Below, in pieces: positions 1 through 64,000 of a stretch of DNA of 64,000 nt (within the stretch, counting starts at the first letter, position 1; the number at the start of each line of letters is the position of its first letter). The DNA comes from Porphyra umbilicalis (lineage: Eukaryota; Rhodophyta; Bangiophyceae; Bangiales; Bangiaceae). The notes under the pieces were generated by a model. The model was not told the origin of the DNA, ran no database searches, and saw nothing but the letters and a program-made list of their open reading frames with translations. The DNA is taken from positions 62,001 to 126,000 of the forward strand of contig KV918854.1 in NCBI GenBank assembly GCA_002049455.2. Direction: 5' to 3'. Made by a program: the position numbers and the translations under genes.

Positions 1-2490
1 GGTCGTGGGGGGGGGGGGGCTGGGAGTTTGCCCTCTCGGCCGTCGTCGGGCGCATCCGTGCGTCAGAGTTTGGCTTAAAGGGAGAGGGCCGGGGACGCCC
101 CCGCCGCCGCCGCCGCGCGCGTGGCCGCAACGATGGCGTCCACGTCCGCGGCGCCAGCAGTTGGCCGTCGCGGGGGGGAGTGGGCGCGTGTGCGGGGTCG
201 GCAGACGCACCGATGCGCGCTGGCGGGGGGGGGGGCTGGTCGGGCAGAGCAGAGGGGGACGAGGCAGCCAGAAAGGACACAGGCGTCGGGAGCGTGCAGA
301 GGGGCACGCACGGCCGTGACGGTGTTAAAAAATGTTGTCTCTCCAATGAAGAAGCTCTGAAACTAGGTTCAAGCCAGATCAAATCGCCAACAATCCGCCG
401 GTTGTCAAACAGCAGGGGTGGCTGCACAGCGCGTTGATGAAATCTCGTGTCAGGTTCCAAGGTATCTGCAACAAGGCCGAACCGTATTGCTGCTCGACCC
501 CTTTGCGTTCAGAGAGAGATCGAAAATGAGTACATAACTCCTCTTTGCCCAATCTTTAAGGAGAAGTTCACATCCTTCGAGACATATGTTGCGAGACTCG
601 CCGCAATGATCCCTCGGAGGTCTCGGGGAAGAAGTGGAGCAAGACCCTGACGGAGGAAAGGATGTGACACCGGCCAGCATTGAGGATACATGCCAAAGAT
701 GCATTGAAAGACACGGTCGCTTTATTGTTGCTCGGCGCGGGCACGGGTGGCAGAGCAGACACGAAATCGATAAGAAAGCCACGGTGTGCTACAGAGTCAC
801 GCAGACATGTAGCTAACTGCACACAGCCGCAAACTCTGACAGAGCTACAGGCCACCGGACAACAGCAAGCTCACCATGTCAGCGACTCGCGGACACCACG
901 CATGCATGTGCGTATGACACAAGTTACTCGACTTCGATGTCAGCAACACCCATTGGTTTGCAAAGAAACAGAAGCCAAGAAAGAGGAAGCCATCGCACAT
1001 ATGCATGGTAAGGATACATGGGGGACGGGCGAGCGAACACGAAAAAGAAGTACGTGGTCAGTTCATCCAACCCATCCACCACCCACCCACCGCGCGCGTC
1101 ACACTATCCACACTGCGCCAGTGTGGATCCCCACCCAATCGCCACCACCACTAGTCCAGCGACTGCAAACGTCGTCCGGCCCGTCGTAGAGTGACTCCCC
1201 CCCGCCCCCGTGCGAGCTGGAGAGAATGCGTGGGATGGAGGGGATGCAGATAAGAATACGACAGGAACGAGGGCGGTCGGCAGGAGGGTGGGCGGGGCGA
1301 TCGAACAGAGGGTGGCCGGGGCTTCCGGCCAGGAGGGTGGGTGGGGCGGTCGACCAGAGGGTGGGCGGGGCGGTCCGCCAGGAGGGTGGGCCGAGCGGTC
1401 GGCCAGGAGAGCGAGCGGGGATGTTGGCAGCACTTGTGCACTTGGGCGGCAGCCAGGAGCGGGGCTGGGGGCAGCATGGCAGTCACCTGCACACATGCCG
1501 AGGGCGCGCATTGGCGCCGCCCAGCACTTCGAATTATTATTAATCGCCCCGCTATCCCCAAGCACAAGGCTTGACGTTTTCCAGCCCGCTGGTTGGCTGC
1601 CCGGTTGACCGGGGGCGCATCCTGGGTCCCCATTGGTAGCAGACTATCATGCCAACAGGTACTGAACAAAGTCTGGCTGACACAAGCTACGACGGTGAGG
1701 CGTCCGAGCAGAGGTCTCCATGTGCCCGCAAGAATGCATACTGTGTACGCCAAGTCTGCCTTGAACTGGGTGTGAAGGGTGCCGTTTGATCGCGCAAGGA
1801 GGACCTGCCCCATGACCCTGCCAGAGCTCTGCACGGCAATGCCAGCAGCCGTCCCACTCTAGCGACACCGTTTGCGCCCCCATCCTCCCCGACCCCCTCG
1901 GCATGTATGTGCAGCCCCCCTCGCCCCCCCCCCCCTGCCAGCAGGAGAAAGGAGTGGGAGAGGACAGGAAAGGAGGCAAGCACAAGTGTCCGTGGTTGGG
2001 CGGTGCCCGCAGCTATTGGGAGTAGACGAGTACGCACATGGGTAGGGGTGACCAGGTGGGTGGGGTAAGAAGGTCTCTGGGGGTGTCAGAAAGCCTTCTC
2101 AGACAGAGCCTTTTAGAGATCGACACAGCGACATTTGCGAGGATGGTGTCACGAGGTTTGCTGCATGGAAAAACATTTCTCTCACGACCTCTCACGGTTC
2201 GCATATATTTTAAGTTCTCCGTGACCCAATTTGACAACGTGCTGTGTGTACTGCAGTCGGCCGACCCTGCAATCGGGATCTGCGTGGGCCCGTGCCCGTC
2301 ACACATGGGATCGAAAGATTCGTGCCTCGGGTACGCTGCCCGGTAGTGAAAGGTTGCAGGTTCGAATCGGTTGGGGTGCAATTCCCCTCCACTCCATTTT
2401 TTATTTTTCCTTGCAATTATTTAATTTTTTTCAATGTTTTATTTTCCATAGCGTAGTTTAGAGCTATGTTGTTTTTATCCTGAGGTATTC
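1..2490. other. Region without a supportable gene
   Basis: All reading frames here are short or low-complexity, and none shows a recognisable domain. The first 350 bases are G-rich with runs of G; 350-1100 is closer to average composition. A minisatellite lies at 1286-1410. Near 2355-2402 there is a tRNA B-box-like GGTTCGAATC followed by a T-run, but no foldable tRNA. I see nothing else to annotate. Confidence 0.5.
1286..1410. repeat. Minisatellite, 24-25 bp unit, about five copies
   Basis: Five consecutive units begin GGTGG and alternate between two variants, one ending in a CAGAG block and one ending in a CAGGAG block. Unit lengths are 24, 25, 24, 25 and about 26 bases. The alternation suggests a two-unit higher-order repeat of about 49 bp. 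The array is open in several frames on both strands, so the overlapping reading frames are not evidence of a gene. Confidence 0.75.
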
Positions 2491-2543
2491 AGCCGAGGAA
2501 CTCGGCTGTACTGGTCAAGATGGCCAAAACTGTGTGTGTGTAA
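2491..2543 (+). repeat. Dispersed repeat, copy A
   Basis: The segment opens with a perfect hairpin (AGCCGAG, loop GAA, CTCGGCT), continues with a TGTACT block and GATGGCCAAAAC, and ends in a TG-dinucleotide stretch. The same order of blocks is found inverted at 8036-8088 and, more diverged, at 41695-41750. Such conserved short blocks at scattered sites usually mark the ends of a transposon family; which one is not shown. Confidence 0.6.
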
Positions 2544-2715
2544 CGCCATTTTCAAGCTGAGACGGTAGTTTTCAAATCGGGAATTGCACGACTGTTGTGA
2601 CAGTACGATGGCTGCATCGTCGCACTTGCCGGATTTATTGCGATTTTCAACGGCCGGATCGGGAGTGATGGACAAAACAGAGTGTGTGTAACGCTAGTTT
2701 CACATGACGCGACCT

Positions 2716-5700
2716 TTATCCAGTGAATCCAGTGAATGTTGGGCATTGGATGCTGGTGTGGAGTTCAGTGCGAGAAACCCTTGTCCACTTGAAGAGGTGT
2801 TGCCGCCCAGTGCCCACCGCCTCTCGCACCGACGCCCGCACATGCGTCTCCCTCTGGTGGCGCGGCGTTACGCGCCACCCCCCCCCCGCCCCCCCTGCTC
2901 CTGTCGCCTGGTCGTGCACCCGCCTGCCCCCCCCCCCCCCTCTGACGGAGGGCAGGCCACCCGCCGCCCCCACCGCAACGGCGTTTGCCGGGTGCGGCGT
3001 GTCGGCACCGCGTGACGACGCGGCGGTCGCGGGGACCCCCCCCTGGGGCGGCGGTGGCCGCCCGGCGGCCATCTTGCTCGTGGCGGCGGGCGACGCGCGC
3101 GGCGGGCGACGCGCGCGGCGGGCAGCGGCGCCGCTGCCGCCGCCGCGTCGGCAGCTGGCGCGACGGTACGGGGCGCCCCGGGCGGTGACAGCACGCGCGA
3201 GCGGCGTGGGGGACGGTGCCACCGTCGGCGGCTACACGGGCGTGCCGGCCGTCCCTGGCGCGGCGGCCGCGACTGCTGTGTCCGCCCCGCCCGTCGGCGT
3301 CACCGCCGCCGCCACGCCGGTCGGCTGCCGCGCCGCCGCCGGCGACCGCCGCTGTCGGCGGTCGGCGGGCGCGCCCTTGGCGGCCCGCCGCCACCCCGCA
3401 CCCGCTGCCGCCGCGGGGGCCACCCGCCGCCGCCCCAACCGCCACCCGCCGCCGCCCCAACCGCCGCCCGCCCCGGTCGCCGACGGCCCCCCCCGTCGCC
3501 GCCCGCCGACGGCGTCGGCTCGGCGGTCGACCGTGGGCCGCCGCCGCCGCCGCCGCCGCCGCCACCGCCGCCGGCACACGATGCGGGCGACGCTGGCCCA
3601 GCAGGCGGCGCCCCCAACGTCCCACCGGCGTTCGCCGGCGGCGCGGTCGCGCACGGATCGGCCGCCACGCCCCCCGCGGCGGCGGCGGCGCCCCCCCCCC
3701 CTCTCTCCCTCACCGCCGCGGGCGCCTGTTCCCCCCCCCCCACCGCCGCCGCCGCCGGCGGCCAACGACCCGGGTCCGTCCGCGGCGCCCCCCCGCCCTT
3801 GTCCTCACTGCCGCCGGCGACCGGCGCCACGTCGGCGGCGCCGCCGGTACGGCGCCATGGCCGGCGGCGGGGGCGGTTGCGCTGCTGGTGCCCGCCGGTG
3901 GGGGTGCTGCGGACGGGCGGGCGGGTGGCGCCGCGCGGCGGGCGGTGGAGGCGGGGGGAGGGCGGGGGGGGGGACCCCGTGCCGCCCGTGCGCGTGCTGG
4001 CAGCGGCGTCACTGCCTGCTTTGGCAGGGTGACCGCTGGCGCGACCGGGCGGGGACGACGCGGTCGGGCGGTCGCAGGGGGCGGCGGCCGCCGCCGTGCG
4101 CCTCGGTGGGTGGTCATTGGCGCGTGATGGCGCGGGCAGTGGTCGGCACCGCCGCCGCCGCCCCCACACCTGCCGCCGCCGCGAGGAGTTGCTGCTGCGG
4201 GCGCGCCTACGTTGTGTTGCTGGGAGGCCACGGCGGCGGCGCAGGGGAGGACGGGGGTGGGCAGGTGCCATGCTGCTACCTTGACGCGCTCGGCGTTTGC
4301 GCCGCTGGCGCCGTTTGGCAGCGCGGGGCACGGCGCCCCCACGCATTTCGGCGCCGGGTTGCCGCTGGTGGCGGCATTGCCCTCCCCCCTCCCTACATCC
4401 CCGCCTCTGATCCCCCCCCCCCGGCATCTCAATGGCTAGTGGCGAGCTACCCGAGGCGGTGGCACTGCGTCTCTACCTTCGTCACCTCCGCGACGGCAGC
4501 CACCGTTGCCTCGCCGCCGCGGCGGCGGCGGCACACAGTTAACGGCGGCTGAGCCGTCGGGGGGCGGGCGGTGGTTGTCGGCGGTCCCCGCGGAGCGTTG
4601 GGGACGGCCCTGCCCGTGGGCGGGGTCCTCGGCTGCGCGGCGGTCTTTGGCGGCAGCGGTGGTCTGCTCCCGTCCGCCTGCGACGGACGGCCGGCGGCGG
4701 CGGCGGCGGGGGCGGCACACCGGCCGACCGCGGCGCGGGCGGGAGCGGCGTGGCCACCACCGCCGTGTTATGACTTGCGACCGCGGTGGCGGCGGCGGCG
4801 GCGGCGACGCGCGGCGGCACGGGTCGGCCGCAGCGTCACGGGTGGCGGCGGCGGCGACGGTAGCGGCGGCAGTCTTCGGCGCCGCCCCCTACCTCTGCAG
4901 CGCATCCATGGGCGCGGTCGACGCGGCGAGACCGCAGCGTCGGTGTCGCGCCGCGGACGCGGTACGTGGGATCAGCGGGTGGTGTCTGGCGTCGCCACCG
5001 CGCCGCTGCCGCCGCCGCTGCCGCCGTTGCGCGCCGGCGTCCTCCCTGTTGGGCAGGGGCACCACACCGCTGCGCGGCACGGTCGCCGCTGCGACCGGCG
5101 ATGGCCGCGGTGTGGCGGCTATCGGACACGCCCGCCTGCCCGCGACGACTGCGCCGCAATTCGTTGCGGTAGGCTGCGGAGGTGGGGGGGGGGGGGTGCG
5201 GCGGCAGCGGCGCCGCGGCGGTGGGCTGCCCGCTTTGCCTGTCTGGGCGGCTTGTGCGCCCTTCTCGACCGACCGGTTTGCCGAGTGCTTCGTACCGGCG
5301 CGCTGTAATCAGCGCGGCTGGCGGCGCAGCCGCAAGCGACGGTGACGGCAGTGCGGCGGGGGGTGGTTCTGGCAAGTCTGGCGGGACAGACCTCTGTGCT
5401 GGAACGGCAGTCTCACACTGGCACGGCACCTGCTGCGCTGTTGCTCGTTTTGTTCTTTTTTTTTTCTGTTTGTCCATGGCGCTTGCCCCGCTGGACTTTT
5501 TCGGGTGGCAAGCTTGAAACTGTTAGGAGCACGCAAAATTGTGTCTATATTTGTGCCTCACCCGTCGTTCTTCTGTACTTCGTTCGCGGCCTGTGCGTGC
5601 TTCGATACTGCCTGCATTCATGTTGTGTACGTGCCGTACCGTACGTGCGTGCGCTCCCTGCACTCCCCGGCCACCACGCAGCGCGGGAGCAGGAGGAGCC

Positions 5701-8020
5701 CCCCTCGGTCGCGGCGGCATTGACGCCCGCCGGCCGCCGGCGCGGCGGCCCACGCGGCGACCGGCGCGGCCGCCGGCGGCGCGCCGCCCGCGCGCAGCGG
5801 GCGCGCCGGCGCGCGGGCGGCGGCGCTGGCCACCGACTTGCACATGGCGGTGGTGCCACCGCCCCCCCCCCCCTCCACCTCTCCCCCCCACCCCCCCTCA
5901 CCTCGGCGCAACAGCCTCGCACGAACAGCGTCGCAGGCAGCGTGGCGTGCCGGGTGCCAGCCGCGCCACGGCCGCGGCCCGCGGCGTCCTCGTCCCTGTT
6001 GCGAGACGTCCGCGTGCCGCAACCGTGGGGGGAAGCCGCCGCCGATGGGGGGGGGAGCCGCCGTCGAGGAGCGCGCCACCGCCACGTGGCGGCGCCCCGT
6101 CGCCCCGTCGGGCAGCGGCGGCGGCCGCCGCAGCGTCGGCAGGGGCACGGCGCTCGGTATGCGCCCCGTCGACGCGCCTCGCCGCGAGAGCCGCGCGGCG
6201 CAACGTCCGTCGGCCGTGCCGCGCCGACCGCCAGTGTGGCCGCGCTGCCGCGCGCACGGGGGCGCCGCCGCCCACGGCGCCGGCCGCCACCGCTGCCGCC
6301 GCCACCGCCCGTCGTGCCGCGCGCGGCCGCCGCCGCCGCTGCGCGTCGGCGGCGGCGGCGGCGGCGCACTCGCTGCCACGTCTTCGGCAGCGGCGGCGGC
6401 GCCGCCGCCGTCATACCGTTGCCGACCGCGACAGCGACCCGCCGCCGGCTCACGGGCGGGGGGGGGAGGATGGGGTGCAACCCCGCTGCCGCCCGCCGCC
6501 GCGACGCGCCGCAGCCGCCGTCGGTCAGGTGGCGGTGGCGGCGCCGTTGCGGCCGCGGCGGCGGGCCGCCGACGCGGGCCGCCGCCGGCCGATGCGGCTG
6601 ACAGACGGCGCGTCGCGCTGCCCAACCGCCACGCGCACGCTGCCGTCGCCGCAACGGCGGCAACGGTACCAGTGACAACGGCGATCAGCTGCTGGCATGG
6701 CCGCGGTGCGGCCGCCGCGCTGGCAGCAGGAGGGTGGCGCGGAAGACGGTGAGCAGGGGGGGCGGCGGGCAACACCGCCACACTGACGGCCACGCGGCGC
6801 CCGGGGGCGGTCGAGCGCCGCGACCCGGTCAACCCGCCTCCGCCAGTGGCGCTACCACCGCTGCGTCGGGGGGGCGCCCCCCCCCCCCCCCGCCCCTTCC
6901 CCCCCCCGCCCCGGAAAGCCTCCCTGTCGTCCCTCCCCCGCCACGCGCGGCGGGGCGGACAGCCGCGGTGTGTTTGTGCCGGGCCGCGTCGACGGCGACG
7001 GCGGTGCTCGCTGTACGCCGCGCGCGCGCCAGCAGGCACCGACCGCGGCGGCTGCCACCCACAGCCGGCGGCAGCCGTGGCGGCGGCCGACGGCGGCCAC
7101 GCCGCGCCCGCCGCTGCGGTCGGCGCACGCCGGCGTGTCGCCGCCACGGGCCTCGGTTGTGCGACCGGCGGTCGCGCGGGCAGGGCGGCGGGCGCCCCAC
7201 CCCCGCTGCCGCCCCCTCCCAGCCACCCGCGGGCGGCCAGGCGCCCGCCCGTCGACGCCACTGCCGACGGCAGGCGGCTGAGTGCAGCGCCGCCGCCGGC
7301 GGCCGCCGACGAGTAGGTGGGGGCCCCACGCCGACGTCGCGCCCTCGGCGGCGGCCGACGCCCACGGAACTTCCGATCGATGTGTTCCAGACGGGGTGGC
7401 GGTGCCGGCGGCCGCCGCCGCCGCCCCGTGCCGCCGCCTCTGAGGGCACCTCCCGCCCCAGCGTCGGCGGCGCCGGGACGGGCAGTCCCCGCCCGGTCCG
7501 CCGCGCCGCGGGGGGCTCGCCGCCGACTCGTTTGGCGACAGCGCCAACACCATTCGCCGCCCGTGTGTCCAGGCGCCACTAGAGAGACTGCGCCGCCGGT
7601 CGCCTGCCCATCCTAGACGGGGTAGGGGCGGCGGGCAGGCACGCCCCGGCTCGAGACGCCGCGGCCGCCACCGCCGCCGCCGCGACAGCCGCCGCCGCGA
7701 CGTCCATCGCTACGGCATCGACGGAGCAAAAGGACGGGGCGGGGGTACGACGCGCAGTTGCGCAGGGCCTCGTGTGTGGCGGGGGGAGGGGGGCGGTGAC
7801 GGACGCTGCCGCGAACGGGGGTCACCCACAGAGTTGGCGTGCTCGATCTGCGGGGCGGCGCGAAACTTGGTGAGAAGGCCGACGCGCTGAGTCGACTTTT
7901 CAAAGTGTGAAACATACAGGTGAGTTTTGAGCAAGGGCAGCAAAAGTACGACGTTGGTGGCAGTTCTGTACTTGCAGCGCCTGCCTGGAAGCCTTGGTCC
8001 ATCTGCTCGAAAATGAAAGG
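2716..8020. other. Extreme-GC, low-complexity block without a supportable gene
   Basis: More than 5 kb dominated by CCG, GGC and GCC runs and by homopolymers of C or G. Clear triplet runs include those near 3538-3572, 4683-4720 and 4785-4815. Long frames are open in many overlapping registers on both strands, as expected when AT-containing stop codons are rare. Their translations are mostly Arg, Ala, Gly and Pro without recognisable domains. The edges (2450-2720 and 7860-8090) are much more AT-rich and carry the inverted dispersed repeat copies A and B. Genes could hide here; I cannot support one. Confidence 0.5.
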
Positions 8021-8035
8021 ACACGCACAGAAGTG

Positions 8036-8088
8036 ACACACACAGGTGGTTTTGGCCATCGTGCCGAGTACAGCCAAGTTCCTCGGCT
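8036..8088 (-). repeat. Dispersed repeat, copy B (inverted relative to copy A)
   Basis: Read on the minus strand this has the same block order as copy A: AGCCGAGGAACT, TTGGCTGTACT, then GATGGCCAAAAC and a TG-rich tail. The hairpin stem carries one mismatch relative to copy A. With copy A it frames a 5.6-kb interval with inverted ends. Confidence 0.6.
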
Positions 8089-8569
8089 TGACTAGTGACG
8101 GCTGACCCGGGCGGCGCGGCGCCGGTGAACGCGCCCGTCGCAACCGTTTCGGCGATGGCGGTGCCGCGGTCCACCGCGGACGCCGGGTGCGCGGCGCCGC
8201 TTTCGCGGCGGCACCGCGGCCCGCCGCGTCCGGTGGTACCGCCGCCGAGCCGCTGCCGTCGGTGGACGTGACCACCGGCGACACCGCCGCTGTCTTCTCG
8301 GACGCTGCACGAAGCGCGGGCGTGCGTCACCGCGCTGCGGCTGCGGGAGCCACCCCCACCCCACCCCGACACCCCCCCTCTCTGGGCCATCTTTTTTCTG
8401 CCGCGGGAAGGAACGGAGCGTGTGGCAGGAGTCAGCGCGCCTAAGAAAGAGAGACTTGGGGCGAGCGGACGCCTCGGCAGAGCGACGGCCCTTTCGCCGA
8501 GACCATCTGGGGTGTCGGGGGTGCCCCAGCTGCCGTAGTCCGACGGCGGGGGGGGGGACGGCGGGTGTC

Positions 8570-11011
8570 TCATCTGGCGTCGTCCCGAGGTGCGCCCCCG
8601 CCACCCGCCGTCGCCGTCGCCTCCGCCGCCACTGTCACCAGCAGCGCCTTGACGCGCACAGCGTTGTGGGTGTGCAGCGCTTCGGCGCCGGGGAGGCCGG
8701 CATCCGCCATCGCCGCCACCGCCGCCGCGCGACCGGCGAGCACGGCAGGGAGGGGGTGTTGGTGCTTCCCCCGCACCCTGGACGCTGCCCGCAGGTGGAA
8801 CGACCGCAGGCGGAGCAGCGGCTCCGGCCGCCGCACCCCGCCGCTGCAGCTGTAGTGTTGCAAAGGTGGGGCCGCGGCGCCAAGACATGGCGACGGCCGC
8901 GCCAGCCGCAACCGGCTGGCCCGCACGCGCGCCCACCCCCCCCCCCCGCCTACTGTTGCCCCGTGACCGGAGGCCGCACCCACCCACTTCGCCTCCGCGA
9001 TGAGCGTTTCTACGACCGCGTCGCCCAGCACCCACCGCCGCTCCCACATCTGGAGCGCCGCCTCGGCGAGCGGCCGCAACACAGGCTCCGCGTCCACGTC
9101 GGGCTTGTCTGGCCGCCACCACATCCCCGACCGGGGCGGCGGGGGGCGGCGGGGGGCCCCCCCACTCCCTCGCGCCCAACGCAGCAGCGGCGGTGATCGC
9201 CGCCACCAGTGTCGCCGACGGAGTGCGGCGGGCGCGGCTTTCCGAAAACCGCAGTACGGTGACGGCGGCGAGGCCGACCGCCACCACCGCCTTCGCGCGG
9301 AAGGCAAGGTTGAAGCGGCCACCGGTCGTGGGGGGGCCATGGAGCGCCGATCGCCGCCGCCGTTGCGGCTCCCCCCGTCTCCCCTTCCCCCGCCGCCACC
9401 GCCGACAAGGCGGCCACGCGACTGTTCAGCGACACGAGCGGTATGCCCGCTGCCCACGCGGGGAGGCTCCCACCACCCCTGCTGCCGCCGCCGCCGTCGC
9501 CGCCACTGCTTGCTTCTCCGGCGCCGAGCGTCTCGGCGACGGCGGCGAGGAGGTCCCGCGCCCGCTGGGAGCGGCGGCGGACACGCCAGCAGCGGGCGGC
9601 GACAGCTACCACGTCGAACTGGTGCAGGCTGTACATGTCGTGGGCAGCGTCCGCGTCGAGTGCCACGTGCCCGCCGACGCTGTCCCCTCCGCCGCTGGTA
9701 GGCACACAGGCGCCCCCGCAGCCGACAGTGGGCGCCCCCCTGTTGGGCGACGCGATGGCCGCAGAAGCCACCCCGCCATCGCGACCTGGGCGTAGCCCGG
9801 CAGCCCCTCCGCGGCCCCCGCCCCCCCCGGCACCCCGCCATCCCCGCCGCCCGCACCTTCCCCCGCGCCGCCAGTCGCCGCAGCACAAAGCGGGTCAGCA
9901 GACACACCCGTGCCGTGCGGGCGCCGAGGCGGGCCACTCAACTCTCGACGCCTCCCCCCCACGGCCCGCCGCCGCCGCAGCCGGTGGGACTGGGGAGGAG
10001 CGTGCCGCACAGGAGCGCCGATACGAAGCGGATGTAGGATACGAGCGCGCGAGCGCACCCCAACCGCACGTTTTTCTGCGTGACCGTTTGGAGGGCGGGC
10101 GGCGGCAGCCTGGCCGGCGCGCACCTACTGCGGGGCTCGCGGTGGGCGCGCGGACGGCGGTGCGGGTGGGCGCTCTTGTTCCATGCGGAACTCATGACGC
10201 TCTTCGGGGGGATGTTCTCGCTCGCGTCAGCTTGGGGGGGGGGGGGCGCTGCCGACGCGGTAGTTGTCGGCACGCCGCTCCCGCCACCCCCACTGCCTAC
10301 CGACTGCGGCGGCGACGGGCAGTCGCGGGCGGGGAGCAGCGACGCCACCGACTCAGTGCCCCCCCCCAAGGCGGGGCTGAAGGGGCCGTTGGCGACCGAC
10401 CGGGAGTTCGTCGCCGCGCTTCTGAGCGCCTTCGCGCTGGTGCCCGTAGTGGCGGCGGATGCGCTCGTGCCGCTCACAGGTGGCAGCGTCGTCGGACGCG
10501 GAGGTCCGCCTCGCCACCGGGAGTGGGGCGGCCGTCGGGGAAGCCGCCAGTCAGTCTGCGCTGCGGCGGTGGCGGCTGACACGGGGGTACTGCAGTCGCC
10601 CGAGTCACCTGGGGAAGACACCCCCCGGCCTGTCGGTCCCGTTCGCCTGCCGCTCGTGCTCGCCGAGGTGCTCCCCCCCACCCGTCGAGGGTCGCCCACC
10701 CTCGGGTGATCCCCAGGAGGTAGATTTGGGAGGGGGAGCAGTCGAAGCCGTCCACAGCGGCGGCCGCGTCGGCGGATGTGCCGGGGCAGACGGGGGAGGA
10801 CGAAGAAAAAAAAACGGCCACACCCCGCGCGACATAATAGGGGCTCCTGCTGCCGCCACCCGCCGACTGCCATTTGGGGATGCACCGAGGAGGCCCGCCG
10901 CCGATGCCCCACCCATGTCCGCCGCCCGCGGAGGTGGTGGTGGCGCCGCCGCTGCGACCACTCAAGCAGCGTCGGAGGAGAAGGGCGATCTGGGGTGTCG
11001 ATGATCGGCAC
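8570..11011 (-). pseudogene. Probable helical-repeat protein gene, frame broken
   Basis: Several minus-strand stretches look like genuine alpha-helical protein and far better than the opposite strand. They include segments near 9950-10060 (GCARALVSYIRFVSALLCG), 9880-9930 (VCLLTRFVLRRLAARGK), 9560-9650 (HQFDVVAVAARC, then RARDLLAAVAETLG), 8990-9110 (LRPLAEAALQMWERRW) and 8640-8800 (LPAVLAGRAAAVAAMADAG). They lie in different frames. Switches fall near long homopolymers, for example around 8940, 9130-9175 and 9325-9345, and an in-frame TGA sits at 9938-9940. Leucine/alanine helix pairs resemble HEAT or ARM type solenoids, but I cannot assign a family. Either the gene is decayed, it has small introns, or the homopolymer lengths are wrong in the assembly. 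The start codon is unknown. Confidence 0.35.
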
Positions 11012-11189
11012 ACTGGGCGGAATGAGGCTGGAATTAAGAGAAGAAGCGGCCTTCTCACACTGTACCTTCCAGTGTATACGAGGTCCCCCTACAAAAGTGT
11101 GAGCTCTTATTGACTCTTATTCAGAGCTCGGGGGGACCGTTCTCAGACGGGGGGACCGCTGGGGGGACCACTTACCACGACTTGAGATC

Positions 11190-11281
11190 GGGGGGGGACT
11201 GGGGGAGGAAATCTAAGTGCGAATCGTATTAGGGCGGCCGCGCCCGGGCTTCGCCCGGGCGCGGCCGCCCAGTCCCCCCCC
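11190..11281. repeat. Nested inverted repeat with a perfect 18-bp GC hairpin
   Basis: At 11232-11249 and 11253-11270 two perfect 18-base arms (GGGCGGCCGCGCCCGGGC and its complement) flank a 3-base loop, TTC. Outside them GGGGGGGGACTGGG at 11190-11203 is matched by its complement at 11268-11281, which overlaps the inner arm by three bases. Just upstream GGGGGGACC occurs three times (11130, 11149, 11161). No reading frame explains this. Confidence 0.85.
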
Positions 11282-11286
11282 GCGGA

Positions 11287-11394
11287 TAATCATTCCTGTG
11301 CTCGGGTAAAATGATTATAATCAACCCCTTGATTGTACATCGTATGGGGCGATACATTGATTATGATCATTTTACGCGAGCACAGGAATGATTA
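11287..11394. repeat. 108-bp palindromic element with 38-bp arms
   Basis: The left arm (11287-11324, starting TAATCATTCCTGTGCTCG) and the right arm (11357-11394) are near-perfect reverse complements around a 32-base loop. The element is AT-rich, in contrast to the GC-rich hairpin 17 bases upstream. Size and symmetry fit a minimal foldback or miniature inverted-repeat element. No clear target duplication is visible at the ends. Confidence 0.75.
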
Positions 11395-12559
11395 CAATCA
11401 CACCTCTGCCCTGTACAGTATGGCGCCAAGCACGTGCAACTTGGAAAACAAAGTCCCGCCAGCTTGCCCCCACAAAAGAAGCTTACTCGTGAATAAAGTA
11501 CAGAGAAGCCCAGAGATCGCCTGTGCTACTGGCCCTTTTTCTTTGGTACTCGTGGTCATGGCTCTCCGAGGCGTGGGCTTTCGAGACCGCCCGCCGCACG
11601 TGCCGTTCCGACCGTTTTTTGACCCTGGCCTGTCTTTGGCGGCAAGCGTCCGGCCCCGCGCGCTAAAGCACTGGTGTGCGGGGGCGGCGCTGGCGCTGGC
11701 GCTCACCCGCGCGGCCGGGAGCCACCCTGAGAAGGAGGGGGCTGGCAGTCCCAGCGACCGCGTCCCACGGCGCGGCTGGAGAAAAAAACCGGCGTCTCTG
11801 CGATCGGGCGGGCACCGTCCCCCACCGCCGGCCGGCTGCCGTCCACCGCCGCGGCGCGCGCCCAGCTCTGGGATGGCTTGTGGCGCGGCGACGCGGCCGT
11901 TGAGGGGCGTGTGCCACACAGTGGGCGCGCACGCGCCTCGTGCCGGCGACTTCCCGCCACCTCCCCGGCTCGTGCGCGTGCCCTTGCCGCTGGGTACGCG
12001 CTGGCCCCACTCACAACGGATCTGCTGCCGGCCTCAGGAGCTGACCACCGCCGAGGCGAAGCCCCGGCACTGGCCGTTTCCGTCGCCGGCGTCTTCTGAA
12101 AAGCGCTGCTTCTCTGCCATTGACGCCTGTCGCTTCCGCTTCCCGCCACCCCCTGCGATTGGGTACACGCACTTGCGGAACAGTGGATGCTGGCGAGTGC
12201 CGGCGGCGCAGGGCGGTGGTCCGGAAAATGCAGCGGGGGACGTGCGCGCGCTGTGATCGCGTCCGCACTCCCGTGCCAATTTCTGCCCCTGGTGACACGC
12301 GCTGCTACTAGCAGCGACGCTCCCGCGCCGCCGACGACGCACCCACGCAGTGGATGACGCCCTGTAGGCACCACTACTGCGTCTGAAATGCCGGTGGCTT
12401 CCTGCTCGCTCTACTACAACTCTCGCCCTTCCCGATACCCCCCCTCTTGTCTCCAAGACGCCCGCGCGTCTCACGCCCCCTTTTGTAGCGCCACAGGCGG
12501 GCTGACCGGCTGACCGCGGCTGACGCTGGTAAACGGGGGTCCTCTTGGCGACAGCCAGC
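11395..12559. other. Region without a supportable gene
   Basis: Both strands carry long frames here (for example plus 11333-12256 and minus 11703-12374), but their translations overlap each other, are compositionally biased and show no motif. Part may be the promoter and leader of the C2H2 gene that starts at 12560. I see no TATA-like box that I would defend. Confidence 0.4.
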
Positions 12560-14128
12560 ATGGACGCGGCCGGCGCTGCGGGCGGCAGCGGCGGCGGCAG
12601 CCACCGCAGCAACCACCGACGATGCGGCCCCAATGACGGAGACGACAACACTTGGGACGGCGAGCAGCGGCCCATCACCGCGCACGAGTCGACGCCACCG
12701 GCAACGACGGCGGCGACACCCGCCGCCGCGACGGCCGACACGCTCTTCACGCCCCCCGCTGCATGTGCACCCGGCCGCCCTGCTCCCTCACGCGCCGCAC
12801 ACGTCGGCGGCGGCGACGACGGGTCCACCACTCCTCTACCTCACCTCGGCAGGGCGGTGGCGGTGGAGAGCGACGGCGGTGCGGGACCACCGGCCACCCC
12901 CCTCGCCCCGCCCAGCGGGAAATGGCCACGCCCGTCGGCAGCGGCGGCCGCGCTAGGCGCACCGCCCGCCACACCGCCGGAAGCCGCTGACGGCGGCGGC
13001 GCACCACCGTCACGCCGCAGACCACTGCCATCTGTCTGGGACATATTTGGAGTGGCGGCCGCCTTGGGCATCCCCCACTGGCCGCCGGCGTCGAGCGACC
13101 CCCCCCCCGCGGCGCTGAGGCGCACGCAGTTTTGGGACGTTGGCGTCGCGTTTGACGGCGGCGGCGCACCACCGCCACGCCGCAGCCCACTGCCGTCTGT
13201 CTGGGACGTATTCGGTGTGGCAGCCGCCTTGGGCATCCCCCACTGGCCGCCGGCGTCGAGCGACCCCCCCCCCGCGGCGCTGAGGCGCACGCAGTTTTGG
13301 GACGTCGGCGTCGCGTTTGACGGCGGCGGCGCACCACCGCCACGCCGCAGCCCACTGCCGTCTGTCTGGGACGCGTTCGGAGTGGCGGCCGCCTCGGCCA
13401 TCCCCCACTGGCCGCCAGCGTCGGGCGACCCCCCCCCCGCGGCGCTGATGCCCGCGCAGTTTCGGGACGTCGGCGTCGGGTTTGACGCCGCCGCCGTTAC
13501 AGGGCATCGTGGACGCGGGGCCACCCGTCTCGCCCCGCCGGTGGCGGTCGATGCCACCCCCATAGGTGCGACGCGCATGGAGCGGCGGGCCATCAAGCGC
13601 GTCTTTGCCGCACACGAGGCCGAGCAACGTGGTGAACGCGCGGACGGCGACGCGCCACCGGCCTTCGCGCGGCAGTGTACCGCTGTGGCGGCAGGCCAGC
13701 GACCGGCCAAGGCCTCGAGACAACCCAATCATCAGCCAAAGACCTGCAAGGAGTGTGGCGACGTGCTGTCTAACCGACATACGCTCGCACAGCACGTTTT
13801 CAAGAAGCATGGCGGCGCGGGGAAGCACCTGTGCCACCTGTGTGGGAAGCGCTATGTCAGGACTCAAGATTGGTCGGTCCACATGAAGATCGTCCATCAT
13901 CTGGAGCGCCCACACAGGTGCAGCTGGTGCGCGGACAAGGAGGTGACGTTTGGCACCGCCGGCGAGCTGCGACGCCATATTAACGAGTCGCACGACGAGG
14001 CGAAGAGGTGCGACTTGTGTGGGATCCAGTGGGACACGGTGGTGGGCTTGCGTAGCCATCGCGGCCATAAGCACAAGGGGCACCATGGTGTTGGTAGCGG
14101 CAAGCCGCCAGAGAGTAGGGAGCAATGA
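12560..14128 (+). CDS. C2H2 zinc-finger protein with three 55-residue repeats
   Basis: A nuclear DNA- or RNA-binding protein is likely. The ATG at 12560 gives 522 residues and the frame ends in TGA. The N-terminal 140 residues are disordered and Ala/Pro/Gly-rich. Residues about 144-308 are three tandem copies of a 55-residue unit containing LPSVWD, FGVAAA, IPHWPPAS and QFWDVGVAFD. The C-terminal third holds four C2H2 fingers near residues 395-510: CKECGDVLSNRHTLAQH, CHLCGKRYVRTQDWSVH, CSWCADKEVTFGTAGELRRH and CDLCGIQWDTVVGLRSH. Linkers are not the TGEKP type, so sequence-specific DNA binding by an array is not assured. Codons are strongly G/C at third positions. No obvious intron. Target and function cannot be inferred; the fingers themselves are certain from spacing. 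Confidence 0.85.
   Translation: MDAAGAAGGSGGGSHRSNHRRCGPNDGDDNTWDGEQRPITAHESTPPATTAATPAAATADTLFTPPAACAPGRPAPSRAAHVGGGDDGSTTPLPHLGRAVAVESDGGAGPPATPLAPPSGKWPRPSAAAAALGAPPATPPEAADGGGAPPSRRRPLPSVWDIFGVAAALGIPHWPPASSDPPPAALRRTQFWDVGVAFDGGGAPPPRRSPLPSVWDVFGVAAALGIPHWPPASSDPPPAALRRTQFWDVGVAFDGGGAPPPRRSPLPSVWDAFGVAAASAIPHWPPASGDPPPAALMPAQFRDVGVGFDAAAVTGHRGRGATRLAPPVAVDATPIGATRMERRAIKRVFAAHEAEQRGERADGDAPPAFARQCTAVAAGQRPAKASRQPNHQPKTCKECGDVLSNRHTLAQHVFKKHGGAGKHLCHLCGKRYVRTQDWSVHMKIVHHLERPHRCSWCADKEVTFGTAGELRRHINESHDEAKRCDLCGIQWDTVVGLRSHRGHKHKGHHGVGSGKPPESREQ
12989..13483 (+). repeat. In-frame 165-bp tandem repeat, three units
   Basis: Units start at 12989, 13154 and 13319 and each is exactly 165 bp (55 codons). 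Copies 1 and 2 share a long identical stretch including a run of eight C. A diverged start of a fourth unit follows at 13484. The exact multiple of three keeps the C2H2 gene open, which supports that this frame is translated. Confidence 0.9.
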
Positions 14129-16676
14129 AGGGGTTGGCCGGTTCCCGCACGCGGCTGCGGTCTAGTGTGGCTCGTGTGAGACGGTGGTCGGGCGTGCGCG
14201 AACACCACGTAGTGTGTAGCACAGTGCGGCGGCCCAGGTCGTGCTTGTCGCCGCGGCCATGTCGGACTGCTTTCACCCCCATCCCTCCCGGAGTACAGCA
14301 GCTGCCTAGCCGCTTCACATCACGAGCCCTCTCGTTGGAGCCCCGCTCCTCCCAGCACCGCCATCCCCTCATGTGAGCGAACAGGTGGGGCCATCGCGCG
14401 CGGCCACACCCACTTGCCTTCCTCGCTCGACGTTAGCCCCTGCGGCCGAGGGCCGCTGTGGTGACCGAAGCCCTGCCCTACCAGAAAAGAGGACGGGATA
14501 TCCCGGGGTTTCTGACCCTGAATCCCGGGTTGCCCGGGATTGCAGTGGAAACCGAGATGCGACAGCACTGCGGGTCGGTATTTCATCGCCATGATAGTTC
14601 TAAATTTGCCGGCTTGTAAATCTATAACGAGTAGACACGAAAGAAATTTTTGAGATAGCCATGCGAAGCTCAGGTGAGATGGCCCCAGCATGATTCGCAG
14701 GGTCATGTGCACAATAGTCCCGTGGATCGGCGAATATCCTATACTTCAGATTGCCTGATTCTCGAGTTACCTCTGTGATTGGGTAGTTCAGCACTACAGT
14801 TTCTGGACTCGTCCTACGGATCATCTTCGGGACTGATTCTAGGATCGTTCCAGAAGGAGTATCATCCTGACCCACAGATCATCTTGGGGACTCTCGTTCA
14901 AAAAAAATGTGAGGACTTGTTCAACCGATAGTCTATCTGCCTCTTCCGCCTACACAATGTCTGCCTATTCCGCCAACAGCGTGAATAAAAAATTTCAGAC
15001 GGTCTCTCCTTGCATACCAACGCACAACGCTGAGGTTGACTCATCACTTGTGGAATCTGACTCTCATTGCTGGTTTTTCCGAGAGAGTTTTTTCTTCTGT
15101 GACAGGCCTTGAACCTGGGGATTGTGAGATACAGACGTGACATGTTTGGACGATCGGGGACGAGATTGCCACTGAGCTGCGAACGAATTTATTGGCTGTC
15201 GGCGAGACCCAATCATTTATAAATGGGGACTGGGTACGTCTAGGACTTGGTGATTCTCTCGAAGTGCGAGCCCACGCCTGTTCACCCAGATCTCATCCCC
15301 TCTGCGCCGGGCAACAGCGTATCGGTCGCATGAGTGCCAACTCACATTGAGGCTCCCTCTGCACACGTTACGTTGACAAGGGGCGACGCCCGATGAGCAG
15401 GTCTTGCTCTCTCATCGGTTTCGGCAGACCCTCCTTACGACGTCACTCAAAGTAATCCAGGCTATCATCTACGATCGAGTCCGTGAGGTTGGAATCTAGA
15501 TCAATCTTGCGCACTCGTTTACTCAATCCATGAGGACGATCCCCAGGATGATCGTACTCCGACTTCAGGACAGTCCTGAGCACGATCCGCAGAACGATCA
15601 GAACCAGCGAATCGGAATGATCCTTCATGAGGATTCGGCAGGAACTTCGCCGGGCAATTGCTGAATCTGCAGTTGCTGGTGTGAGGATGATTCCCACTGA
15701 ATATCGGTGCCAACAGTCTTCGAGCACTTCTTAACTCCACTGCGGACTCTGTCTCAAAGATCAACGAAAAGTGGGCATAATTTGATCCCAGCATCATTGC
15801 TCGACATTTCTGCGAACCGTCGGTGGGCGTGTTCGAATCTGGCAGTTCTCAGTTTTAAGGAATCGGCGACAAAACACTGTGAGTTAGGGCGGAGGCCATC
15901 GCAGATGCAAACCTGAAACTGGTCTGTGCGGAGCGACACGGGATTTCCAGCCGCACCCCCGCCAACGGTGCGGTGAGAACGATTGCATTAAGAGAGCGAC
16001 TGCCTGGGCCAGAAGCCGCCAAGACGGCATGCGTCGTGCTCCCTGATCTTGCCTGACAATGTCCGCCCCCCTTCCGACCCGTGTTACGCCCGCCTCCGGA
16101 AAAATAGAACAGTACGGTTCCGCCTCTCACAGGTCTGCGTGCATGCCCGCTGGGCGCTTGCATGACGGTGTTCAGTTCAACTAGCCCTTCGATAGTATCT
16201 GCATTACGCCCATCCCCGTGACTCGCACATGCAGGGAGCCACAGGGGCCCACTCCAGCTCATCCCCTCTTCGTTGCGCTTTCCTCAGTGGGAGCACAGTC
16301 CACCTACCTTTCGGGAGCAGGAGAGTATCGTGGCAATAGCGGCTGGTAGCAAATACCGCAGCACGGTCCTCTCGCAGGTCTTGAAGCGGATAACTTTACA
16401 GTCGGGCACTACTGAGTCATCAAATAGCCTGTTTTGTTGCATCCTTCCAGGAAAGTGTGTGCTTTGTGTAGTGGGAGAGAGTGCTATGGTGGTTTTCCCA
16501 ATTTTGGCCACGCCGCTGGAGGCGTAGTTTGCCCAAAGTATTATGGACCACTTAGTCTCGATTGCGCTCTGAATTGACCTCGATCTTCGCCACAGCCAAT
16601 AGTAATGGAGGAGTGCGGGATCATGACATCACAGCCGATGTTTTCAATGTGCGCATCCCGTTCCGACATGTTGCCT
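14129..16676. other. Region without a supportable gene
   Basis: From about 14580 to 16670 base composition drops toward average and frames are short. A perfect hairpin lies at 14521-14541 (AATCCCGGG, loop TTG, complement). Between 14780 and 15640 many short direct and inverted blocks around GATC recur (GGATCATC, GGATCGTTC and similar), probably remains of an old repeat. No coding motif was found. Confidence 0.45.
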
Positions 16677-17136
16677 GCGCAGCGGGCCCAGAACCGTCGT
16701 CAAAAGCACGTCTGTTTTTGCCTGTTTTGAGCCTCTTGGAGGCCCGTGTTCCTGTTTGAAGAAACAGAATTCCTGTGCAAAAAACAGATCGACCCCCCTT
16801 GACAGGCTCTCAGAGGCCATGCCATGCGAGGTCCTTGCATATTTGTGTTTGCGAGAACAGGAATCGTTCCTCACTCCGCACATTGCGCCTGCTAGCAGGG
16901 CCATAGATGCTTCTCCGTCTCTCTCTCTTTCTGGAAGGGGAAAGTATATACATCTTATGCTGTGTCTCTCTTTTTACTAGTGGAGATGCATCTATCCCGG
17001 CGAACAGATGATTTTGGCGCCTTTTCTGGAAAAAACCAGCCTTGACAGAGCCCCAGGGCGGTTTGCAGATAATCTGTTCGTCCGAAAACACGCAAAAGCA
17101 GACGTGCTCTTGACGACGGTTATGGGCCTGCTGCGC
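16677..17136. mobile_element. Foldback element with long imperfect inverted repeats
   Basis: The first bases (GCGCAGC at 16677, then GGGCCCAGAACCGTCGTCAA) return as a reverse complement at the far end, finishing at 17136. Matching continues inward through AGCACGTCTG and a TTTTGC..TGTTTT block, and a second matching pair (ATAGATGC near 16903 and its complement GCATCTAT near 16987) lies toward the centre. The total is about 460 bp with no transposase, so it would be non-autonomous. Arms differ by substitutions and small gaps, suggesting age. A target duplication is not evident. Confidence 0.65.
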
Positions 17137-17462
17137 TGCACGCCTGTTCCCGTCGCAGCCGACGGAGCCCCGTGCCTGTCTCCGTCGCAACCGACTGAGC
17201 CCCGCGCCTGTTTCCGTTGCAGCCAACCGAGTCCCGCGCCTGTTACAGACAGGCCGCCACGCGAGGATACATACAGTGCGACGGCCCTTCCAGCGCCGAC
17301 TCACGAGACTAATTCCCCAACCCGCCGTCAGTGCCGCAAACCGGGGGCCGTGGTGTGCCGCGGTGATCCGAGCGCGGAGCACGGCAGGGTGACGACGGTC
17401 ACCGCGGCGACCGTGTATCGTGGGGGTCGTCACCACGACGATGGCGACGACGGCGGCGGCAG

Positions 17463-17740
17463 GTGCGACGGCGGTCGCGGTGCGACGGCGGCCGGTGCCG
17501 ACGGCAGTCGCGGTGCGACGGCGGCCGGTGCCGACGGCAGTCGCGGTGCGACGGCGGCCGGTGCGGACGGCGGTCGCGGTGCGACGGCGTTCGCGGTGCG
17601 ACAGCGACCGGCGCCGACGGCAGTCGCGGTGCGACGGCGGGACGTGGCGAAGGTGGCAGGTGTGGACGGCGGCCGGTGCCGACGACGGTCGCGGTGCGAC
17701 GGCGGCACGTGGCGACGGCAGCAGGTGCGAACGACGTTGA
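17463..17740 (+). repeat. GC-rich minisatellite, 33-bp basic unit
   Basis: Repeats of GGTGCGACGGCGG followed by CCGGTGC and a CGACGGCAGTCGC-type block recur first at exactly 33 bp and then in shorter variants. The array ends 20 bases before the ATG of the Cys/His protein. Because 33 is a multiple of three the same frame is open through it, but the translation (Arg/Cys/Gly repeats) is not like the downstream protein, so I treat it as untranslated. Confidence 0.6.
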
Positions 17741-17759
17741 CGGTGGGACGTCGGTCGTC

Positions 17760-18878
17760 ATGACGAGGTGCAGCATTTGCCAGTTTGTCAGCACCGCGGG
17801 CGGGCCGACGCACAACGCTCGCACGTGCCCTCTCAGGCAGACGCAGTGTCGGCGCTCGCTGCATGAAGGGCACCCCTTCCATGAGCCTGGTCAATGCGTC
17901 AGTGCAACGTGTGTTCACAAGCATAAATGTAACACCTGTGGCTTGTTTGGCCATCTCTACGGCACGCAGGCGCTCATTGTGGAGCGGTGGAGGCTTAACA
18001 AGAAGGGTTTCCTCGTGCGGAAGCCGACCAAGCGGCCCCTCTGCAAGGACGACTTTGTGTGCGCTCTCATGACTGACGCGTCTATCCAGAGCATGGTTGA
18101 CAACTCCGTCAGCGTCTCCACGGCGGCAGCGCAGGACGCGCACACGCGGCGGGCGGCGACGTCGCGCCTGCGAGGAAACACACACTTCGAGCAGCTGGAC
18201 ATCGACCAGACGGTCAATGTCATGGAGGGGCTGAACAGCGACGCCGCTGACCTCCGAAAGGAAAACGAGACGCAGATCAAGACGCTCTACAAGAATCCCC
18301 ACCACGGCGCCGTGGCGGCCAACCGCCTGGCCGCTTCGGCAGCCGAGCGTAGCCTTGACGAGGACACGCCGTCTCCTTCCGACAGTGAGCACGGTGCCCA
18401 CATGCTGAGCACGTCATCTGGTACCGAAGCGGCCGCGGCAGCTGCCGGCGCCAGGCGCAGCCGTGGCCGGGGGCGCACACCCCGGGGCTCTGGCAACAGA
18501 GGGACGGGGCGTAGGGGCAGCGGCAGCGGTGGCGGCGGCGGCGGCGGCGGCAGCGACAGCGGCGGTGGCTGTGTCGTCGGCGATCGCAGCGGCAGCGGCG
18601 GCAGCGCAAAGAAGAAGATGGAGCTGAAATCTACGCGGGCGCGTTACGCGGGGCGGCAGAGCCGGACGGACCGCTACGCGGCGGCCGTGGCGAAAGGGCA
18701 GAGGGCGTCGCCTTCAAAGAGAGGTCCCACAGGCAAGAGAAAGGGTGCGGCCCGAAAGGGGTCGATGGCGGCGGCAACAATTGATGTAGAAGATATTGAC
18801 GACAATAACGGCTCAGCGGCAGTGCACGATGGGTGGCCTGCGGGGACGAGAGCGCGGTTTAAAACCCGCCTGCTCTAG
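17760..18878 (+). CDS. Cys/His-cluster protein, family not recognised
   Basis: The ATG at 17760 is chosen because it directly precedes the Cys-rich domain and follows the minisatellite. Residues 4-22 form a zinc-knuckle-like CSIC...THNARTC. It is followed by a second cluster with C, C, C-x-H-x3-C, CNTCGLFGH spacing to about residue 63, then a conserved segment with RWRLNKKG and FVCALMTD. Residues 120-180 look helical (FEQLDIDQTVNVMEG). The C-terminal third is basic and Gly/Ser/Arg-rich with a long glycine/serine run, as in nucleic-acid-binding tails. The same Cys/His arrangement occurs in the gene split at 25678-26813. It could be a host gene or a transposon-encoded gag-like or accessory protein. 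The frame ends at TAG 18876-18878 but remains open beyond it for 187 codons. Confidence 0.7.
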   Translation: MTRCSICQFVSTAGGPTHNARTCPLRQTQCRRSLHEGHPFHEPGQCVSATCVHKHKCNTCGLFGHLYGTQALIVERWRLNKKGFLVRKPTKRPLCKDDFVCALMTDASIQSMVDNSVSVSTAAAQDAHTRRAATSRLRGNTHFEQLDIDQTVNVMEGLNSDAADLRKENETQIKTLYKNPHHGAVAANRLAASAAERSLDEDTPSPSDSEHGAHMLSTSSGTEAAAAAAGARRSRGRGRTPRGSGNRGTGRRGSGSGGGGGGGGSDSGGGCVVGDRSGSGGSAKKKMELKSTRARYAGRQSRTDRYAAAVAKGQRASPSKRGPTGKRKGAARKGSMAAATIDVEDIDDNNGSAAVHDGWPAGTRARFKTRLL

Positions 18879-19442
18879 TTTTTCTCGCCGCGCTTCGGTG
18901 GAAGCCTCCCCGCGCGCATTGCCCACGCCGTCGTTGTCCAGCTTTATCAGTGCCCCGTCGAAGACGTTGACGTTGAGATGGCAGGGGTGGTCGTCAAGGG
19001 GGCGTCCGACTCGCAGTTGCGTGGCATCATGCTAAGCTCTGGCACGTTGTCCGCGGCGCAGGTTGCGGAGTGGCTGTGCTGCGCCATGACCTCCGCACTC
19101 CGCTTCTTGACGCTGCCAAGCATGGCAATGGCGCTTGAGCGCGTTGTTAACGAGGCGGCCGCGGAAGCTGCGAACGCTTTTGGCATTGGGGTTGCTGCAG
19201 CAGCCGCTCGGGCGGCCGCCGGAACTGTCGCCTGTGCTGCGCAACGGGGCTGTTTCCCACGCCCTGCAACAGCAGCAGATGCTGCCACCGTTCCGCCCGT
19301 GCGGCCCGGGGCCGCCGTCGTGCCGACCATGACAGCTGTGTCCCCCGCGGCTGCGGGTTCGACGCCGGCGTCTTCTGGCATCCCCCAAGCCGCGGCCACA
19401 ACTAAGGCGGCCACGGTCGAGGCCCGTGAGCGATCGTGTTGA
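18879..19442 (+). CDS. In-frame continuation after the TAG of the Cys/His protein
   Basis: The frame of the preceding gene stays open after the TAG for 187 codons to a TGA at 19440-19442. The translation is protein-like, with VVVQLYQCPVEDVDVEM, then a helical stretch including SAAQVAEWLCCAMTSALRFL, then an Ala-rich C-terminus. That is better than expected by chance from non-coding DNA. Three readings are possible: a nonsense mutation of a Gln or Trp codon truncated a longer gene, the TAG is read through, or this is a separate gene starting at an internal ATG (18978, 154 residues). I cannot choose from sequence alone. No family is recognised. Confidence 0.5.
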   Translation, partial: FFSPRFGGSLPARIAHAVVVQLYQCPVEDVDVEMAGVVVKGASDSQLRGIMLSSGTLSAAQVAEWLCCAMTSALRFLTLPSMAMALERVVNEAAAEAANAFGIGVAAAAARAAAGTVACAAQRGCFPRPATAADAATVPPVRPGAAVVPTMTAVSPAAAGSTPASSGIPQAAATTKAATVEARERSC

Positions 19443-21913
19443 ACCACTGGTGACAAGGCGCTCGTGGTGAGGTGCGGCAGGAGATGGAAATCCCAGTTGA
19501 TAGACACATAGAGGCGGGGGTGGGCCCCAATTGGAAGGTGCCAGACGGATCTCGGGGAATAGCCCCGAGGGACGGACATCGGCAGACAAGAAACCTGCTC
19601 GCTCCAACACTTCACTGCCTCAGGCTAGTTCTCTTTTTCTTCATGTCGGTCGTGCATCGTGGTGAGGGCTCCAACCGCCCTTCTTTTACTCCACTCGACG
19701 ATTTCTGAACACATACGGCGCCCCCCCTTCCATCGCCCAATACAGAAGCGTCGTGACTCCTGGGCTTGCCTCTTCCACCGCACCCATGGCCATTTTGGCC
19801 GCCACACCCCCTGCTACGCCCCCGCCCGCCCACCGCCACCATCAGCACTGCGCCAATCGTCACTGCTGGCGGCTGGGATGGCGCAATCTGGGGCACACAC
19901 GTTGGCCTGAACGCCGCCTTTTTCGCACGGGGGCATCTGGCCCTCGCACCAAGTCGATGTGCGACTTGGCCGCGAACGGGCGTGGCTGTGTTCTGCGGAG
20001 GGGCGACCGAAAAACGGTCCCCCCTGCAGTGTCGCGGGCTGCCAAAGGATGACCCAGGAACGACGGCACCAGCAGGACTCCGGTACCGTGCAAGCGGCCA
20101 GTAGTTTCAGAGGTCATATGAAGCAATACTGGTATTTCGGGCATCAAAATTGAGCAACAACAAAGATCTGTTGACTGTCTATCAATGGGAGGGGCAGCAA
20201 TCGCTGGTGCCTCCAATCGCCCCCAATGCGTGCCAGACTCAGCCCTTCCTTTCTCTCTGTCTTCCCGGCGGCTTTTCGTGTGTTGGCCAGGATCGTACAC
20301 AAGACTGGTATCCCTTCAAAGGTTGCCCCCTAGGGACACCTGCTGCCCCCCAGGGGCGTCCACAGCCATCCGAATGGAAGAGATCCCACATGGCCTGCAT
20401 CTTTGTCGCCCCGTCGCCGTGGGGTCGCACTCGACTCAGTACACTCTCTCAGTTGCCCGTTTCTCCACAGGCAAGGTCCGTGGCTACGGGCCTCACATCT
20501 TCAGTCCACCACCCCAGTGGTAACACGGAGACATTGGACACCGGGAGCGCCATTCGGCGATGTTGTGGCGTTCACTCTGTTTTCTCACCTCGGCCGTGCG
20601 CGCGCGGTGCCGGTACGATGCTGCAACCACTCTGTTCTCGTGTCGCTCCAATCATTGTAACTGCGTTATCGCCTGCAGTACCACGGGAACTTTGTTCGCA
20701 AGGGCGTTGCTGGCGACTTGGACACATCGCGTCAACCGGGTGCCCTCCGCTCGCCCAACGGCGCCGTTGCGAACGTCTCTCCCGTCGGCGTCGGCTTCAC
20801 AGCCGTCGGCGACGGTCCCGCCGCTGTTGACGCCGCGGCCAGTGGCGGTGCAGTCGGCGCAGTCTAGTGCATCCCCACACCCTCCATTGCCTCCGCCGCC
20901 GCCGACGCCACCACCGTCGCTGCCAGCGGCGGTGCCGTCGGCGCAGCCTAGAGCGTCGCCACCATCGCCAACGGAATTTCCCCCGCCCCGCCGCGATCGC
21001 CGCCGTGGCCACCGCCTCCGCAGCCGCCCCCACCACCGGCGCCGAGCGTCGGTGCAGTCGTCACAGCGTGGCGCGTCGCCACCACAACCACGGCCATCGC
21101 CATCACCTCCGCCGCCGCGGTCACCACCACCGCCTCTGCCGCCGCCCCCACCACCGGTGCCGAGCGTCGGTGCAGTCGTCACAGCGTGGCGCGTCGCCAC
21201 CACAACCACGGCCATCGCCATCACCTCCGCCGCCGCGGTCACCACCACCGCCTCTGCCGCCGCCCCCACCACCGGTGCCGAGCGTCGGTGCAGTCGTCAC
21301 AGCGTGACGTGTCGCCACCACAACTACCGCCATCGCCATCCCCTACGCCGCCGCGGCCGCCGCCGCCGACGCCGCCGCCAGCGCTGGTGCCGAGCGGTGG
21401 TGCCTTCGGCGCAGCCGCGCGCCCCGGTCCTTATGAACCCGTTTACGCCCACACCTCCGCCCACACCTCCGTCGCTGCCACCGCCGTCGCCGCCGCCGCC
21501 GCCGCCGCCGCCAGCGCCGGTGCCGTCGACGCAGTAGACCGCGTCGCCGCCCTCTGCACTACTAGCGGCCGGGCCGCGTCCGCAGCGGCGCTCTCTGCTA
21601 CCGCCTGCTGCCGGACATCCGGACCGTGACATTCCTGTGATTTCTCTGATCACTCCACCCGCGTCGCCCAAGGCTGCCGGCGTTGCACTCACTCGGCAAC
21701 TCTCTCCAAGTCGTCCGTTACTCGCGTCGAACGAGTTGGCATCCCCGCGCCAACCTGCTTCCGCTCTGTCGCGCCTAACTCTTCGGGAACCCCGTTCCTC
21801 CCGCCATCGCGCTCGCCGTCTGCCTACTACCCCTATTTCCCATATTCCACGGGGGTGGCGTTTTGCCCCCTCGAGGACCCCCCCTCCGGGATTCTCCCCC
21901 GGGGAGGTGGAAG
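19443..21913. other. Region without a supportable gene, apart from a minisatellite
   Basis: 19443-20800 has only short, biased frames. 20835-21540 is the minisatellite listed separately. 21541-21913 includes open sequence leading into the PHD-like gene but no separate start or motif that I can support. Confidence 0.4.
20835..21540. repeat. Minisatellite with 118-bp core unit
   Basis: Units beginning GCCGAGCGTCGGTGCAGTCG start at 21041, 21159 and 21277, exactly 118 bp apart. A fourth, diverged start is at 21389, and related GGTGCAGTCGGCGCAG blocks appear upstream from 20835. Because 118 is not a multiple of three, the unit changes frame at each copy, so the overlapping long frames are by-products of the GC-rich, stop-poor repeat rather than genes. 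Confidence 0.85.
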
Positions 21914-22861
21914 ATGGGCTACCCCGTCCGCCCCGCATTGTCCGGGGATTCACCGAGTTCCCTTCGTCAGTTGCGACGAGAGAGAAAGCTCGGCGGGACA
22001 GCGCATGGTGGTATCGCTTGGTGGCAGCGGACAGGCTTACGCAGGACAGGGAGAAGACAGCCGAAGGGGCAGCTGCGACCGAGCCGTACTCGGGGAAGGG
22101 GAAGGGCCCCGCCGGCAGCGGCTCTGCGAGTGGCTGAGCCGCGGCGGCGACGGAGCCCTTCAAGGGGGGAGTCTCGTGGAGTCACCGAACGTGCGGCATC
22201 CCCGTCAGTTGGCCGGAATACGGCGCGGACGAAGCCAGTCGTGGAGCAGGCCGAGCCCGTGTGCGCCTTCTGTCCGAAGGTCAACCGTACTGGCGGGACT
22301 CTGCCGTCGCCCCTGATCGGCCCATTCACGTTCCGGCATGGACAGAGCCTCTTTGTGCACCACATCTGCTCCATGTGGGCGCCCGAAGTCTACCACGACC
22401 CCGAGACGGACACCTTGCGCAACGTGGTCGCAGCGTATCATTGCAGTCGGGGCTTGACGTGCTCGGTGTGTATCACCAACGGCGCGACGGTGGGCTACTA
22501 CGTGGCCGAGTGCCGGCAAGCGTGCCCCTACTGCTGTTTGTACGGCCACCCTCCTCCCTCAAAGTTGCACCCAGAGGACAACGGACCATGTGTCAGGCAC
22601 GAAGAGCACTACGCGGCCTTTTGCCTGGCGCACGCGGCAAGGGCAAACGACGAAGCGTACGTGCGGCGCATGACCGATGACGCGGCTTTGCCAACGCTTC
22701 TGTCGGAACGCGCGGCAGCGATGCATGCCGCACTGGAGGATGAGCCTACCCAGGGCATGGACTGCCCCAACTGTGCAGTGAATGGTGTCCGGCGCAACAA
22801 AACGGAGACTATCTTCCGTCGGTTGTGGGGAGTATCTTCCTTCGAGGTCGACACGACATGA
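21914..22861 (+). CDS. Extended-PHD-like zinc-finger protein
   Basis: Likely a chromatin-associated factor or a transposon-encoded relative. From the first in-frame ATG (21914) the product is 315 residues. The first 110 are basic and disordered. Residues about 116-243 match an extended PHD layout: CAFC, then a PF...G..FVHHICSMWAPEVYHD block, CSVCITNGATVGYY, CPYCCLYGH, CVRHEEH and FCLAHA. The HHxCxxWxPE and CxxCxxxGA features are typical of ePHD modules. The spacing near CPYCC is unusual, so a variant finger is possible. A last Cys pair (CPNC) lies near residue 291. The frame ends in TGA at 22859-22861 but coding-like sequence continues downstream. Its natural partner, such as a methyltransferase or bromodomain, is not seen. 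Confidence 0.7.
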   Translation: MGYPVRPALSGDSPSSLRQLRRERKLGGTAHGGIAWWQRTGLRRTGRRQPKGQLRPSRTRGRGRAPPAAALRVAEPRRRRSPSRGESRGVTERAASPSVGRNTARTKPVVEQAEPVCAFCPKVNRTGGTLPSPLIGPFTFRHGQSLFVHHICSMWAPEVYHDPETDTLRNVVAAYHCSRGLTCSVCITNGATVGYYVAECRQACPYCCLYGHPPPSKLHPEDNGPCVRHEEHYAAFCLAHAARANDEAYVRRMTDDAALPTLLSERAAAMHAALEDEPTQGMDCPNCAVNGVRRNKTETIFRRLWGVSSFEVDTT

Positions 22862-23557
22862 GTTACCGTCGCTGAGCACCCTTACCGACGGGTCGTTCGC
22901 AGCGGCAAGCGAGTTGCGACCCGAGATTATCCTCGACAAGTCCCTCGGTGCGCTGTTCCGGTCGCGCTGCGCGCAGGATGGGCGGGCGCAGGAGGGGCGG
23001 GCGCTGCACGTGGCGGTGCCGCTGGTATCCAGACGTCGCTGGCGAATGTCGGTGAGGCGATGGCGCCCGACGACGGGACTGCCAGTGCCGAGGCAGCCCT
23101 CAGTGCAGCAGATGCAGCCGGTGAGCTAACGGACGGGGGGCGGCAGCGGGGAGAAGCCGAGGTCGCGGCTCCTCGTCTATCCCCCGTTTACCTCGTACGA
23201 AACGTCAGACGAGTACAGGGCGTCGGACGAGGTGCCTTCCGGAGGTCTCTTGCTGCAGTACCTGGTTACTTTTTCCGCACGACTGTGGTCACCCGTCGGC
23301 TGTTTTTACCGGTGGGCATGGGCGGTGCCGAGTCGCGGAGGCCGCTCGGTCTTGGGGTACGGCCTACTAATGGCGGTGGCAGCGTGGGGTCGGCCGGTCG
23401 CGTTGGTCGAACAGCCGCCAGTGGCGGTACCGGCGAGGGGTCAGCCGGCAACGGTGGGGAGTCGGTGAGCCGCTCTTTTGTTGGGTGGCCGCCACCGCGG
23501 CCGCTGCCAAGTCCCAAAGCCGACGAGGAAGCATCTGGGAATGACAAGCAGGAATAG
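22862..23557 (+). pseudogene. Probable lost C-terminus of the PHD-like protein
   Basis: The frame of the gene above stays open after its TGA all the way to 23557, ending in a hydrophilic SPKADEEASGNDKQE. In a neighbouring frame, 22845-23030 reads as better protein (LSTLTDGSFAAASELRPEII, then LGALFRSRCAQ). From about 23030 the original frame is again better (SLANVGEAM, then ASAEAALSAADAAGELTD). Two compensating indels about 170 bp apart, or a short misread stretch, would explain this. An intron is not excluded, but I see no convincing GT/AG pair. Confidence 0.4.
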
Positions 23558-23649
23558 ACAGTTTCTTTTTGTCACAAGCGACAAAAAGCGCCCACGTGCG
23601 CGCCCCACCTCCACCGCCCACGTCGCCTCCACACCAGCCAGCAGTTCTG

Positions 23650-23935
23650 CCGCCTGCTCGGACGCTGCGTGACTAGGACCCCACTCTCCACCACCTCCCG
23701 TGCTCCCCGCTTTCGGCGGCACACCCCATCATGACGCAAACCCCGGCGCACCGATCGACCCAGGTCGGCATTCGCCTCCTTCCTCAGCCCTGCCGCCGTC
23801 TGGGACGGTGCGTGGGTAGGACCCCACTTTCCACCACCTCCCGTGATCCCCGCTCCCCGCGACACACACCATCATGACGCAAACCCCTGCGCACCGACCG
23901 CCCCAGGCCGGCATTTGCCTCCTCTCCGTTCATCA
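23650..23935. repeat. Tandem duplication, 143-bp unit, two copies
   Basis: Two adjacent copies share GGACCCCAC, TCCACCACCTCCCGTG, CATCATGACGCAAACCCC and GGCATTYGCCTCCT in the same order, offset by 143 bp. 143 is not a multiple of three. The copies have diverged by substitutions and small gaps. Confidence 0.7.
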
Positions 23936-23992
23936 CTGTCGCGGCCGGCCGCCGCGCGCACCGCCACGAGCGCGCGTGCGTCCGGCGCACTG

Positions 23993-24490
23993 ATGCCCCG
24001 CGCCCTATCGCCAATGGCCGACGTGGAAGCGGAGGCGAGGGCGTTGCTCTTGGCGGCCGGCGACGACGCGGCGGCGGCGACGCTGCTCGGCGAGGGCAGC
24101 ACCAGGAAGAGGCATGGCGGCGGCGGCGGCGGCGGCGGCGAAGGTGGTGGCGGTGGCGGTGGTGGTGACGACGGTGGCGGCAGCAGCGACGGTGTGGCGG
24201 CGGCGGCGGCGCGACCGCCACCCGCACGCGGGAGGCCGTGGCACCTTTGGGGACCCCCCGTCGACGCCGCAGACGGTAGAGCCCTTGTTGCGGAGGCCAT
24301 CCTGCCCGCGGCTGCTCTATCCGTCACACCTCCTGCCACAAACGCGGTTGGCACCATCATTGTGCCATTGCAACGTACACTGCGCCGCCGCCGCCGACGT
24401 CGGCGCTGCAGCCGACGCCGCCGCCGCCGCCGATGCCACCGCCGCAGCCGCTGCCGCCGCCGCAGCCGCCGCCACCGCCGCCGCCGCTGA
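23993..24490 (+). CDS. Hypothetical protein with Gly and Arg tracts
   Basis: From the ATG at 23993 the product is 165 residues. A second ATG lies eight codons on, before ADVEAEARALLLAAGDDAAA, a plausible amphipathic helix. A glycine tract follows (residues 40-60), then an Ala/Pro-rich middle and an almost pure Arg/Cys/Ser tail encoded by CGC/CGA triplets. The last third is probably microsatellite read-through, so the true C-terminus is doubtful. No family is recognised. Confidence 0.3.
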   Translation: MPRALSPMADVEAEARALLLAAGDDAAAATLLGEGSTRKRHGGGGGGGGEGGGGGGGGDDGGGSSDGVAAAAARPPPARGRPWHLWGPPVDAADGRALVAEAILPAAALSVTPPATNAVGTIIVPLQRTLRRRRRRRRCSRRRRRRRCHRRSRCRRRSRRHRRRR

Positions 24491-25677
24491 TGGGCTCAAA
24501 AGCCTCTCCCAAAGACCTCGTCTGCGCCACGCAGGGCGGGCTGCGCTGGACTCGTAGCAGCGGCGCTGCAACGCCGCCTCCGACGCCTTGCCGGTGGCAA
24601 TTTGTGTGGAGGAAGCGGTGCAGAAGACGCCAGAGCGGGACAACCTGTCAGCGTGGAACACAAAACGGTGTGGGGAGCAGCCAGCGCCTTGGTAGGGGGT
24701 GAGGGGAAGCCGCGGGAAAGAGATGGGGGGGAAGGCACGAATGCGCTGCGGGGCGCGCGCAGGGGAGGGCGGGAAAGTAGTGGGGGGAGGTTGTAGCCGA
24801 GCCGCGTGCTGCGCAGTGGGAGCAAACGATGAGCTCCCTGGAAACGAACAGGACGGACGGGAACGCCACTTTCCGTCAAGGCCGACCAGGCCACGATGAC
24901 AGTGATGATGTGGCCAATTGGACTCCGTCGTTCACGAGAGATGTCGAACAACCGTCATCTTCGCAAAAAAAAAGGAAGCCCCCAGGGCGATCAATTCATT
25001 TCCACGACAGAGGGTGGGACTTCGGACGAGAGTCTTCACTTTTGCATTTGCACCGGAAGAGTCACTATCGACAGCCATCTCCCTGGGCGCGTCTGGGAGG
25101 CCTTGTGGAACGTTGGCACCCTTCAGCTTCAATATACGACACTGAACGCACTTTCAGCAGCCCAGAGAGCTCTGAACCATGGCAGCTCCAACCTTTCGTC
25201 AAACTGTGAGCAAAATGCATGCGAGTTGGCGGATCCCTGGCCGATCTTCACCGGCAAGCACCCTCCAGAGACGGTCCAGTCTCGGGACGGCGAAGAAAGG
25301 ACACCGTCCCGCGACCACCCAATGGGTCCATCGGAGTGGTGTCGCCTTCCTCGGTGTCCGGCGCCAGGCACTGGCGAGTATTGGTCATTCTCGTCGCTGT
25401 CGCCCTTTCGTCGTCATTCTCCCAACCGCCATCGCAGCGCACCCCTCCCAACATCTCATCTCATCGGCGAGAACCCGTGTCGTGTTTCTGGTACGAGAGC
25501 AGTTGTGGCTCCTTTCTGGCGAGAGAGCATTTGTCACATTGGACAGACGCCGTACGGTACGACTCGTGTTATGAGCAGTGTTCTGACCCACTCGCTCTAT
25601 CGAAATGTTCCTCGACATGGCCCAACGCTTTCAAATGCATGTCATCTGCTGACCTTCACACAGGGGCACTAAGAGTC
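24491..25677. other. Region without a supportable gene
   Basis: Composition falls to average after about 24820. Overlapping frames (for example plus 24896-25672) give no motif, and several registers are open together. The segment leads into the disrupted Cys/His gene at 25678, so part may be its promoter. Confidence 0.4.
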
Positions 25678-26813
25678 ATGCTGTGCGTCCTGTGCAGGGG
25701 TTGTCAGGATATGCATTTTGAGGCGAAATAGGATACGGATACACGCCGATGCGGTGTATCTGATTACGGATAAATCGCTTAACTATAATCCGGATGCGCA
25801 TATCTGCCTCCGAAACCGGATTATTCCGTAGATTATATCCGTATCTGAGTACGATTATCGTATCCGATTATATTCCTACAAGTCCGTCCGGCCGCACAAT
25901 TATGGCCAGGAAAAGACGCCATTCAGGCACTTGTTGAGTGCTAAATGGACGTTAAGTACGACTTGATATTCACATTTGATGTGTGCGCCCCAACGGGCAC
26001 GGTCCAGGCAGTTCCCCGCCGTTTTTGTAAACGGTCGTCAGATAGACCGTTCTGAAACTCGTGTCACACTTTGCTGATATCGCAAGCGGGCCGAGTCGCG
26101 TGCTTGTACGGGTTCTTCCGGGTCGGGCGGGATAGCCACTTGTCGCTGCAACATGCTTGCACATGAATCTCCCGATGATCGGACTGGGAAAAGAGAGGTG
26201 GACCGCGTTGTACCGCAATTCTGTCGGCCCAAGAAGTTTAATAATCTTATATATCCCTGTATCCTGCCTCTCATATCTTGAATACGGATCTGATATAATC
26301 TTGCAATTTTTGTCGGACAGGATAGATATATCCTCTTCTCTTTTTCTCATAATACATTTAGAATATGCGTCCCCGGCGCGTATCCGAAGTGGATACGGAT
26401 AAAATGCATGGATAGATTCCTCAGGGATATATCCATGACAACCCCTGGTCCTGTGCAGGTTCCAGAGCGCCGCCTGGGAACGTGGCCACAGTGCTCGTTC
26501 CTGCCCGTTGCGAGAGCTGGAGTGCCGCCACACGCTCTCCGAGGACAGCCCCTTTGTTCTCCCCGGGCGCTGCCTCAATGAGCAGTGCGGTCATCTCCAG
26601 CCCTGCTCCGTGTGCGGTCTGATTGGCCATTCGCGTTTCACCGTCAAGTTGGACACCGCGCGATGGGAGCTTTCAGCTGGCGGGCGGGCCATCCACCGCC
26701 TGCACTCCCCCAGGGCGCTCACTCGTCAGGAGTTTGTGTGCCAGTTGGCGAGCGAGCGTCAAGTTCAGATACTCGTCGCGTCTCCCCATGCATTGGCTCT
26801 GGCTCAGACGTGA
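25678..26813 (+). pseudogene. Cys/His-cluster gene split by a hAT-like insertion
   Basis: The first codons (ATG at 25678, reading MLCVLC) match the start of the Cys/His protein at 17760. After codon 6 an inserted element begins; beyond it the frame resumes at 26456 and runs to TGA at 26811-26813. The resumed part has HSARSCPLRELECRHTL, then PGRC, C-x-H, CSVCGLIGH, RWELSAGG and FVCQLAS. This follows the order and spacing of the 17760 protein (NARTCPLRQTQCRRSL, CNTCGLFGH, RWRLNKKG, FVCALM). Removing the insertion and one target duplication restores a continuous frame of about 125 residues, shorter than the relative because its long C-terminal half is missing. No independent function is known. 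Confidence 0.75.
25695..26447. mobile_element. Non-autonomous hAT-like transposon, 753 bp
   Basis: Ends are CAGGGGTTGTCA at 25695 and its reverse complement finishing at 26447; similarity continues inward as GGATAT after one mismatch. The direct flanks are a perfect 8-bp duplication, GTCCTGTG, at 25687-25694 and 26448-26455. An 8-bp duplication and CAGGG-type termini are typical of the hAT superfamily. The interior has no transposase and is AT-rich. It carries many hairpin-forming variants of GGATACGGAT, TCCGTATC and GTATCC, for example around 25735-25765. It would need a transposase supplied from elsewhere. Confidence 0.85.
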
Positions 26814-27282
26814 CCTGTTTTCTCGACACTCAAGTTTTTGCGTCTTGCGGGAGGACGCGTGCTTCTCACTGTGTTGCGCGTTGTGATGGGACTGCACAGC
26901 AGTAAAGGCACAGGCGTAGCCTGAACTTCACGAAAGCTGCTCGGAGAGACCGAACCGCCGCAGCACGGTGGGCATCAAAACTCGCCTTAACAGTGACGGG
27001 CGAATAGGATGGCTCCGAGCGAATCAAGAGCAGTGAAGACAGAAACTGGTCAGGCGTTTTCTCCGCCTCGTCCGATGTTTCGATAACCGTTGATCCAGAA
27101 ACCATCGCAGGCTCTCTCCCCGCCAGCATTTGCTTGGTCTTGGACGCGTGGCTCCCCTGATTTCACCACCTCGTCTCATTCCTGCTCCACGCACTCTCCT
27201 CTCGCTTTGCACCATTCACCATCCACACTACAAACCCTTCTATCTGCTACTACTCGTAGCACTGGCCTTCGCCTCCTGCACA

Positions 27283-27838
27283 ATGTGTGCGAGTCGCTCC
27301 GGCTCCCGCAACGCTGGCAAGGCAGCCGAGACCCCGCACTCTCTTCCCGCGACGGCGGAACACGGCCGGCCGGCGCGGGCGACGGAGCAGGCTGCGCCTG
27401 CGCGCATCGGCCAGTTTGTTCGGCAGGCAGGCTCGCTAGGACTGCGTGTGCAGCGCATGACGATTGCGCCTGCACCCGTCCCGCACCGCGGTCGCACCCC
27501 CCAGGAGCCAGGGTCCACCCCCAACTTTATTGACGAGAGCAGCGCCGGTCCGTGCATTGTCTTGGTGGAGCAACCCACCGCGAGCACCGCCAGCTTCACC
27601 GGCCGGCCTTTTTAACGAGCCGGTGATGCCGCCCAGCGAATCGAAGGCGGAGACGCAGGTTCCTCGTCGGGCTCGTGAGGAGGACAACGGGCATCGCGGC
27701 CGTCTTGGCGATAGTGCCGGCCGCGGTACCGGCGGCGCTACTGCTACTGTGTCGGGTCCGAGAATGGCGGCTGCATCATCGGCTGGTGACGGCAAGGGAG
27801 GCGTGTCGGGTGCTGCGGGTACAAGCAGCAACGGCTAG
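27283..27838 (+). CDS. Hypothetical protein, one frame shift inside
   Basis: ATG 27283 opens a frame to TAA at 27613-27615 (110 residues, Ala/Arg/Pro-rich). The +1 frame continues at exactly that point to TAG at 27838, giving a hydrophilic tail with MPPSESKAETQ and a Gly/Ser-rich end. The junction is CCT TTT TAA C: skipping one T at the stop joins the two parts, with 74 further codons. This could be a single-base indel in the T-run, or a programmed +1 shift at a stop codon. The in-frame sequence before the ATG has a hydrophobic stretch (FYLLLLVALAFASC), but no upstream in-frame ATG. No family is recognised. Confidence 0.3.
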
Positions 27839-29640
27839 GGTGCCATCTTGTGGGACCGCTGCGCACGTTTTCGCTGCATCATTACGTGGGGGACTCGGGG
27901 GGTGCGTTTCTCAGAACGTGAGGGGGGCGTGGGTGCGTGTTGTGTCTTCGTGCTACTCTGTGCTTCGAAGTGATGTCTTTTTTCATACCATAGTACGCGT
28001 GCGGCGTCCCCGTGCTGCGCCCGCGCGACGGGCGGGCGTCACACGCCGCCCACGCGCAGCGCCGCCCGTCACGTGTCGGTCGCGCCCGTAGGCCTGACGC
28101 CGAACGGCGGCGCGCTCGGTCGAGGACGGGTGCGGGTGGGCGTTTGAGAGCCAAATCTTTGAGGCGCACCGTCGTCCGAGGGCCCTCGCCAGACCTCTAT
28201 GGTCATCGCAATGGGAACGCGACAACTTCCGCAACGTAGACACGATCCCCATGCGCGCGAGAAAAAGGAAGAAAAAGACCTGCAACCTGACTACCCTAGT
28301 CTTTGCGTAGCTCGCAGCATGTGCTCTCATCACCTCCCCCCCGCTTCGTCGAACCTCATATAACCCGGCTCTCCCTGTCACTCTCGGCCATTTGTACACC
28401 TCGCTTGACGCAACGTTGAGACGGACGAAGTGAGGGAGGTCGTCTCCGGCGGCGTGCTGCACGCCGTCGCTCGTCGCCTCGTGCCGCCGCCGTCGCCGGG
28501 CGGCGGCGGGCACTGTTGGGGGGGCGGCGCCGCGCCGCGCTGGGCGGCCGCCGCCACGACCCCCGCTCCGGGCCCCGCATGCCCCAACCAACCCAGACGG
28601 TGGGAGCGGCGGGTGGGCTGGCGGCGGGACCGCGGGTCGACGACCCGCATCCGGTGGGTCGATGCCCGACTGGCGACAACAGGTGGGGCAGGGCGGACAC
28701 TTTCCAGCGCGAGGGTTAGGGGAGGCGCAGAAAACCGGCGCAACGGCAAGGGGGGGGCGGTGGGCGTGGGGCGGAGGAACTGTGGGCCGCGTCTCACAGT
28801 CGACGCGCGGTCACTGTCACGCCACGTCTTTCCGCCGCGCAGTGCTCTCACGCTGGCGCTGGCTTGGCGCTCACCCGCCCCTCCAGCGTTGCCGCCGTAT
28901 CTGGCGCGGTCGTGGACCAAGTAGACGGCCGCCGCAGATTGCGGGACGACGACGATGATCTCGTGGCGGACAGCCGTGTTCTCAATCTACACATACGAGA
29001 AGCGACGGCTGTTTGGGACACAGAGAAAAGAGGAAAATATAGCGTGAGTTATATGTTTAGCCGGGCATGAGCACACAGGCTGCTTTTCACCGCTAAAAAG
29101 GGGACAATGTCATGGGACAGCGCTGCTGCAATGGCCACGACGTCGACCACTGCTTCATTTACCAAAGACAAGATCGTGGGAGACACGTGGCGATGCAGGA
29201 GATCAACGTACAAGAATAGACTACTGAAGCACAATGCGCGAAAGATGGTGATGGAAGCACACGTACAGGGTGAATGCGTCGGGAGACCATCCGAACAGGA
29301 GAGGACGATAACCCAAAGATGGGACGGCGTTGGAGCCGTCGCGTCCACACGGGGACGGCGACATACCGACCGGACAAGGACGGCCTCGTGACGAGCGGAC
29401 GAGTGCAGCAAACGACGCGGGCATGAGGACGGCGTCACGACGGGGGCTACCTGTGGCCTCCCGACCCACCGGCCAAGCACAGTGACAGGTGATCGCGAGG
29501 GCAGCAACCGGGACGACCGGCGCCAAAAGTGAGAGCGCGTGGACATGCAGCAAGGAGATGTTGCAGACGTTTCGGCAGCCAAGTCGTGAGATATGGGATC
29601 AGAATGATACTTTGGACCGAAAAGGCCCTGACGTCTCCAA
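27839..29640. other. Region without a supportable gene
   Basis: Overlapping frames on both strands at 28378-28924 are Gly/Arg/Pro-rich and lack motifs; I cannot say which, if either, is real. 28930-29640 is closer to average composition with short frames only. Confidence 0.4.
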
Positions 29641-29649
29641 CTGCTGTCT

Positions 29650-30780
29650 CGTGACGGCGGTGACGGCGGCGCCCGCAACGCCGACCGCCAGTGTGTGTCG
29701 GACACCGTGGCCTCCGCCTCTGCACTGGCGGCGATGAGGCAAAGGCGACGGCGGCGCCCGCGGCGTCCCTCGCTGCTCTTCCGCGGACACGGCGGCTACG
29801 GTATCGGTAATTGCGGCGGCAGTGAGGGCGCCCGCGACTTTGAGCGCTGCCCGGACGCCGGAAAGGCGGCCGCGGACACGGTGGCATCTGCCTAGGTAGC
29901 GGCGGCGGCGACGGCGGCGCCCGCGACGGCCGCCGTCGCTCTGCCGAGGACACGGCAGCCACGGCCTCTGTACTGACGGCGATGAGGCGGAGGCGACGGC
30001 GGCGCGCGAGACGTCCGCCGCCGCTCTGCCATGGACATGGCGGCTACGACCTCTGCAATTGGGGCGGTAAGGCGGCGGCGACGGTGGTGACGGCGGCGCG
30101 AGCGGCGTCGGCCGCCGCTTTGCCACGAAGACGGCGGCCACGGCCTCTGCAATGGCAGCGGTGAGGCGGCATGGACGGTGGTGACGGCGGCGCTGGCGGC
30201 GTCGGCCGCCGTTTCGCCACGAACACGGCGGCAAATGCCTCTGCACTACTGGTGGGGAGGCGGCGTCGACGGTGGTGACGGCGGCGCTCGCGGCGTCGGC
30301 CGCCCCTTTGCAGCAAAGACGGCGGCCACCGCCTCTGCGCTGGCGGCGGTGACGTGGCAGCGACGGCAGTGACGGCAGCTTCTGGCGCCGCTCGGCGTCG
30401 GTCACGGTGGCTACCGCCTCGGTTGTGGCGTCTGTGACGGCGGTGGCGACTGCAATGGCGACGGCGGCACCCGCGGTGTCCGCCTCAACTCAGCCACGGA
30501 AAATGGCGGGTACCTCTTGGGTAATGTCGGCAATGGCGGCAGCTGTGACAGCGGCGTTGACGGCAGCGCCCGCGACAGTGACCGCCGCTCGGCCGCGAAC
30601 ACAGCGGCCACCGCCTCGGTTGTGATAACTGTGTTGTGTTGGCGGTAAGGCGCCGATGACGTCGGCCCTCGCGGCAGCACAATCGCTCGGCCGCGAACAC
30701 GGCGGCCGTCGCCTCGGTACTGGTGGCGGTGGCGGCGGCCCCCGCGGCATCGACCCCCGCTTGGCAGCTGCGTCGGCGCC
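29650..30780. repeat. Degenerate minisatellite of roughly 90-120 bp units
   Basis: The blocks GACGGCGGCG, CGGCCGCCGCT, ACACGGCGGCC and GCCTCTGCACTGGCGGC recur in fixed order across the whole interval with variable spacing. The best preserved neighbours (about 30050-30350) are close to 95 bp apart. Frames open through it are stop-poor by composition. Confidence 0.65.
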
Positions 30781-31241
30781 TCAGCCGCCGGAACTGGCAA
30801 GCGTGCGCGTGGTATCGGTTGTCCCTGGCGGCGGCGCAAAGAATTCTGACGCCAAGCCTGTTACGGCCACTGCCCGGCGGCGTTGTTCGCGGGTAAAGCG
30901 GTTCGCGCCATCGAGGTTGGCCGCAGCTGAGCGGCGGGGGTCGAGGGAGAACTCCCGGGCTGCCGCCGAAGCTCGCAACGGTTTGAGGAGGATGAGGGGA
31001 AGGCAGTCGTCACACTGTGTGGCGCTAGGATTCACAACGAACACTGGTGGCTGGGGCTGGTAACCACAGTCCGCACCGGAACAATTGCCTCTGTGAACAA
31101 TAATGGAAACTACTTTGTCAAGCACACCAACGCCACATGCAAACACACCCACACGCCAGAGTAAAATACGCTGGCTACTAGCTCAAGACGTGCAGCCAGA
31201 AACAGAATAGACATAGCATCAACAAAGAAAGAACCACCAAC
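30781..31241. other. Region without a supportable gene
   Basis: A short transition from the minisatellite to AT-richer sequence; the frames are short and have no motif. The last part precedes the stop codon of the mariner remnant and may be its 3' flank. Confidence 0.4.
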
Positions 31242-31739
31242 TCACGCAGGAGCCACACCCGTCAGGAGCCGGCTGATCTCGTGCGACACGCGGGGGAACT
31301 GGCCGGCCACCTGGGGAAAGGTGAGCATGCCGACGGCGGCAGCCATCGGGTGAAAGGCCTTGTCCAAGTACTGCCCTTCCTCGAACACGAGCGACCTCAC
31401 GTGCTCCTTGAGATCGGCGAAGACGCCCTCGATCGGCTGCAAGTTTGGAGAGTGCGGGGGCAGCCGCACATAGTGGATGCCAATCGCTTGCATATGCTGA
31501 TCCCACCAGTGGTCGTGGATGCTCGCGTTCTCGTACAGCACTACGCAGGCGTCCGGCTGCATCTCCCACGGCAGCCCCGGGATGTCCGTGTTCATGAGCG
31601 CGTGAAGACATTGAAGGAACAAGCGCCAGTCGTCCGACGTCTGCGCATTGCCGACTATGACGGCCTGCGACCACAGCACGCCGTGCGTCAGCGTCACCTT
31701 CATCATCGTGCTCGTCCGCTTCATCGTCCGCCTGTCCCG
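31242..31739 (-). pseudogene. Tc1/mariner-type transposase, C-terminal half
   Basis: The reading frame shows the end of a DDE_3-type endonuclease: WSQAVIVGNAQ, VVLYENASIHD, then LPPHSPNLQPIEGVFADLK and a tail to the stop at 31242. In the family the IH motif is preceded by a catalytic Asp (DNA/DNAxxH) and the last motif is NPIE. Here the Asp is Glu (YENASIH) and NPIE is QPIE, so activity is doubtful. The N-terminal half is missing: sequence identity to a transposase stops at 31739, exactly where the LTR of the copia element begins. The missing half is not found beyond the other LTR, so it was deleted or lies outside. Confidence 0.75.
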
Positions 31740-31990
31740 TGTTGAAACGCAGTGGACATAGGGGTTGTGGGACCACGGTGAAGTGTTTGAGTGGCTCAAG
31801 CTTGTGTGTGTGTGTGCGAACGTGCTTTGTTGGTTGTCCCAAGGTTCGCCCGCCTCTCCCAACCGAGAGCACCTTTCAAATAGTCCCCACCGGCCCAAGT
31901 GCTCCCCCCTCTCGCGCCCACACCGACGCCCACGCCCTCGCACCAAATCGGATCACTCACCAAATCAAAAGCCACTAGAGCAAAGCGAAG
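31740..31990 (-). repeat. 3' LTR of copia-1
   Basis: It starts TGTTGAAACGCAG and shares CACGGTGAAGTG, TTGAGTGGCT, TGCGAACGTGCTTTG and TTGGTTGTC with the right-hand copy, then diverges. The inner boundary is approximate. LTR pairs of an element are identical on insertion, so the visible divergence indicates age. Confidence 0.75.
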
Positions 31991-32159
31991 ATCAAATACA
32001 AAACATGCCAAGAGTAACGCCCCAAGATGACCCAACACGAATGTGTGCAACTTGACCACGTCTTGCAAATGTACCATGTGGGGTGTCATAAGGGTCACCG
32101 ACCATCATCCATCCGCGAACCGCCAGTGGGGTCGGCGACGACCATAACAGTCCAACACT

Positions 32160-33661
32160 CCTCCTTGCTTGTTGCCTCGGTGGTTCTTGTTTGCAGCAAA
32201 GCCCCATGGCCTCGTCATGCTTGTCGTGCTTGGTCTTGCCGAGGTCCTTCGTCGTCGGGTCCGCCGCCATGTCGTCCGTTGCACAATGCTCCAGTGTCAC
32301 CTTGTCCGTCGTGATGCCCTCGCGCACGAAGTGGTAGCGAATGTCGATGTGCTTAGTGCGCTTGTGCTCGACGGGGTTCTTGGAGAAGTCAATGCACCCG
32401 CTGTTGTCGACCTTGATGTTGATCGGCCCGCCCGAGATCGCTGTCCACAGCCCTTAAGTTGCCACGCTTTGAACGAGCTTGTTGAGCCAAACAGCTTCCT
32501 TGCTGGCCTCACATAGAGCCATGTACTCAGCTTCCATCGGGGACAGCGCCACCGTCTTCTGGAATTTAGAACCCCAGCTGACGGCTGCTCCGCCAAAGAT
32601 GGAGGTGAAGCTCGTCGTAGAACGTTGCGTCTCGTGGTCACCCGCCCAGTAGGAATCACTAAAGCCTTGTAGAACACAGGAAGAGTTCTTGTCAAAGAGC
32701 AGCCCTTTGTCCATCGAACCCTTGACGTACCGGAGAACGCGCTTGATCGCCGCCCCATGCTCCTTGCCGTAGCACGAGACAAACCGACTCAGCTTCCCGA
32801 TAGTGAAGGCGAGGTCAGGACGTGTCCCGACCATGAGGTACATAAGACTGCAGACGGCTTCGCTGTAGGGCAGCGCGTCGTCGCTCTCGTCGGCCTTGAC
32901 CAGCTGCAGGCCCACCTCCAGCGGCGTTCCGATCAGGTTGCACTTCGCCATCCCGAAAATCTCCAGCACTTGCCCCGCGCACTTGCCCTGCGACAGCTTG
33001 AGGGAGCCCAACGCCTTGTCACGCCTAATCTCCAGCCCGAGGATGACCTTCGCCTCGCCCAGGTCCTTCATCTCAAAACGCTTTTGCAGAGCGTCCGTAA
33101 TCTTGTAGATCACCGCCAGACTTGATGCCACCAAAAGAAGATCGTCGACGAATTGCTGATCCCCGAATTTTGTCCTGGTGGACAGAGACTGACTGGCGGG
33201 CCGACTTTCTCCAGCAATCAGATGCGCCCCTGTGACTGACTTGGTGCTCCTGATTGCTTACATGTGCCCATACAGCCAGGAAATCAACTTTAGCTCCTCT
33301 TCTTTTCTGCACTTCTGGTGAGGAGGCAGTAGAAAATTTCAAGGTCTCGCGTGGGCAGCTTGCTCCGTGCCAAGAAATGCGAATCAAGCGGCAACAAACA
33401 GTGAGTTCTGACTAATGCAAGGTCTCGGCTTCAAACGCGGGCCTTCAATTGGCTTCAATGCTTTCTTCCTGTCGTTTTCAACCAATAGAGTGCTCTTATT
33501 CAGAGTCAGTCCCTGTCTCTGTCCCGCAGGACAAAATTCCGGGATCAGCAATACACCAGTACGATGACGATTTCGCCGTCATCCAAAAGGAGGTAGAGGC
33601 ATGCATCCGAATCGATGTTATGGAACCCCTGTGACTTGAAGAAGTCGTCGAGCTTGGCGTA
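32160..33661 (-). pseudogene. copia-1 reverse transcriptase (end) and RNase H
   Basis: The sequence upstream of the inserted element ends in GEIVIVLV; downstream it resumes with VDDLLLVASS, the catalytic YVDD-type motif, then MKDLGEAKVILGLEI, YLMVGTRPDL and the RNase H motifs SDSYWAGD, MEAEYMALCEA, VDNSGCI and HKRTKHIDIRYHFVRE. All these are typical of copia pol ends. Interruptions are TAA 33662-33664, where the family usually has Trp, the 399-bp insertion, and TAA 32454-32456. The frame is otherwise intact through both, so decay is recent or slow relative to indel rate. Confidence 0.85.
33153..33551. mobile_element. 399-bp inverted-repeat element, copy 1
   Basis: Ends are TTGCTGATCCCCGAATTTTG and its near-perfect complement, with similarity for at least 35 bases including a GGACAGAGAC block. 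A second copy of 400 bp with the same ends and interior lies at 53975-54374. No coding capacity. It sits within the codon just before the VDD of the copia-1 reverse transcriptase. Deleting ATTGCTG...CAGCAAT keeps that frame and reads LVFVDD. A target duplication longer than one or two bases is not visible at either copy, so the superfamily is open. Confidence 0.85.
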
Positions 33662-33664
33662 TTA

Positions 33665-35235
33665 CATCTTGGGGGCTTGCTTCAGCCCATATAGCGCTGG
33701 GAGGAGACGACACACCTTGTCAGGATACGTCGGATCGACATAGCAGTCTGGCTGCTCCATGAAGACCTCCTCGTCAAGGTCGCCGTTGAGGAATGCCGTA
33801 TTGACGTCCATCTGGTGTAGCTCCCACCCGTTCGCCGCCGTCATCGCCAGGATGCATCGGATCGTTGTGAACTTGGCCACCGGCGCGAACGTCTCGTTGC
33901 AGTCGAGCCCCTTGATCTGCCGGTTCCCCATGAAACACAGGCGCGCCTTGGGCCGCGTTGTGTTGTTCCCGTTCTTGTCAACCGCGTTCTTGACCTTGTA
34001 CACCCACTTGCTCTTCACTACGCGTGGACTGGCCGAGCGATCCGTCAAGCGCCTAGTATTGTTCTTGCGGATGGCCTCCATCTCCTCATCCATGGCAATC
34101 TGCCACTTAGCCGATTCTTGCTCTTGAACGGCGCGCACGTACGCTGTGGGCGCCTCGTGAGCAACCAGGCTCACAGGGCGCCAGTACTCGACAGGGGGTC
34201 GCCGCGCTCTGCCGCTCCGACGCAGCGTGTCTTGAGAGCCGCCACTAACTTCATTGTCGTCCGCGGCCTTGTCAGATCCATCGTCTTGCTTGTCTTCCTT
34301 GTCGTCATTGTCAGCATCTACGTCTTTGCCGTCGCTTGCAGAGCGCAAACCCGTCTCGACTTCGACAACTTCGTCTCCGGGAAGTTCCTCCGCAACCTCT
34401 GCGACCTCGCTTACGTTCGTCTCGGCGAACACGACGCTTCGTGCCTTGACAACCTTGCCGTGGTCGAGGATGACCTCGTACGCCTTGCTGCCGTCTAGAT
34501 AGCCTAAGAAGACGCCCTTCGCCGTCTTGTCGCCAAACTTGCCATCGATGTGACTCTTGTGCAGCACCACCCAGCATGTCGACCCAAACACGTGCATGTG
34601 GCTTACGTTGGGCTTGTTCCCGAACCATAGCTCATGAGGGGTCTTGCCTACGAAAAGCGCACGGCTGGTGACGCGGTTCTTGATGTAGACCGCCGTCTTG
34701 ATGGCATCCGCCCAAAGATTCTGGTCGACGTCCTTGTGTCGCATCATGGTGCGAGCCATCTCCACGATAACCCGGTTGAGCCGCTTAGCAACCCCGTTCT
34801 GCTGCGGCGTGTCGGGCACGGTGGTCTGATGCGTCGTGCCGTTCTCATCGTGAAAGCCTTGAATGCGTTCGACACATACTCGCCGCAATTGTCGGAGCGT
34901 AGGATCTCGATCTTGGTTCCCGTGTGCAGCTGTGCCTTGGTCAGCCACTTCTTGTACTCAGAGCCCAGATCGCTCCTCTTCTGAAGGAAGACCACGTCTG
35001 TCCAGCGGGAGAAGTCGTCCGTGAAGATGCCAAAGAAGAGCGCACCGCCACGCGACGGCTCCGACATTGGCCCGCCCAGGTCCGAGTGCACAAACTGCAG
35101 GCGCTTGGTCACTAGACCTCCTCCGGCACTAGGCATAGGCATCACAGCCGCCTTCCCATACACGCACGGCTCGCAGACGTCATTGACCGCCATAGAAGAG
35201 CATTTGAGTCCATTAATGTCCTTGTTTTTGATCAT
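33665..35235 (-). pseudogene. copia-1 integrase and reverse transcriptase (start)
   Basis: The integrase starts with a Cys pair before KAAVMPMP and shows the first two catalytic aspartates in FVHSDLGGPM and LRSDNCGEYV. The third position, normally Glu in NGVAER, is Lys here (NGVAKRLNR), so the core is catalytically dead. A one-base frameshift lies between NAFKAF and HDENGTTHQT, near 34860. Reverse transcriptase begins with WQIAMDEEM, SKWVYKVK, FAPVAKFTTIR, MDVNTAFLNGDL and ends at YGLKQAPKM, before TAA 33662. Confidence 0.85.
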
Positions 35236-35238
35236 CCG

Positions 35239-36519
35239 CTAAACGCCAGCCACGTTGACGTGCCCAAGGCGCTCATGCCAGAGCTGAAGAGAGGCCACCG
35301 CAGCAATTTCCGACAGTGGGGCCATGTCCAGGTGGTAGAGCATACTCTTCCGCGTGCCGCACGCAGCGACCTTGTCGCTAATCTTGATGATCGTCTTACC
35401 GCGCTTGAATGACACTTCCACACCACGCTCCTCCATCATGCCGACCCACATGAGGTTGAAGCCCATAGTAGGAACATGAAGTACATTTTTCAACTTGATC
35501 TTCCGCGTCTTGCCGTGAAAGATGACATTGAGCACGACGGTTCCGACGCCCGCCGTGGCTACGGACCCCTTGTCCCCCATGGTGACGCTCCGTCCCGTGG
35601 TCGTATGGTAGTCGTCGAAGCACCCGCGCATGCAGCACATGTGTGCAGACGCCGCAGAATCGACAAGCCACGACTTGGAGATGTCACCGGTGTCAGCCGC
35701 ATTGGCAACGAGACAGATGGCGTCGTCGCTGTCGCTACCGTCATCACCCGCAATCGCGGCCACCTTGTCCTGTCTCTGCTTCTTCGCCTTCAGCTCTGGG
35801 CAATCATGAGCGATGTGCCCAAACTTGTGGCAGTAGTAGCACTTGATCTTGGAAAGGTCACCACGGCGGCCTTGACCTCGATAGTTGGCGCCGACGAGTG
35901 CCATGTCACCAATGCGCTTGATCGCCGGTGACTTGTCCGCCTGACGCCGCTCCTCTTGAAGCAAGCGGCTCTTGACAAAGTCGAGGCTTAGCTCGTCCTC
36001 GCCCTTGGCGTCAAGAGCCACCAGCAGGTCCTCATACTTTGACGTCAGCCCGTTGAGAAAGCTCATGGCGACATCCATCTCCGTCACCTCGCCGGCCATA
36101 GCCTTGAGGTTCTCGCCGAGGTTGCGCACGCGGTTGATATAGCCCAGCATGCCCTCGCCGACGTTCATCGCGACGGTGTAGAATTCGCGTCGCGCCTTCA
36201 TCTTGTTCATCAAACTCTTGCGCTGGAAGACGCGTTGCAGGGTCGACCACATTTCCGCCGTCGTCTTGCACCCCGACACGTGCTCGAGCTGCTCAGACCC
36301 AAGGGTGAGCCAGATGATGGCGCTCGCCTTCGTGTCTCGACGCTTCCACACCGCCAACTCGCGGTCCTCCGCGTCCGTCGGCTTGCCGTCTTCTTCAAGC
36401 ATGTCGTCCAGATCGCGCAGCGCCAGTATCATCTTGATCCGCTGGCGCCACTCGTGGAAGTTCGTCTCCGTCAACTTGTCAATATTGATGGCGCCCATTC
36501 CGGCAGCGCCACCGTCCAT
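35239..36519 (-). pseudogene. copia-1 gag and protease
   Basis: The ATG at 36519 starts a typical copia gag with INIDKLTETNFHEWRQR, EMWSTLQ and VAMSFLNGL, then the zinc knuckle CYYCHKFGHIAHDC (residues about 228-241). The protease motif is WLVDSAASAHMC: the family usually has DSGAS, and here Gly is Ala. Pre-integrase HERLGHVNVAGV follows and stops at TAG 35239-35241. The integrase continues in the same frame directly after that TAG, so a single codon change, most simply CAG to TAG, separates gag-protease from integrase. Confidence 0.85.
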
Positions 36520-36683
36520 GATGCCTGCTTGTCGTAGCGCTTCCCGATCTTGCCGAACCTTGCGCCTTGACCGTCACGTCCTTGAACCACCTTGCACTCG
36601 TCTTCTTCGCACTTGTCGCGACCGCCGCGACGCCGTCTGGCACACCTTTCCCTTGTCACAGCCCCGGCTCTGGGCCCATAACC

Positions 36684-36935
36684 TGTTGAAACGCAGAGGG
36701 GCTAGGGGATGGGGGACCACGGTGAAGTGGTTGAGTGGCTTGAGCTTGTGTGTATGTGTGCGAACGTGCTTTGTTGGTTGTCTCTCCAAAGCGCCCCTCT
36801 TCCCATCAAGGGCACTCCTCAAGTAGTCCAAGTCGGAGCACTCAAGCCCACCACGCAGCCCAAGCAGCTCGCCCGCGCACGCGCCCGCCCACACTCTAAA
36901 TCAAAACGCTCACCAAATCAAAGCATCAGGGATCA
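36684..36935 (-). repeat. 5' LTR of copia-1
   Basis: This is the right-hand copy of the direct repeat that starts TGTTGAAACGCAG. On the minus strand it ends ...CGTTTCAACA immediately before the primer-binding-site-like GGTTATGGGCCCAGAGC. The outer boundary is uncertain because similarity to the left copy fades near 36930. Confidence 0.75.
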
Positions 36936-37059
36936 AAGCAAAGCCCACGCAAATCAAAGCATCAGAAGCGCAAGAACAAAAAATGTGAAATCGCAAAACT
37001 TTCACGCAAAATCGCACGGGTACAAATGTCGAATGCACCAGCGGTCGCCAAACCGCGAG

Positions 37060-37165
37060 GAAGTCGCATGGGTAGCCTAGTGGGAAGTAGGCACCCACTC
37101 TCATTAGGCGTGACCATCGGGTCGCGTCCGGGAGTCGGGGGTTCGGACCCTGTCAATACCTGGTT
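37060..37165 (+). other. tRNA-like promoter boxes, possible SINE
   Basis: TAGCCTAGTGG at about 37073 resembles an RNA polymerase III A box, and GGTTCGGACCC at 37140 resembles a B box. The 67-base spacing is long for a tRNA, and no cloverleaf can be drawn with a paired acceptor. It lies between copia-1 and the truncated end of copia-2, a place where a tRNA-derived SINE could have inserted. Confidence 0.25.
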
Positions 37166-37204
37166 TCGTGAATTTTGCTTTTTACAGCAGGAGGGTTTCC
37201 AGCG

Positions 37205-38984
37205 GCGTTGAGCATGACGTTCCAACATATTTCGGCACTCCCATGTCGCGCAGAGTGAAGGTCCTGGTCAACACTTGCTTACACATGTCGACCGTCTTGT
37301 CCGAGGCTCCGGCCACCAGCAGCTCGTCCACGTACTCGAGGACAAAGACCAAAATCCCTCCAAAGGTCCCGAAGGACAGACACGGGTCAGCATCAATGGC
37401 CCGCATCCCAGTCGCCCGCAACACTGCGGTCAGCTTTTTGTACCATGCGCGTGACGCGTGCTTGAGGCCGTACAGCGCCTTGAGTAGGCGGCACACCTGG
37501 CACCACCCGCCGCGCTCGTACCCCGTCGGCTCGCGGGCGCATACCTCCTCCTCCACGTCGCCGTTGAGTAAAGCAGTCTCCACATCCAGCTGGCGCAGCG
37601 CCCAACCGTCGCCGGCCGCCGCGGCCAATACCGCTCGCAAGGTGGCGTGGCGCGCGACTGGCGCCCATACCTGCTGTAGTCGACAAGGTAGACCTGAGTG
37701 TCGCCCCGTGCGATGTAGTGCGCCTTGTGGCGACTCACGGCGCCGTCGGCGCCGCGCTTCCGCTCGCGCAACATCTGTGTGCCCGTGACCTTGGCCGCCG
37801 GAGGCAGGTTCACTAGCTCCCAGGTGCCATTCCGCCACAGGGAGTCGACGTCCGCCTCTACGGCCATGTTGACCTTCACCCAGTCCGGCTCCCGCCGGGC
37901 CTGGTGGATGAGCATCTTGTAGGTTTTAACCGGCACCGACGCGTACGCCTCTCCCGCGCTGACAGCCGAGTCGGCGCGGGCTGTTGACATCGGGCGCAAC
38001 CGCAGAGACCGCACACTACTTCGGGAGGGAAGTGACCCCCCCGGCTCCGCGCCGCCCGTGGGCGCGACCGTACATCCGCAGCCGGCCGAGAGCTCGGCGG
38101 AATCCGGCCCGCCGTCTGACTCGGGCTCGTCGCTCCCGCTCGGCTGTTGGCACAGCCGCCGCGCCGCGTCCATGGCGTCCTGAATCACGTTTGAGGGAAT
38201 GGGGTCGAGGGGGTTGACAGTGCTTGCCCCGGCGCCCGTCTGGGTCGTCGAGGGCCGCCCGTGGTCCGCCCCGTTCTCCGCCCCAAAGTCCGCGTCCTCC
38301 ACCCCGGATGGACCGCTGAGTTGGGAAGGAACGTAAGAGTTGAGCATGCTTCCTGCCACCCCATCGCGGCTCGCGGCGACCATCCGTCCGCCAATTCGCT
38401 TCGGGACCCCGAAGCTTCTCGTTGAACCGCACGTCGCGGCTCAGGACGATCCGCCCGTCGAGGAGCACCTTGTATCTCTTGGTGTCCTCGCCATAGCCCA
38501 TGAACGTGCCCACTTCGGCCTCATCACCCATCTTTCGGCGCACTTGGTGGGGCACAAGGGCCCACACGCGGCACCCAAACGCCTTCAGGTATCCAACGTC
38601 CGGCTTCTCGCCAAAGAACAGCTCAAATGGCGTCCCCGTCTCGCCGCGCAATGGAGTGCGGTTGGCTACGTAAGTGTCCGTCAGCGTGTCCTGTCCCTAC
38701 CACTTGCGTGGCAGGTTACTGTCCACCAGGACAGCAGTCACGCGCTGGCGCAGTGTGCAGTTGTATCGCTCGGCGACGCCGTTCTGCTCCGGCGTGTAGC
38801 GCTTCGTGGTCTTGATCACGATGCCCTTGTCCAAGCGCCACTGGTCGAACATCTTCGCAGTGTTTTCCTTGCCGCCATCGCCCCGCACAACCTTGGCCTT
38901 GCGGTCCATCTGGGCCTTCCACCGGTTGATCACGTCCATGACCTTGTCCGTCGCCTGGCCTTTGCTCTTAACGGGAACGACCAC
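37205..38984 (-). pseudogene. copia-2 integrase and partial reverse transcriptase
   Basis: The first part carries the second and third catalytic integrase residues (VVRGDGGKEN and YTPEQNGVAERYN). TAG 38697-38699 follows PRKW, a place where the family commonly has a second Trp. FGEKPDVGYLKAFG follows in frame. Frameshifts occur near 38390 and 37690. Reverse transcriptase shows RQLDVETALLNGDV and LYGLKHASRAWY, and the active site reads YVDELLV, where YVDD is expected. Sequence ends shortly after LRDMGVPKY. Confidence 0.8.
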
Positions 38985-38987
38985 CTC

Positions 38988-40570
38988 TTACTTTGACTTG
39001 TGGTCGACAATGATCACCTCGACCCGGTCACCGCTCGGAGTTATGATCGACATCGGCTTCCCGACGTCGGTGTGGACGAGGTCGAGCGTCCTGTTCACGA
39101 CCATGTCCGACGTCTCGAAAGACAGCCGTGTCATCTTTCGGAGGATGCAGGGCTCGCACCCTGCGGTATCCAGATTGCGCAGCTCCGCCGCCGTCACCTC
39201 CATGCCGGTCACGCCCTCCGGCACCGTCGCCAGCGTGCCGCCGCTGCCGTGCGCAAAACGCTGGTGCCACGTCCGGGCCGATGCCGCTACCGCCGCGACG
39301 CCCGCCCGGCCGCCCTTCTCACTGAGCACGTATATTTGTGCGCTCTGCTGCCCGTCCACGAGCAAATCAGAGCGGTCGTTCACGCCCATCCCATCGGCGC
39401 GAAACGTCCCCTGGTACCCGAGCTTGGTAGCGACGCGCACAGAGAAGAGCGACACGGCCAGCGCAGGCACCACCAGCACGTCATTCAACGTCAGGACCAC
39501 GACTTTGGCGCCGGCCATTCCCTGAATCGCGCCCGTCCCCATCTTGGTCGCCACTCGTTTACCACCGTCGGCGTGCGCAATGTGCACGGGTTCACAAGGC
39601 CCCAGGCTTGTCAGCACAGTGTCCTCGCCCATCATGTGGTGCGAGGCACCGCTGTCGACAATCCAGCGACGCGCGCCGCCAAAGTTCCCAGGTCTTCCTT
39701 CAGCACGGAAGGCTGACGTGACGAAGGCCTTCGTGGCTGGACCGGGCACAGCCATTTCCCTTGCATCCGCAGGGAGAGTACGAGCGAGCATAGCGACAGT
39801 GCGCTTCTTGCCATTGTGCTTACGCCCCTTGTACCACTCGCGGGAGTTGCGTTTGATGTGCCCCGGCCTATTGTACTTGAAGCACAAGCGCTTCCGGGCG
39901 CCCCAGCGCCCCCCACCGTCCGTCGCCGCCATGGCCGCGCCAGACGTTTCCCTGCATGTGCCGGCCTCCAGTCGCATCTCCGAATCTGCCGCACGGAGCT
40001 CCTCCAGCGCGAGCGCAACCACCATGGCGCGCAGCGGCGCGATGATCGTCCCACGCAGCTTGAGCTCGGGCCCAAGCTCATGCAGCAGCGCGGTCAGGTG
40101 CTTACAGTCCGCGACATCGACGCCCAGCACTCCCAGATTTCAACCGATCAGCTTGCTGCGGTTGAAGTATTGAACCACGTTCTCGGTCCCCTTGCTGCGC
40201 ACTTGGTTCAGCTCCGTCCGCAAGATCATCTCCCGTGCGGGTCCCTGCGAGCGGAACTCCGCCGCCAGCGTCTCCCACCGCTCGCGCACCGTCTTGCAGG
40301 CGTGAAGAGAGGCGTAATGATTCTTCCGGATGTTGTGCATAATCAACGACCGGGCCATCTCGTCCTTCTGCCAGGCCGCCTTGTCCGTGCTGGCCGGGGT
40401 GCCCCCCCAGTCGGCCGTTGCCGACGAAAAGCTCGCACCGCTTTCAAGCGGGTTGATGGCGCTCCAGCACCGCTTGGACCTCATGACGGATTCCATCTCT
40501 GTAGCCCAGGAGAGGTAGTTGTCATCGTCGAGCTTGGATACCCGGGAAACCCCATCCCCGCCGCGCCGCA
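38988..40570 (-). pseudogene. copia-2 gag, protease and start of integrase
   Basis: Gag begins near 40550 (SKLDDDNYLSWATEMES); the true start codon is unclear because the frame is open far upstream into unrelated Arg-rich sequence. TGA at 40140-40142 interrupts gag. The zinc knuckle reads CFKYNRPGHIKRNS: the second and last Cys are Tyr and Ser. The protease WIVDSGASHHMM is intact. Pre-integrase WHQRFAHGS and the first integrase aspartate in DLVHTDVGKPM follow, then TAA 38988-38990. All these lie in one frame, so the damage is substitutions only. Confidence 0.8.
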
Positions 40571-40918
40571 CCGCGGCGCGCTTGTCGCCGCGCCTGCACG
40601 CGGCGCGTCCCTTAGGCCGCACCCGCCACTCACCCGCGCGCCGCAGCCCCAGCCGCCTTTCCACGCGGCCTGCCCCCCGCGTGCCACTGCATTGCTCATG
40701 CAGTGTCACGCGGGGCTCCGCCGCACCTAAGCCGAAGCGGCAGTCGTGGCGGGCATAGAGGCCCCCGCGTGGGGTGTGGCCGGCCACAGGCCGGGCGCCT
40801 CGTCCCCGCCTTGCGTGTGGCCGCTGTCCGGCCCTGGCGCCAACAGGCTCGGGCATCTGAAACTGAGCAGCCAGGCCTGACCGGGGGATCGTCGCTGCAC
40901 GTCGCAGGCCAACAGAAT

Positions 40919-41018
40919 GCCGAACAGAATCGCTGTTGGGCAACAGCCGAACAGAAGGCCATCTGTTGGGGCCGCCTGTTCGCGAACCGTCGCCGACCAG
41001 GACGCGATTCTGTTCGGC
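40919..41018. repeat. Perfect 15-bp inverted repeat, 70 bp apart
   Basis: GCCGAACAGAATCGC at 40919-40933 and its complement at 41004-41018 are identical. The space between contains further CGAACAGAA and CTGTTGGGGC blocks. A related arrangement (GCCGAACAGAAT, then CTCTGTTGGGGCTGCC) occurs at 52919-52955, next to a perfect 10-bp hairpin at 52899-52922 (GGCGTCTGTT, loop CGGA). Both may be ends of one element family. Confidence 0.7.
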
Positions 41019-41567
41019 GCCGCTGTTGGTCTGCTTCGTGTGCCGCTTCCTCCTCTGCCACAAAATGGCTCGTGTGGTGACTCTTATTATGATGATTGGG
41101 GGTGTTCTGAAAGCGTCAGCCTGTTTCAGGCTTCAAAGAGAGGATGTGGTCCAGCCCGTCATGGACTGCCATGCGCGGAAGTGCCACATCGTCGCTAGGT
41201 ACTGTCAAATACGACTGAGCCAGCCCTGTCCTTACTAGGGAAGGTACATGTCATGCCACGTAGCGACCTGTCATGACATTTCCTGTGTTACGCCCCACGG
41301 GGTCGATTTCGTCGATTTCATGACACAGGAGATGTCGTGGCATGTCACCACGTGTCAGACCCCCCCCCCCGATCCTGCACCTAAAAACGTATGCTGAGAA
41401 TGCGACCAAGCGCGCACCGTATGAGGAGGGTCCGTGATCTGCACCAAGTCCTCAAAATCGACTCCTGCGGGTTCAAAATCGCACTGTCGCGAGGTCGTTC
41501 GCAACAAGCGGATTCTGTGCCAGCCAAATTCATATTCAAAGGTGGGCTACTATGTCACAGCAGCAGC

Positions 41568-41662
41568 GACACGGTGACACCGTGTCGAGACACCTGATAT
41601 GAATCGATGGACAGGGAAGTGTCACCTCGACACCGTGCCAACACTAGTCAGGACTCCTGACT
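41568..41662. repeat. Two perfect short palindromes
   Basis: 41568-41586 is GACACGGTG, A, CACCGTGTC, a 9-bp stem with a single central base. 41646-41662 is AGTCAGGA, C, TCCTGACT, an 8-bp stem with a single central base. Between them GACACCGTG and GTGTCACC blocks repeat the first motif. Confidence 0.75.
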
Positions 41663-41694
41663 GTTAGCTCGTTGGAGAAGGGTTGGTGCAATCC

Positions 41695-41750
41695 AGCCGA
41701 GGTGACAAGGCTGTACTTGTGAGGATGGCCAAAACTAAAATGTGTGCGCA
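41695..41750 (+). repeat. Dispersed repeat, copy C
   Basis: It has the block order AGCCGAGG, GGCTGTACTTGT, GAGGATGGCCAAAACT and a TG-rich tail, as in copies A and B, with a small deletion in the hairpin loop region. A partial fourth copy with ATGGCCAAAACTGTGTGTG is at 42317. Confidence 0.6.
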
Positions 41751-44154
41751 CGCGTGAAAATATGTGTTGAATTTCGATCTGCCGGCCAGCAGATTTTCAA
41801 ATCGATCCAAAGACGTGATCCTATTGGTTGTGGGAACGGTCACTTGCGCAACGTTTCCAGGAAGGGTCCCAGTAGCCATGCCATGTCAACGAACGCCCCG
41901 CAATCGTGCGCGAATCTCTGTTGCGAGGCCTAGCCGTCTTTCAACGGGTCGTCGCCGACTCTCGAGCGTTCCCTTCATGTGTTTAGTTGTAAAGTTCTTT
42001 CATATGGCGTATGCAGAGTCTGTATGTACTTTGTTTGTGGAGCGAGTCGTGGGGCCGGTGAGCATGACGCGATTTGCGTCTTCATTTGTATGACGGACGA
42101 GAGATCATTGCAAACGTGCCGCTTACATTAGGTGCTCTCAGCATGAAAAGTGGCACGATGGCCAGATGATTTTGTCGAGGGCTTTGACGCGGGCCTGGCG
42201 GTAGGCATGATCGCCTTGTTTTAGCAGCAAAGGTTGTTGGGTTTGTCGGGCCAGCAGCAAAGTTGGAAACTGGGGGGCGTGCACAGGGCGTTCTGGCCCG
42301 CGTGCGCGCCGCAGGCATGGCCAAAACTGTGTGTGCACCTGTGTGTGTGTGTTTTCTTTCGGACCCGCACGAAAGTTCGCGTCGTCGGTGGATGCCTCGG
42401 CCGCCGCCCAGGCGGTTGCTCTGAGGGCAATCCCAGCGACGTCGGCCCCATCTTCCATTTAACCCCATCTGGAGGTGCAACGTGTGGGTCCCTGAATGGA
42501 AAGACCATCCTGGGGGCCCCATATCCCAAACGTCGCGATGGACTTTGCTACATGGACCATCGAATGCCCTCTGGCCGATTGAACGATAGGGTCTACGTTG
42601 GTGCGTCCGACGAGGCCCCAATCTGACCTCGCCTCGTATTGCAGGGAACTAGCTAAACGACGATGGCTGATGTGTCCGAAACCGATTATAGATCGTGCAG
42701 AGACAGTCATTAGATTCATTCGAAAATGGATTCGGGCATGCCACGCGACAAAGGATTGAAGCACAGCTTGCGAATGAGGCCCAATACGACCAGAATCGGG
42801 CTCAACACGCAATAACATGGGGTGAATACGACGACACCTGGCAGTGCCACGGCTCCACGAGCAAGAATTTTCGATATCAACGCCTGACACAGGCGACGAC
42901 CCGAGTTGCACGAGGCGCGACACCCGCGATCTGGGCTAGTCTGGTGCACAATCACCTGCGCGAGCGGATCAAGGCACTCTCCGCACCGCAGAGTGGTCCT
43001 GCCAAACAGCGTGCATCGCCCGTGTACCATCTCTCGGGAGTGCAAGCTTGTAGAATCGAATGCTCTGAGCCGCTCTCGGGTCAGACTCTCCGGTCAGCGG
43101 ACGGAAGAGGCGCTCTTTGATTGGCTGTAAATGCAAAAATTCCAGGCCGTGCGCCGGCCTTAAAATGTCTTTCGCTTAGTTCAGGTATTTTCAAAATGTT
43201 ATGTCGCGATCTGGACGCGATCTGGGCGGGACTGGCTCCGCCATCAGTTTTGCAGTGAACGTGATTGGACGCCGCTCGTCTCAAACGGATTGTGTGGCGG
43301 GCAGGTGTGACACTGGGTGAGAGATGAGTGAGCGTTGTGCAGCGATGAGTGGCTTCGCTTGACCGTCGCGTGATCGTGATTTGGGCCTCACACACACGTC
43401 TGTCGGCTGAGTGCATTGCGTGGGCGGACACCGATGATGGCTGCCATGGCCCTGGCGTCCGTCCCCTCTTCGTGGGCGGTCCAATGAACAGGCATTGTGA
43501 GCTCGGGCGCGCCAGCGAGGGTGTACCCCGCCTCGCCAGGCGACGCATGGGAGGACCCCCACCAGGTTCCCTGCACGTGTCCGGCGGGCGCAGCCTTTTT
43601 TTGTGGCTAGGGCGGGCCCGGGCGGGCCTGGTCACGCGCGTGCGCCACGCACCCGTTCGTCAGGCGCGCGCAGTGCCGACACGTGGGTCCTCAGATAAGC
43701 GCCTCCCAGCGTGAACAGTCCGAGGGGGCCGACAGGCGGTCGCGTGCCGTGCGGGGCGACGTGTTGGGGGACCTGTCACGCTGTCCCCGCGCGCGGGCCC
43801 TACGCTCGACGCCTTTTGGCCTCGTGCCGGCGAGGACGGGCGGGGCCCACGCCATCGCCCTCCCACCCAGGCACGCAGAGGGGGCATGCTGTGGGGTGCC
43901 GCGCGTGGCCCCCACCCGACTCGTTTTCGCGCTGGGTGGTCGGGCGCAGGCCTGCCGCCAACGGTCGCCCGCCGTCGCAGGCGCCCCCTTTGGGGGCGCT
44001 GTGGTGGCTCCCGCGCGCGGGTCCGCCGCGTGCCGTGTGTGTGCGCACCATCCACCGCCGACGCCGCGGCGCCCGCCTTTGTACCCCACTCGCGCGGCTT
44101 CTTTAGCCCGCGCTGACCGTCTTGCCCGCCTTTGCGACGCCCGCGCTCCTGAGC

Positions 44155-45285
44155 ATGACGCGCGGGAAGGGCGCCAACGACTCCCTGCGGCGGCGCACGC
44201 AGCGGAAGCGTAACGGTACCTGGTGCCCGCCTCTTCCTCCAAGACCCTGCGAGGACGCTTGTGAGCACCCGCACATGCCCCCGCCCCCCCCTCCCCCCCC
44301 TCCTCCGCCCATGCGGCACGGGGCGCCGGGTGGGCATCGCCCGCCCCCCGGCTTTGGTGGTGCCCCAGAGGGCGGGCGACCCCGGCCTTTTAAGCGGCAT
44401 CACTCCCCTATCGGTCGCGGCCGCCGACATGGCGAGCGCGACGACTGTGAGCAGCAACGGCGGAACGTGCGCTACCGCGGCGATTGGGACGACCGCGGTG
44501 CTGGCGGCGGCCCTCCTGGCCCTGCGCGTGCGGGTCCGCGTGGCGGTGGCAACAACGACGGCTGGCGACGACCGAGCCCCCCTCGGCCGCCCTTGGGCGC
44601 CCCTCCCCGGCCGACAAGGGGCCCGCCATTCTCCCCCAACCACTTTGGTGGGAGCGCTCGGCGCCCGCCGGCTGGTGGTCCTCCCGGCCCGCCGCGGCCT
44701 CCGGTGCCGCGTCCTCCCCCAAGCCTGCCAAGAGGTCCGCCCCATTTCAGGGGCGGCCGGGACAACTACCGCCCGCGCAGCCCGCCGCGCCAGCTGTGGG
44801 GCCCACCGCCTGGCCCGCCACAGGGCGACTGGCGCTCGCCAAGGGGCGACTGCTGGGACCGCCCGTGCACCCTGCCCCGTCGTCCGGCGGGCCCCCCTCC
44901 GAGTTGGAGGTGGGCTCCCTCCTGCGAGGCGTGGGGCGACGACCAAGTCCCAACCTGGGAGGCTTCACGACCGGCGCCTCTTTGGCGCGTGCCTGATACC
45001 CCCTCGCCCTGGCGGGTCGACCAGTACGGAGATCTGGGCGACACGCAAGAGCTGCAGTGGGTGCTGACCCGGACGCCGACACGGAGCACCTCCTCGCCGT
45101 GGACCTGGTGGCCCGCGCCGTCGCAGCCGTTGCGGCAGCCGACGTCGGCCGAGCCCCTGAGCCGTCCGGTGTACGTCTTGCAGGGGAACCATCCCTCTGT
45201 CGACCCGACCTACCAGCTCGTCCCTGTACCTCGGCGGCCGCCCCAGCTGTTCCCTGCCCACCCGCCGCCTCCCTACCGGCTGTGA
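44155..45285 (+). CDS. Proline- and RGG-rich disordered protein
   Basis: From the ATG at 44155 the product is 376 residues. It starts with a basic segment (MTRGKGANDSLRRRTQRKRN), then a run of proline, then mixed RG/RGG, DW and PP repeats (RGDWDDRG, GPRGGGNNDGW, FRGGRDNYRPR). The C-terminus has NHPSVDPTYQLVPVP. The composition resembles low-complexity RNA-binding tails; no folded domain is visible. It ends 20 bases before the ATG of the Myb-like gene and is in a different frame, so it may be a host gene or an extra gene of the Harbinger element. The opposite frames are also open, so this call rests on the varied composition only. Confidence 0.4.
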   Translation: MTRGKGANDSLRRRTQRKRNGTWCPPLPPRPCEDACEHPHMPPPPPPPPPPPMRHGAPGGHRPPPGFGGAPEGGRPRPFKRHHSPIGRGRRHGERDDCEQQRRNVRYRGDWDDRGAGGGPPGPARAGPRGGGNNDGWRRPSPPRPPLGAPPRPTRGPPFSPNHFGGSARRPPAGGPPGPPRPPVPRPPPSLPRGPPHFRGGRDNYRPRSPPRQLWGPPPGPPQGDWRSPRGDCWDRPCTLPRRPAGPPPSWRWAPSCEAWGDDQVPTWEASRPAPLWRVPDTPSPWRVDQYGDLGDTQELQWVLTRTPTRSTSSPWTWWPAPSQPLRQPTSAEPLSRPVYVLQGNHPSVDPTYQLVPVPRRPPQLFPAHPPPPYRL

Positions 45286-45305
45286 CGTATTCGCTGCCCA
45301 AGAGG

Positions 45306-46508
45306 ATGGGGTCTGCTCTGGGGTGGACGGACGCCGACCGTGTGCCCCTCTGTGAGGCGTACCTGGAGGTGACGAGCGACGCGGTGAAGGGGACTGCCCG
45401 GACCAAGGACAACCTATTGGCGACGGTGCACAAGGTGTGGGGTGAGAAAGTGCGGAGGAAGGGGCCGATGAGAGTGGAGCGCCTACCAAGTGCGTTGGAG
45501 AAGCAGTTTAAGCGCATTCGGGCGGGTGTGAGCGCCTTCACGTCGCACTACCTGGCTGTTAAGGCCATGCCGACCACTGGCAACCCGACGGAGGAGAACA
45601 TTATCAGCGGCGCTGTGGCGCGCTATTGCTCGCTGGACATTTACGACGCGATCCGAGCGGACCGCAACCAGGACAAGGTCGACGACAAGACGCGCTAGCG
45701 CAAGGCCAAAGTCGCGCACTGCAAGTGGGTCGCGTGTTGGCGCGTCCTGCGGCAGAGCGACAAGTTTAGCGGCGCCGCCAACGGCGGCGACGCCTCGGGC
45801 ATGGACATTATGGGCGAAACGTCGTCTGACGAGGAGGAGAGAGGCAGCGGCAGCGGTAGCGGCCGCAGCCGACGCAACGGCGGCTTTCAGGGTCGCCCTG
45901 TCGGCATCACGGCGGCCAAGATGCAGCGCCAAGAGGACGTGCAGATGGACGCTCAGGTCAAGGCCAGCACTGAAGCTCTCCACAAGCTCACCGACGCGCA
46001 GCACGAGCGCACTGCCCTTTGCTTTTTTGATTCGCCGCTGATGCGGCAAACCCCTGAGGCGGCTCGTTACCGTTTAGCCATTACGCAGAAGATGCTGGAG
46101 CGTGCTGGTGTGGCGAGCTCGTCTGCTATTGACGAGGGAGGGGGTGAGGGGACTGACGACTCTATCGGCGATGTGGGCGACGGCGTCGCCGGTCTGGGTG
46201 TTGATAACTCGACGGGGACGGTGCGGGCGGCTGCCGGCCCTGCCGCCGGAGCGCGGGCGCCGCCGGGGCGAGGAGCGCTGGCGGCGCCTTTGGGTGTTGA
46301 TGGTACATCAGCCTCTGCTCTGGTGGCGGCGGCGGCGGCCAAGGCTGCGCCGGCCCGCGTGCGTCAACACGCCAAGACTGGCGCTGGCCGTCGGTCGCTG
46401 GAGACCAAGCGGCAGGCAGCCGCGGCTCAGCTTGCGCGCAGCCCGAACACGACTCGCAACCTGGACGAGGACAGCGAGTCGCTGGACGACAGCGATGATT
46501 CCGAGTAG
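45306..46508 (+). CDS. Myb/NAM-associated-like protein of PIF/Harbinger, one in-frame TAG
   Basis: PIF/Harbinger elements encode a second, Myb/SANT-like protein that binds the termini and assists the transposase. Here residues about 5-50 (GWTDADRVPLCEAYLEV, then LLATVHKVW) form a Myb/SANT-like helix bundle. After the TAG at 45696-45698 the same frame gives CKWVACWRVLRQSDKFSGA, the pattern of the NAM-associated domain. A serine/acidic linker follows, then a helical segment (VKASTEALHKLTDAQHER), and a basic stretch with an acidic end (DEDSESLDDSDDSE). The start ATG at 45306 is the nearest to the domain; the frame is open further upstream. The single TAG is the only defect. The transposase gene lies downstream on the opposite strand. 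Confidence 0.7.
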
Positions 46509-48073
46509 AGGGACCTGTAGTTTGTTGCCTTTGTGTGCGACGTGTTGCGTGTGTATGTTGAGTATGTCCCGTTGGGCAGGGTTTTTTTTTCCTACACAAG
46601 TATCATTGCTTGCCCACGTGCGGCATGAAAAGGACCGAGCGCGCAGCGTTTGCCTATGACCCCCCGCACCCCCCGCACTCTTTTCCGGCCCGAGTCGCAT
46701 CCTCCACACCAGCTAAACACGCGCCCCCCCCCCCCGCGCGCGTGACATGCGCGCACATCTCCGTCGCAGCGGCCGACCAGGGCGCGGCGCGTGGGGTAAC
46801 GCGCGGTGTGGACCTGCGCTGCCCCCCGGCGGCGCGCGATGCGCCCCGCCCCGCTGGAGCGCGATGCGCTGCCGCCGCGCCGCGTGCCGCTCCTCGGCTC
46901 CGCGCCGACGCACGACGCCGAGGGAGCGGCGGCTACACGCGCGCCCCGCCCCTTGCCGCTCGACACCAATTTGATGCAGGCGGCGCGTCAGGGCGGGGCG
47001 CCGCAGGCGCAGCAGGTGCGGCAGCTCCTCGGTAACGCGGCGGCCACCGCCGCGACCGCCGACACCTCTGCCGCCGCCGCCGGCGCCCCTGCCGCTGACG
47101 CCACCCCCGCTGTCGCCCACCCTCGCCTGCGGAGAGGGGCGGCGGCCGCGGCTGGCGGCAGGGACGGCGGCGCTGTGGCGCAGCAGGAGGGCGGCCGCGG
47201 CGGCTGTGGCCGCAGCGGCCTTCTCAGGACAGGGCCCCCGGGGGCCGTTTCCAGCGTTGCGAAGCCACCGCGAAGCCACCGCGGTGAACGGCCCCACCGA
47301 CAGCAGCGAAGGTGTTTCATCGAGAGTACGGCTGAAATGCCAATATAGTATTCAGCTGTTTTGTGCTCATTGGTCGAACGCCGGCATTTCCGGCGTTTTG
47401 GATTGTGATTTCGTCTATACTAGGACAGATCCGACTGTAATTCCAAGCTTCAACAAAATGTTTATTAAAATTAGTGTCGTGCAGCCAATGAACACCCGTT
47501 CTCTTTGTAAAATCCCAAAGCGTCAGTGGCCTGCCGCCGAAGGTTTCCGTGTCTTGGTCGAAGACCACGCTGCTGTTGGCCCGTCGTTGCCAAGGCCAGC
47601 AGCTCGTCAGAGCAGAGCCCGCCGCCGCCCGCGAGCGGCTGCGTGTCGTCGTGCGCGCTGCCCCTGGCCGCGAGCGCCGGCGCGTCCTCCCAGGAGCCGG
47701 TGGCCCCAGCTACCATCGGTGCGTCGTTGCCTCCCCGGGCACCGCCGACGGGGGCGCGGCGCTCTGCGCCTCTCCTCACGGTCGCAGCCGGCCCTTCGCT
47801 GGCGACTGGCGGCGGCACGTGCGGGTCGGCCGGCACAACCAGCGCCGCCTGTTGGCGCCTTTCCGCGCGGCCGACCGGTCCCGCGTGCGACCATCGCATC
47901 TCTGTGCACGCCGCCCGCGGGCGACTGCTTGTCCTGTTCCGTTTTTCCGGATCCGCGCGCGTGCGTTCCAACTGGCTCAGACCTACCGGGACACACAATG
48001 GACTACCATGTCAAGGAAAAAAAAACCCTGCCCAACGGGGAAAAAAAAACCTTTGTGTAACCGTACAGCAGCT
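46509..48073. other. Space between the convergent Harbinger genes
   Basis: It holds the 25-bp inverted repeat described separately, GC-rich sequence without motifs at 46600-47310, and an AT-richer island at 47315-47570. The island has a hairpin, AACGCCGG, loop CATTT, CCGGCGTT. A minus-strand frame of 83 codons crosses the island; I do not recognise it. Confidence 0.4.
46568..48039. repeat. Perfect 25-bp inverted repeat between the two Harbinger genes
   Basis: 46568-46592 reads CCCGTTGGGCAGGG, nine T, CC; 48015-48039 is its exact reverse complement. Similarity continues inward more weakly (GTA..CATTG..CCC). The left arm starts 60 bases after the stop of the Myb-like gene and the right arm ends 35 bases before the stop of the transposase. 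Each gene therefore has the same motif in its 3' flank. A further GGGGAAAAAAAAACC copy lies at 48037-48051. Confidence 0.85.
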
Positions 48074-49600
48074 CTAGAAAACATAGGGTGCCAGCAGCTC
48101 GCCGCGGTCGCTCCACACGTGCGCCGACAGGTCGGCACGGAGTTGCGCGTGTTCGGTGGGGTTGCGAGTCTCGCCCCAAGCATCAAAGACAGCAACCATG
48201 CCGCCCGCGGGCGGCTGCCCCACAGCGTTCGATGCGGGGGGCGGGTTAGCAGCATCGACAGCGTCGGCCGGGCCGGCGGCGCCGCCGCCGCCAGGCGCAG
48301 GTCCCCCGGCGGCAGCAGCGCCACCATCCTCCGCCCCACCGTTGTTCCCATCATGACCCCCCGCGGCGGCAGCAGCCGCGCCTGCAGGACCCCCACCCTC
48401 ACCACCCGCACCCCCTCCCTCGTTAGTCCCCCCTCTGCGGCGGCTCAAAAAGCCGTCTCGACGGCTCTCCACGCACATGTTGTGCAAAATACAGACCGCC
48501 TTGTACGTGGTGATCAGCTGCTTCACGGAGCGGTACCGTCCTGGGTGCAAGGCGATGTGAAACCGCTTTGTCAGAACGCCAAACAGCCGCTCAACGTCCT
48601 TGCGAATGGCCTCCTGCAGCCGGTTGAACGTCTTGTCCTCGTCGGTCATAGGCATGGGGTGGGGGGACACTAGGAACGCGTAGCGAGGGTAGATGCCGTC
48701 GACTAGGTAGTAAGGTAGCGTGCGGGTGGTCCCATTCACGGTAAACGTCACGCCCCGCGGCGGCCACCGGCCTGCCGTGACGTCTAGGTAGAGAGGCGAC
48801 TGGTTCAAAACGTTGATGTCGTTCATAATGCCGGGAGCACCGACAAAGAGGTGCCAAATCCACAGGTCCTAGTCGCATACGGCCTCGACGACAACGCCGC
48901 GCGAGCCCTTCCGGCTCTGGTACGCGCCCGCCATGCCCGTCGGGCACTGATGCCACTCCCAGTGGGTACAGTCCAGAGAGCCCATGCAGCCGGGAAAGCC
49001 ACGCTCCGCGTTGCGCGTCATCATAGCCTTGAGCTCCGACTGGTTGGGACGGCGTAGGTAGGTCGATGCCCACCGCCGCACGATGAATTCTAGGAGAAGC
49101 TTCGTCGCCCGCGCCACCGTCGAGCGAGAAAGGCGCACGTACTCGTCCGACCGGTCGGCCGCCTCGCCGTACGCGATGACGCGGAAGGCGGCCACGACCT
49201 TTTGCAGCGGGTGCGCCTGCAGGCGACCCGTCGCGTTGATGCGCTGCTGGAAGAACGGCTCGTCCTTGACGGCCAGGTAGATGCGCCGAAACACACTGCG
49301 CGGCACACGGAAGCGCGTCTCGAAATCGCGGTCGTCGTAGATCGGCGGCTCCGCATTGACCCCGAAGTAGTCACGCTGGATGTTGAACAGGCCAGCGGCA
49401 AAGTCACGCCGCTTGTTGGGCCGACGCCCAGGAACAGAACCGCGGTAGTGGCGACGGCGGTGTCCGCGGGCGGCGCGCGACCGTCGTCGAATCAGCATCA
49501 GCAGGCCCATGTGGGATTGCACCGCAGCGCAAGCGACGGCGCCATCTTCCTCGGCCAGGAGAGAGGCAGCGCTGGACAGCCCCGTCTCGGCAGCTTCCAT
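48074..49600 (-). CDS. PIF/Harbinger transposase, one in-frame TAG
   Basis: This is a DDE_Tnp_4-type nuclease that cuts and joins the transposon ends. The ATG at 49600 (MEAAETGLSSAAS) gives 508 codons before the stop. A helical N-terminal part includes VFRRIYLAVKDEPFFQQR and YVRLSRSTVARATKLL, helix-turn-helix-like. The catalytic triad is visible: Asp in GSLDCTHWEW, Asp in GIMNDINVLNQSP, Glu in DVERLFGVLTKRF. LWIWH and LHNMC are further family motifs. The last 100 residues are Gly/Ala-rich. TAG at 48869-48871 splits EAVCD from DLWIWH; everything else is in one frame. The Myb-like partner gene is convergent, as in two-gene Harbinger elements. Terminal repeats and a 3-bp target duplication were not found. 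Confidence 0.85.
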
Positions 49601-49909
49601 GCCAGCAGCGGAGGGGAGGGTCGCGGGCGAGCGCGGGCAAATGGTGGTGGAGCACGGGACACAAGGATAGGGGTCGTAAACGTGGTGGGGTAGCAAAGAA
49701 AGTGCGGAGGGTGCGCGGATCGTGCGTCTCAAGCCGACGGCAGGGAACGTGCGGGCGAAGCGGGCACGTCGTGGACGAGGAACAGGGCAACAGAGTAGCG
49801 GGGGGCCGACGATGCAGGTAATGGCCGGACGCGTCACAACGATGGGCGCGACGTCGATGGGTCGGGTGTGTGCACGGTGCGGCAGCGCGGACTGAGGAGC
49901 GACGGACCG

Positions 49910-50380
49910 AGCCCCCCCCTCTCAAAACGCACTGTGCGCAGTGGTGGACCACCCCCACCCCCGAAAAGGCTGCGCGGGAGCCAACGAGGCACCGCGTGGT
50001 CCAGGATCGACCGCCGCACCCCCACTGAAAGGCACTGTGGGTGGTGGCGGACCACCAACCTCCCCGATTGGGCCGCGCACGAGCCGGGAGGCGACCCGCG
50101 GCCGCCGCCCACCCCCCCCCCCCCTCTCAAATAGCTCTGGGTGCGGTGGCGCACCGCCTGCCACATGAAAATCTCTGTGCGGGTGCCCGCCCAGGGGCCA
50201 CGCGCGATCCCCTCCGACCCCCCCCCCCCTCCAGAGGCTCTGACGCAGTGTGGGGCGGCCTGCCACCTCAAAATATCTGTGTGGGTGTGGGACCAGGCCG
50301 CCTGCGCGATCTCGTTCAACCGCCGCCCCCCCCTCAGTTGCGCTGTATCAGTGGTGGGCGGCCCGCCACAACCTAACGAC
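49910..50380. repeat. Degenerate minisatellite, unit about 115 bp
   Basis: Successive units carry a C-run, CTCTCAAA or a related block, a CTGTG/GTGGGC block, GGTGG.GGACC or similar, then a CGCG-rich half ending at the next C-run. Four units can be followed; C-runs near 49913, 50110, 50220 and 50325 mark them. It begins upstream of the transposase start codon and could belong to the Harbinger 5' flank. Confidence 0.55.
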
Positions 50381-50540
50381 CGCATGGTCGTGATGGCGCC
50401 ACGGGAACCATCCATCGTCCCCACGCCAACAGGCCCTCAAGAGCCCAGATCGGGGGTCACAAGGCGAGAGAGAGTCCCACTCCACACCTGCCTGAGCCAC
50501 ATGTCCGATCCCGTCCCACGCGGCCCACAATGACGGCCTG

Positions 50541-50579
50541 CGTCGGAATCGAATCACGAGACGCCAACCACCTGCGCTA
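50541..50579 (-). other. tRNA-like A and B boxes, possible SINE remnant
   Basis: On the minus strand TAGCGCAGGTGGTTGGC (50579-50563) resembles an RNA polymerase III A box, and GATTCGATTCCGACG (50555-50541) resembles a B box. They are only seven bases apart, so an anticodon arm is missing and this cannot be a functional tRNA. A deleted tRNA-derived SINE is the likeliest reading. Confidence 0.3.
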
Positions 50580-50639
50580 TCAGCCTGGTTCAATGGACGA
50601 AAGCTTTTGGACCGCTCTCGATTGCTGAGGTCGGGCCTC

Positions 50640-53600
50640 ATCGCCAAAGAGTGCAGGTCCGCACCATTATCTTTCAAAACTGATCAAGATCATCCCAACA
50701 CACGTTGCGCGCTCAACCAATATATAGTAATACATGTTTGGTTACACTCCACCAATGAGAGCACAGAACGCATTGGGGCCGACGCCGGACCTGCCCCATA
50801 TCGCTTCACGAATGGGGCAGGTCCAACGCCCGCCCCATTTTTGCGCTTCGGAGTTGTCTCGTACTTCCAGGATTCCATCATGACCATTGAAGGCCAGAAT
50901 GGGGTGGATCACGTTGACAGAAAAGCCCAGTGGCCCCATTTCCTTAATAAAGAGACACGTTTCTGCTGCGTGGCACAACGTGTAACGAATATGAGATGGG
51001 GCCGACGTTGTTGGGATTGCCCTGAGGGTCGATGGAGCCCACGCGTCGCGGACGGCGGCGGCCGTCGCCGATGTGGCCCGAGTACTCGTCGTGTGGGATG
51101 TGCTGCGCGCACCTGTGATGTGACCATCTTGGGAGGGGACGGTGAGGTCATGGTCGGGGGGATGGCCCCTGCGGTCGCCGTCGCACGCGCCGGTCGGCGT
51201 CGGGTGGCACGCGGAACGGGTGCTCGGGGCGGGCGGCGGGGACGCGGCCGCCGTGGGCCGCTGTGGCTGGTTGCGAAGACTGGCGCGTGGAGCTCGCCCG
51301 CCAGCGTCGGCGGTGCCAATTGCAGCTCGGCATGCGGCGCCGCGGCAGGCAGTCACTGGGAGCGGGTGGGGGGGGGGCGCCCCCCAGTCCTTACGCGTGG
51401 CGGCAGCTGCGCATTTTCCCATAGCGGCGGCGCGTCGTCTGGCACGGGCGCGCGGGCGACGGCGGGCGCGACCTGCCGCCTGTGGCGGGCGCCACCGCCG
51501 CCGCGGCCGCCAATTGGTGGTCACTGGCTGGCAACGGCGCGGATAGGCGCGCCGCCGCCGACGCCGCCGCCGACGCAGCGCGTAGCTTGTTTCTCCCGTG
51601 TGTTGCTTGACGGCCACGGCCGCGCCACAGGAGAAGGCGAAGTCGGAAAAGCACAGCACACCTGCTGCAACGTGCGCGGCGGTGGCGCCGTGCGCGTCGT
51701 CCGGTGGCGCGACGCGCCGCAGCCGCTCGCCCTCGGGCGTCGCGTCGCCGTCTGTGGGGATGGTGCAATCTTTAACTCCTACTGCTGCGCCCCGCAATCC
51801 CCTCCCCCCCCCCTCACCGCGAGTGGCGCTGCATCGGCGGCGGCAATGGCATCGTTGCTGCCGCCGACACTACCAATGTGGCGGCCGCCGACACATCCGC
51901 ACTGCGGCGGCGGCGGCGCCGGGCACGGCACCAGCCTCGTCCGACGGCGGGCTGTTGGGCGTTCGTGGTCCCGGCGTGTCGAGCACTTGCTGTTTTTCTG
52001 TGACGCTTGTCTTGCCCAGGCGTGTTGAGGGTGCATTCTCAGAAGCTTTTTGTTGCGCTTCGCGCCATTTTCAACGTGTCCAGTGGCCCTTCAGCGTGCA
52101 GACAGGCTTCCCCCTCGTCTTCTGAACCACCCACGTGCCATTTGCGGATGGCCCCCCGGCTGGGCTACCACTACCTTTGGCCCTTTGCCACCACCGCTCG
52201 TTCCACGAACTGCCCTGCTCAACCGCCTCCCCCCTGGTTTCATCGCCCTCCCTCAATCGTTGCACTTGCTCCATCGGTGCATGACCTCTGGGCGCGCTTC
52301 GCAATCGCCTGTGGTGCGTTTGATGGCGTTTTCCTTGCGTGCCGTTACCCTGCCCACGAGCCCCCTGCACCTCCCCCCACGACTTGCTGCGGACTGATTC
52401 TGCGGCAGGACCATGGCTCTGCAGCGCTAGTGGCTCTGTAGGTGATCATGATCTGCATGCACTTTCCATCACGCGTTCGTTGTGGGTACAGGCGCACTAA
52501 CCTTCTCTGTATTTGGCGTGTGCTTCACTGATTCTACTGGGTCATTCTCCTTCTCATGGGGCTTCTCTGTCTCTGTGCGCACCAGGCTGGATTGATGGTG
52601 CGTTGAGGCTCGTGTTTTTAGAAGCGAGTACAGGAGTAGCTTCGTGTCTTGTGGGCATGACGCAAGCGACTGGCCGAGACAGATAGATCAGGAATCGCGC
52701 GGTTCACATGTTTTGGAAAAACAGATACTGTCTGCCCACGCTGTACTGCAACTTGTATTCGCAAGCCTTTCTCCGCAGTAGCCCTACTCCAGATCACCCG
52801 ATCCCGTTTTCGATTACATGTCCTGAAAGTTCCTTCCAGACATCCCGAGATCCAGCACCTACCACCGAATAGGACTGTCACAGAATCGCATCTGTTGGGC
52901 GTCTGTTCGGAAACAGACGCCGAACAGAATGGCGCTCTGTTGGGGCTGCCGCCTGCAGCGACAATGCAGGAAGGAGGGGTCCTCTGCCGGGCATGCACGA
53001 CCTCAGGACGTGCAACTGGCACGTTGGAGCTCCAGGTCCTGGCATGCTGGCGAGGGCTTTACCAGTGGACACGGCGTCGTTTTTTGCCCGTTGCACATCC
53101 ATAACGCCAGCAGAGGCGATCCCTTGGCGTTAGTGCGGCGCAGCCGTCCGTGCGGTCTCCGCTCCTCGTGCAGCGGCACCGCAAGGCCCGTCGCCGACTG
53201 CACAAGCAAAGAGCAGGGGAGTGTGCTGCCGCCTTTGCCAAATACTGGATATTTAGGGTTTTCTGCACCTGAAGCCCGGGACACCCCGGATTTCGGACCA
53301 AATCGGCCCCAAGAGTCAGGTTTACCGGGGATTCCGAGGCACTGGAAACCGGCTGGTGCGGATCGGCCCGGCACTTTCATCGACCCCGCCCGCATTGGTG
53401 CTCAGGTCGCGATTGCCTTGGCCGTTGATTGTGAACGTCTCCGCTGCCCCTACCTGATCCCCTCCGCCTCCCCACAAGACTCGCGGTCCGTCAGGCACCC
53501 GCTGTTTCTCGTTCAGAATGAAGTCCCTACACGTGTTTCCGCACGCACAGGTCTGTATACGAGGCTCTGATCAGGCGCGACCGTGCCTCCGACCCCCGTA

Positions 53601-53974
53601 CTTCAGTCTCTGGGAAGTGTCCAGCGAGGCGCGGAAGGGTGCGCTGCCATGAATAAACGGCACGGCCGGGGTTTGCATGCTACCCCCGGCACAGCAGTCG
53701 CTTGTCGGATCTCCCCACCCCAGTCGCAGGGAAAATCGGCTCAGCGCACGGTCCAGCGGGCGCTTACAGTATTCCTGTTGCAATCGCAGAGGAAGGACGT
53801 GCTATTGCCTAACGAGTTCGGGCCTTTCAGCCCCTCCAAGACCATGAACACAGCTGTTCTGCCTTGCTCTCCTACGCGCTTGCTGAAAGCAGAACACCCA
53901 GCTCTCATGAGGTCATCACCATCAACATTTCGCCTCCAGCAGCTCTTCCGCCCCCTTCGGCTCTTCGCCCTGTA
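50640..53974. other. Region without a supportable gene
   Basis: 50990-51980 is GC-rich, with overlapping frames on both strands and no motif; parts resemble 4100-4260 (GGTGGTCAYTGGC and a TGTTGCT..GGCCACGGC block). 52000-53970 is average in composition with short frames. It includes a perfect 10-bp hairpin at 52899-52922. I see no gene. Confidence 0.4.
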
Positions 53975-54374
53975 TTGCTGATACCCGAATCTTGTCCAGG
54001 TGGACAGAGACTGAATTACGGACCGACTCTCTCCACCAATCAGGTGCGCCCTTGCGACTGCCTTGGTACTCCTGATCACTGACAATGCCCATACAGCCTG
54101 GAAAATGAAATTAGCTCCGCGTTTTTCAGAACTTCTGGCAAGGAGGCAGTGGAAATTGTTAAAATCTCGCGTCGTCAGCTTGCTTCTTGCCAAGAAAAGT
54201 GGATCAAGCATCAACAAACAGAGAGTTCTGCCGCATGCAAGGACCTGGAACCAAATGCGGGCTTTCTATTGGCTTCGATGCCTTCATATTGAAGTTTTAG
54301 ACAAACCGCGTGTTTTATTTTTCACAGTTTTGTGTCTGTCTCTGTCCCTCAGGACCAAATTCGGGGATCAGCAA
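53975..54374. mobile_element. 400-bp inverted-repeat element, copy 2
   Basis: This has the same ends (TTGCTGAT.CCCGAAT) and the same interior order as copy 1 at 33153-33551: GGTGGACAGAGACTG, CAATCAG.TGCGCCC, TGCCCATACAGCC, GCTTG..CCTTGCCAAGAAA, then GTCTCTGTCCC. Terminal inverted repeats are slightly more diverged than in copy 1. It has no coding capacity. The two copies in unrelated flanks prove that the unit moved as a whole. Confidence 0.85.
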
Positions 54375-55559
54375 CACATGGCCTCCTCTGCCGCGGGCAC
54401 GCAGCAGCACAATATTTTCTGTGGCGGTATGCTTCCCGTGCCTGTAGTGGGTTCTGCTCGCAAAGCCGACGGGGCACGGCACCGTCAGAAAGCCCAGCAC
54501 AGGATGCGGAGCGACACGAAATAGAAAGAACTCAGACGCCTGGATCACAGGGCGCGGAGCGCATCAGAACGCCGGAACTAACGCAAACGTAACGCTGATT
54601 TGTTCGAACACGCACGATGACCCCAAAGCATACACTCATACACCCTCAGAAACAAGACGCAGGACGTGCACAATCCCGACCCAGGAAGAGACGGTCATAC
54701 GGGGACTGTTCCCCGACGGGCCGCGGTCCCTGAGGCGGGGTCCTGGTGGCCCCTGCCACGAATCAAGGGACCCTCTTCAACTGACAGAGAGATTTGGCCC
54801 GTAGACTTAAGCCAGCTTGGACTGAAATTGCCCAATATATCTCTGGGGACATATGCCCAGATTTTCAAGTCTTCTATTGAAGTCCTCGTGAGATATCGAC
54901 CGTGGCGGAGATCTCATCTCGCCCCCGGGATTTGGCCCGGTCAAAAAAGCTTCCGCAAGCTTCCAGGCCCCTCTGGGGGGCCCGGATCGAGAGGTGGTGT
55001 GTTCCCTCGTCGTTTTCAGGTCCTCTTCCCACTCGGCCTTTGGGGAAGAGGGATTCATGCCTCGGGGGCGGCCCTCAGCCCCGCTTGTCATGCGCCCCAA
55101 GATGGCGCCGCACACCGCTCCCTCTCGGGGCATTACGTGTGTGCTCGCGGCCCCTCCCCCGGCCAGTACCGGGGGGATCGCGTCACCAGAGGACAGGAGG
55201 TTTCCCCCACATATCCCCCATTTCAGGACCTGCGTCTCGCAGGACCGGGGGCGGTGTCCAGCTGCCCGACACTGGACAGGGAAGAACCCCACGTGGACGT
55301 GTTCCGCCCCGCCCCTCGAGGGGCTGTCTGTGGGATACCCGTGCGGGGCGTCCCCATCCCGTGCACTTCCCCGGCGCCCGGTGGGCCCCTCCCATCGGGG
55401 CGCATAAGACGGTTCCCGTTGTGTGGGGACATGAAGATCCGGGTGTCCCGTGGGCACCCTCTTCGTCAATATGTGGGACAGCGCCGAGAACGCGTTTCCG
55501 GGGTTCTTTCCCTCTCTCCGCCGACCTCGTGCCCCGCCTGTGGGTGGGGCTCATCCAAC
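54375..55559. other. Region without a supportable gene
   Basis: Frames on both strands are open in the GC-rich part, but the translations are unconvincing and show no motif. Coding-like sequence on the plus strand starts near 55560. Confidence 0.4.
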
Positions 55560-55568
55560 TTCATCGGG

Positions 55569-56894
55569 TCCCCGACTCGCGCGGTCCGATGGCGTCGGCC
55601 GATGCGGCAAATTGTACGGCCGCCGTGGCGGTCGACAGTCGCGGCGCCGCTTTCGGTGATGTTCTCGGGGAGAAGGACGAGATTAACGGCGCCTTGGCCT
55701 TTCTCCTGTCGGCTTCTTGGCCGACTTCCGCTGTCGTTGACGACTCGCTTCGCCAGTTTTCCTGGGACCTCGGGGGGCACCTGGTGGAACAGCGGTATGC
55801 GGCGATGAGAGCCGCCGCATGGTCAGTCTATGGACGACCATCCGGGCCAACTACGGCCCGTTGTACGCCGTCCCCGAGGAGACGGCAACAGACTTCCTGC
55901 TTCTCCGCCACCAGGAGGACTGGCGGGTGTGTCGGGTGCTCCGCCATTTGGCGGAGCGGAACTTCCCGCCTGAGGTGGGCGACAAGCCGTACTTCTCTTG
56001 GGATTATGACTTTGGCACTCCCTCCAAGATGGGGGAGAAGGACCCCCGGTACTTCGTAACGGGCGCATTGGGACAGTGGCCAATCCGCACCACCCAGGTG
56101 TCCTGATGCTCCGTGAGCAGCGGGAGGTACGAGATGTCCAGGTATCCCGGCGTAGGGCTGTGTACCCGATCGCCCCCCTCTGGTGGGCGTTAGTAGAGGT
56201 GCCGCGCGGCATGACCGCGCTGATGCTCGAGATGGTGGCGCTGCGTGTCAGCAATCTGATGAGACAGGTCCTTGGGGGACCCTACCACATCATTTTGGCA
56301 ACCCTTCGGGCCGTCGAGGTGGCCGACGTCTTCGTCGGCAGCATCCGCCAGCACGGCCACTTGTGGCGTCTGCAGCGGGTCCTACGGACGGCTTTGCTTG
56401 AGCACACGGCCGAGCGATTGTCCACGGCAGACTCGTCGGTTCTGCGCCTCTTGGAGGCCGGGTTAGAGCTCCTTCGCCTCGTGGAGGAGTTGGGAAAGGA
56501 TTTGTGGCTCGTTTCCGACGGAAGCCCCCGAGGGGTCTTCCGGTGCGCCAAGGTGCTTGACGACGACGGGGTCCTGGTCCTCATGGAGGGTCTTGGTGAC
56601 GCCACCCTCCCTTATGGGAGGGATGTCACTCATGAGCTGCGTCTTCGTCCATTGGATCGGGACCTGGCCTCGGCCGGGCCAAACCGTTATAGTCCGGCCG
56701 CCCATTTAGCTCCACAGGCATCACTGCATCCGTGTCCTCCCGCAAGCTCCGCGGGCGCGTCTCATTCGGCACCGCCCCTTTGGGGAGCGGTCTCTCATCC
56801 CTTTTCCCCCCACAGGGGTGGGCGTTATGGTTGGTCGCGTCGGGCGTACCTCGGAGGTGGTTCGTGTAGTACCACAATCTTGGGGGTTACCTGA
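55569..56894 (+). pseudogene. Unrecognised coding locus, part A
   Basis: Three stretches in successive frames read like one protein. The first (55569-55820) contains EINGALAFLLSASWPTSAVV and SLRQFSWDLGGHLVEQRY. The second (55819-56106) has LWTTIRANYGPLYAV, FLLLRHQEDWRVCRVLRHL and PYFSWDYDFGTP. The third (56076-56700) has PIAPLWWALVEVPRGMTALM, HIILATLRAVEVADVFVGSI and LRLLEAGLELLRLVEELG. Composition is balanced, with Trp, Tyr, Phe and His, unlike the low-complexity frames elsewhere in the window. Frames change near 55820 and 56080; indels or introns could explain this. No family is recognised. It may be the upstream part of the locus at 60401-62266, with a gypsy remnant between. Confidence 0.45.
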
Positions 56895-57009
56895 GAAGGA
56901 GGGAAGTAACGACCGTCTTAGCCGCTCGCGCGACACCCGCTATGGGACTTGAGGTCCGGGAAGTCGGGCCGATCGAAACGCCAAGACATCGAGACACGGT
57001 TTACGTGCC

Positions 57010-57040
57010 GGCGACGACGGTGCCTCCCACCGTCGTCGCC
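57010..57040. repeat. Perfect 13-bp hairpin
   Basis: GGCGACGACGGTG and its complement flank a 5-base loop, CCTCC. A second, imperfect hairpin follows at about 57062-57098 (CCCTGGTCCAATT..CCCC, loop GAT, GGGGAATTGAACCGGG). Both lie between coding-like parts A and B. Confidence 0.75.
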
Positions 57041-57559
57041 CTTCGTCCTAAAAGTGGCAGAAACCGTCGCCCTGGTCCAATTTCCCCGATGGGGAATTGA
57101 ACCGGGCCGTCACCAACCAATGCAGATAATTCCCTCCATGCATGACAAGTCCCCCGAAGCGATCATTACAGACGAGGGGGAGTAACAATCCCACGCGCAA
57201 CTCGCTGCACCCGCCGCGTGGCGCCCGGTCAGCCGTCGCCTGGCGCGCCCTCTCAAGCGCGCCAACCAGGCCCCCCGTGGGGCCCGCGAGTCGCGGTGCG
57301 GCATGTCGGGTACGCTTCCCCATTGGCTCGGGCCAAGCAGCGGGGCGGGCCCGTCGTCCCCGCTCCCGCGTCGCGATCCCGCTGACAACCACCGCCGCCG
57401 GTGTCGTCGCCCCCCGCCGGTCGCCTCGTCCCCCGGCGCCCCCGGCGCACCCGCGGTGGTCCCCGTCCGCACGGGGCGTCGTAGTTCTGCAGTTTGTTCC
57501 CCCTTCATGGGGGACGTTCTGGTCCGCCGTTGGCGTCTCTTGCCGTATTCTCTTGGAAA

Positions 57560-57883
57560 GGGGCCGCCTACCTGGGGACTTCTCGGCCCGTGAGGCGCGC
57601 TGTGTGGGAGAGCTTGGCCCGCTTCCTTCGGGAGCTCCTCTTGATCCTGCCCAACGGGGTTGATCAAACCCTGATAATGGCTTCGAGCCCCACCTTGGTG
57701 CGGCTTCGCAACGAGATGGCCGCTTTTGTGTCACGCCCTATGGGTGACCGCGAAGCGGACGTGCCAGACTCCCTGAGTACAGTCGAAGCGATCTGCTGCC
57801 TGTTGGCGGAGGGGCACGGCGCTGCTGTTGAGCTCCGCTCGGGAAGACCGTTGGAGCTATACTTACACGCGGGATCCTGGTGA
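57560..57883 (+). pseudogene. Unrecognised coding locus, part B
   Basis: The frame gives a stretch of about 105 residues, including VRRAVWESLARFLRELLLIL, LVRLRNEMAAFVSRPMGD and VEAICCLLAEGHGAAVELRS, ending in TGA at 57883. The Leu/Arg helical style is like the third stretch of part A. I cannot show that they are one gene. Confidence 0.35.
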
Positions 57884-58064
57884 CTCAAGCTCGTGTACTT
57901 GTTGGCATTCCATTTTGTATGACTTGTACTTGTTTGTACGTGATTTGTGCATCTCTTGGTGAGCTCCCTGCTTCTTGTGGTGAGCTCGGGGAGATTGTGC
58001 GTGGCTTGGTGATTGGATTGTGCGGCGGTGGGCGGCTTAGCACCGGGGAGGCGCATGCTCCGCT

Positions 58065-60340
58065 TTAAGAGGTCCGACGCAGGCCTTGCACACGCGGAGA
58101 GTGGAAGTGCCTGCGGGAGCACTGAGAAAAGATCTTCTCTAGGACTGGCAGAGGGGACGCCTGGGGTATATCAGGCGGTCCTAGTGGGCCCAAGACCGCC
58201 ATCCAAGTAAACCAACGCATCCACCTATCTACCTCCCGCTTCACAGCTGCCGTGGCGGAGACCAGCACCGTTTTGGCAGGGTGGTCCATTTGCAACTTGG
58301 CGTTCCCCCCGTCCCCGGCTGCGGGTGGTATCTCGCGGGCGAGGCACCAGCGTCCGCCGTCTCCGTCCCCACCCCACTACGGGGTGGGGTCTGGCCCTTC
58401 TGCTCCGTTCCAAGATCGAGCGACGGCAGAGCAGCCCGTTCTTTTCCCGGAAGAAGAACGCTTGCCGACTCCAAGTGGGGTCGGGACGCGGAAGAGCATC
58501 GAGCTCTTTATGCCTGGCCTGACAAAAGGCGTCCTCAGCCTGTCCCAGGATGATATCTCGAGCTGCCAGGGCCCCCGTAGGGGCCTCCTCCGGTGAAGCT
58601 TCTTTTATGGCGTCACTGGATCGGGTCTTGACGGCTAGGACGGGGACGTCCTCGTCTAAGGGCGAGGTGCCCAGACCCTCGGTAGGGAGATGCGATAGCG
58701 CGTCTGCCACCTTGTGATCCTTTCCCGGCTTATGCCGTATCTCATAGTTGTACTCTAATAGTCGGAGTCGCGATCGGTTAATCCGAGCATTCGGACTCTT
58801 TTTAGTGACAATCGATAAAAAGGCGCTGTGATAGCACCTTATCACGAATTCCGCACATTCTCGGTAGGACCGTAAATAGCTCACGGCCGAAACGACGCCT
58901 AGCGCCTCGATCTCAGTGGCGAAATAGTTCTTCTCCGCAGGGAGAAGCGCACGGCTGTAGTAGCTGATGGGGTTATATTCCCCATCAGACTGTTTCTGCT
59001 GTAAGCAACAACCTCGCTGTTCAGAGCTGGCGTCGACGTCGACGATATAATGCCCGTGCCTCCTGGGCAGGGCAAGGATAGGGGCGTCCAATAGACGTCC
59101 TCGGAGTATCTTACAGGCGTCCGTGTCCTTCCCTGATGGAGGAGGAAGCTTCTTAGAAAGCTTGGTGCTTGTAGGCGCCGTTAGTTGCTTCGCTATCTTG
59201 GCGACGTCTGTGACGAAGCGGCGGTTGACACTGCACATACCCAGAAAACTCTTCATATGGGTCTGGGCTGTCGGAAAACGGGGACCCCGAAGAGCCCGGA
59301 TGTTCTTCTCCAGGACATGTACCCGGCCTGGTTGCATCACATGACCGAGGTATTCCACTTCCTCCTGTACGAAATGTCACTCAGACGCCTTGAAGGTGAC
59401 TTCTGCCTTCCCGAGAAGGGTAAGCACCTCGTAAAGGTGCTGTCAGTGTTCCTCAGGGAAACCCGAAAAAAAAATCACATCATCTATATATATTTAGCAT
59501 ATCTGCCACTTTTTGACACCCATGATCATATCCATGGCGCGTTGGAACGTCGTTGGGGCATTGTACAGCCCAAAGGGAAGGCGTACACACTGCCACGCGC
59601 CCGAGTGGCACGTGAAAGCCGTGAGTTGCTTGTCCTCCTCGGCTACTGGTTTTTGCCAGTAACCCGCATTACAGTCCAGGGTGGAGAACACCCTGACGAC
59701 CCCTAGGGAAACAATGCACTCATCCATCCGGGGGATGGGGTACGCGTCCTTGATAATCATCAAGTTGAGCTTCCTGAAATCGATACAGAAGCGTACCGAG
59801 CCATCAGGCTTCGGGTACCATCACCACAGGGCTAGCCCATTCCCAGCTTGCGGGTTCAATAACGTCCATCGAGCGCATTCTCTCGACTTCCCTTTTCTCT
59901 TCTTCCCGGGCTATTGGCCCGGCCTTGTAAGGGTGCTGTCTAACGGGGACAGCACCAGGCTTCAGTCGGATTCGGTGTTCCTTACCTCGAATTAAGCCTA
60001 GCTTCCTCTCCCAGAAGACGGAATGCTTTTGAAGGAGGGCCTTTACGGCCCCCGACCACTCCGTCGGCACCGACGAAGCATCTACCTCCGGGAGAGGGGA
60101 ATTCTTTGCCCTGCTCCCGCTCATCCTGCCGCGGCTCTTATTGGCTGCCCGTTGTGGCGAGGACGCGGACAACTCCGTGTCCGAGAACGTGAAAATTGCG
60201 TCAGTCGACCGTGTCGACGAGAAGGACACTCTCCGGCGCCTCTTCCGTGCTCCGTTGGGAGGGAGGGACTGTCTGTCATGAGCGGTGGAGAACATTGTGC
60301 ACGTTGAGGCAAAGCGCAACGCTGTTGACACGCCACCGCG
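58065..60340 (-). mobile_element. Ty3/gypsy retrotransposon remnant (pol only)
   Basis: On the minus strand: a pre-reverse-transcriptase segment (LGLIRGKEHRIRLKPG), reverse transcriptase, RNase H and a decayed integrase N-terminus (58065-58300; KTVLVSA, VKREVDRW). That order defines Ty3/gypsy. Gag, protease, the integrase core and both LTRs were not found, so both ends are lost or unrecognisable. It runs antisense to the coding-like parts on either side. Confidence 0.8.
58225..60340 (-). pseudogene. gypsy reverse transcriptase and RNase H
   Basis: Motifs in order are PASWEWASPVVMVP, a one-base frameshift near 59810, DAYPIPRMDECI, FSTLDCNAGYWQ, CVRLPFGLYNAPTTFQRAMD, the active site YIDDVIFFS, EYLGHVMQPG, FLGMCSVNRRFV, then RNase H with IVDVDASSEQRGCCLQQ, SRALLPAEKNYFATEIEAL and KPGKDHKVADALSHLP. 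Three in-frame stops fall close together around the active site: TAA near 59491, and TGA near 59440 and 59380. The catalytic residues themselves are intact. The reading frame is otherwise continuous from 59763 to 58225. Confidence 0.85.
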
Positions 60341-60400
60341 AAAGCTCGCGTTGTTGTGCCGGTCCTTTCCGGGTGGGGAGCTCATGGAAATATAAAAGCA

Positions 60401-62266
60401 ATGTCGTGCCCTGCACCACGGACTCTTGTTGATGCTGTTCACAGCGGTCTTTTGTTGAAAGAGCTCCCGTACCTTGCAGTATGTGCTGCCACCCCGCCCA
60501 TTAGGTACTTGCGTTTGCGTTCAAGTCCGTACGTGTTGGCCGAACCTGGCTCGCCCACCAATGTTGGTGACCGCGTGGTTGAGGTCCATGGGGACCCGTT
60601 CATCGGGAACCAGGGGCCACAGCGCCGTATATACGAGTTCATGTGGTTTTTCATCGAGGTCATTTGGTACCAAGTGCCGTTGCACCCGCCCCACCGCTTG
60701 GTGTATACCAGCGCTCTGTTGTTTCCCGTGAGGGGGACCGAGACCTTCGAGGCGGCGGCCAACTCGTTTTGCTGCTTGTTGCGGAACTGGCCGAAGGCCG
60801 CCTTCCTCGGGCGCTCGGTGGCCACGGACCTCGCGGTACCGATCGGCCACGACGCCGGTTTGGCGAAGTACGTAGATCAGATTACGTTGGTGGCGGCGGA
60901 GGAAAACCACGCGGTCGATGAAGATCGAAGTCCTCGCATTAGCGACCAACTGAACCCCTTTCGGTGGCCGCCATTCGCGACCGACCGTTGTCGAGCGGCG
61001 GACACGTGGTTCTTCCGCGGGCGCGGGCTACTGCCGACGGAGTGATCAGCCGGATAACTCCGGGCGTCGAAGACGTTTGACTTGTCTCGTTGGCTTCCGC
61101 CAGTCCCCGATTGGGAACCCAAGACGGATCTTTAGGTAACGAACCCGATGGTGGTGTCATACCTGGCGGACTCGTTGCGAAACGAAGATAGCTCTGCTTG
61201 GCAGGTCGTGTACTCGGAGTACTACTGAAACCTGATTGCCGCGTGGGTTCGCTCGCTTCAAGAGGACAGGTTCTTTGTCCGTCTGGACGAGAAGACCCTT
61301 CGTCTCTTCGACGTCTTGGACACGTCTAAACTGCGCGACGCGCCTGACGGCGAGGCGGCACACACCTGGTACGGCAAGATGCGCCAAGCCATGGAAGTGT
61401 TCCCGTGGAGGGTCGTCCTTCAGGAAGTTTTCCGTCGTGACCAAGAGACCGGTGAGGCGCGACACGTGCGCGTGACGGTCGATGCGACCAAGGAGTTTGG
61501 CTTTTGCCTCCGACACGCGTGTGTGGACATCGACTGGGCACCTAACCCGAGCGCGCCTGCCCATGTGGCACCGGTTCCTGCGTGCCACCTCTAGGTGTGG
61601 CGCCGGGGTCAACAGACCCACCCGGAAGAGGCCTATGCCATTGGTGGCGATCTTGGTGGTTGCCACCGCCCGCGTTCTTTGCGTCGCGATCTCTGGCAGT
61701 CGCCGCGTTGCGATCGCTCGCGGTCGATATCGCCGCCACGTGCTATCAAGGCCACTTGGCCGACGAGCGCAACCTCCTCCGCGGCTGTTGCCTTGTTTGG
61801 GTCGGCGCGCGTGCGCGATGTGCGCCTTCGCGCGCATCGTGGAGCTACCATGTCGGCGGTAGCGCATGCCTGGGTGGATCAAGTGACCGGCTTGCGCCGC
61901 GCTGTGCAGCGGGCTGACGGGCACGGGGTTGAGTCGGCCCGTGCGATCATTGGGCAGGCCATAGCTCGCGCCGTTGATGGCGATGCCAACTCCAAGCACT
62001 TTGCTCAGCACCTCGAGGCTGCTCAGCCAGAGAAGGCGGTCGCGCCGACGCGCTTCAATTCTCAGAGCGTACAAGGGCGTCGTGCCCATGCGGACGGGGG
62101 GCCGTCGGGTGGGTCTCCGCCGTCAGCGCGCAACAAGCAAGCGCGGAGCGTCTCTCAGGAGTCGGGGGCCAGCGTTGGCTCTCGCCATCTTTGCTGTGGC
62201 GACTCGCGTCGCAGCGATGAGGAGGAGGAGGATGAGGGCTCACTGCTGAGTGACTTGATCGACTGA
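60401..62266 (+). pseudogene. Unrecognised protein-coding locus with five in-frame stops
   Basis: One plus-strand frame stays coding-like for 1.87 kb from ATG 60401 to TGA 62264-62266. It is cut only by TGA 61043, TAA 61055, TAG 61133, TGA 61226 and TAG 61592. Segments are VGDRVVEVHGDPFIGNQGP, EFMWFFIEVIWYQVPLHPPH, TFDLSRWLPPVPDWEPK, SYLADSLRNEDSSAWQVVYS, RFFVRLDEKTLRLFDVLD, MRQAMEVFPWRVVLQEVFRR, then a basic stretch, VAHAWVDQVTGLRRAVQRAD and an acidic Ser-rich end (DEEEEDEGSLLSDLID). No indel is needed. All five stops could come from C-to-T changes in Arg or Gln codons. No domain is recognised; a gag-like or host nuclear protein are both possible. Confidence 0.55.
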
Positions 62267-64000
62267 CCCTGGCGAAAGGGTGTGGTAATTTCGGGGGCTT
62301 ACGCCTTTGCGGTGCTGATGTTTCTTCGTCTTGTTGTTGTTTGTCGTTTGACATGTTCGTATCCATTTCTCGGTTTTTATGTTAGTCATCATAGCGAGGA
62401 AGGAAGTGGCATGCCAGCATCGTCGGCAGCCGCGCCCACCTGCATCTGGATGTCATTTTCTGCATCGCACCGCATCTCGAGCGCTGTGCACGACATCGGG
62501 ACGGCTCTCGACGTGCTCCAAGGGATACATGTTTGCATCTCGTCGTCATTTTCCAGTCCGTATATTTCATTTCTCTTGTGCAATGTCCTCGGCCGAGACC
62601 GGTCGATTCTCAGACTGAGAGCGAGAAGACTTGGCCGCCAACCTGACCTTAGGGCAATCCATAATGATACCAAAGGCAGGAAAATGCGTGCAACAATCCG
62701 GCCATCCGAAACAACTGTGTCGGCTGGAGTTCTCCGATCCGGTTAGGACATCATTTCAACTGCATCTCAAGCGTTCGGGTGGGTCCTCAATTCTCTCCAG
62801 TGCGTCCAGTGGCCCAAGTGGGAGTCGCCGTGCCTGGAAACAAACATGAGGAACGTTTTTTTACGACATGCTGGGGGGATACAGGAAGTAAACCGAGTCC
62901 ATGCAGGACTGATTGCAGATGATTCGTGGGATTTGTGGTCTAACAATCGCCAGTTACGCAGGTGTGCCTTCTCGACGCCACCAGAGAGACCCACAGCGCG
63001 AACGGGCGTCTCTAATGCGACCACGATTCTGGGTTGAACAGCTCTCACGGCCAAGACACTCCCGAATGACTTAGCCTGTGCGTGAGCCTCCGGAAAAGGG
63101 CCTTTGAGGCCGTCTGAGGGCATTTTTATCACACGCTTGGCAGTGATTCAGGACTTTGGTGTGGCGAGGACCCGAAGAGCTTCCACTCGTGGAAGAGGTC
63201 TGACGGGTGAGATGTCATCCAATGTCATCCAACGCAGTAGAATGTCAGCAACAACATGTAGATGCTGACAGAGGTCTCACGGCCAAGAAACTCCCGAATG
63301 ACTCAAGCTGTGCGCGAGCCTCAGAAAAAGGGCCTTTGAGGCCGTCTGAGAGCATCTCTATCACACGTTTGGCAGTGATTCAGGCTCTGATTTCGGCGCC
63401 GTCAACGGCGTCGCTGTAGGGGTCCGCGTCGCCGTCGGCGGCGCCACCCCCCCCACCGGCGGCGGTGGAACCCCCCTCCAGCCGGAACCCCCCTCCAGCA
63501 CGTACGTGTGCACATGGGAATCCGCGTCTGCAGGGCGCACCAACAGCGGCACCCCCCCTCCCCCCGCCCCTTTCCCCCACCCGCCCACCCACCCGGGTCA
63601 ATTTCGTCCGCAATGTCGCCCACGCGCACGGCGGCGACGTGCGGCGCCAGGTCCGCTTTGGCGGCAGCCACGTCCAGCCGCCCCCTCCAGACAAGGGCGA
63701 ACTCCGCGGCGGCAACGGCTGCGACGCGGGCGGTCACCTACCCTGGGGGGGCGGCCCTGCGGCGGGCCAGCCGCACGTCGAGGTCAACGACGAACCGTGC
63801 GGGGGCGGGGCGGCGGCGGGGGGGGGGAGGCGCCGCCGACGGTGCCGCCGCCGCCACTCATGGTGAATTGGGGGGCCGGGGGGGAGGGGGGCTTGAGGGT
63901 AGCGCGCCGCCGAAACCAGAGGGATGCGGCGGGAGGAAAAGAGGCGTTGGGGAGGGAGGGGGCCGGCCAGAGCTGCGGCGCCTGTAGGGCAGCGGCGGGT
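62267..64000. other. Region without a supportable gene
   Basis: 62270-63390 has average composition, short frames and a 110-bp direct repeat. After 63400 GC and homopolymer runs rise again, with overlapping open frames on both strands but no motif; a gene could start beyond the window edge. Confidence 0.45.
63043..63384. repeat. 110-bp direct repeat, two copies 232 bp apart
   Basis: 63043-63152 and 63275-63384 both run from TCTCACGGCCAAGA through CTCCCGAATGACT, GGGCCTTTGAGGCCGTCTGA and ATCACACG.TTGGCAGTGATTCAGG. They differ at about one base in ten and contain no gap. Their equal length and fixed spacing suggest a tandem duplication of a 232-bp unit. Confidence 0.85.

Follow-up and report, generated by a model that had tools for sequence, protein, structure and literature searches.

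The 64-kb stretch of the Porphyra umbilicalis genome analysed here (the window) contains two genes, A and B, whose products carry the same arrangement of cysteine and histidine residues, raising the questions of what family these proteins belong to, what kind of DNA carries them and what they might do. The gene boundaries proposed in the initial annotation, including the interruption of B, were confirmed (Table 1). The best reading of the locus is a giant Tc1/mariner group with its own zinc-protein module; genes A and B are very probably accessory genes carried by a single giant transposon belonging to the IS630/Tc1-mariner superfamily.

Table 1. Features of the probable transposon copy in the window (positions counted from the first nucleotide of the window)
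Feature	Position	Strand	Basis or remark
Probable giant IS630/Tc1-mariner-type transposon, left ~15.25 kb	16487..31739	.	Similarity to C332 and C68
Left TA (16485-16486) and TIR TGGTGGTTTTCCCAATTTTGGCC...	16485..16541	+	TA-preceded end in C332, C68, C39 and C250
Gene A: 12-ligand Cys/His cluster at the N terminus, plus a middle region and a stretch rich in G/S and K/R	17760..18878	+	ATG 17760, 372 aa; truncated relative to C332 and C68
Cys/His cluster of A, residues 1-101	17760..18062	+	Alignment columns
Frame with C-terminal domain of A, severed from A by a stop	18879..19442	+	Comparison with C332
ePHD (zf-HC5HC2H) gene remnant	21863..22861	+	Window copy 19.9 bits
Gene B start, through first target-site copy	25678..25694	+	ATG 25678
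Putative hAT-type MITE within gene B	25695..26447	.	TIR CAGGGGTTGTCA 12/12; 8-bp duplication GTCCTGTG
Gene B remainder: short protein, Cys/His cluster, without long tail	26448..26813	+	Stop 26811-26813
Possible further frame 3' of B, 161 aa	27130..27615	+	Weakly conserved
DDE transposase (IS630/Tc1-mariner type), C-terminal half	31245..31739	-	Match to C94:93245-93760, 85% identity, query 184-356

The Cys/His cluster common to genes A and B

Searching with A as the query recovered B on the same contig (E = 2.7e-21, 37% identity), and an alignment of 37 rows (24 A and 13 B) contained 12 columns common to both genes, the number of rows with Cys or His ranging from 30 to 37 per column, in agreement with the common cluster first described from the two loci. 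The pattern runs C-x2-C, H-x4-C, C, C, C-x-[HC]-x3-C-x2-C-x4-H and the final Cys of FVC, with the column of the Cys before x-[HC] lost in several distant B rows. The signature is not a product of chance, and the 12 ligands of A would correspond to three zinc sites. No entry covering the full pattern was found in the Pfam, NCBIfam and PDB libraries searched, as had been anticipated when the pattern was placed outside any named family, and A and B apparently constitute an undescribed zinc-protein family found mostly beside one kind of transposon. Prokaryotic genomes scanned for the cluster, and viral contigs covered in two related-locus scans with A alignments, yielded pattern matches and no confirmed relative. 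AlphaFold modelling of the two window sequences returned a pLDDT of 36.5 and a pTM of 0.19.

The early comparison of the first part of the cluster with a zinc knuckle held for the order of the ligands and failed for their spacing. The zf-CCHC knuckle has the form C-x2-C-x4-H-x4-C, and the first four ligands of A and B follow the order C-x2-C ... H-x4-C as in that family (PF00098); however, their C-to-H spacing is longer and variable (at least 9), the Pfam knuckle matches all fell below cut-off, and the A/B cluster has eight more conserved ligands, such that assignment to this family was rejected. The two genes appear to be old paralogues within one transposon; in a tree of the 37 rows, A was never sister to the B of its own element (0 of the 11 elements carrying both). 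For a single A/B duplication, two changes were counted on the tree, with one change in 10% of 200 bootstrap trees.

Both genes are damaged in the window. A stops at 18876-18878, whereas its counterparts in the related copies C332 and C68 are 565 and 562 aa long and include a conserved C-terminal domain, and the long basic tail initially ascribed to A (32 K+R versus 10 D+E in residues 226-372) is thus a stump. Over 110 residues, the frame that follows the stop shares 90% identity with C332, and it is also present in the distant element C21. B, which measures 156 aa from its Met in C332 and 106-124 aa in six distant families, is split by a 753-bp insert bordered by the 8-bp target duplication (25687-25694 and 26448-26455) and not present in B of C332 and C68. 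This interruption looks like a hAT-type MITE, with terminal repeats matching throughout in addition to the target duplication; an intron was rejected on these grounds, and inspection by hand gave no GT..AG pair restoring the frame exactly. The frame after B has a counterpart in C332 (19853-20593) that is 39% identical to C250 and 35% identical to C39.

Ends, class and gene content of the element

Similarity of the window to C332 and C68 begins at 16485 and ends at 31739, and beyond the corresponding point the relatives run approximately 2.4 kb more to a right TIR; this right portion, comprising the start of the transposase gene and the right TIR, was not found in the 64-kb window. In C68 and C332 the left TIR recurs in inverted orientation at the right end (57-58 nt, 93-97%). 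Both ends were read in six relatives (C332, C68, C18, C250, C44 and C3). These elements are 15-20 kb long, and all six have TIRs of approximately 55 bp (54-61 nt, 84-98%) with TA outside both TIRs. In each, A, ePHD and B share a strand and the DDE transposase lies on the opposite one. The suggestion in the initial annotation that the genes were transposon-borne, and that common flanks would be the sign of this, is supported by the TIRs, the TA, the DDE transposase and the co-location described below, the common DNA amounting to approximately 15-20 kb and ending in inverted repeats and TA. As the ends were read only in close families, the case for the distant families being elements comes from co-location and gene order. 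For the distant element C21, no TIR was found in 1.9 + 2.5 kb of outer flank, where the matches were of low complexity alone, and a search for repeated subterminal motifs gave none that all copies shared. Copies C44 and C3 are 99.64% identical over 13.8 kb, with the similarity stopping at the TIRs and the flanks unrelated, which points to recent transposition, and at least this one pair appears to have moved recently. The window copy has decayed, with a stop in A, a MITE in B, and a transposase start and right end that were not found.

The class assignment is drawn from the transposase. The full relative P0001 matches Pfam DDE_3 and NCBIfam IS630, with the C332 transposase scoring 44.2 bits for DDE_3 (cut-off 28.6) and 104.6 bits for IS630 NF033545 (cut-off 100); the transposase HTH_23 match scored 27.7 bits (cut-off 24.6). 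The acidic triad, assigned by motif, is D300-D397-E431, with 33 residues between the last two, and in the D-D-E/D triad of IS630/Tc1/mariner enzymes this interval is roughly 30-40 residues. The element has a third zinc gene, which is either ePHD or zf-met and almost never the two together. The Pfam zf-HC5HC2H match of the ePHD gene (cut-off 29.1) reaches 39.1 bits in C332, where it sits in a 782-aa frame, and 19.9 bits in the window. Across the genome, ePHD lies near the A/B family in 37 of 42 cases. Of the 60 zf-met cases, 51 have the A/B family or transposase nearby and one has ePHD nearby.

Copy number, co-location and selection across the genome

At least 173 A/B-family sites were found in the host assembly, with the main search giving 143 A-family sites. 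The dispersed family envisaged from two copies was therefore correct as regards further homologues and copy number, but A and B themselves appear to form a long-standing pair carried by one element. A transposase match was present within 40 kb of 97 of the 143 A-family sites and within 20 kb of 78, compared with an expectation from genome coverage of at most 9.7%, and the nearest transposase was downstream in 90 of the 97. The remaining 46 sites had no transposase match within 40 kb in a search that scored 114 of 387 candidates and so missed some transposases, and these sites may include solo A genes. At the B-only sites (n=13), an A site was nearby in 12 and a transposase in all 13.

Identity ranks of A and transposase rose together in 33 closer hand-paired elements (rho 0.89) and were reversed, as measured to two queries, in 37 distant hand-paired elements (rho -0.71), a reversal masked by the value for all 70 (rho 0.74). 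Unequal rates or module exchange between families are possible explanations for the negative value, owing to which strict co-inheritance of A and transposase is supported for the closer families only and was dropped as a description of all families. Confidence in the transposon identity and in the co-location is unchanged, as neither rests on these correlations or on the B-only counts. Values of dN/dS were below 0.32 in 36 of 36 A pairs and, at dS >0.3, ranged over 0.09-0.20 for A, 0.07-0.23 for transposase, 0.13-0.29 for ePHD and 0.20-0.52 for B, indicating purifying selection on all four genes among the sampled copies.

Possible roles and comparison with known systems

The A and B zinc modules, with the third zinc protein, may help the Tc1/mariner transposase to move or de-silence a long element, a proposal to which a little less than an even chance is given. 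Under this proposal, A and B would each be organised by about three zinc ions as a small module binding nucleic acid or protein; A, which also has a basic stretch and a conserved domain at its C terminus, would serve as a nuclear co-factor binding the transposon ends or the transposase; B, consisting of the cluster alone, would be a partner or competitor of A; and ePHD or zf-met would be a third, chromatin-facing component, the three jointly aiding the transposase with an element of unusual length. More tentatively, and with greater doubt than confidence, a Tc1/mariner lineage may have passed the usual size limit by means of an obligatory machine of A, B, an interchangeable chromatin-type third protein, with one branch using ePHD and the other zf-met, and the transposase, moving elements of 15-20 kb, possibly longer, through deep divergence and perhaps with module exchange.

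Were A and B instead captured host zinc-protein genes, they would be passive cargo with no part in movement, a reading favoured by the 46 sites without a transposase match and by the out-of-rank identities of the distant families, and for which there is a parallel in the genes of unknown role borne by giant elements elsewhere (in the available text of PMC12477816). The A-B pair nevertheless stays with the transposase even at 24-34% A identity, which argues for an old association over repeated capture, and together with the strong purifying selection on A between copies and the tracking of identities in the 33 closer elements this makes passive carriage improbable. The VANC protein of VANDAL elements is a model for an anti-silencing factor, and A and B might likewise be anti-silencing or chromatin-targeting factors as opposed to co-factors of the transposition reaction; this alternative, considered somewhat unlikely, would fit the basic stretch in A and a third gene of a zinc protein kind seen in chromatin and nucleic-acid proteins, but the present evidence does not distinguish a binding role in transposition from one in expression.

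B could also be a short antagonist that competes with A and limits copy number, which would be compatible with either a co-factor or an anti-silencing role. B retains the cluster but stops shortly beyond it, lacking the tail and C-terminal domain, and it evolves faster than A at dS >0.3, but a host-facing partner would equally evolve faster, and antagonism is regarded as unlikely. The unit might, from its several genes and size of 15-20 kb, be taken for an integrated virus or virophage-like element, but this is extremely improbable given the short TIRs with TA and the IS630-type enzyme; the viral-contig scans confirmed no relative, and no capsid, polymerase or rve integrase family, as might be expected of a virus or polinton, was found among the selected frames scanned.

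Tc1/mariner elements are usually compact and contain one gene, and if the proposed role is true, natural 15-20 kb relatives with conserved helper genes would show how the size barrier is met, and an apparently undescribed zinc-protein family would gain a testable role. Counts of red-algal zinc-protein genes may include transposon genes. In the literature searched, which placed Repbase outside its scope, nothing matching giant algal Tc1/mariner elements with accessory genes was found. KDZ transposons are giant eukaryotic DNA transposons associated with CxC cysteine clusters, and the present elements resemble them as giant DNA transposons with Cys-rich modules. There was no Pfam CxC match to A or B. 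Of 28 KDZ transposase matches (PF18758) in this genome, one lay within 40 kb of an IS630-type transposase; one came within this distance of the 143 A-family sites and three of the 173 A/B sites, where 12.5% coverage was expected; an association with KDZ, prompted by the Cys clusters, was rejected as its proximity is no higher than expected.

The TBE transposons of Oxytricha are described in the available part of PMC4724952 as Tc1/mariner elements with three ORFs, one of them a zinc-finger/kinase, under purifying selection. As far as that account goes, the present elements are similar in combining a Tc1/mariner-type DDE transposase with further ORFs, including a zinc protein, under purifying selection, and unlike the three-ORF TBE in that the relatives reach 15-20 kb and carry two paralogous Cys/His proteins plus ePHD or zf-met; no kinase family was found among the selected frames scanned. 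Chondrus crispus has giant En/Spm (CACTA) elements of 16-20 kb with 4-5 ORFs (Kojima et al. 2013, as quoted in PMC6431247), and on the terms of that quotation the host group (red algae), size and number of frames are comparable. Membership of En/Spm was rejected, as the TIR begins TGGTGGTTTTC, the flanks are TA and the transposase is IS630/DDE_3. TcMar-2_Ec32 of Ectocarpus, as presented in the available text of PMC12477816, is a 4.4 kb Tc1/mariner element with a possibly zinc-binding EsV-1-7 fused to its transposase. From that text, both are algal Tc1/mariner elements with an acquired, possibly zinc-binding part, EsV-1-7 and the A/B cluster being compared by description, and the present elements differ in that the zinc proteins are separate genes within an element of 15-20 kb.

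The A/B pair and its transposon

The Cys/His cluster that the initial annotation had described at two loci, gene A at 17760 and gene B at 25678, is common to both. When the A frame was searched against the genome from which the window comes, B was recovered on the same contig (E 2.7e-21). Twelve Cys/His columns were kept in an alignment of 24 A rows, in one combining A and B, and in a joint one of 37 rows (24 A, 13 B), where Cys or His filled each column in 30-37 rows. With twelve ligands, three zinc sites are likely, and both proteins are predicted to bind zinc. The full pattern corresponded to no Pfam, NCBIfam or PDB family, with scattered sub-threshold matches only, in agreement with the initial annotation, which could name no family for it.

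Both genes lie in DNA common to the window (C94:62001-126000, part of an 83.8-Mb assembly) and to contigs C68 and C332, which carry related elements. Inverted repeats of 54-61 nt with TA were found at both ends of the elements on C332, C68, C18, C250, C44 and C3, with element lengths of 15.1-19.6 kb, the longest being that of C68, which holds a nested element. The plus strand carries A, an ePHD protein gene (zf-HC5HC2H) and B, possibly followed by one more frame, and the minus strand carries, near the right end, a strongly conserved transposase frame of 492 aa with matches to Pfam DDE_3 and HTH_23 and to NCBIfam IS630, and a D-D-E triad whose last two acids are separated by 33 residues. By the features tested, this group is of the IS630/Tc1-mariner kind. 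Over 13.8 kb, the copies on C44 and C3 share 99.64% identity, and their similarity stops at the TIRs; this family has therefore moved recently.

In the tree, A and B rows grouped by type (2 changes, against 10.9 in shuffles, with 0/500 shuffles as low) and A was sister to the B of its own element in none of the 11 elements having both, so that the pair predates the split of the sampled families. The proposal of a dispersed, transposon-borne family thus holds in that the genes are multicopy and, in the six copies read to both ends, lie in TIR/TA-bounded units with a DDE transposase, but A and B are members of one unit rather than dispersed copies.

Genome-wide distribution and distant families

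The host assembly holds at least 173 sites matching A or B: the A query gave 143 sites (150 of 234 candidates scored, 7 second pieces removed), to which places seen only by B and distant-A queries were added. The transposase query gave 115 rows representing 114 sites (114 of 387 candidates scored). Among the matches listed, a transposase site lay within 40 kb of 97 of the 143 A-family sites and within 20 kb of 78, with none within 40 kb of the other 46; the 40-kb surroundings of transposase sites cover no more than 9.7% of the genome. Among the matches listed, the corresponding count in the larger set was 123/173, and 91 of the 114 listed transposase sites had an A/B-family site within 40 kb. 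As A and B of one element are both counted and the sites are not independent, binomial values on these counts exaggerate the significance, and weight is to be given to the effect size. The nearest transposase was downstream in 90/97 cases, in varying orientation (opposite strand 66/97, same strand 24/97). B-only sites had an A site within 40 kb in 12/13 cases and a transposase in 13/13. As a control, KDZ transposase (PF18758) matches, at 28 places with 19 over the cut-off, were not enriched near A-family elements: 1/28 lay near a transposase (40 kb) and 3/28 within 40 kb of the 173 sites, with 12.5% expected.

The cluster is kept by A of families 24-34% identical to window A. In the distant element on C21 the C-terminal domain of A is retained (E 2e-9, calculated for that one comparison) and a B gene is present; no element ends were found in the flank read there. 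Its third zinc gene encodes a protein with a zf-met match of 32.4 bits, above the cut-off of 21.2. Genome-wide, zf-met had an A-family or transposase site within 40 kb in 51/60 cases, the area so defined making up 15.4% of the genome, while ePHD lay near an A-family site in 37/42, and zf-met was near ePHD in just 1/60; from these locations, ePHD and zf-met seem to mark two branches with a common core of A, B and transposase. The ranks of A by identity to window A and of the transposase by identity to that of C332 agreed, with rho 0.89 in the 33 closer elements and 0.74 in the full set of 70. The ranks were reversed in the 37 distant elements (rho -0.71), for which co-location is therefore claimed and strict co-inheritance is not; unequal rates or modules exchanged between families could explain the reversal.

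The same assembly contains twelve phycobilisome-linker matches, four of them on contig C665, apparently the plastid genome, with three in one 893-aa frame that is presumably ApcE-like. There were also ten LHC-domain matches, and one such frame had 7y5e, which we take to be a red-algal complex, among its best PDB matches. The linker and LHC matches indicate that the host is a red alga, and the assembly is similar in size and GC content to genomes of the Porphyra type.

Selection, decay and surrounding repeats

Pairwise dN/dS (Nei-Gojobori, up to nine copies) was 0.09-0.31 for A across all 36 pairs. Pairs with dS >0.3 gave 0.07-0.23 (transposase), 0.13-0.29 (ePHD) and 0.20-0.52 (B). Against C68 and C332 respectively, the window copy gave 0.67 and 0.73 (transposase), 0.58 and 0.61 (ePHD), 1.08 and 0.64 (B) and 0.29 and 0.29 (A), but dS was near 0.1, and the C68/C332 pair itself gave 0.56 (transposase), 0.57 (ePHD) and 0.31 (A) at dS near 0.01, so that these values do no more than suggest relaxed selection on the window copy. 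That copy is decayed: a stop shortens A to 372 aa, against 562 (C68) and 565 (C332), a TGA lies inside the ePHD frame, a hAT-type MITE splits B, and neither the first part of the transposase nor the right TIR was found in the remainder of the window.

Features of the window and of related regions (C250m, C39p and C18m are regions read on contigs C250, C39 and C18, in their own coordinates)
Feature	Position	Observation	Reading
DNA common to window, C68 and C332	16485-31739	from sequence comparison	
Gene A	17760-18878 (+)		
Gene B	25678-26813 (+)		
~457-bp stretch	16679-17135	not in C68 or C332 copies	probable second MITE-like insertion, left end of element
52-nt inverted repeats (90%)	16677-16728; 17085-17136	flank the ~457-bp stretch	
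Three direct 32-bp repeats	17142-17237	81-84% to first; left part of element, before A; 12-mers three times in C332 and C68 ends, not in C18, C44, C3	
Stretches just past truncated end (31740-36829)	31740-32157; 34549-36829	correspond to ~2.5-kb insertion within C68 element	another mobile element, perhaps with a part in loss of right end
~405-bp repeat	33152-33556; 53973-54380	79-89% to copies in C332, C250, C39 regions; 71-81% to shorter C44 match	possibly a MITE
Several stretches	42422-51026	68-80% identical, same order, to left flank of C250 element (C250m 1623-9367, minus)	putative large dispersed repeat
Right end of window	62412-64000	85-93% to C39p 17364-19238, tandem-like internal matches included	
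Outer 86-nt inverted repeat pair around C18 element	C18m (reverse orientation) 8629-8714; 26079-26163	second pair	perhaps an element into which the C18 element inserted

Possible roles and known systems

Co-location, gene order, selection in the sampled copies, the recent mobility of one family and the decay of the window copy are established. We tentatively favour transposition co-factors, in which A and B would act in the nucleus, may bind the transposon ends or the transposase, and could be partners or competitors. A role as anti-silencing or chromatin factors is somewhat less probable, and B is unlikely to be an antagonist, a reading compatible with either a co-factor or an anti-silencing role. 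That the two genes are simply cargo appears the least probable, and quite improbable in itself.

No description of such elements was found in the literature covered, which took in abstract openings and passages of PMC12477816, PMC6431247, PMC4724952 and PMC3408717. As far as the passages go, the TBE elements of ciliates (PMC4724952), which combine Tc1/mariner with a zinc-finger ORF, are most alike in working. Giant elements of the En/Spm type in Chondrus, cited in PMC6431247, are similar in size but differ from the present elements, which by the features tested are of the IS630/Tc1-mariner kind.
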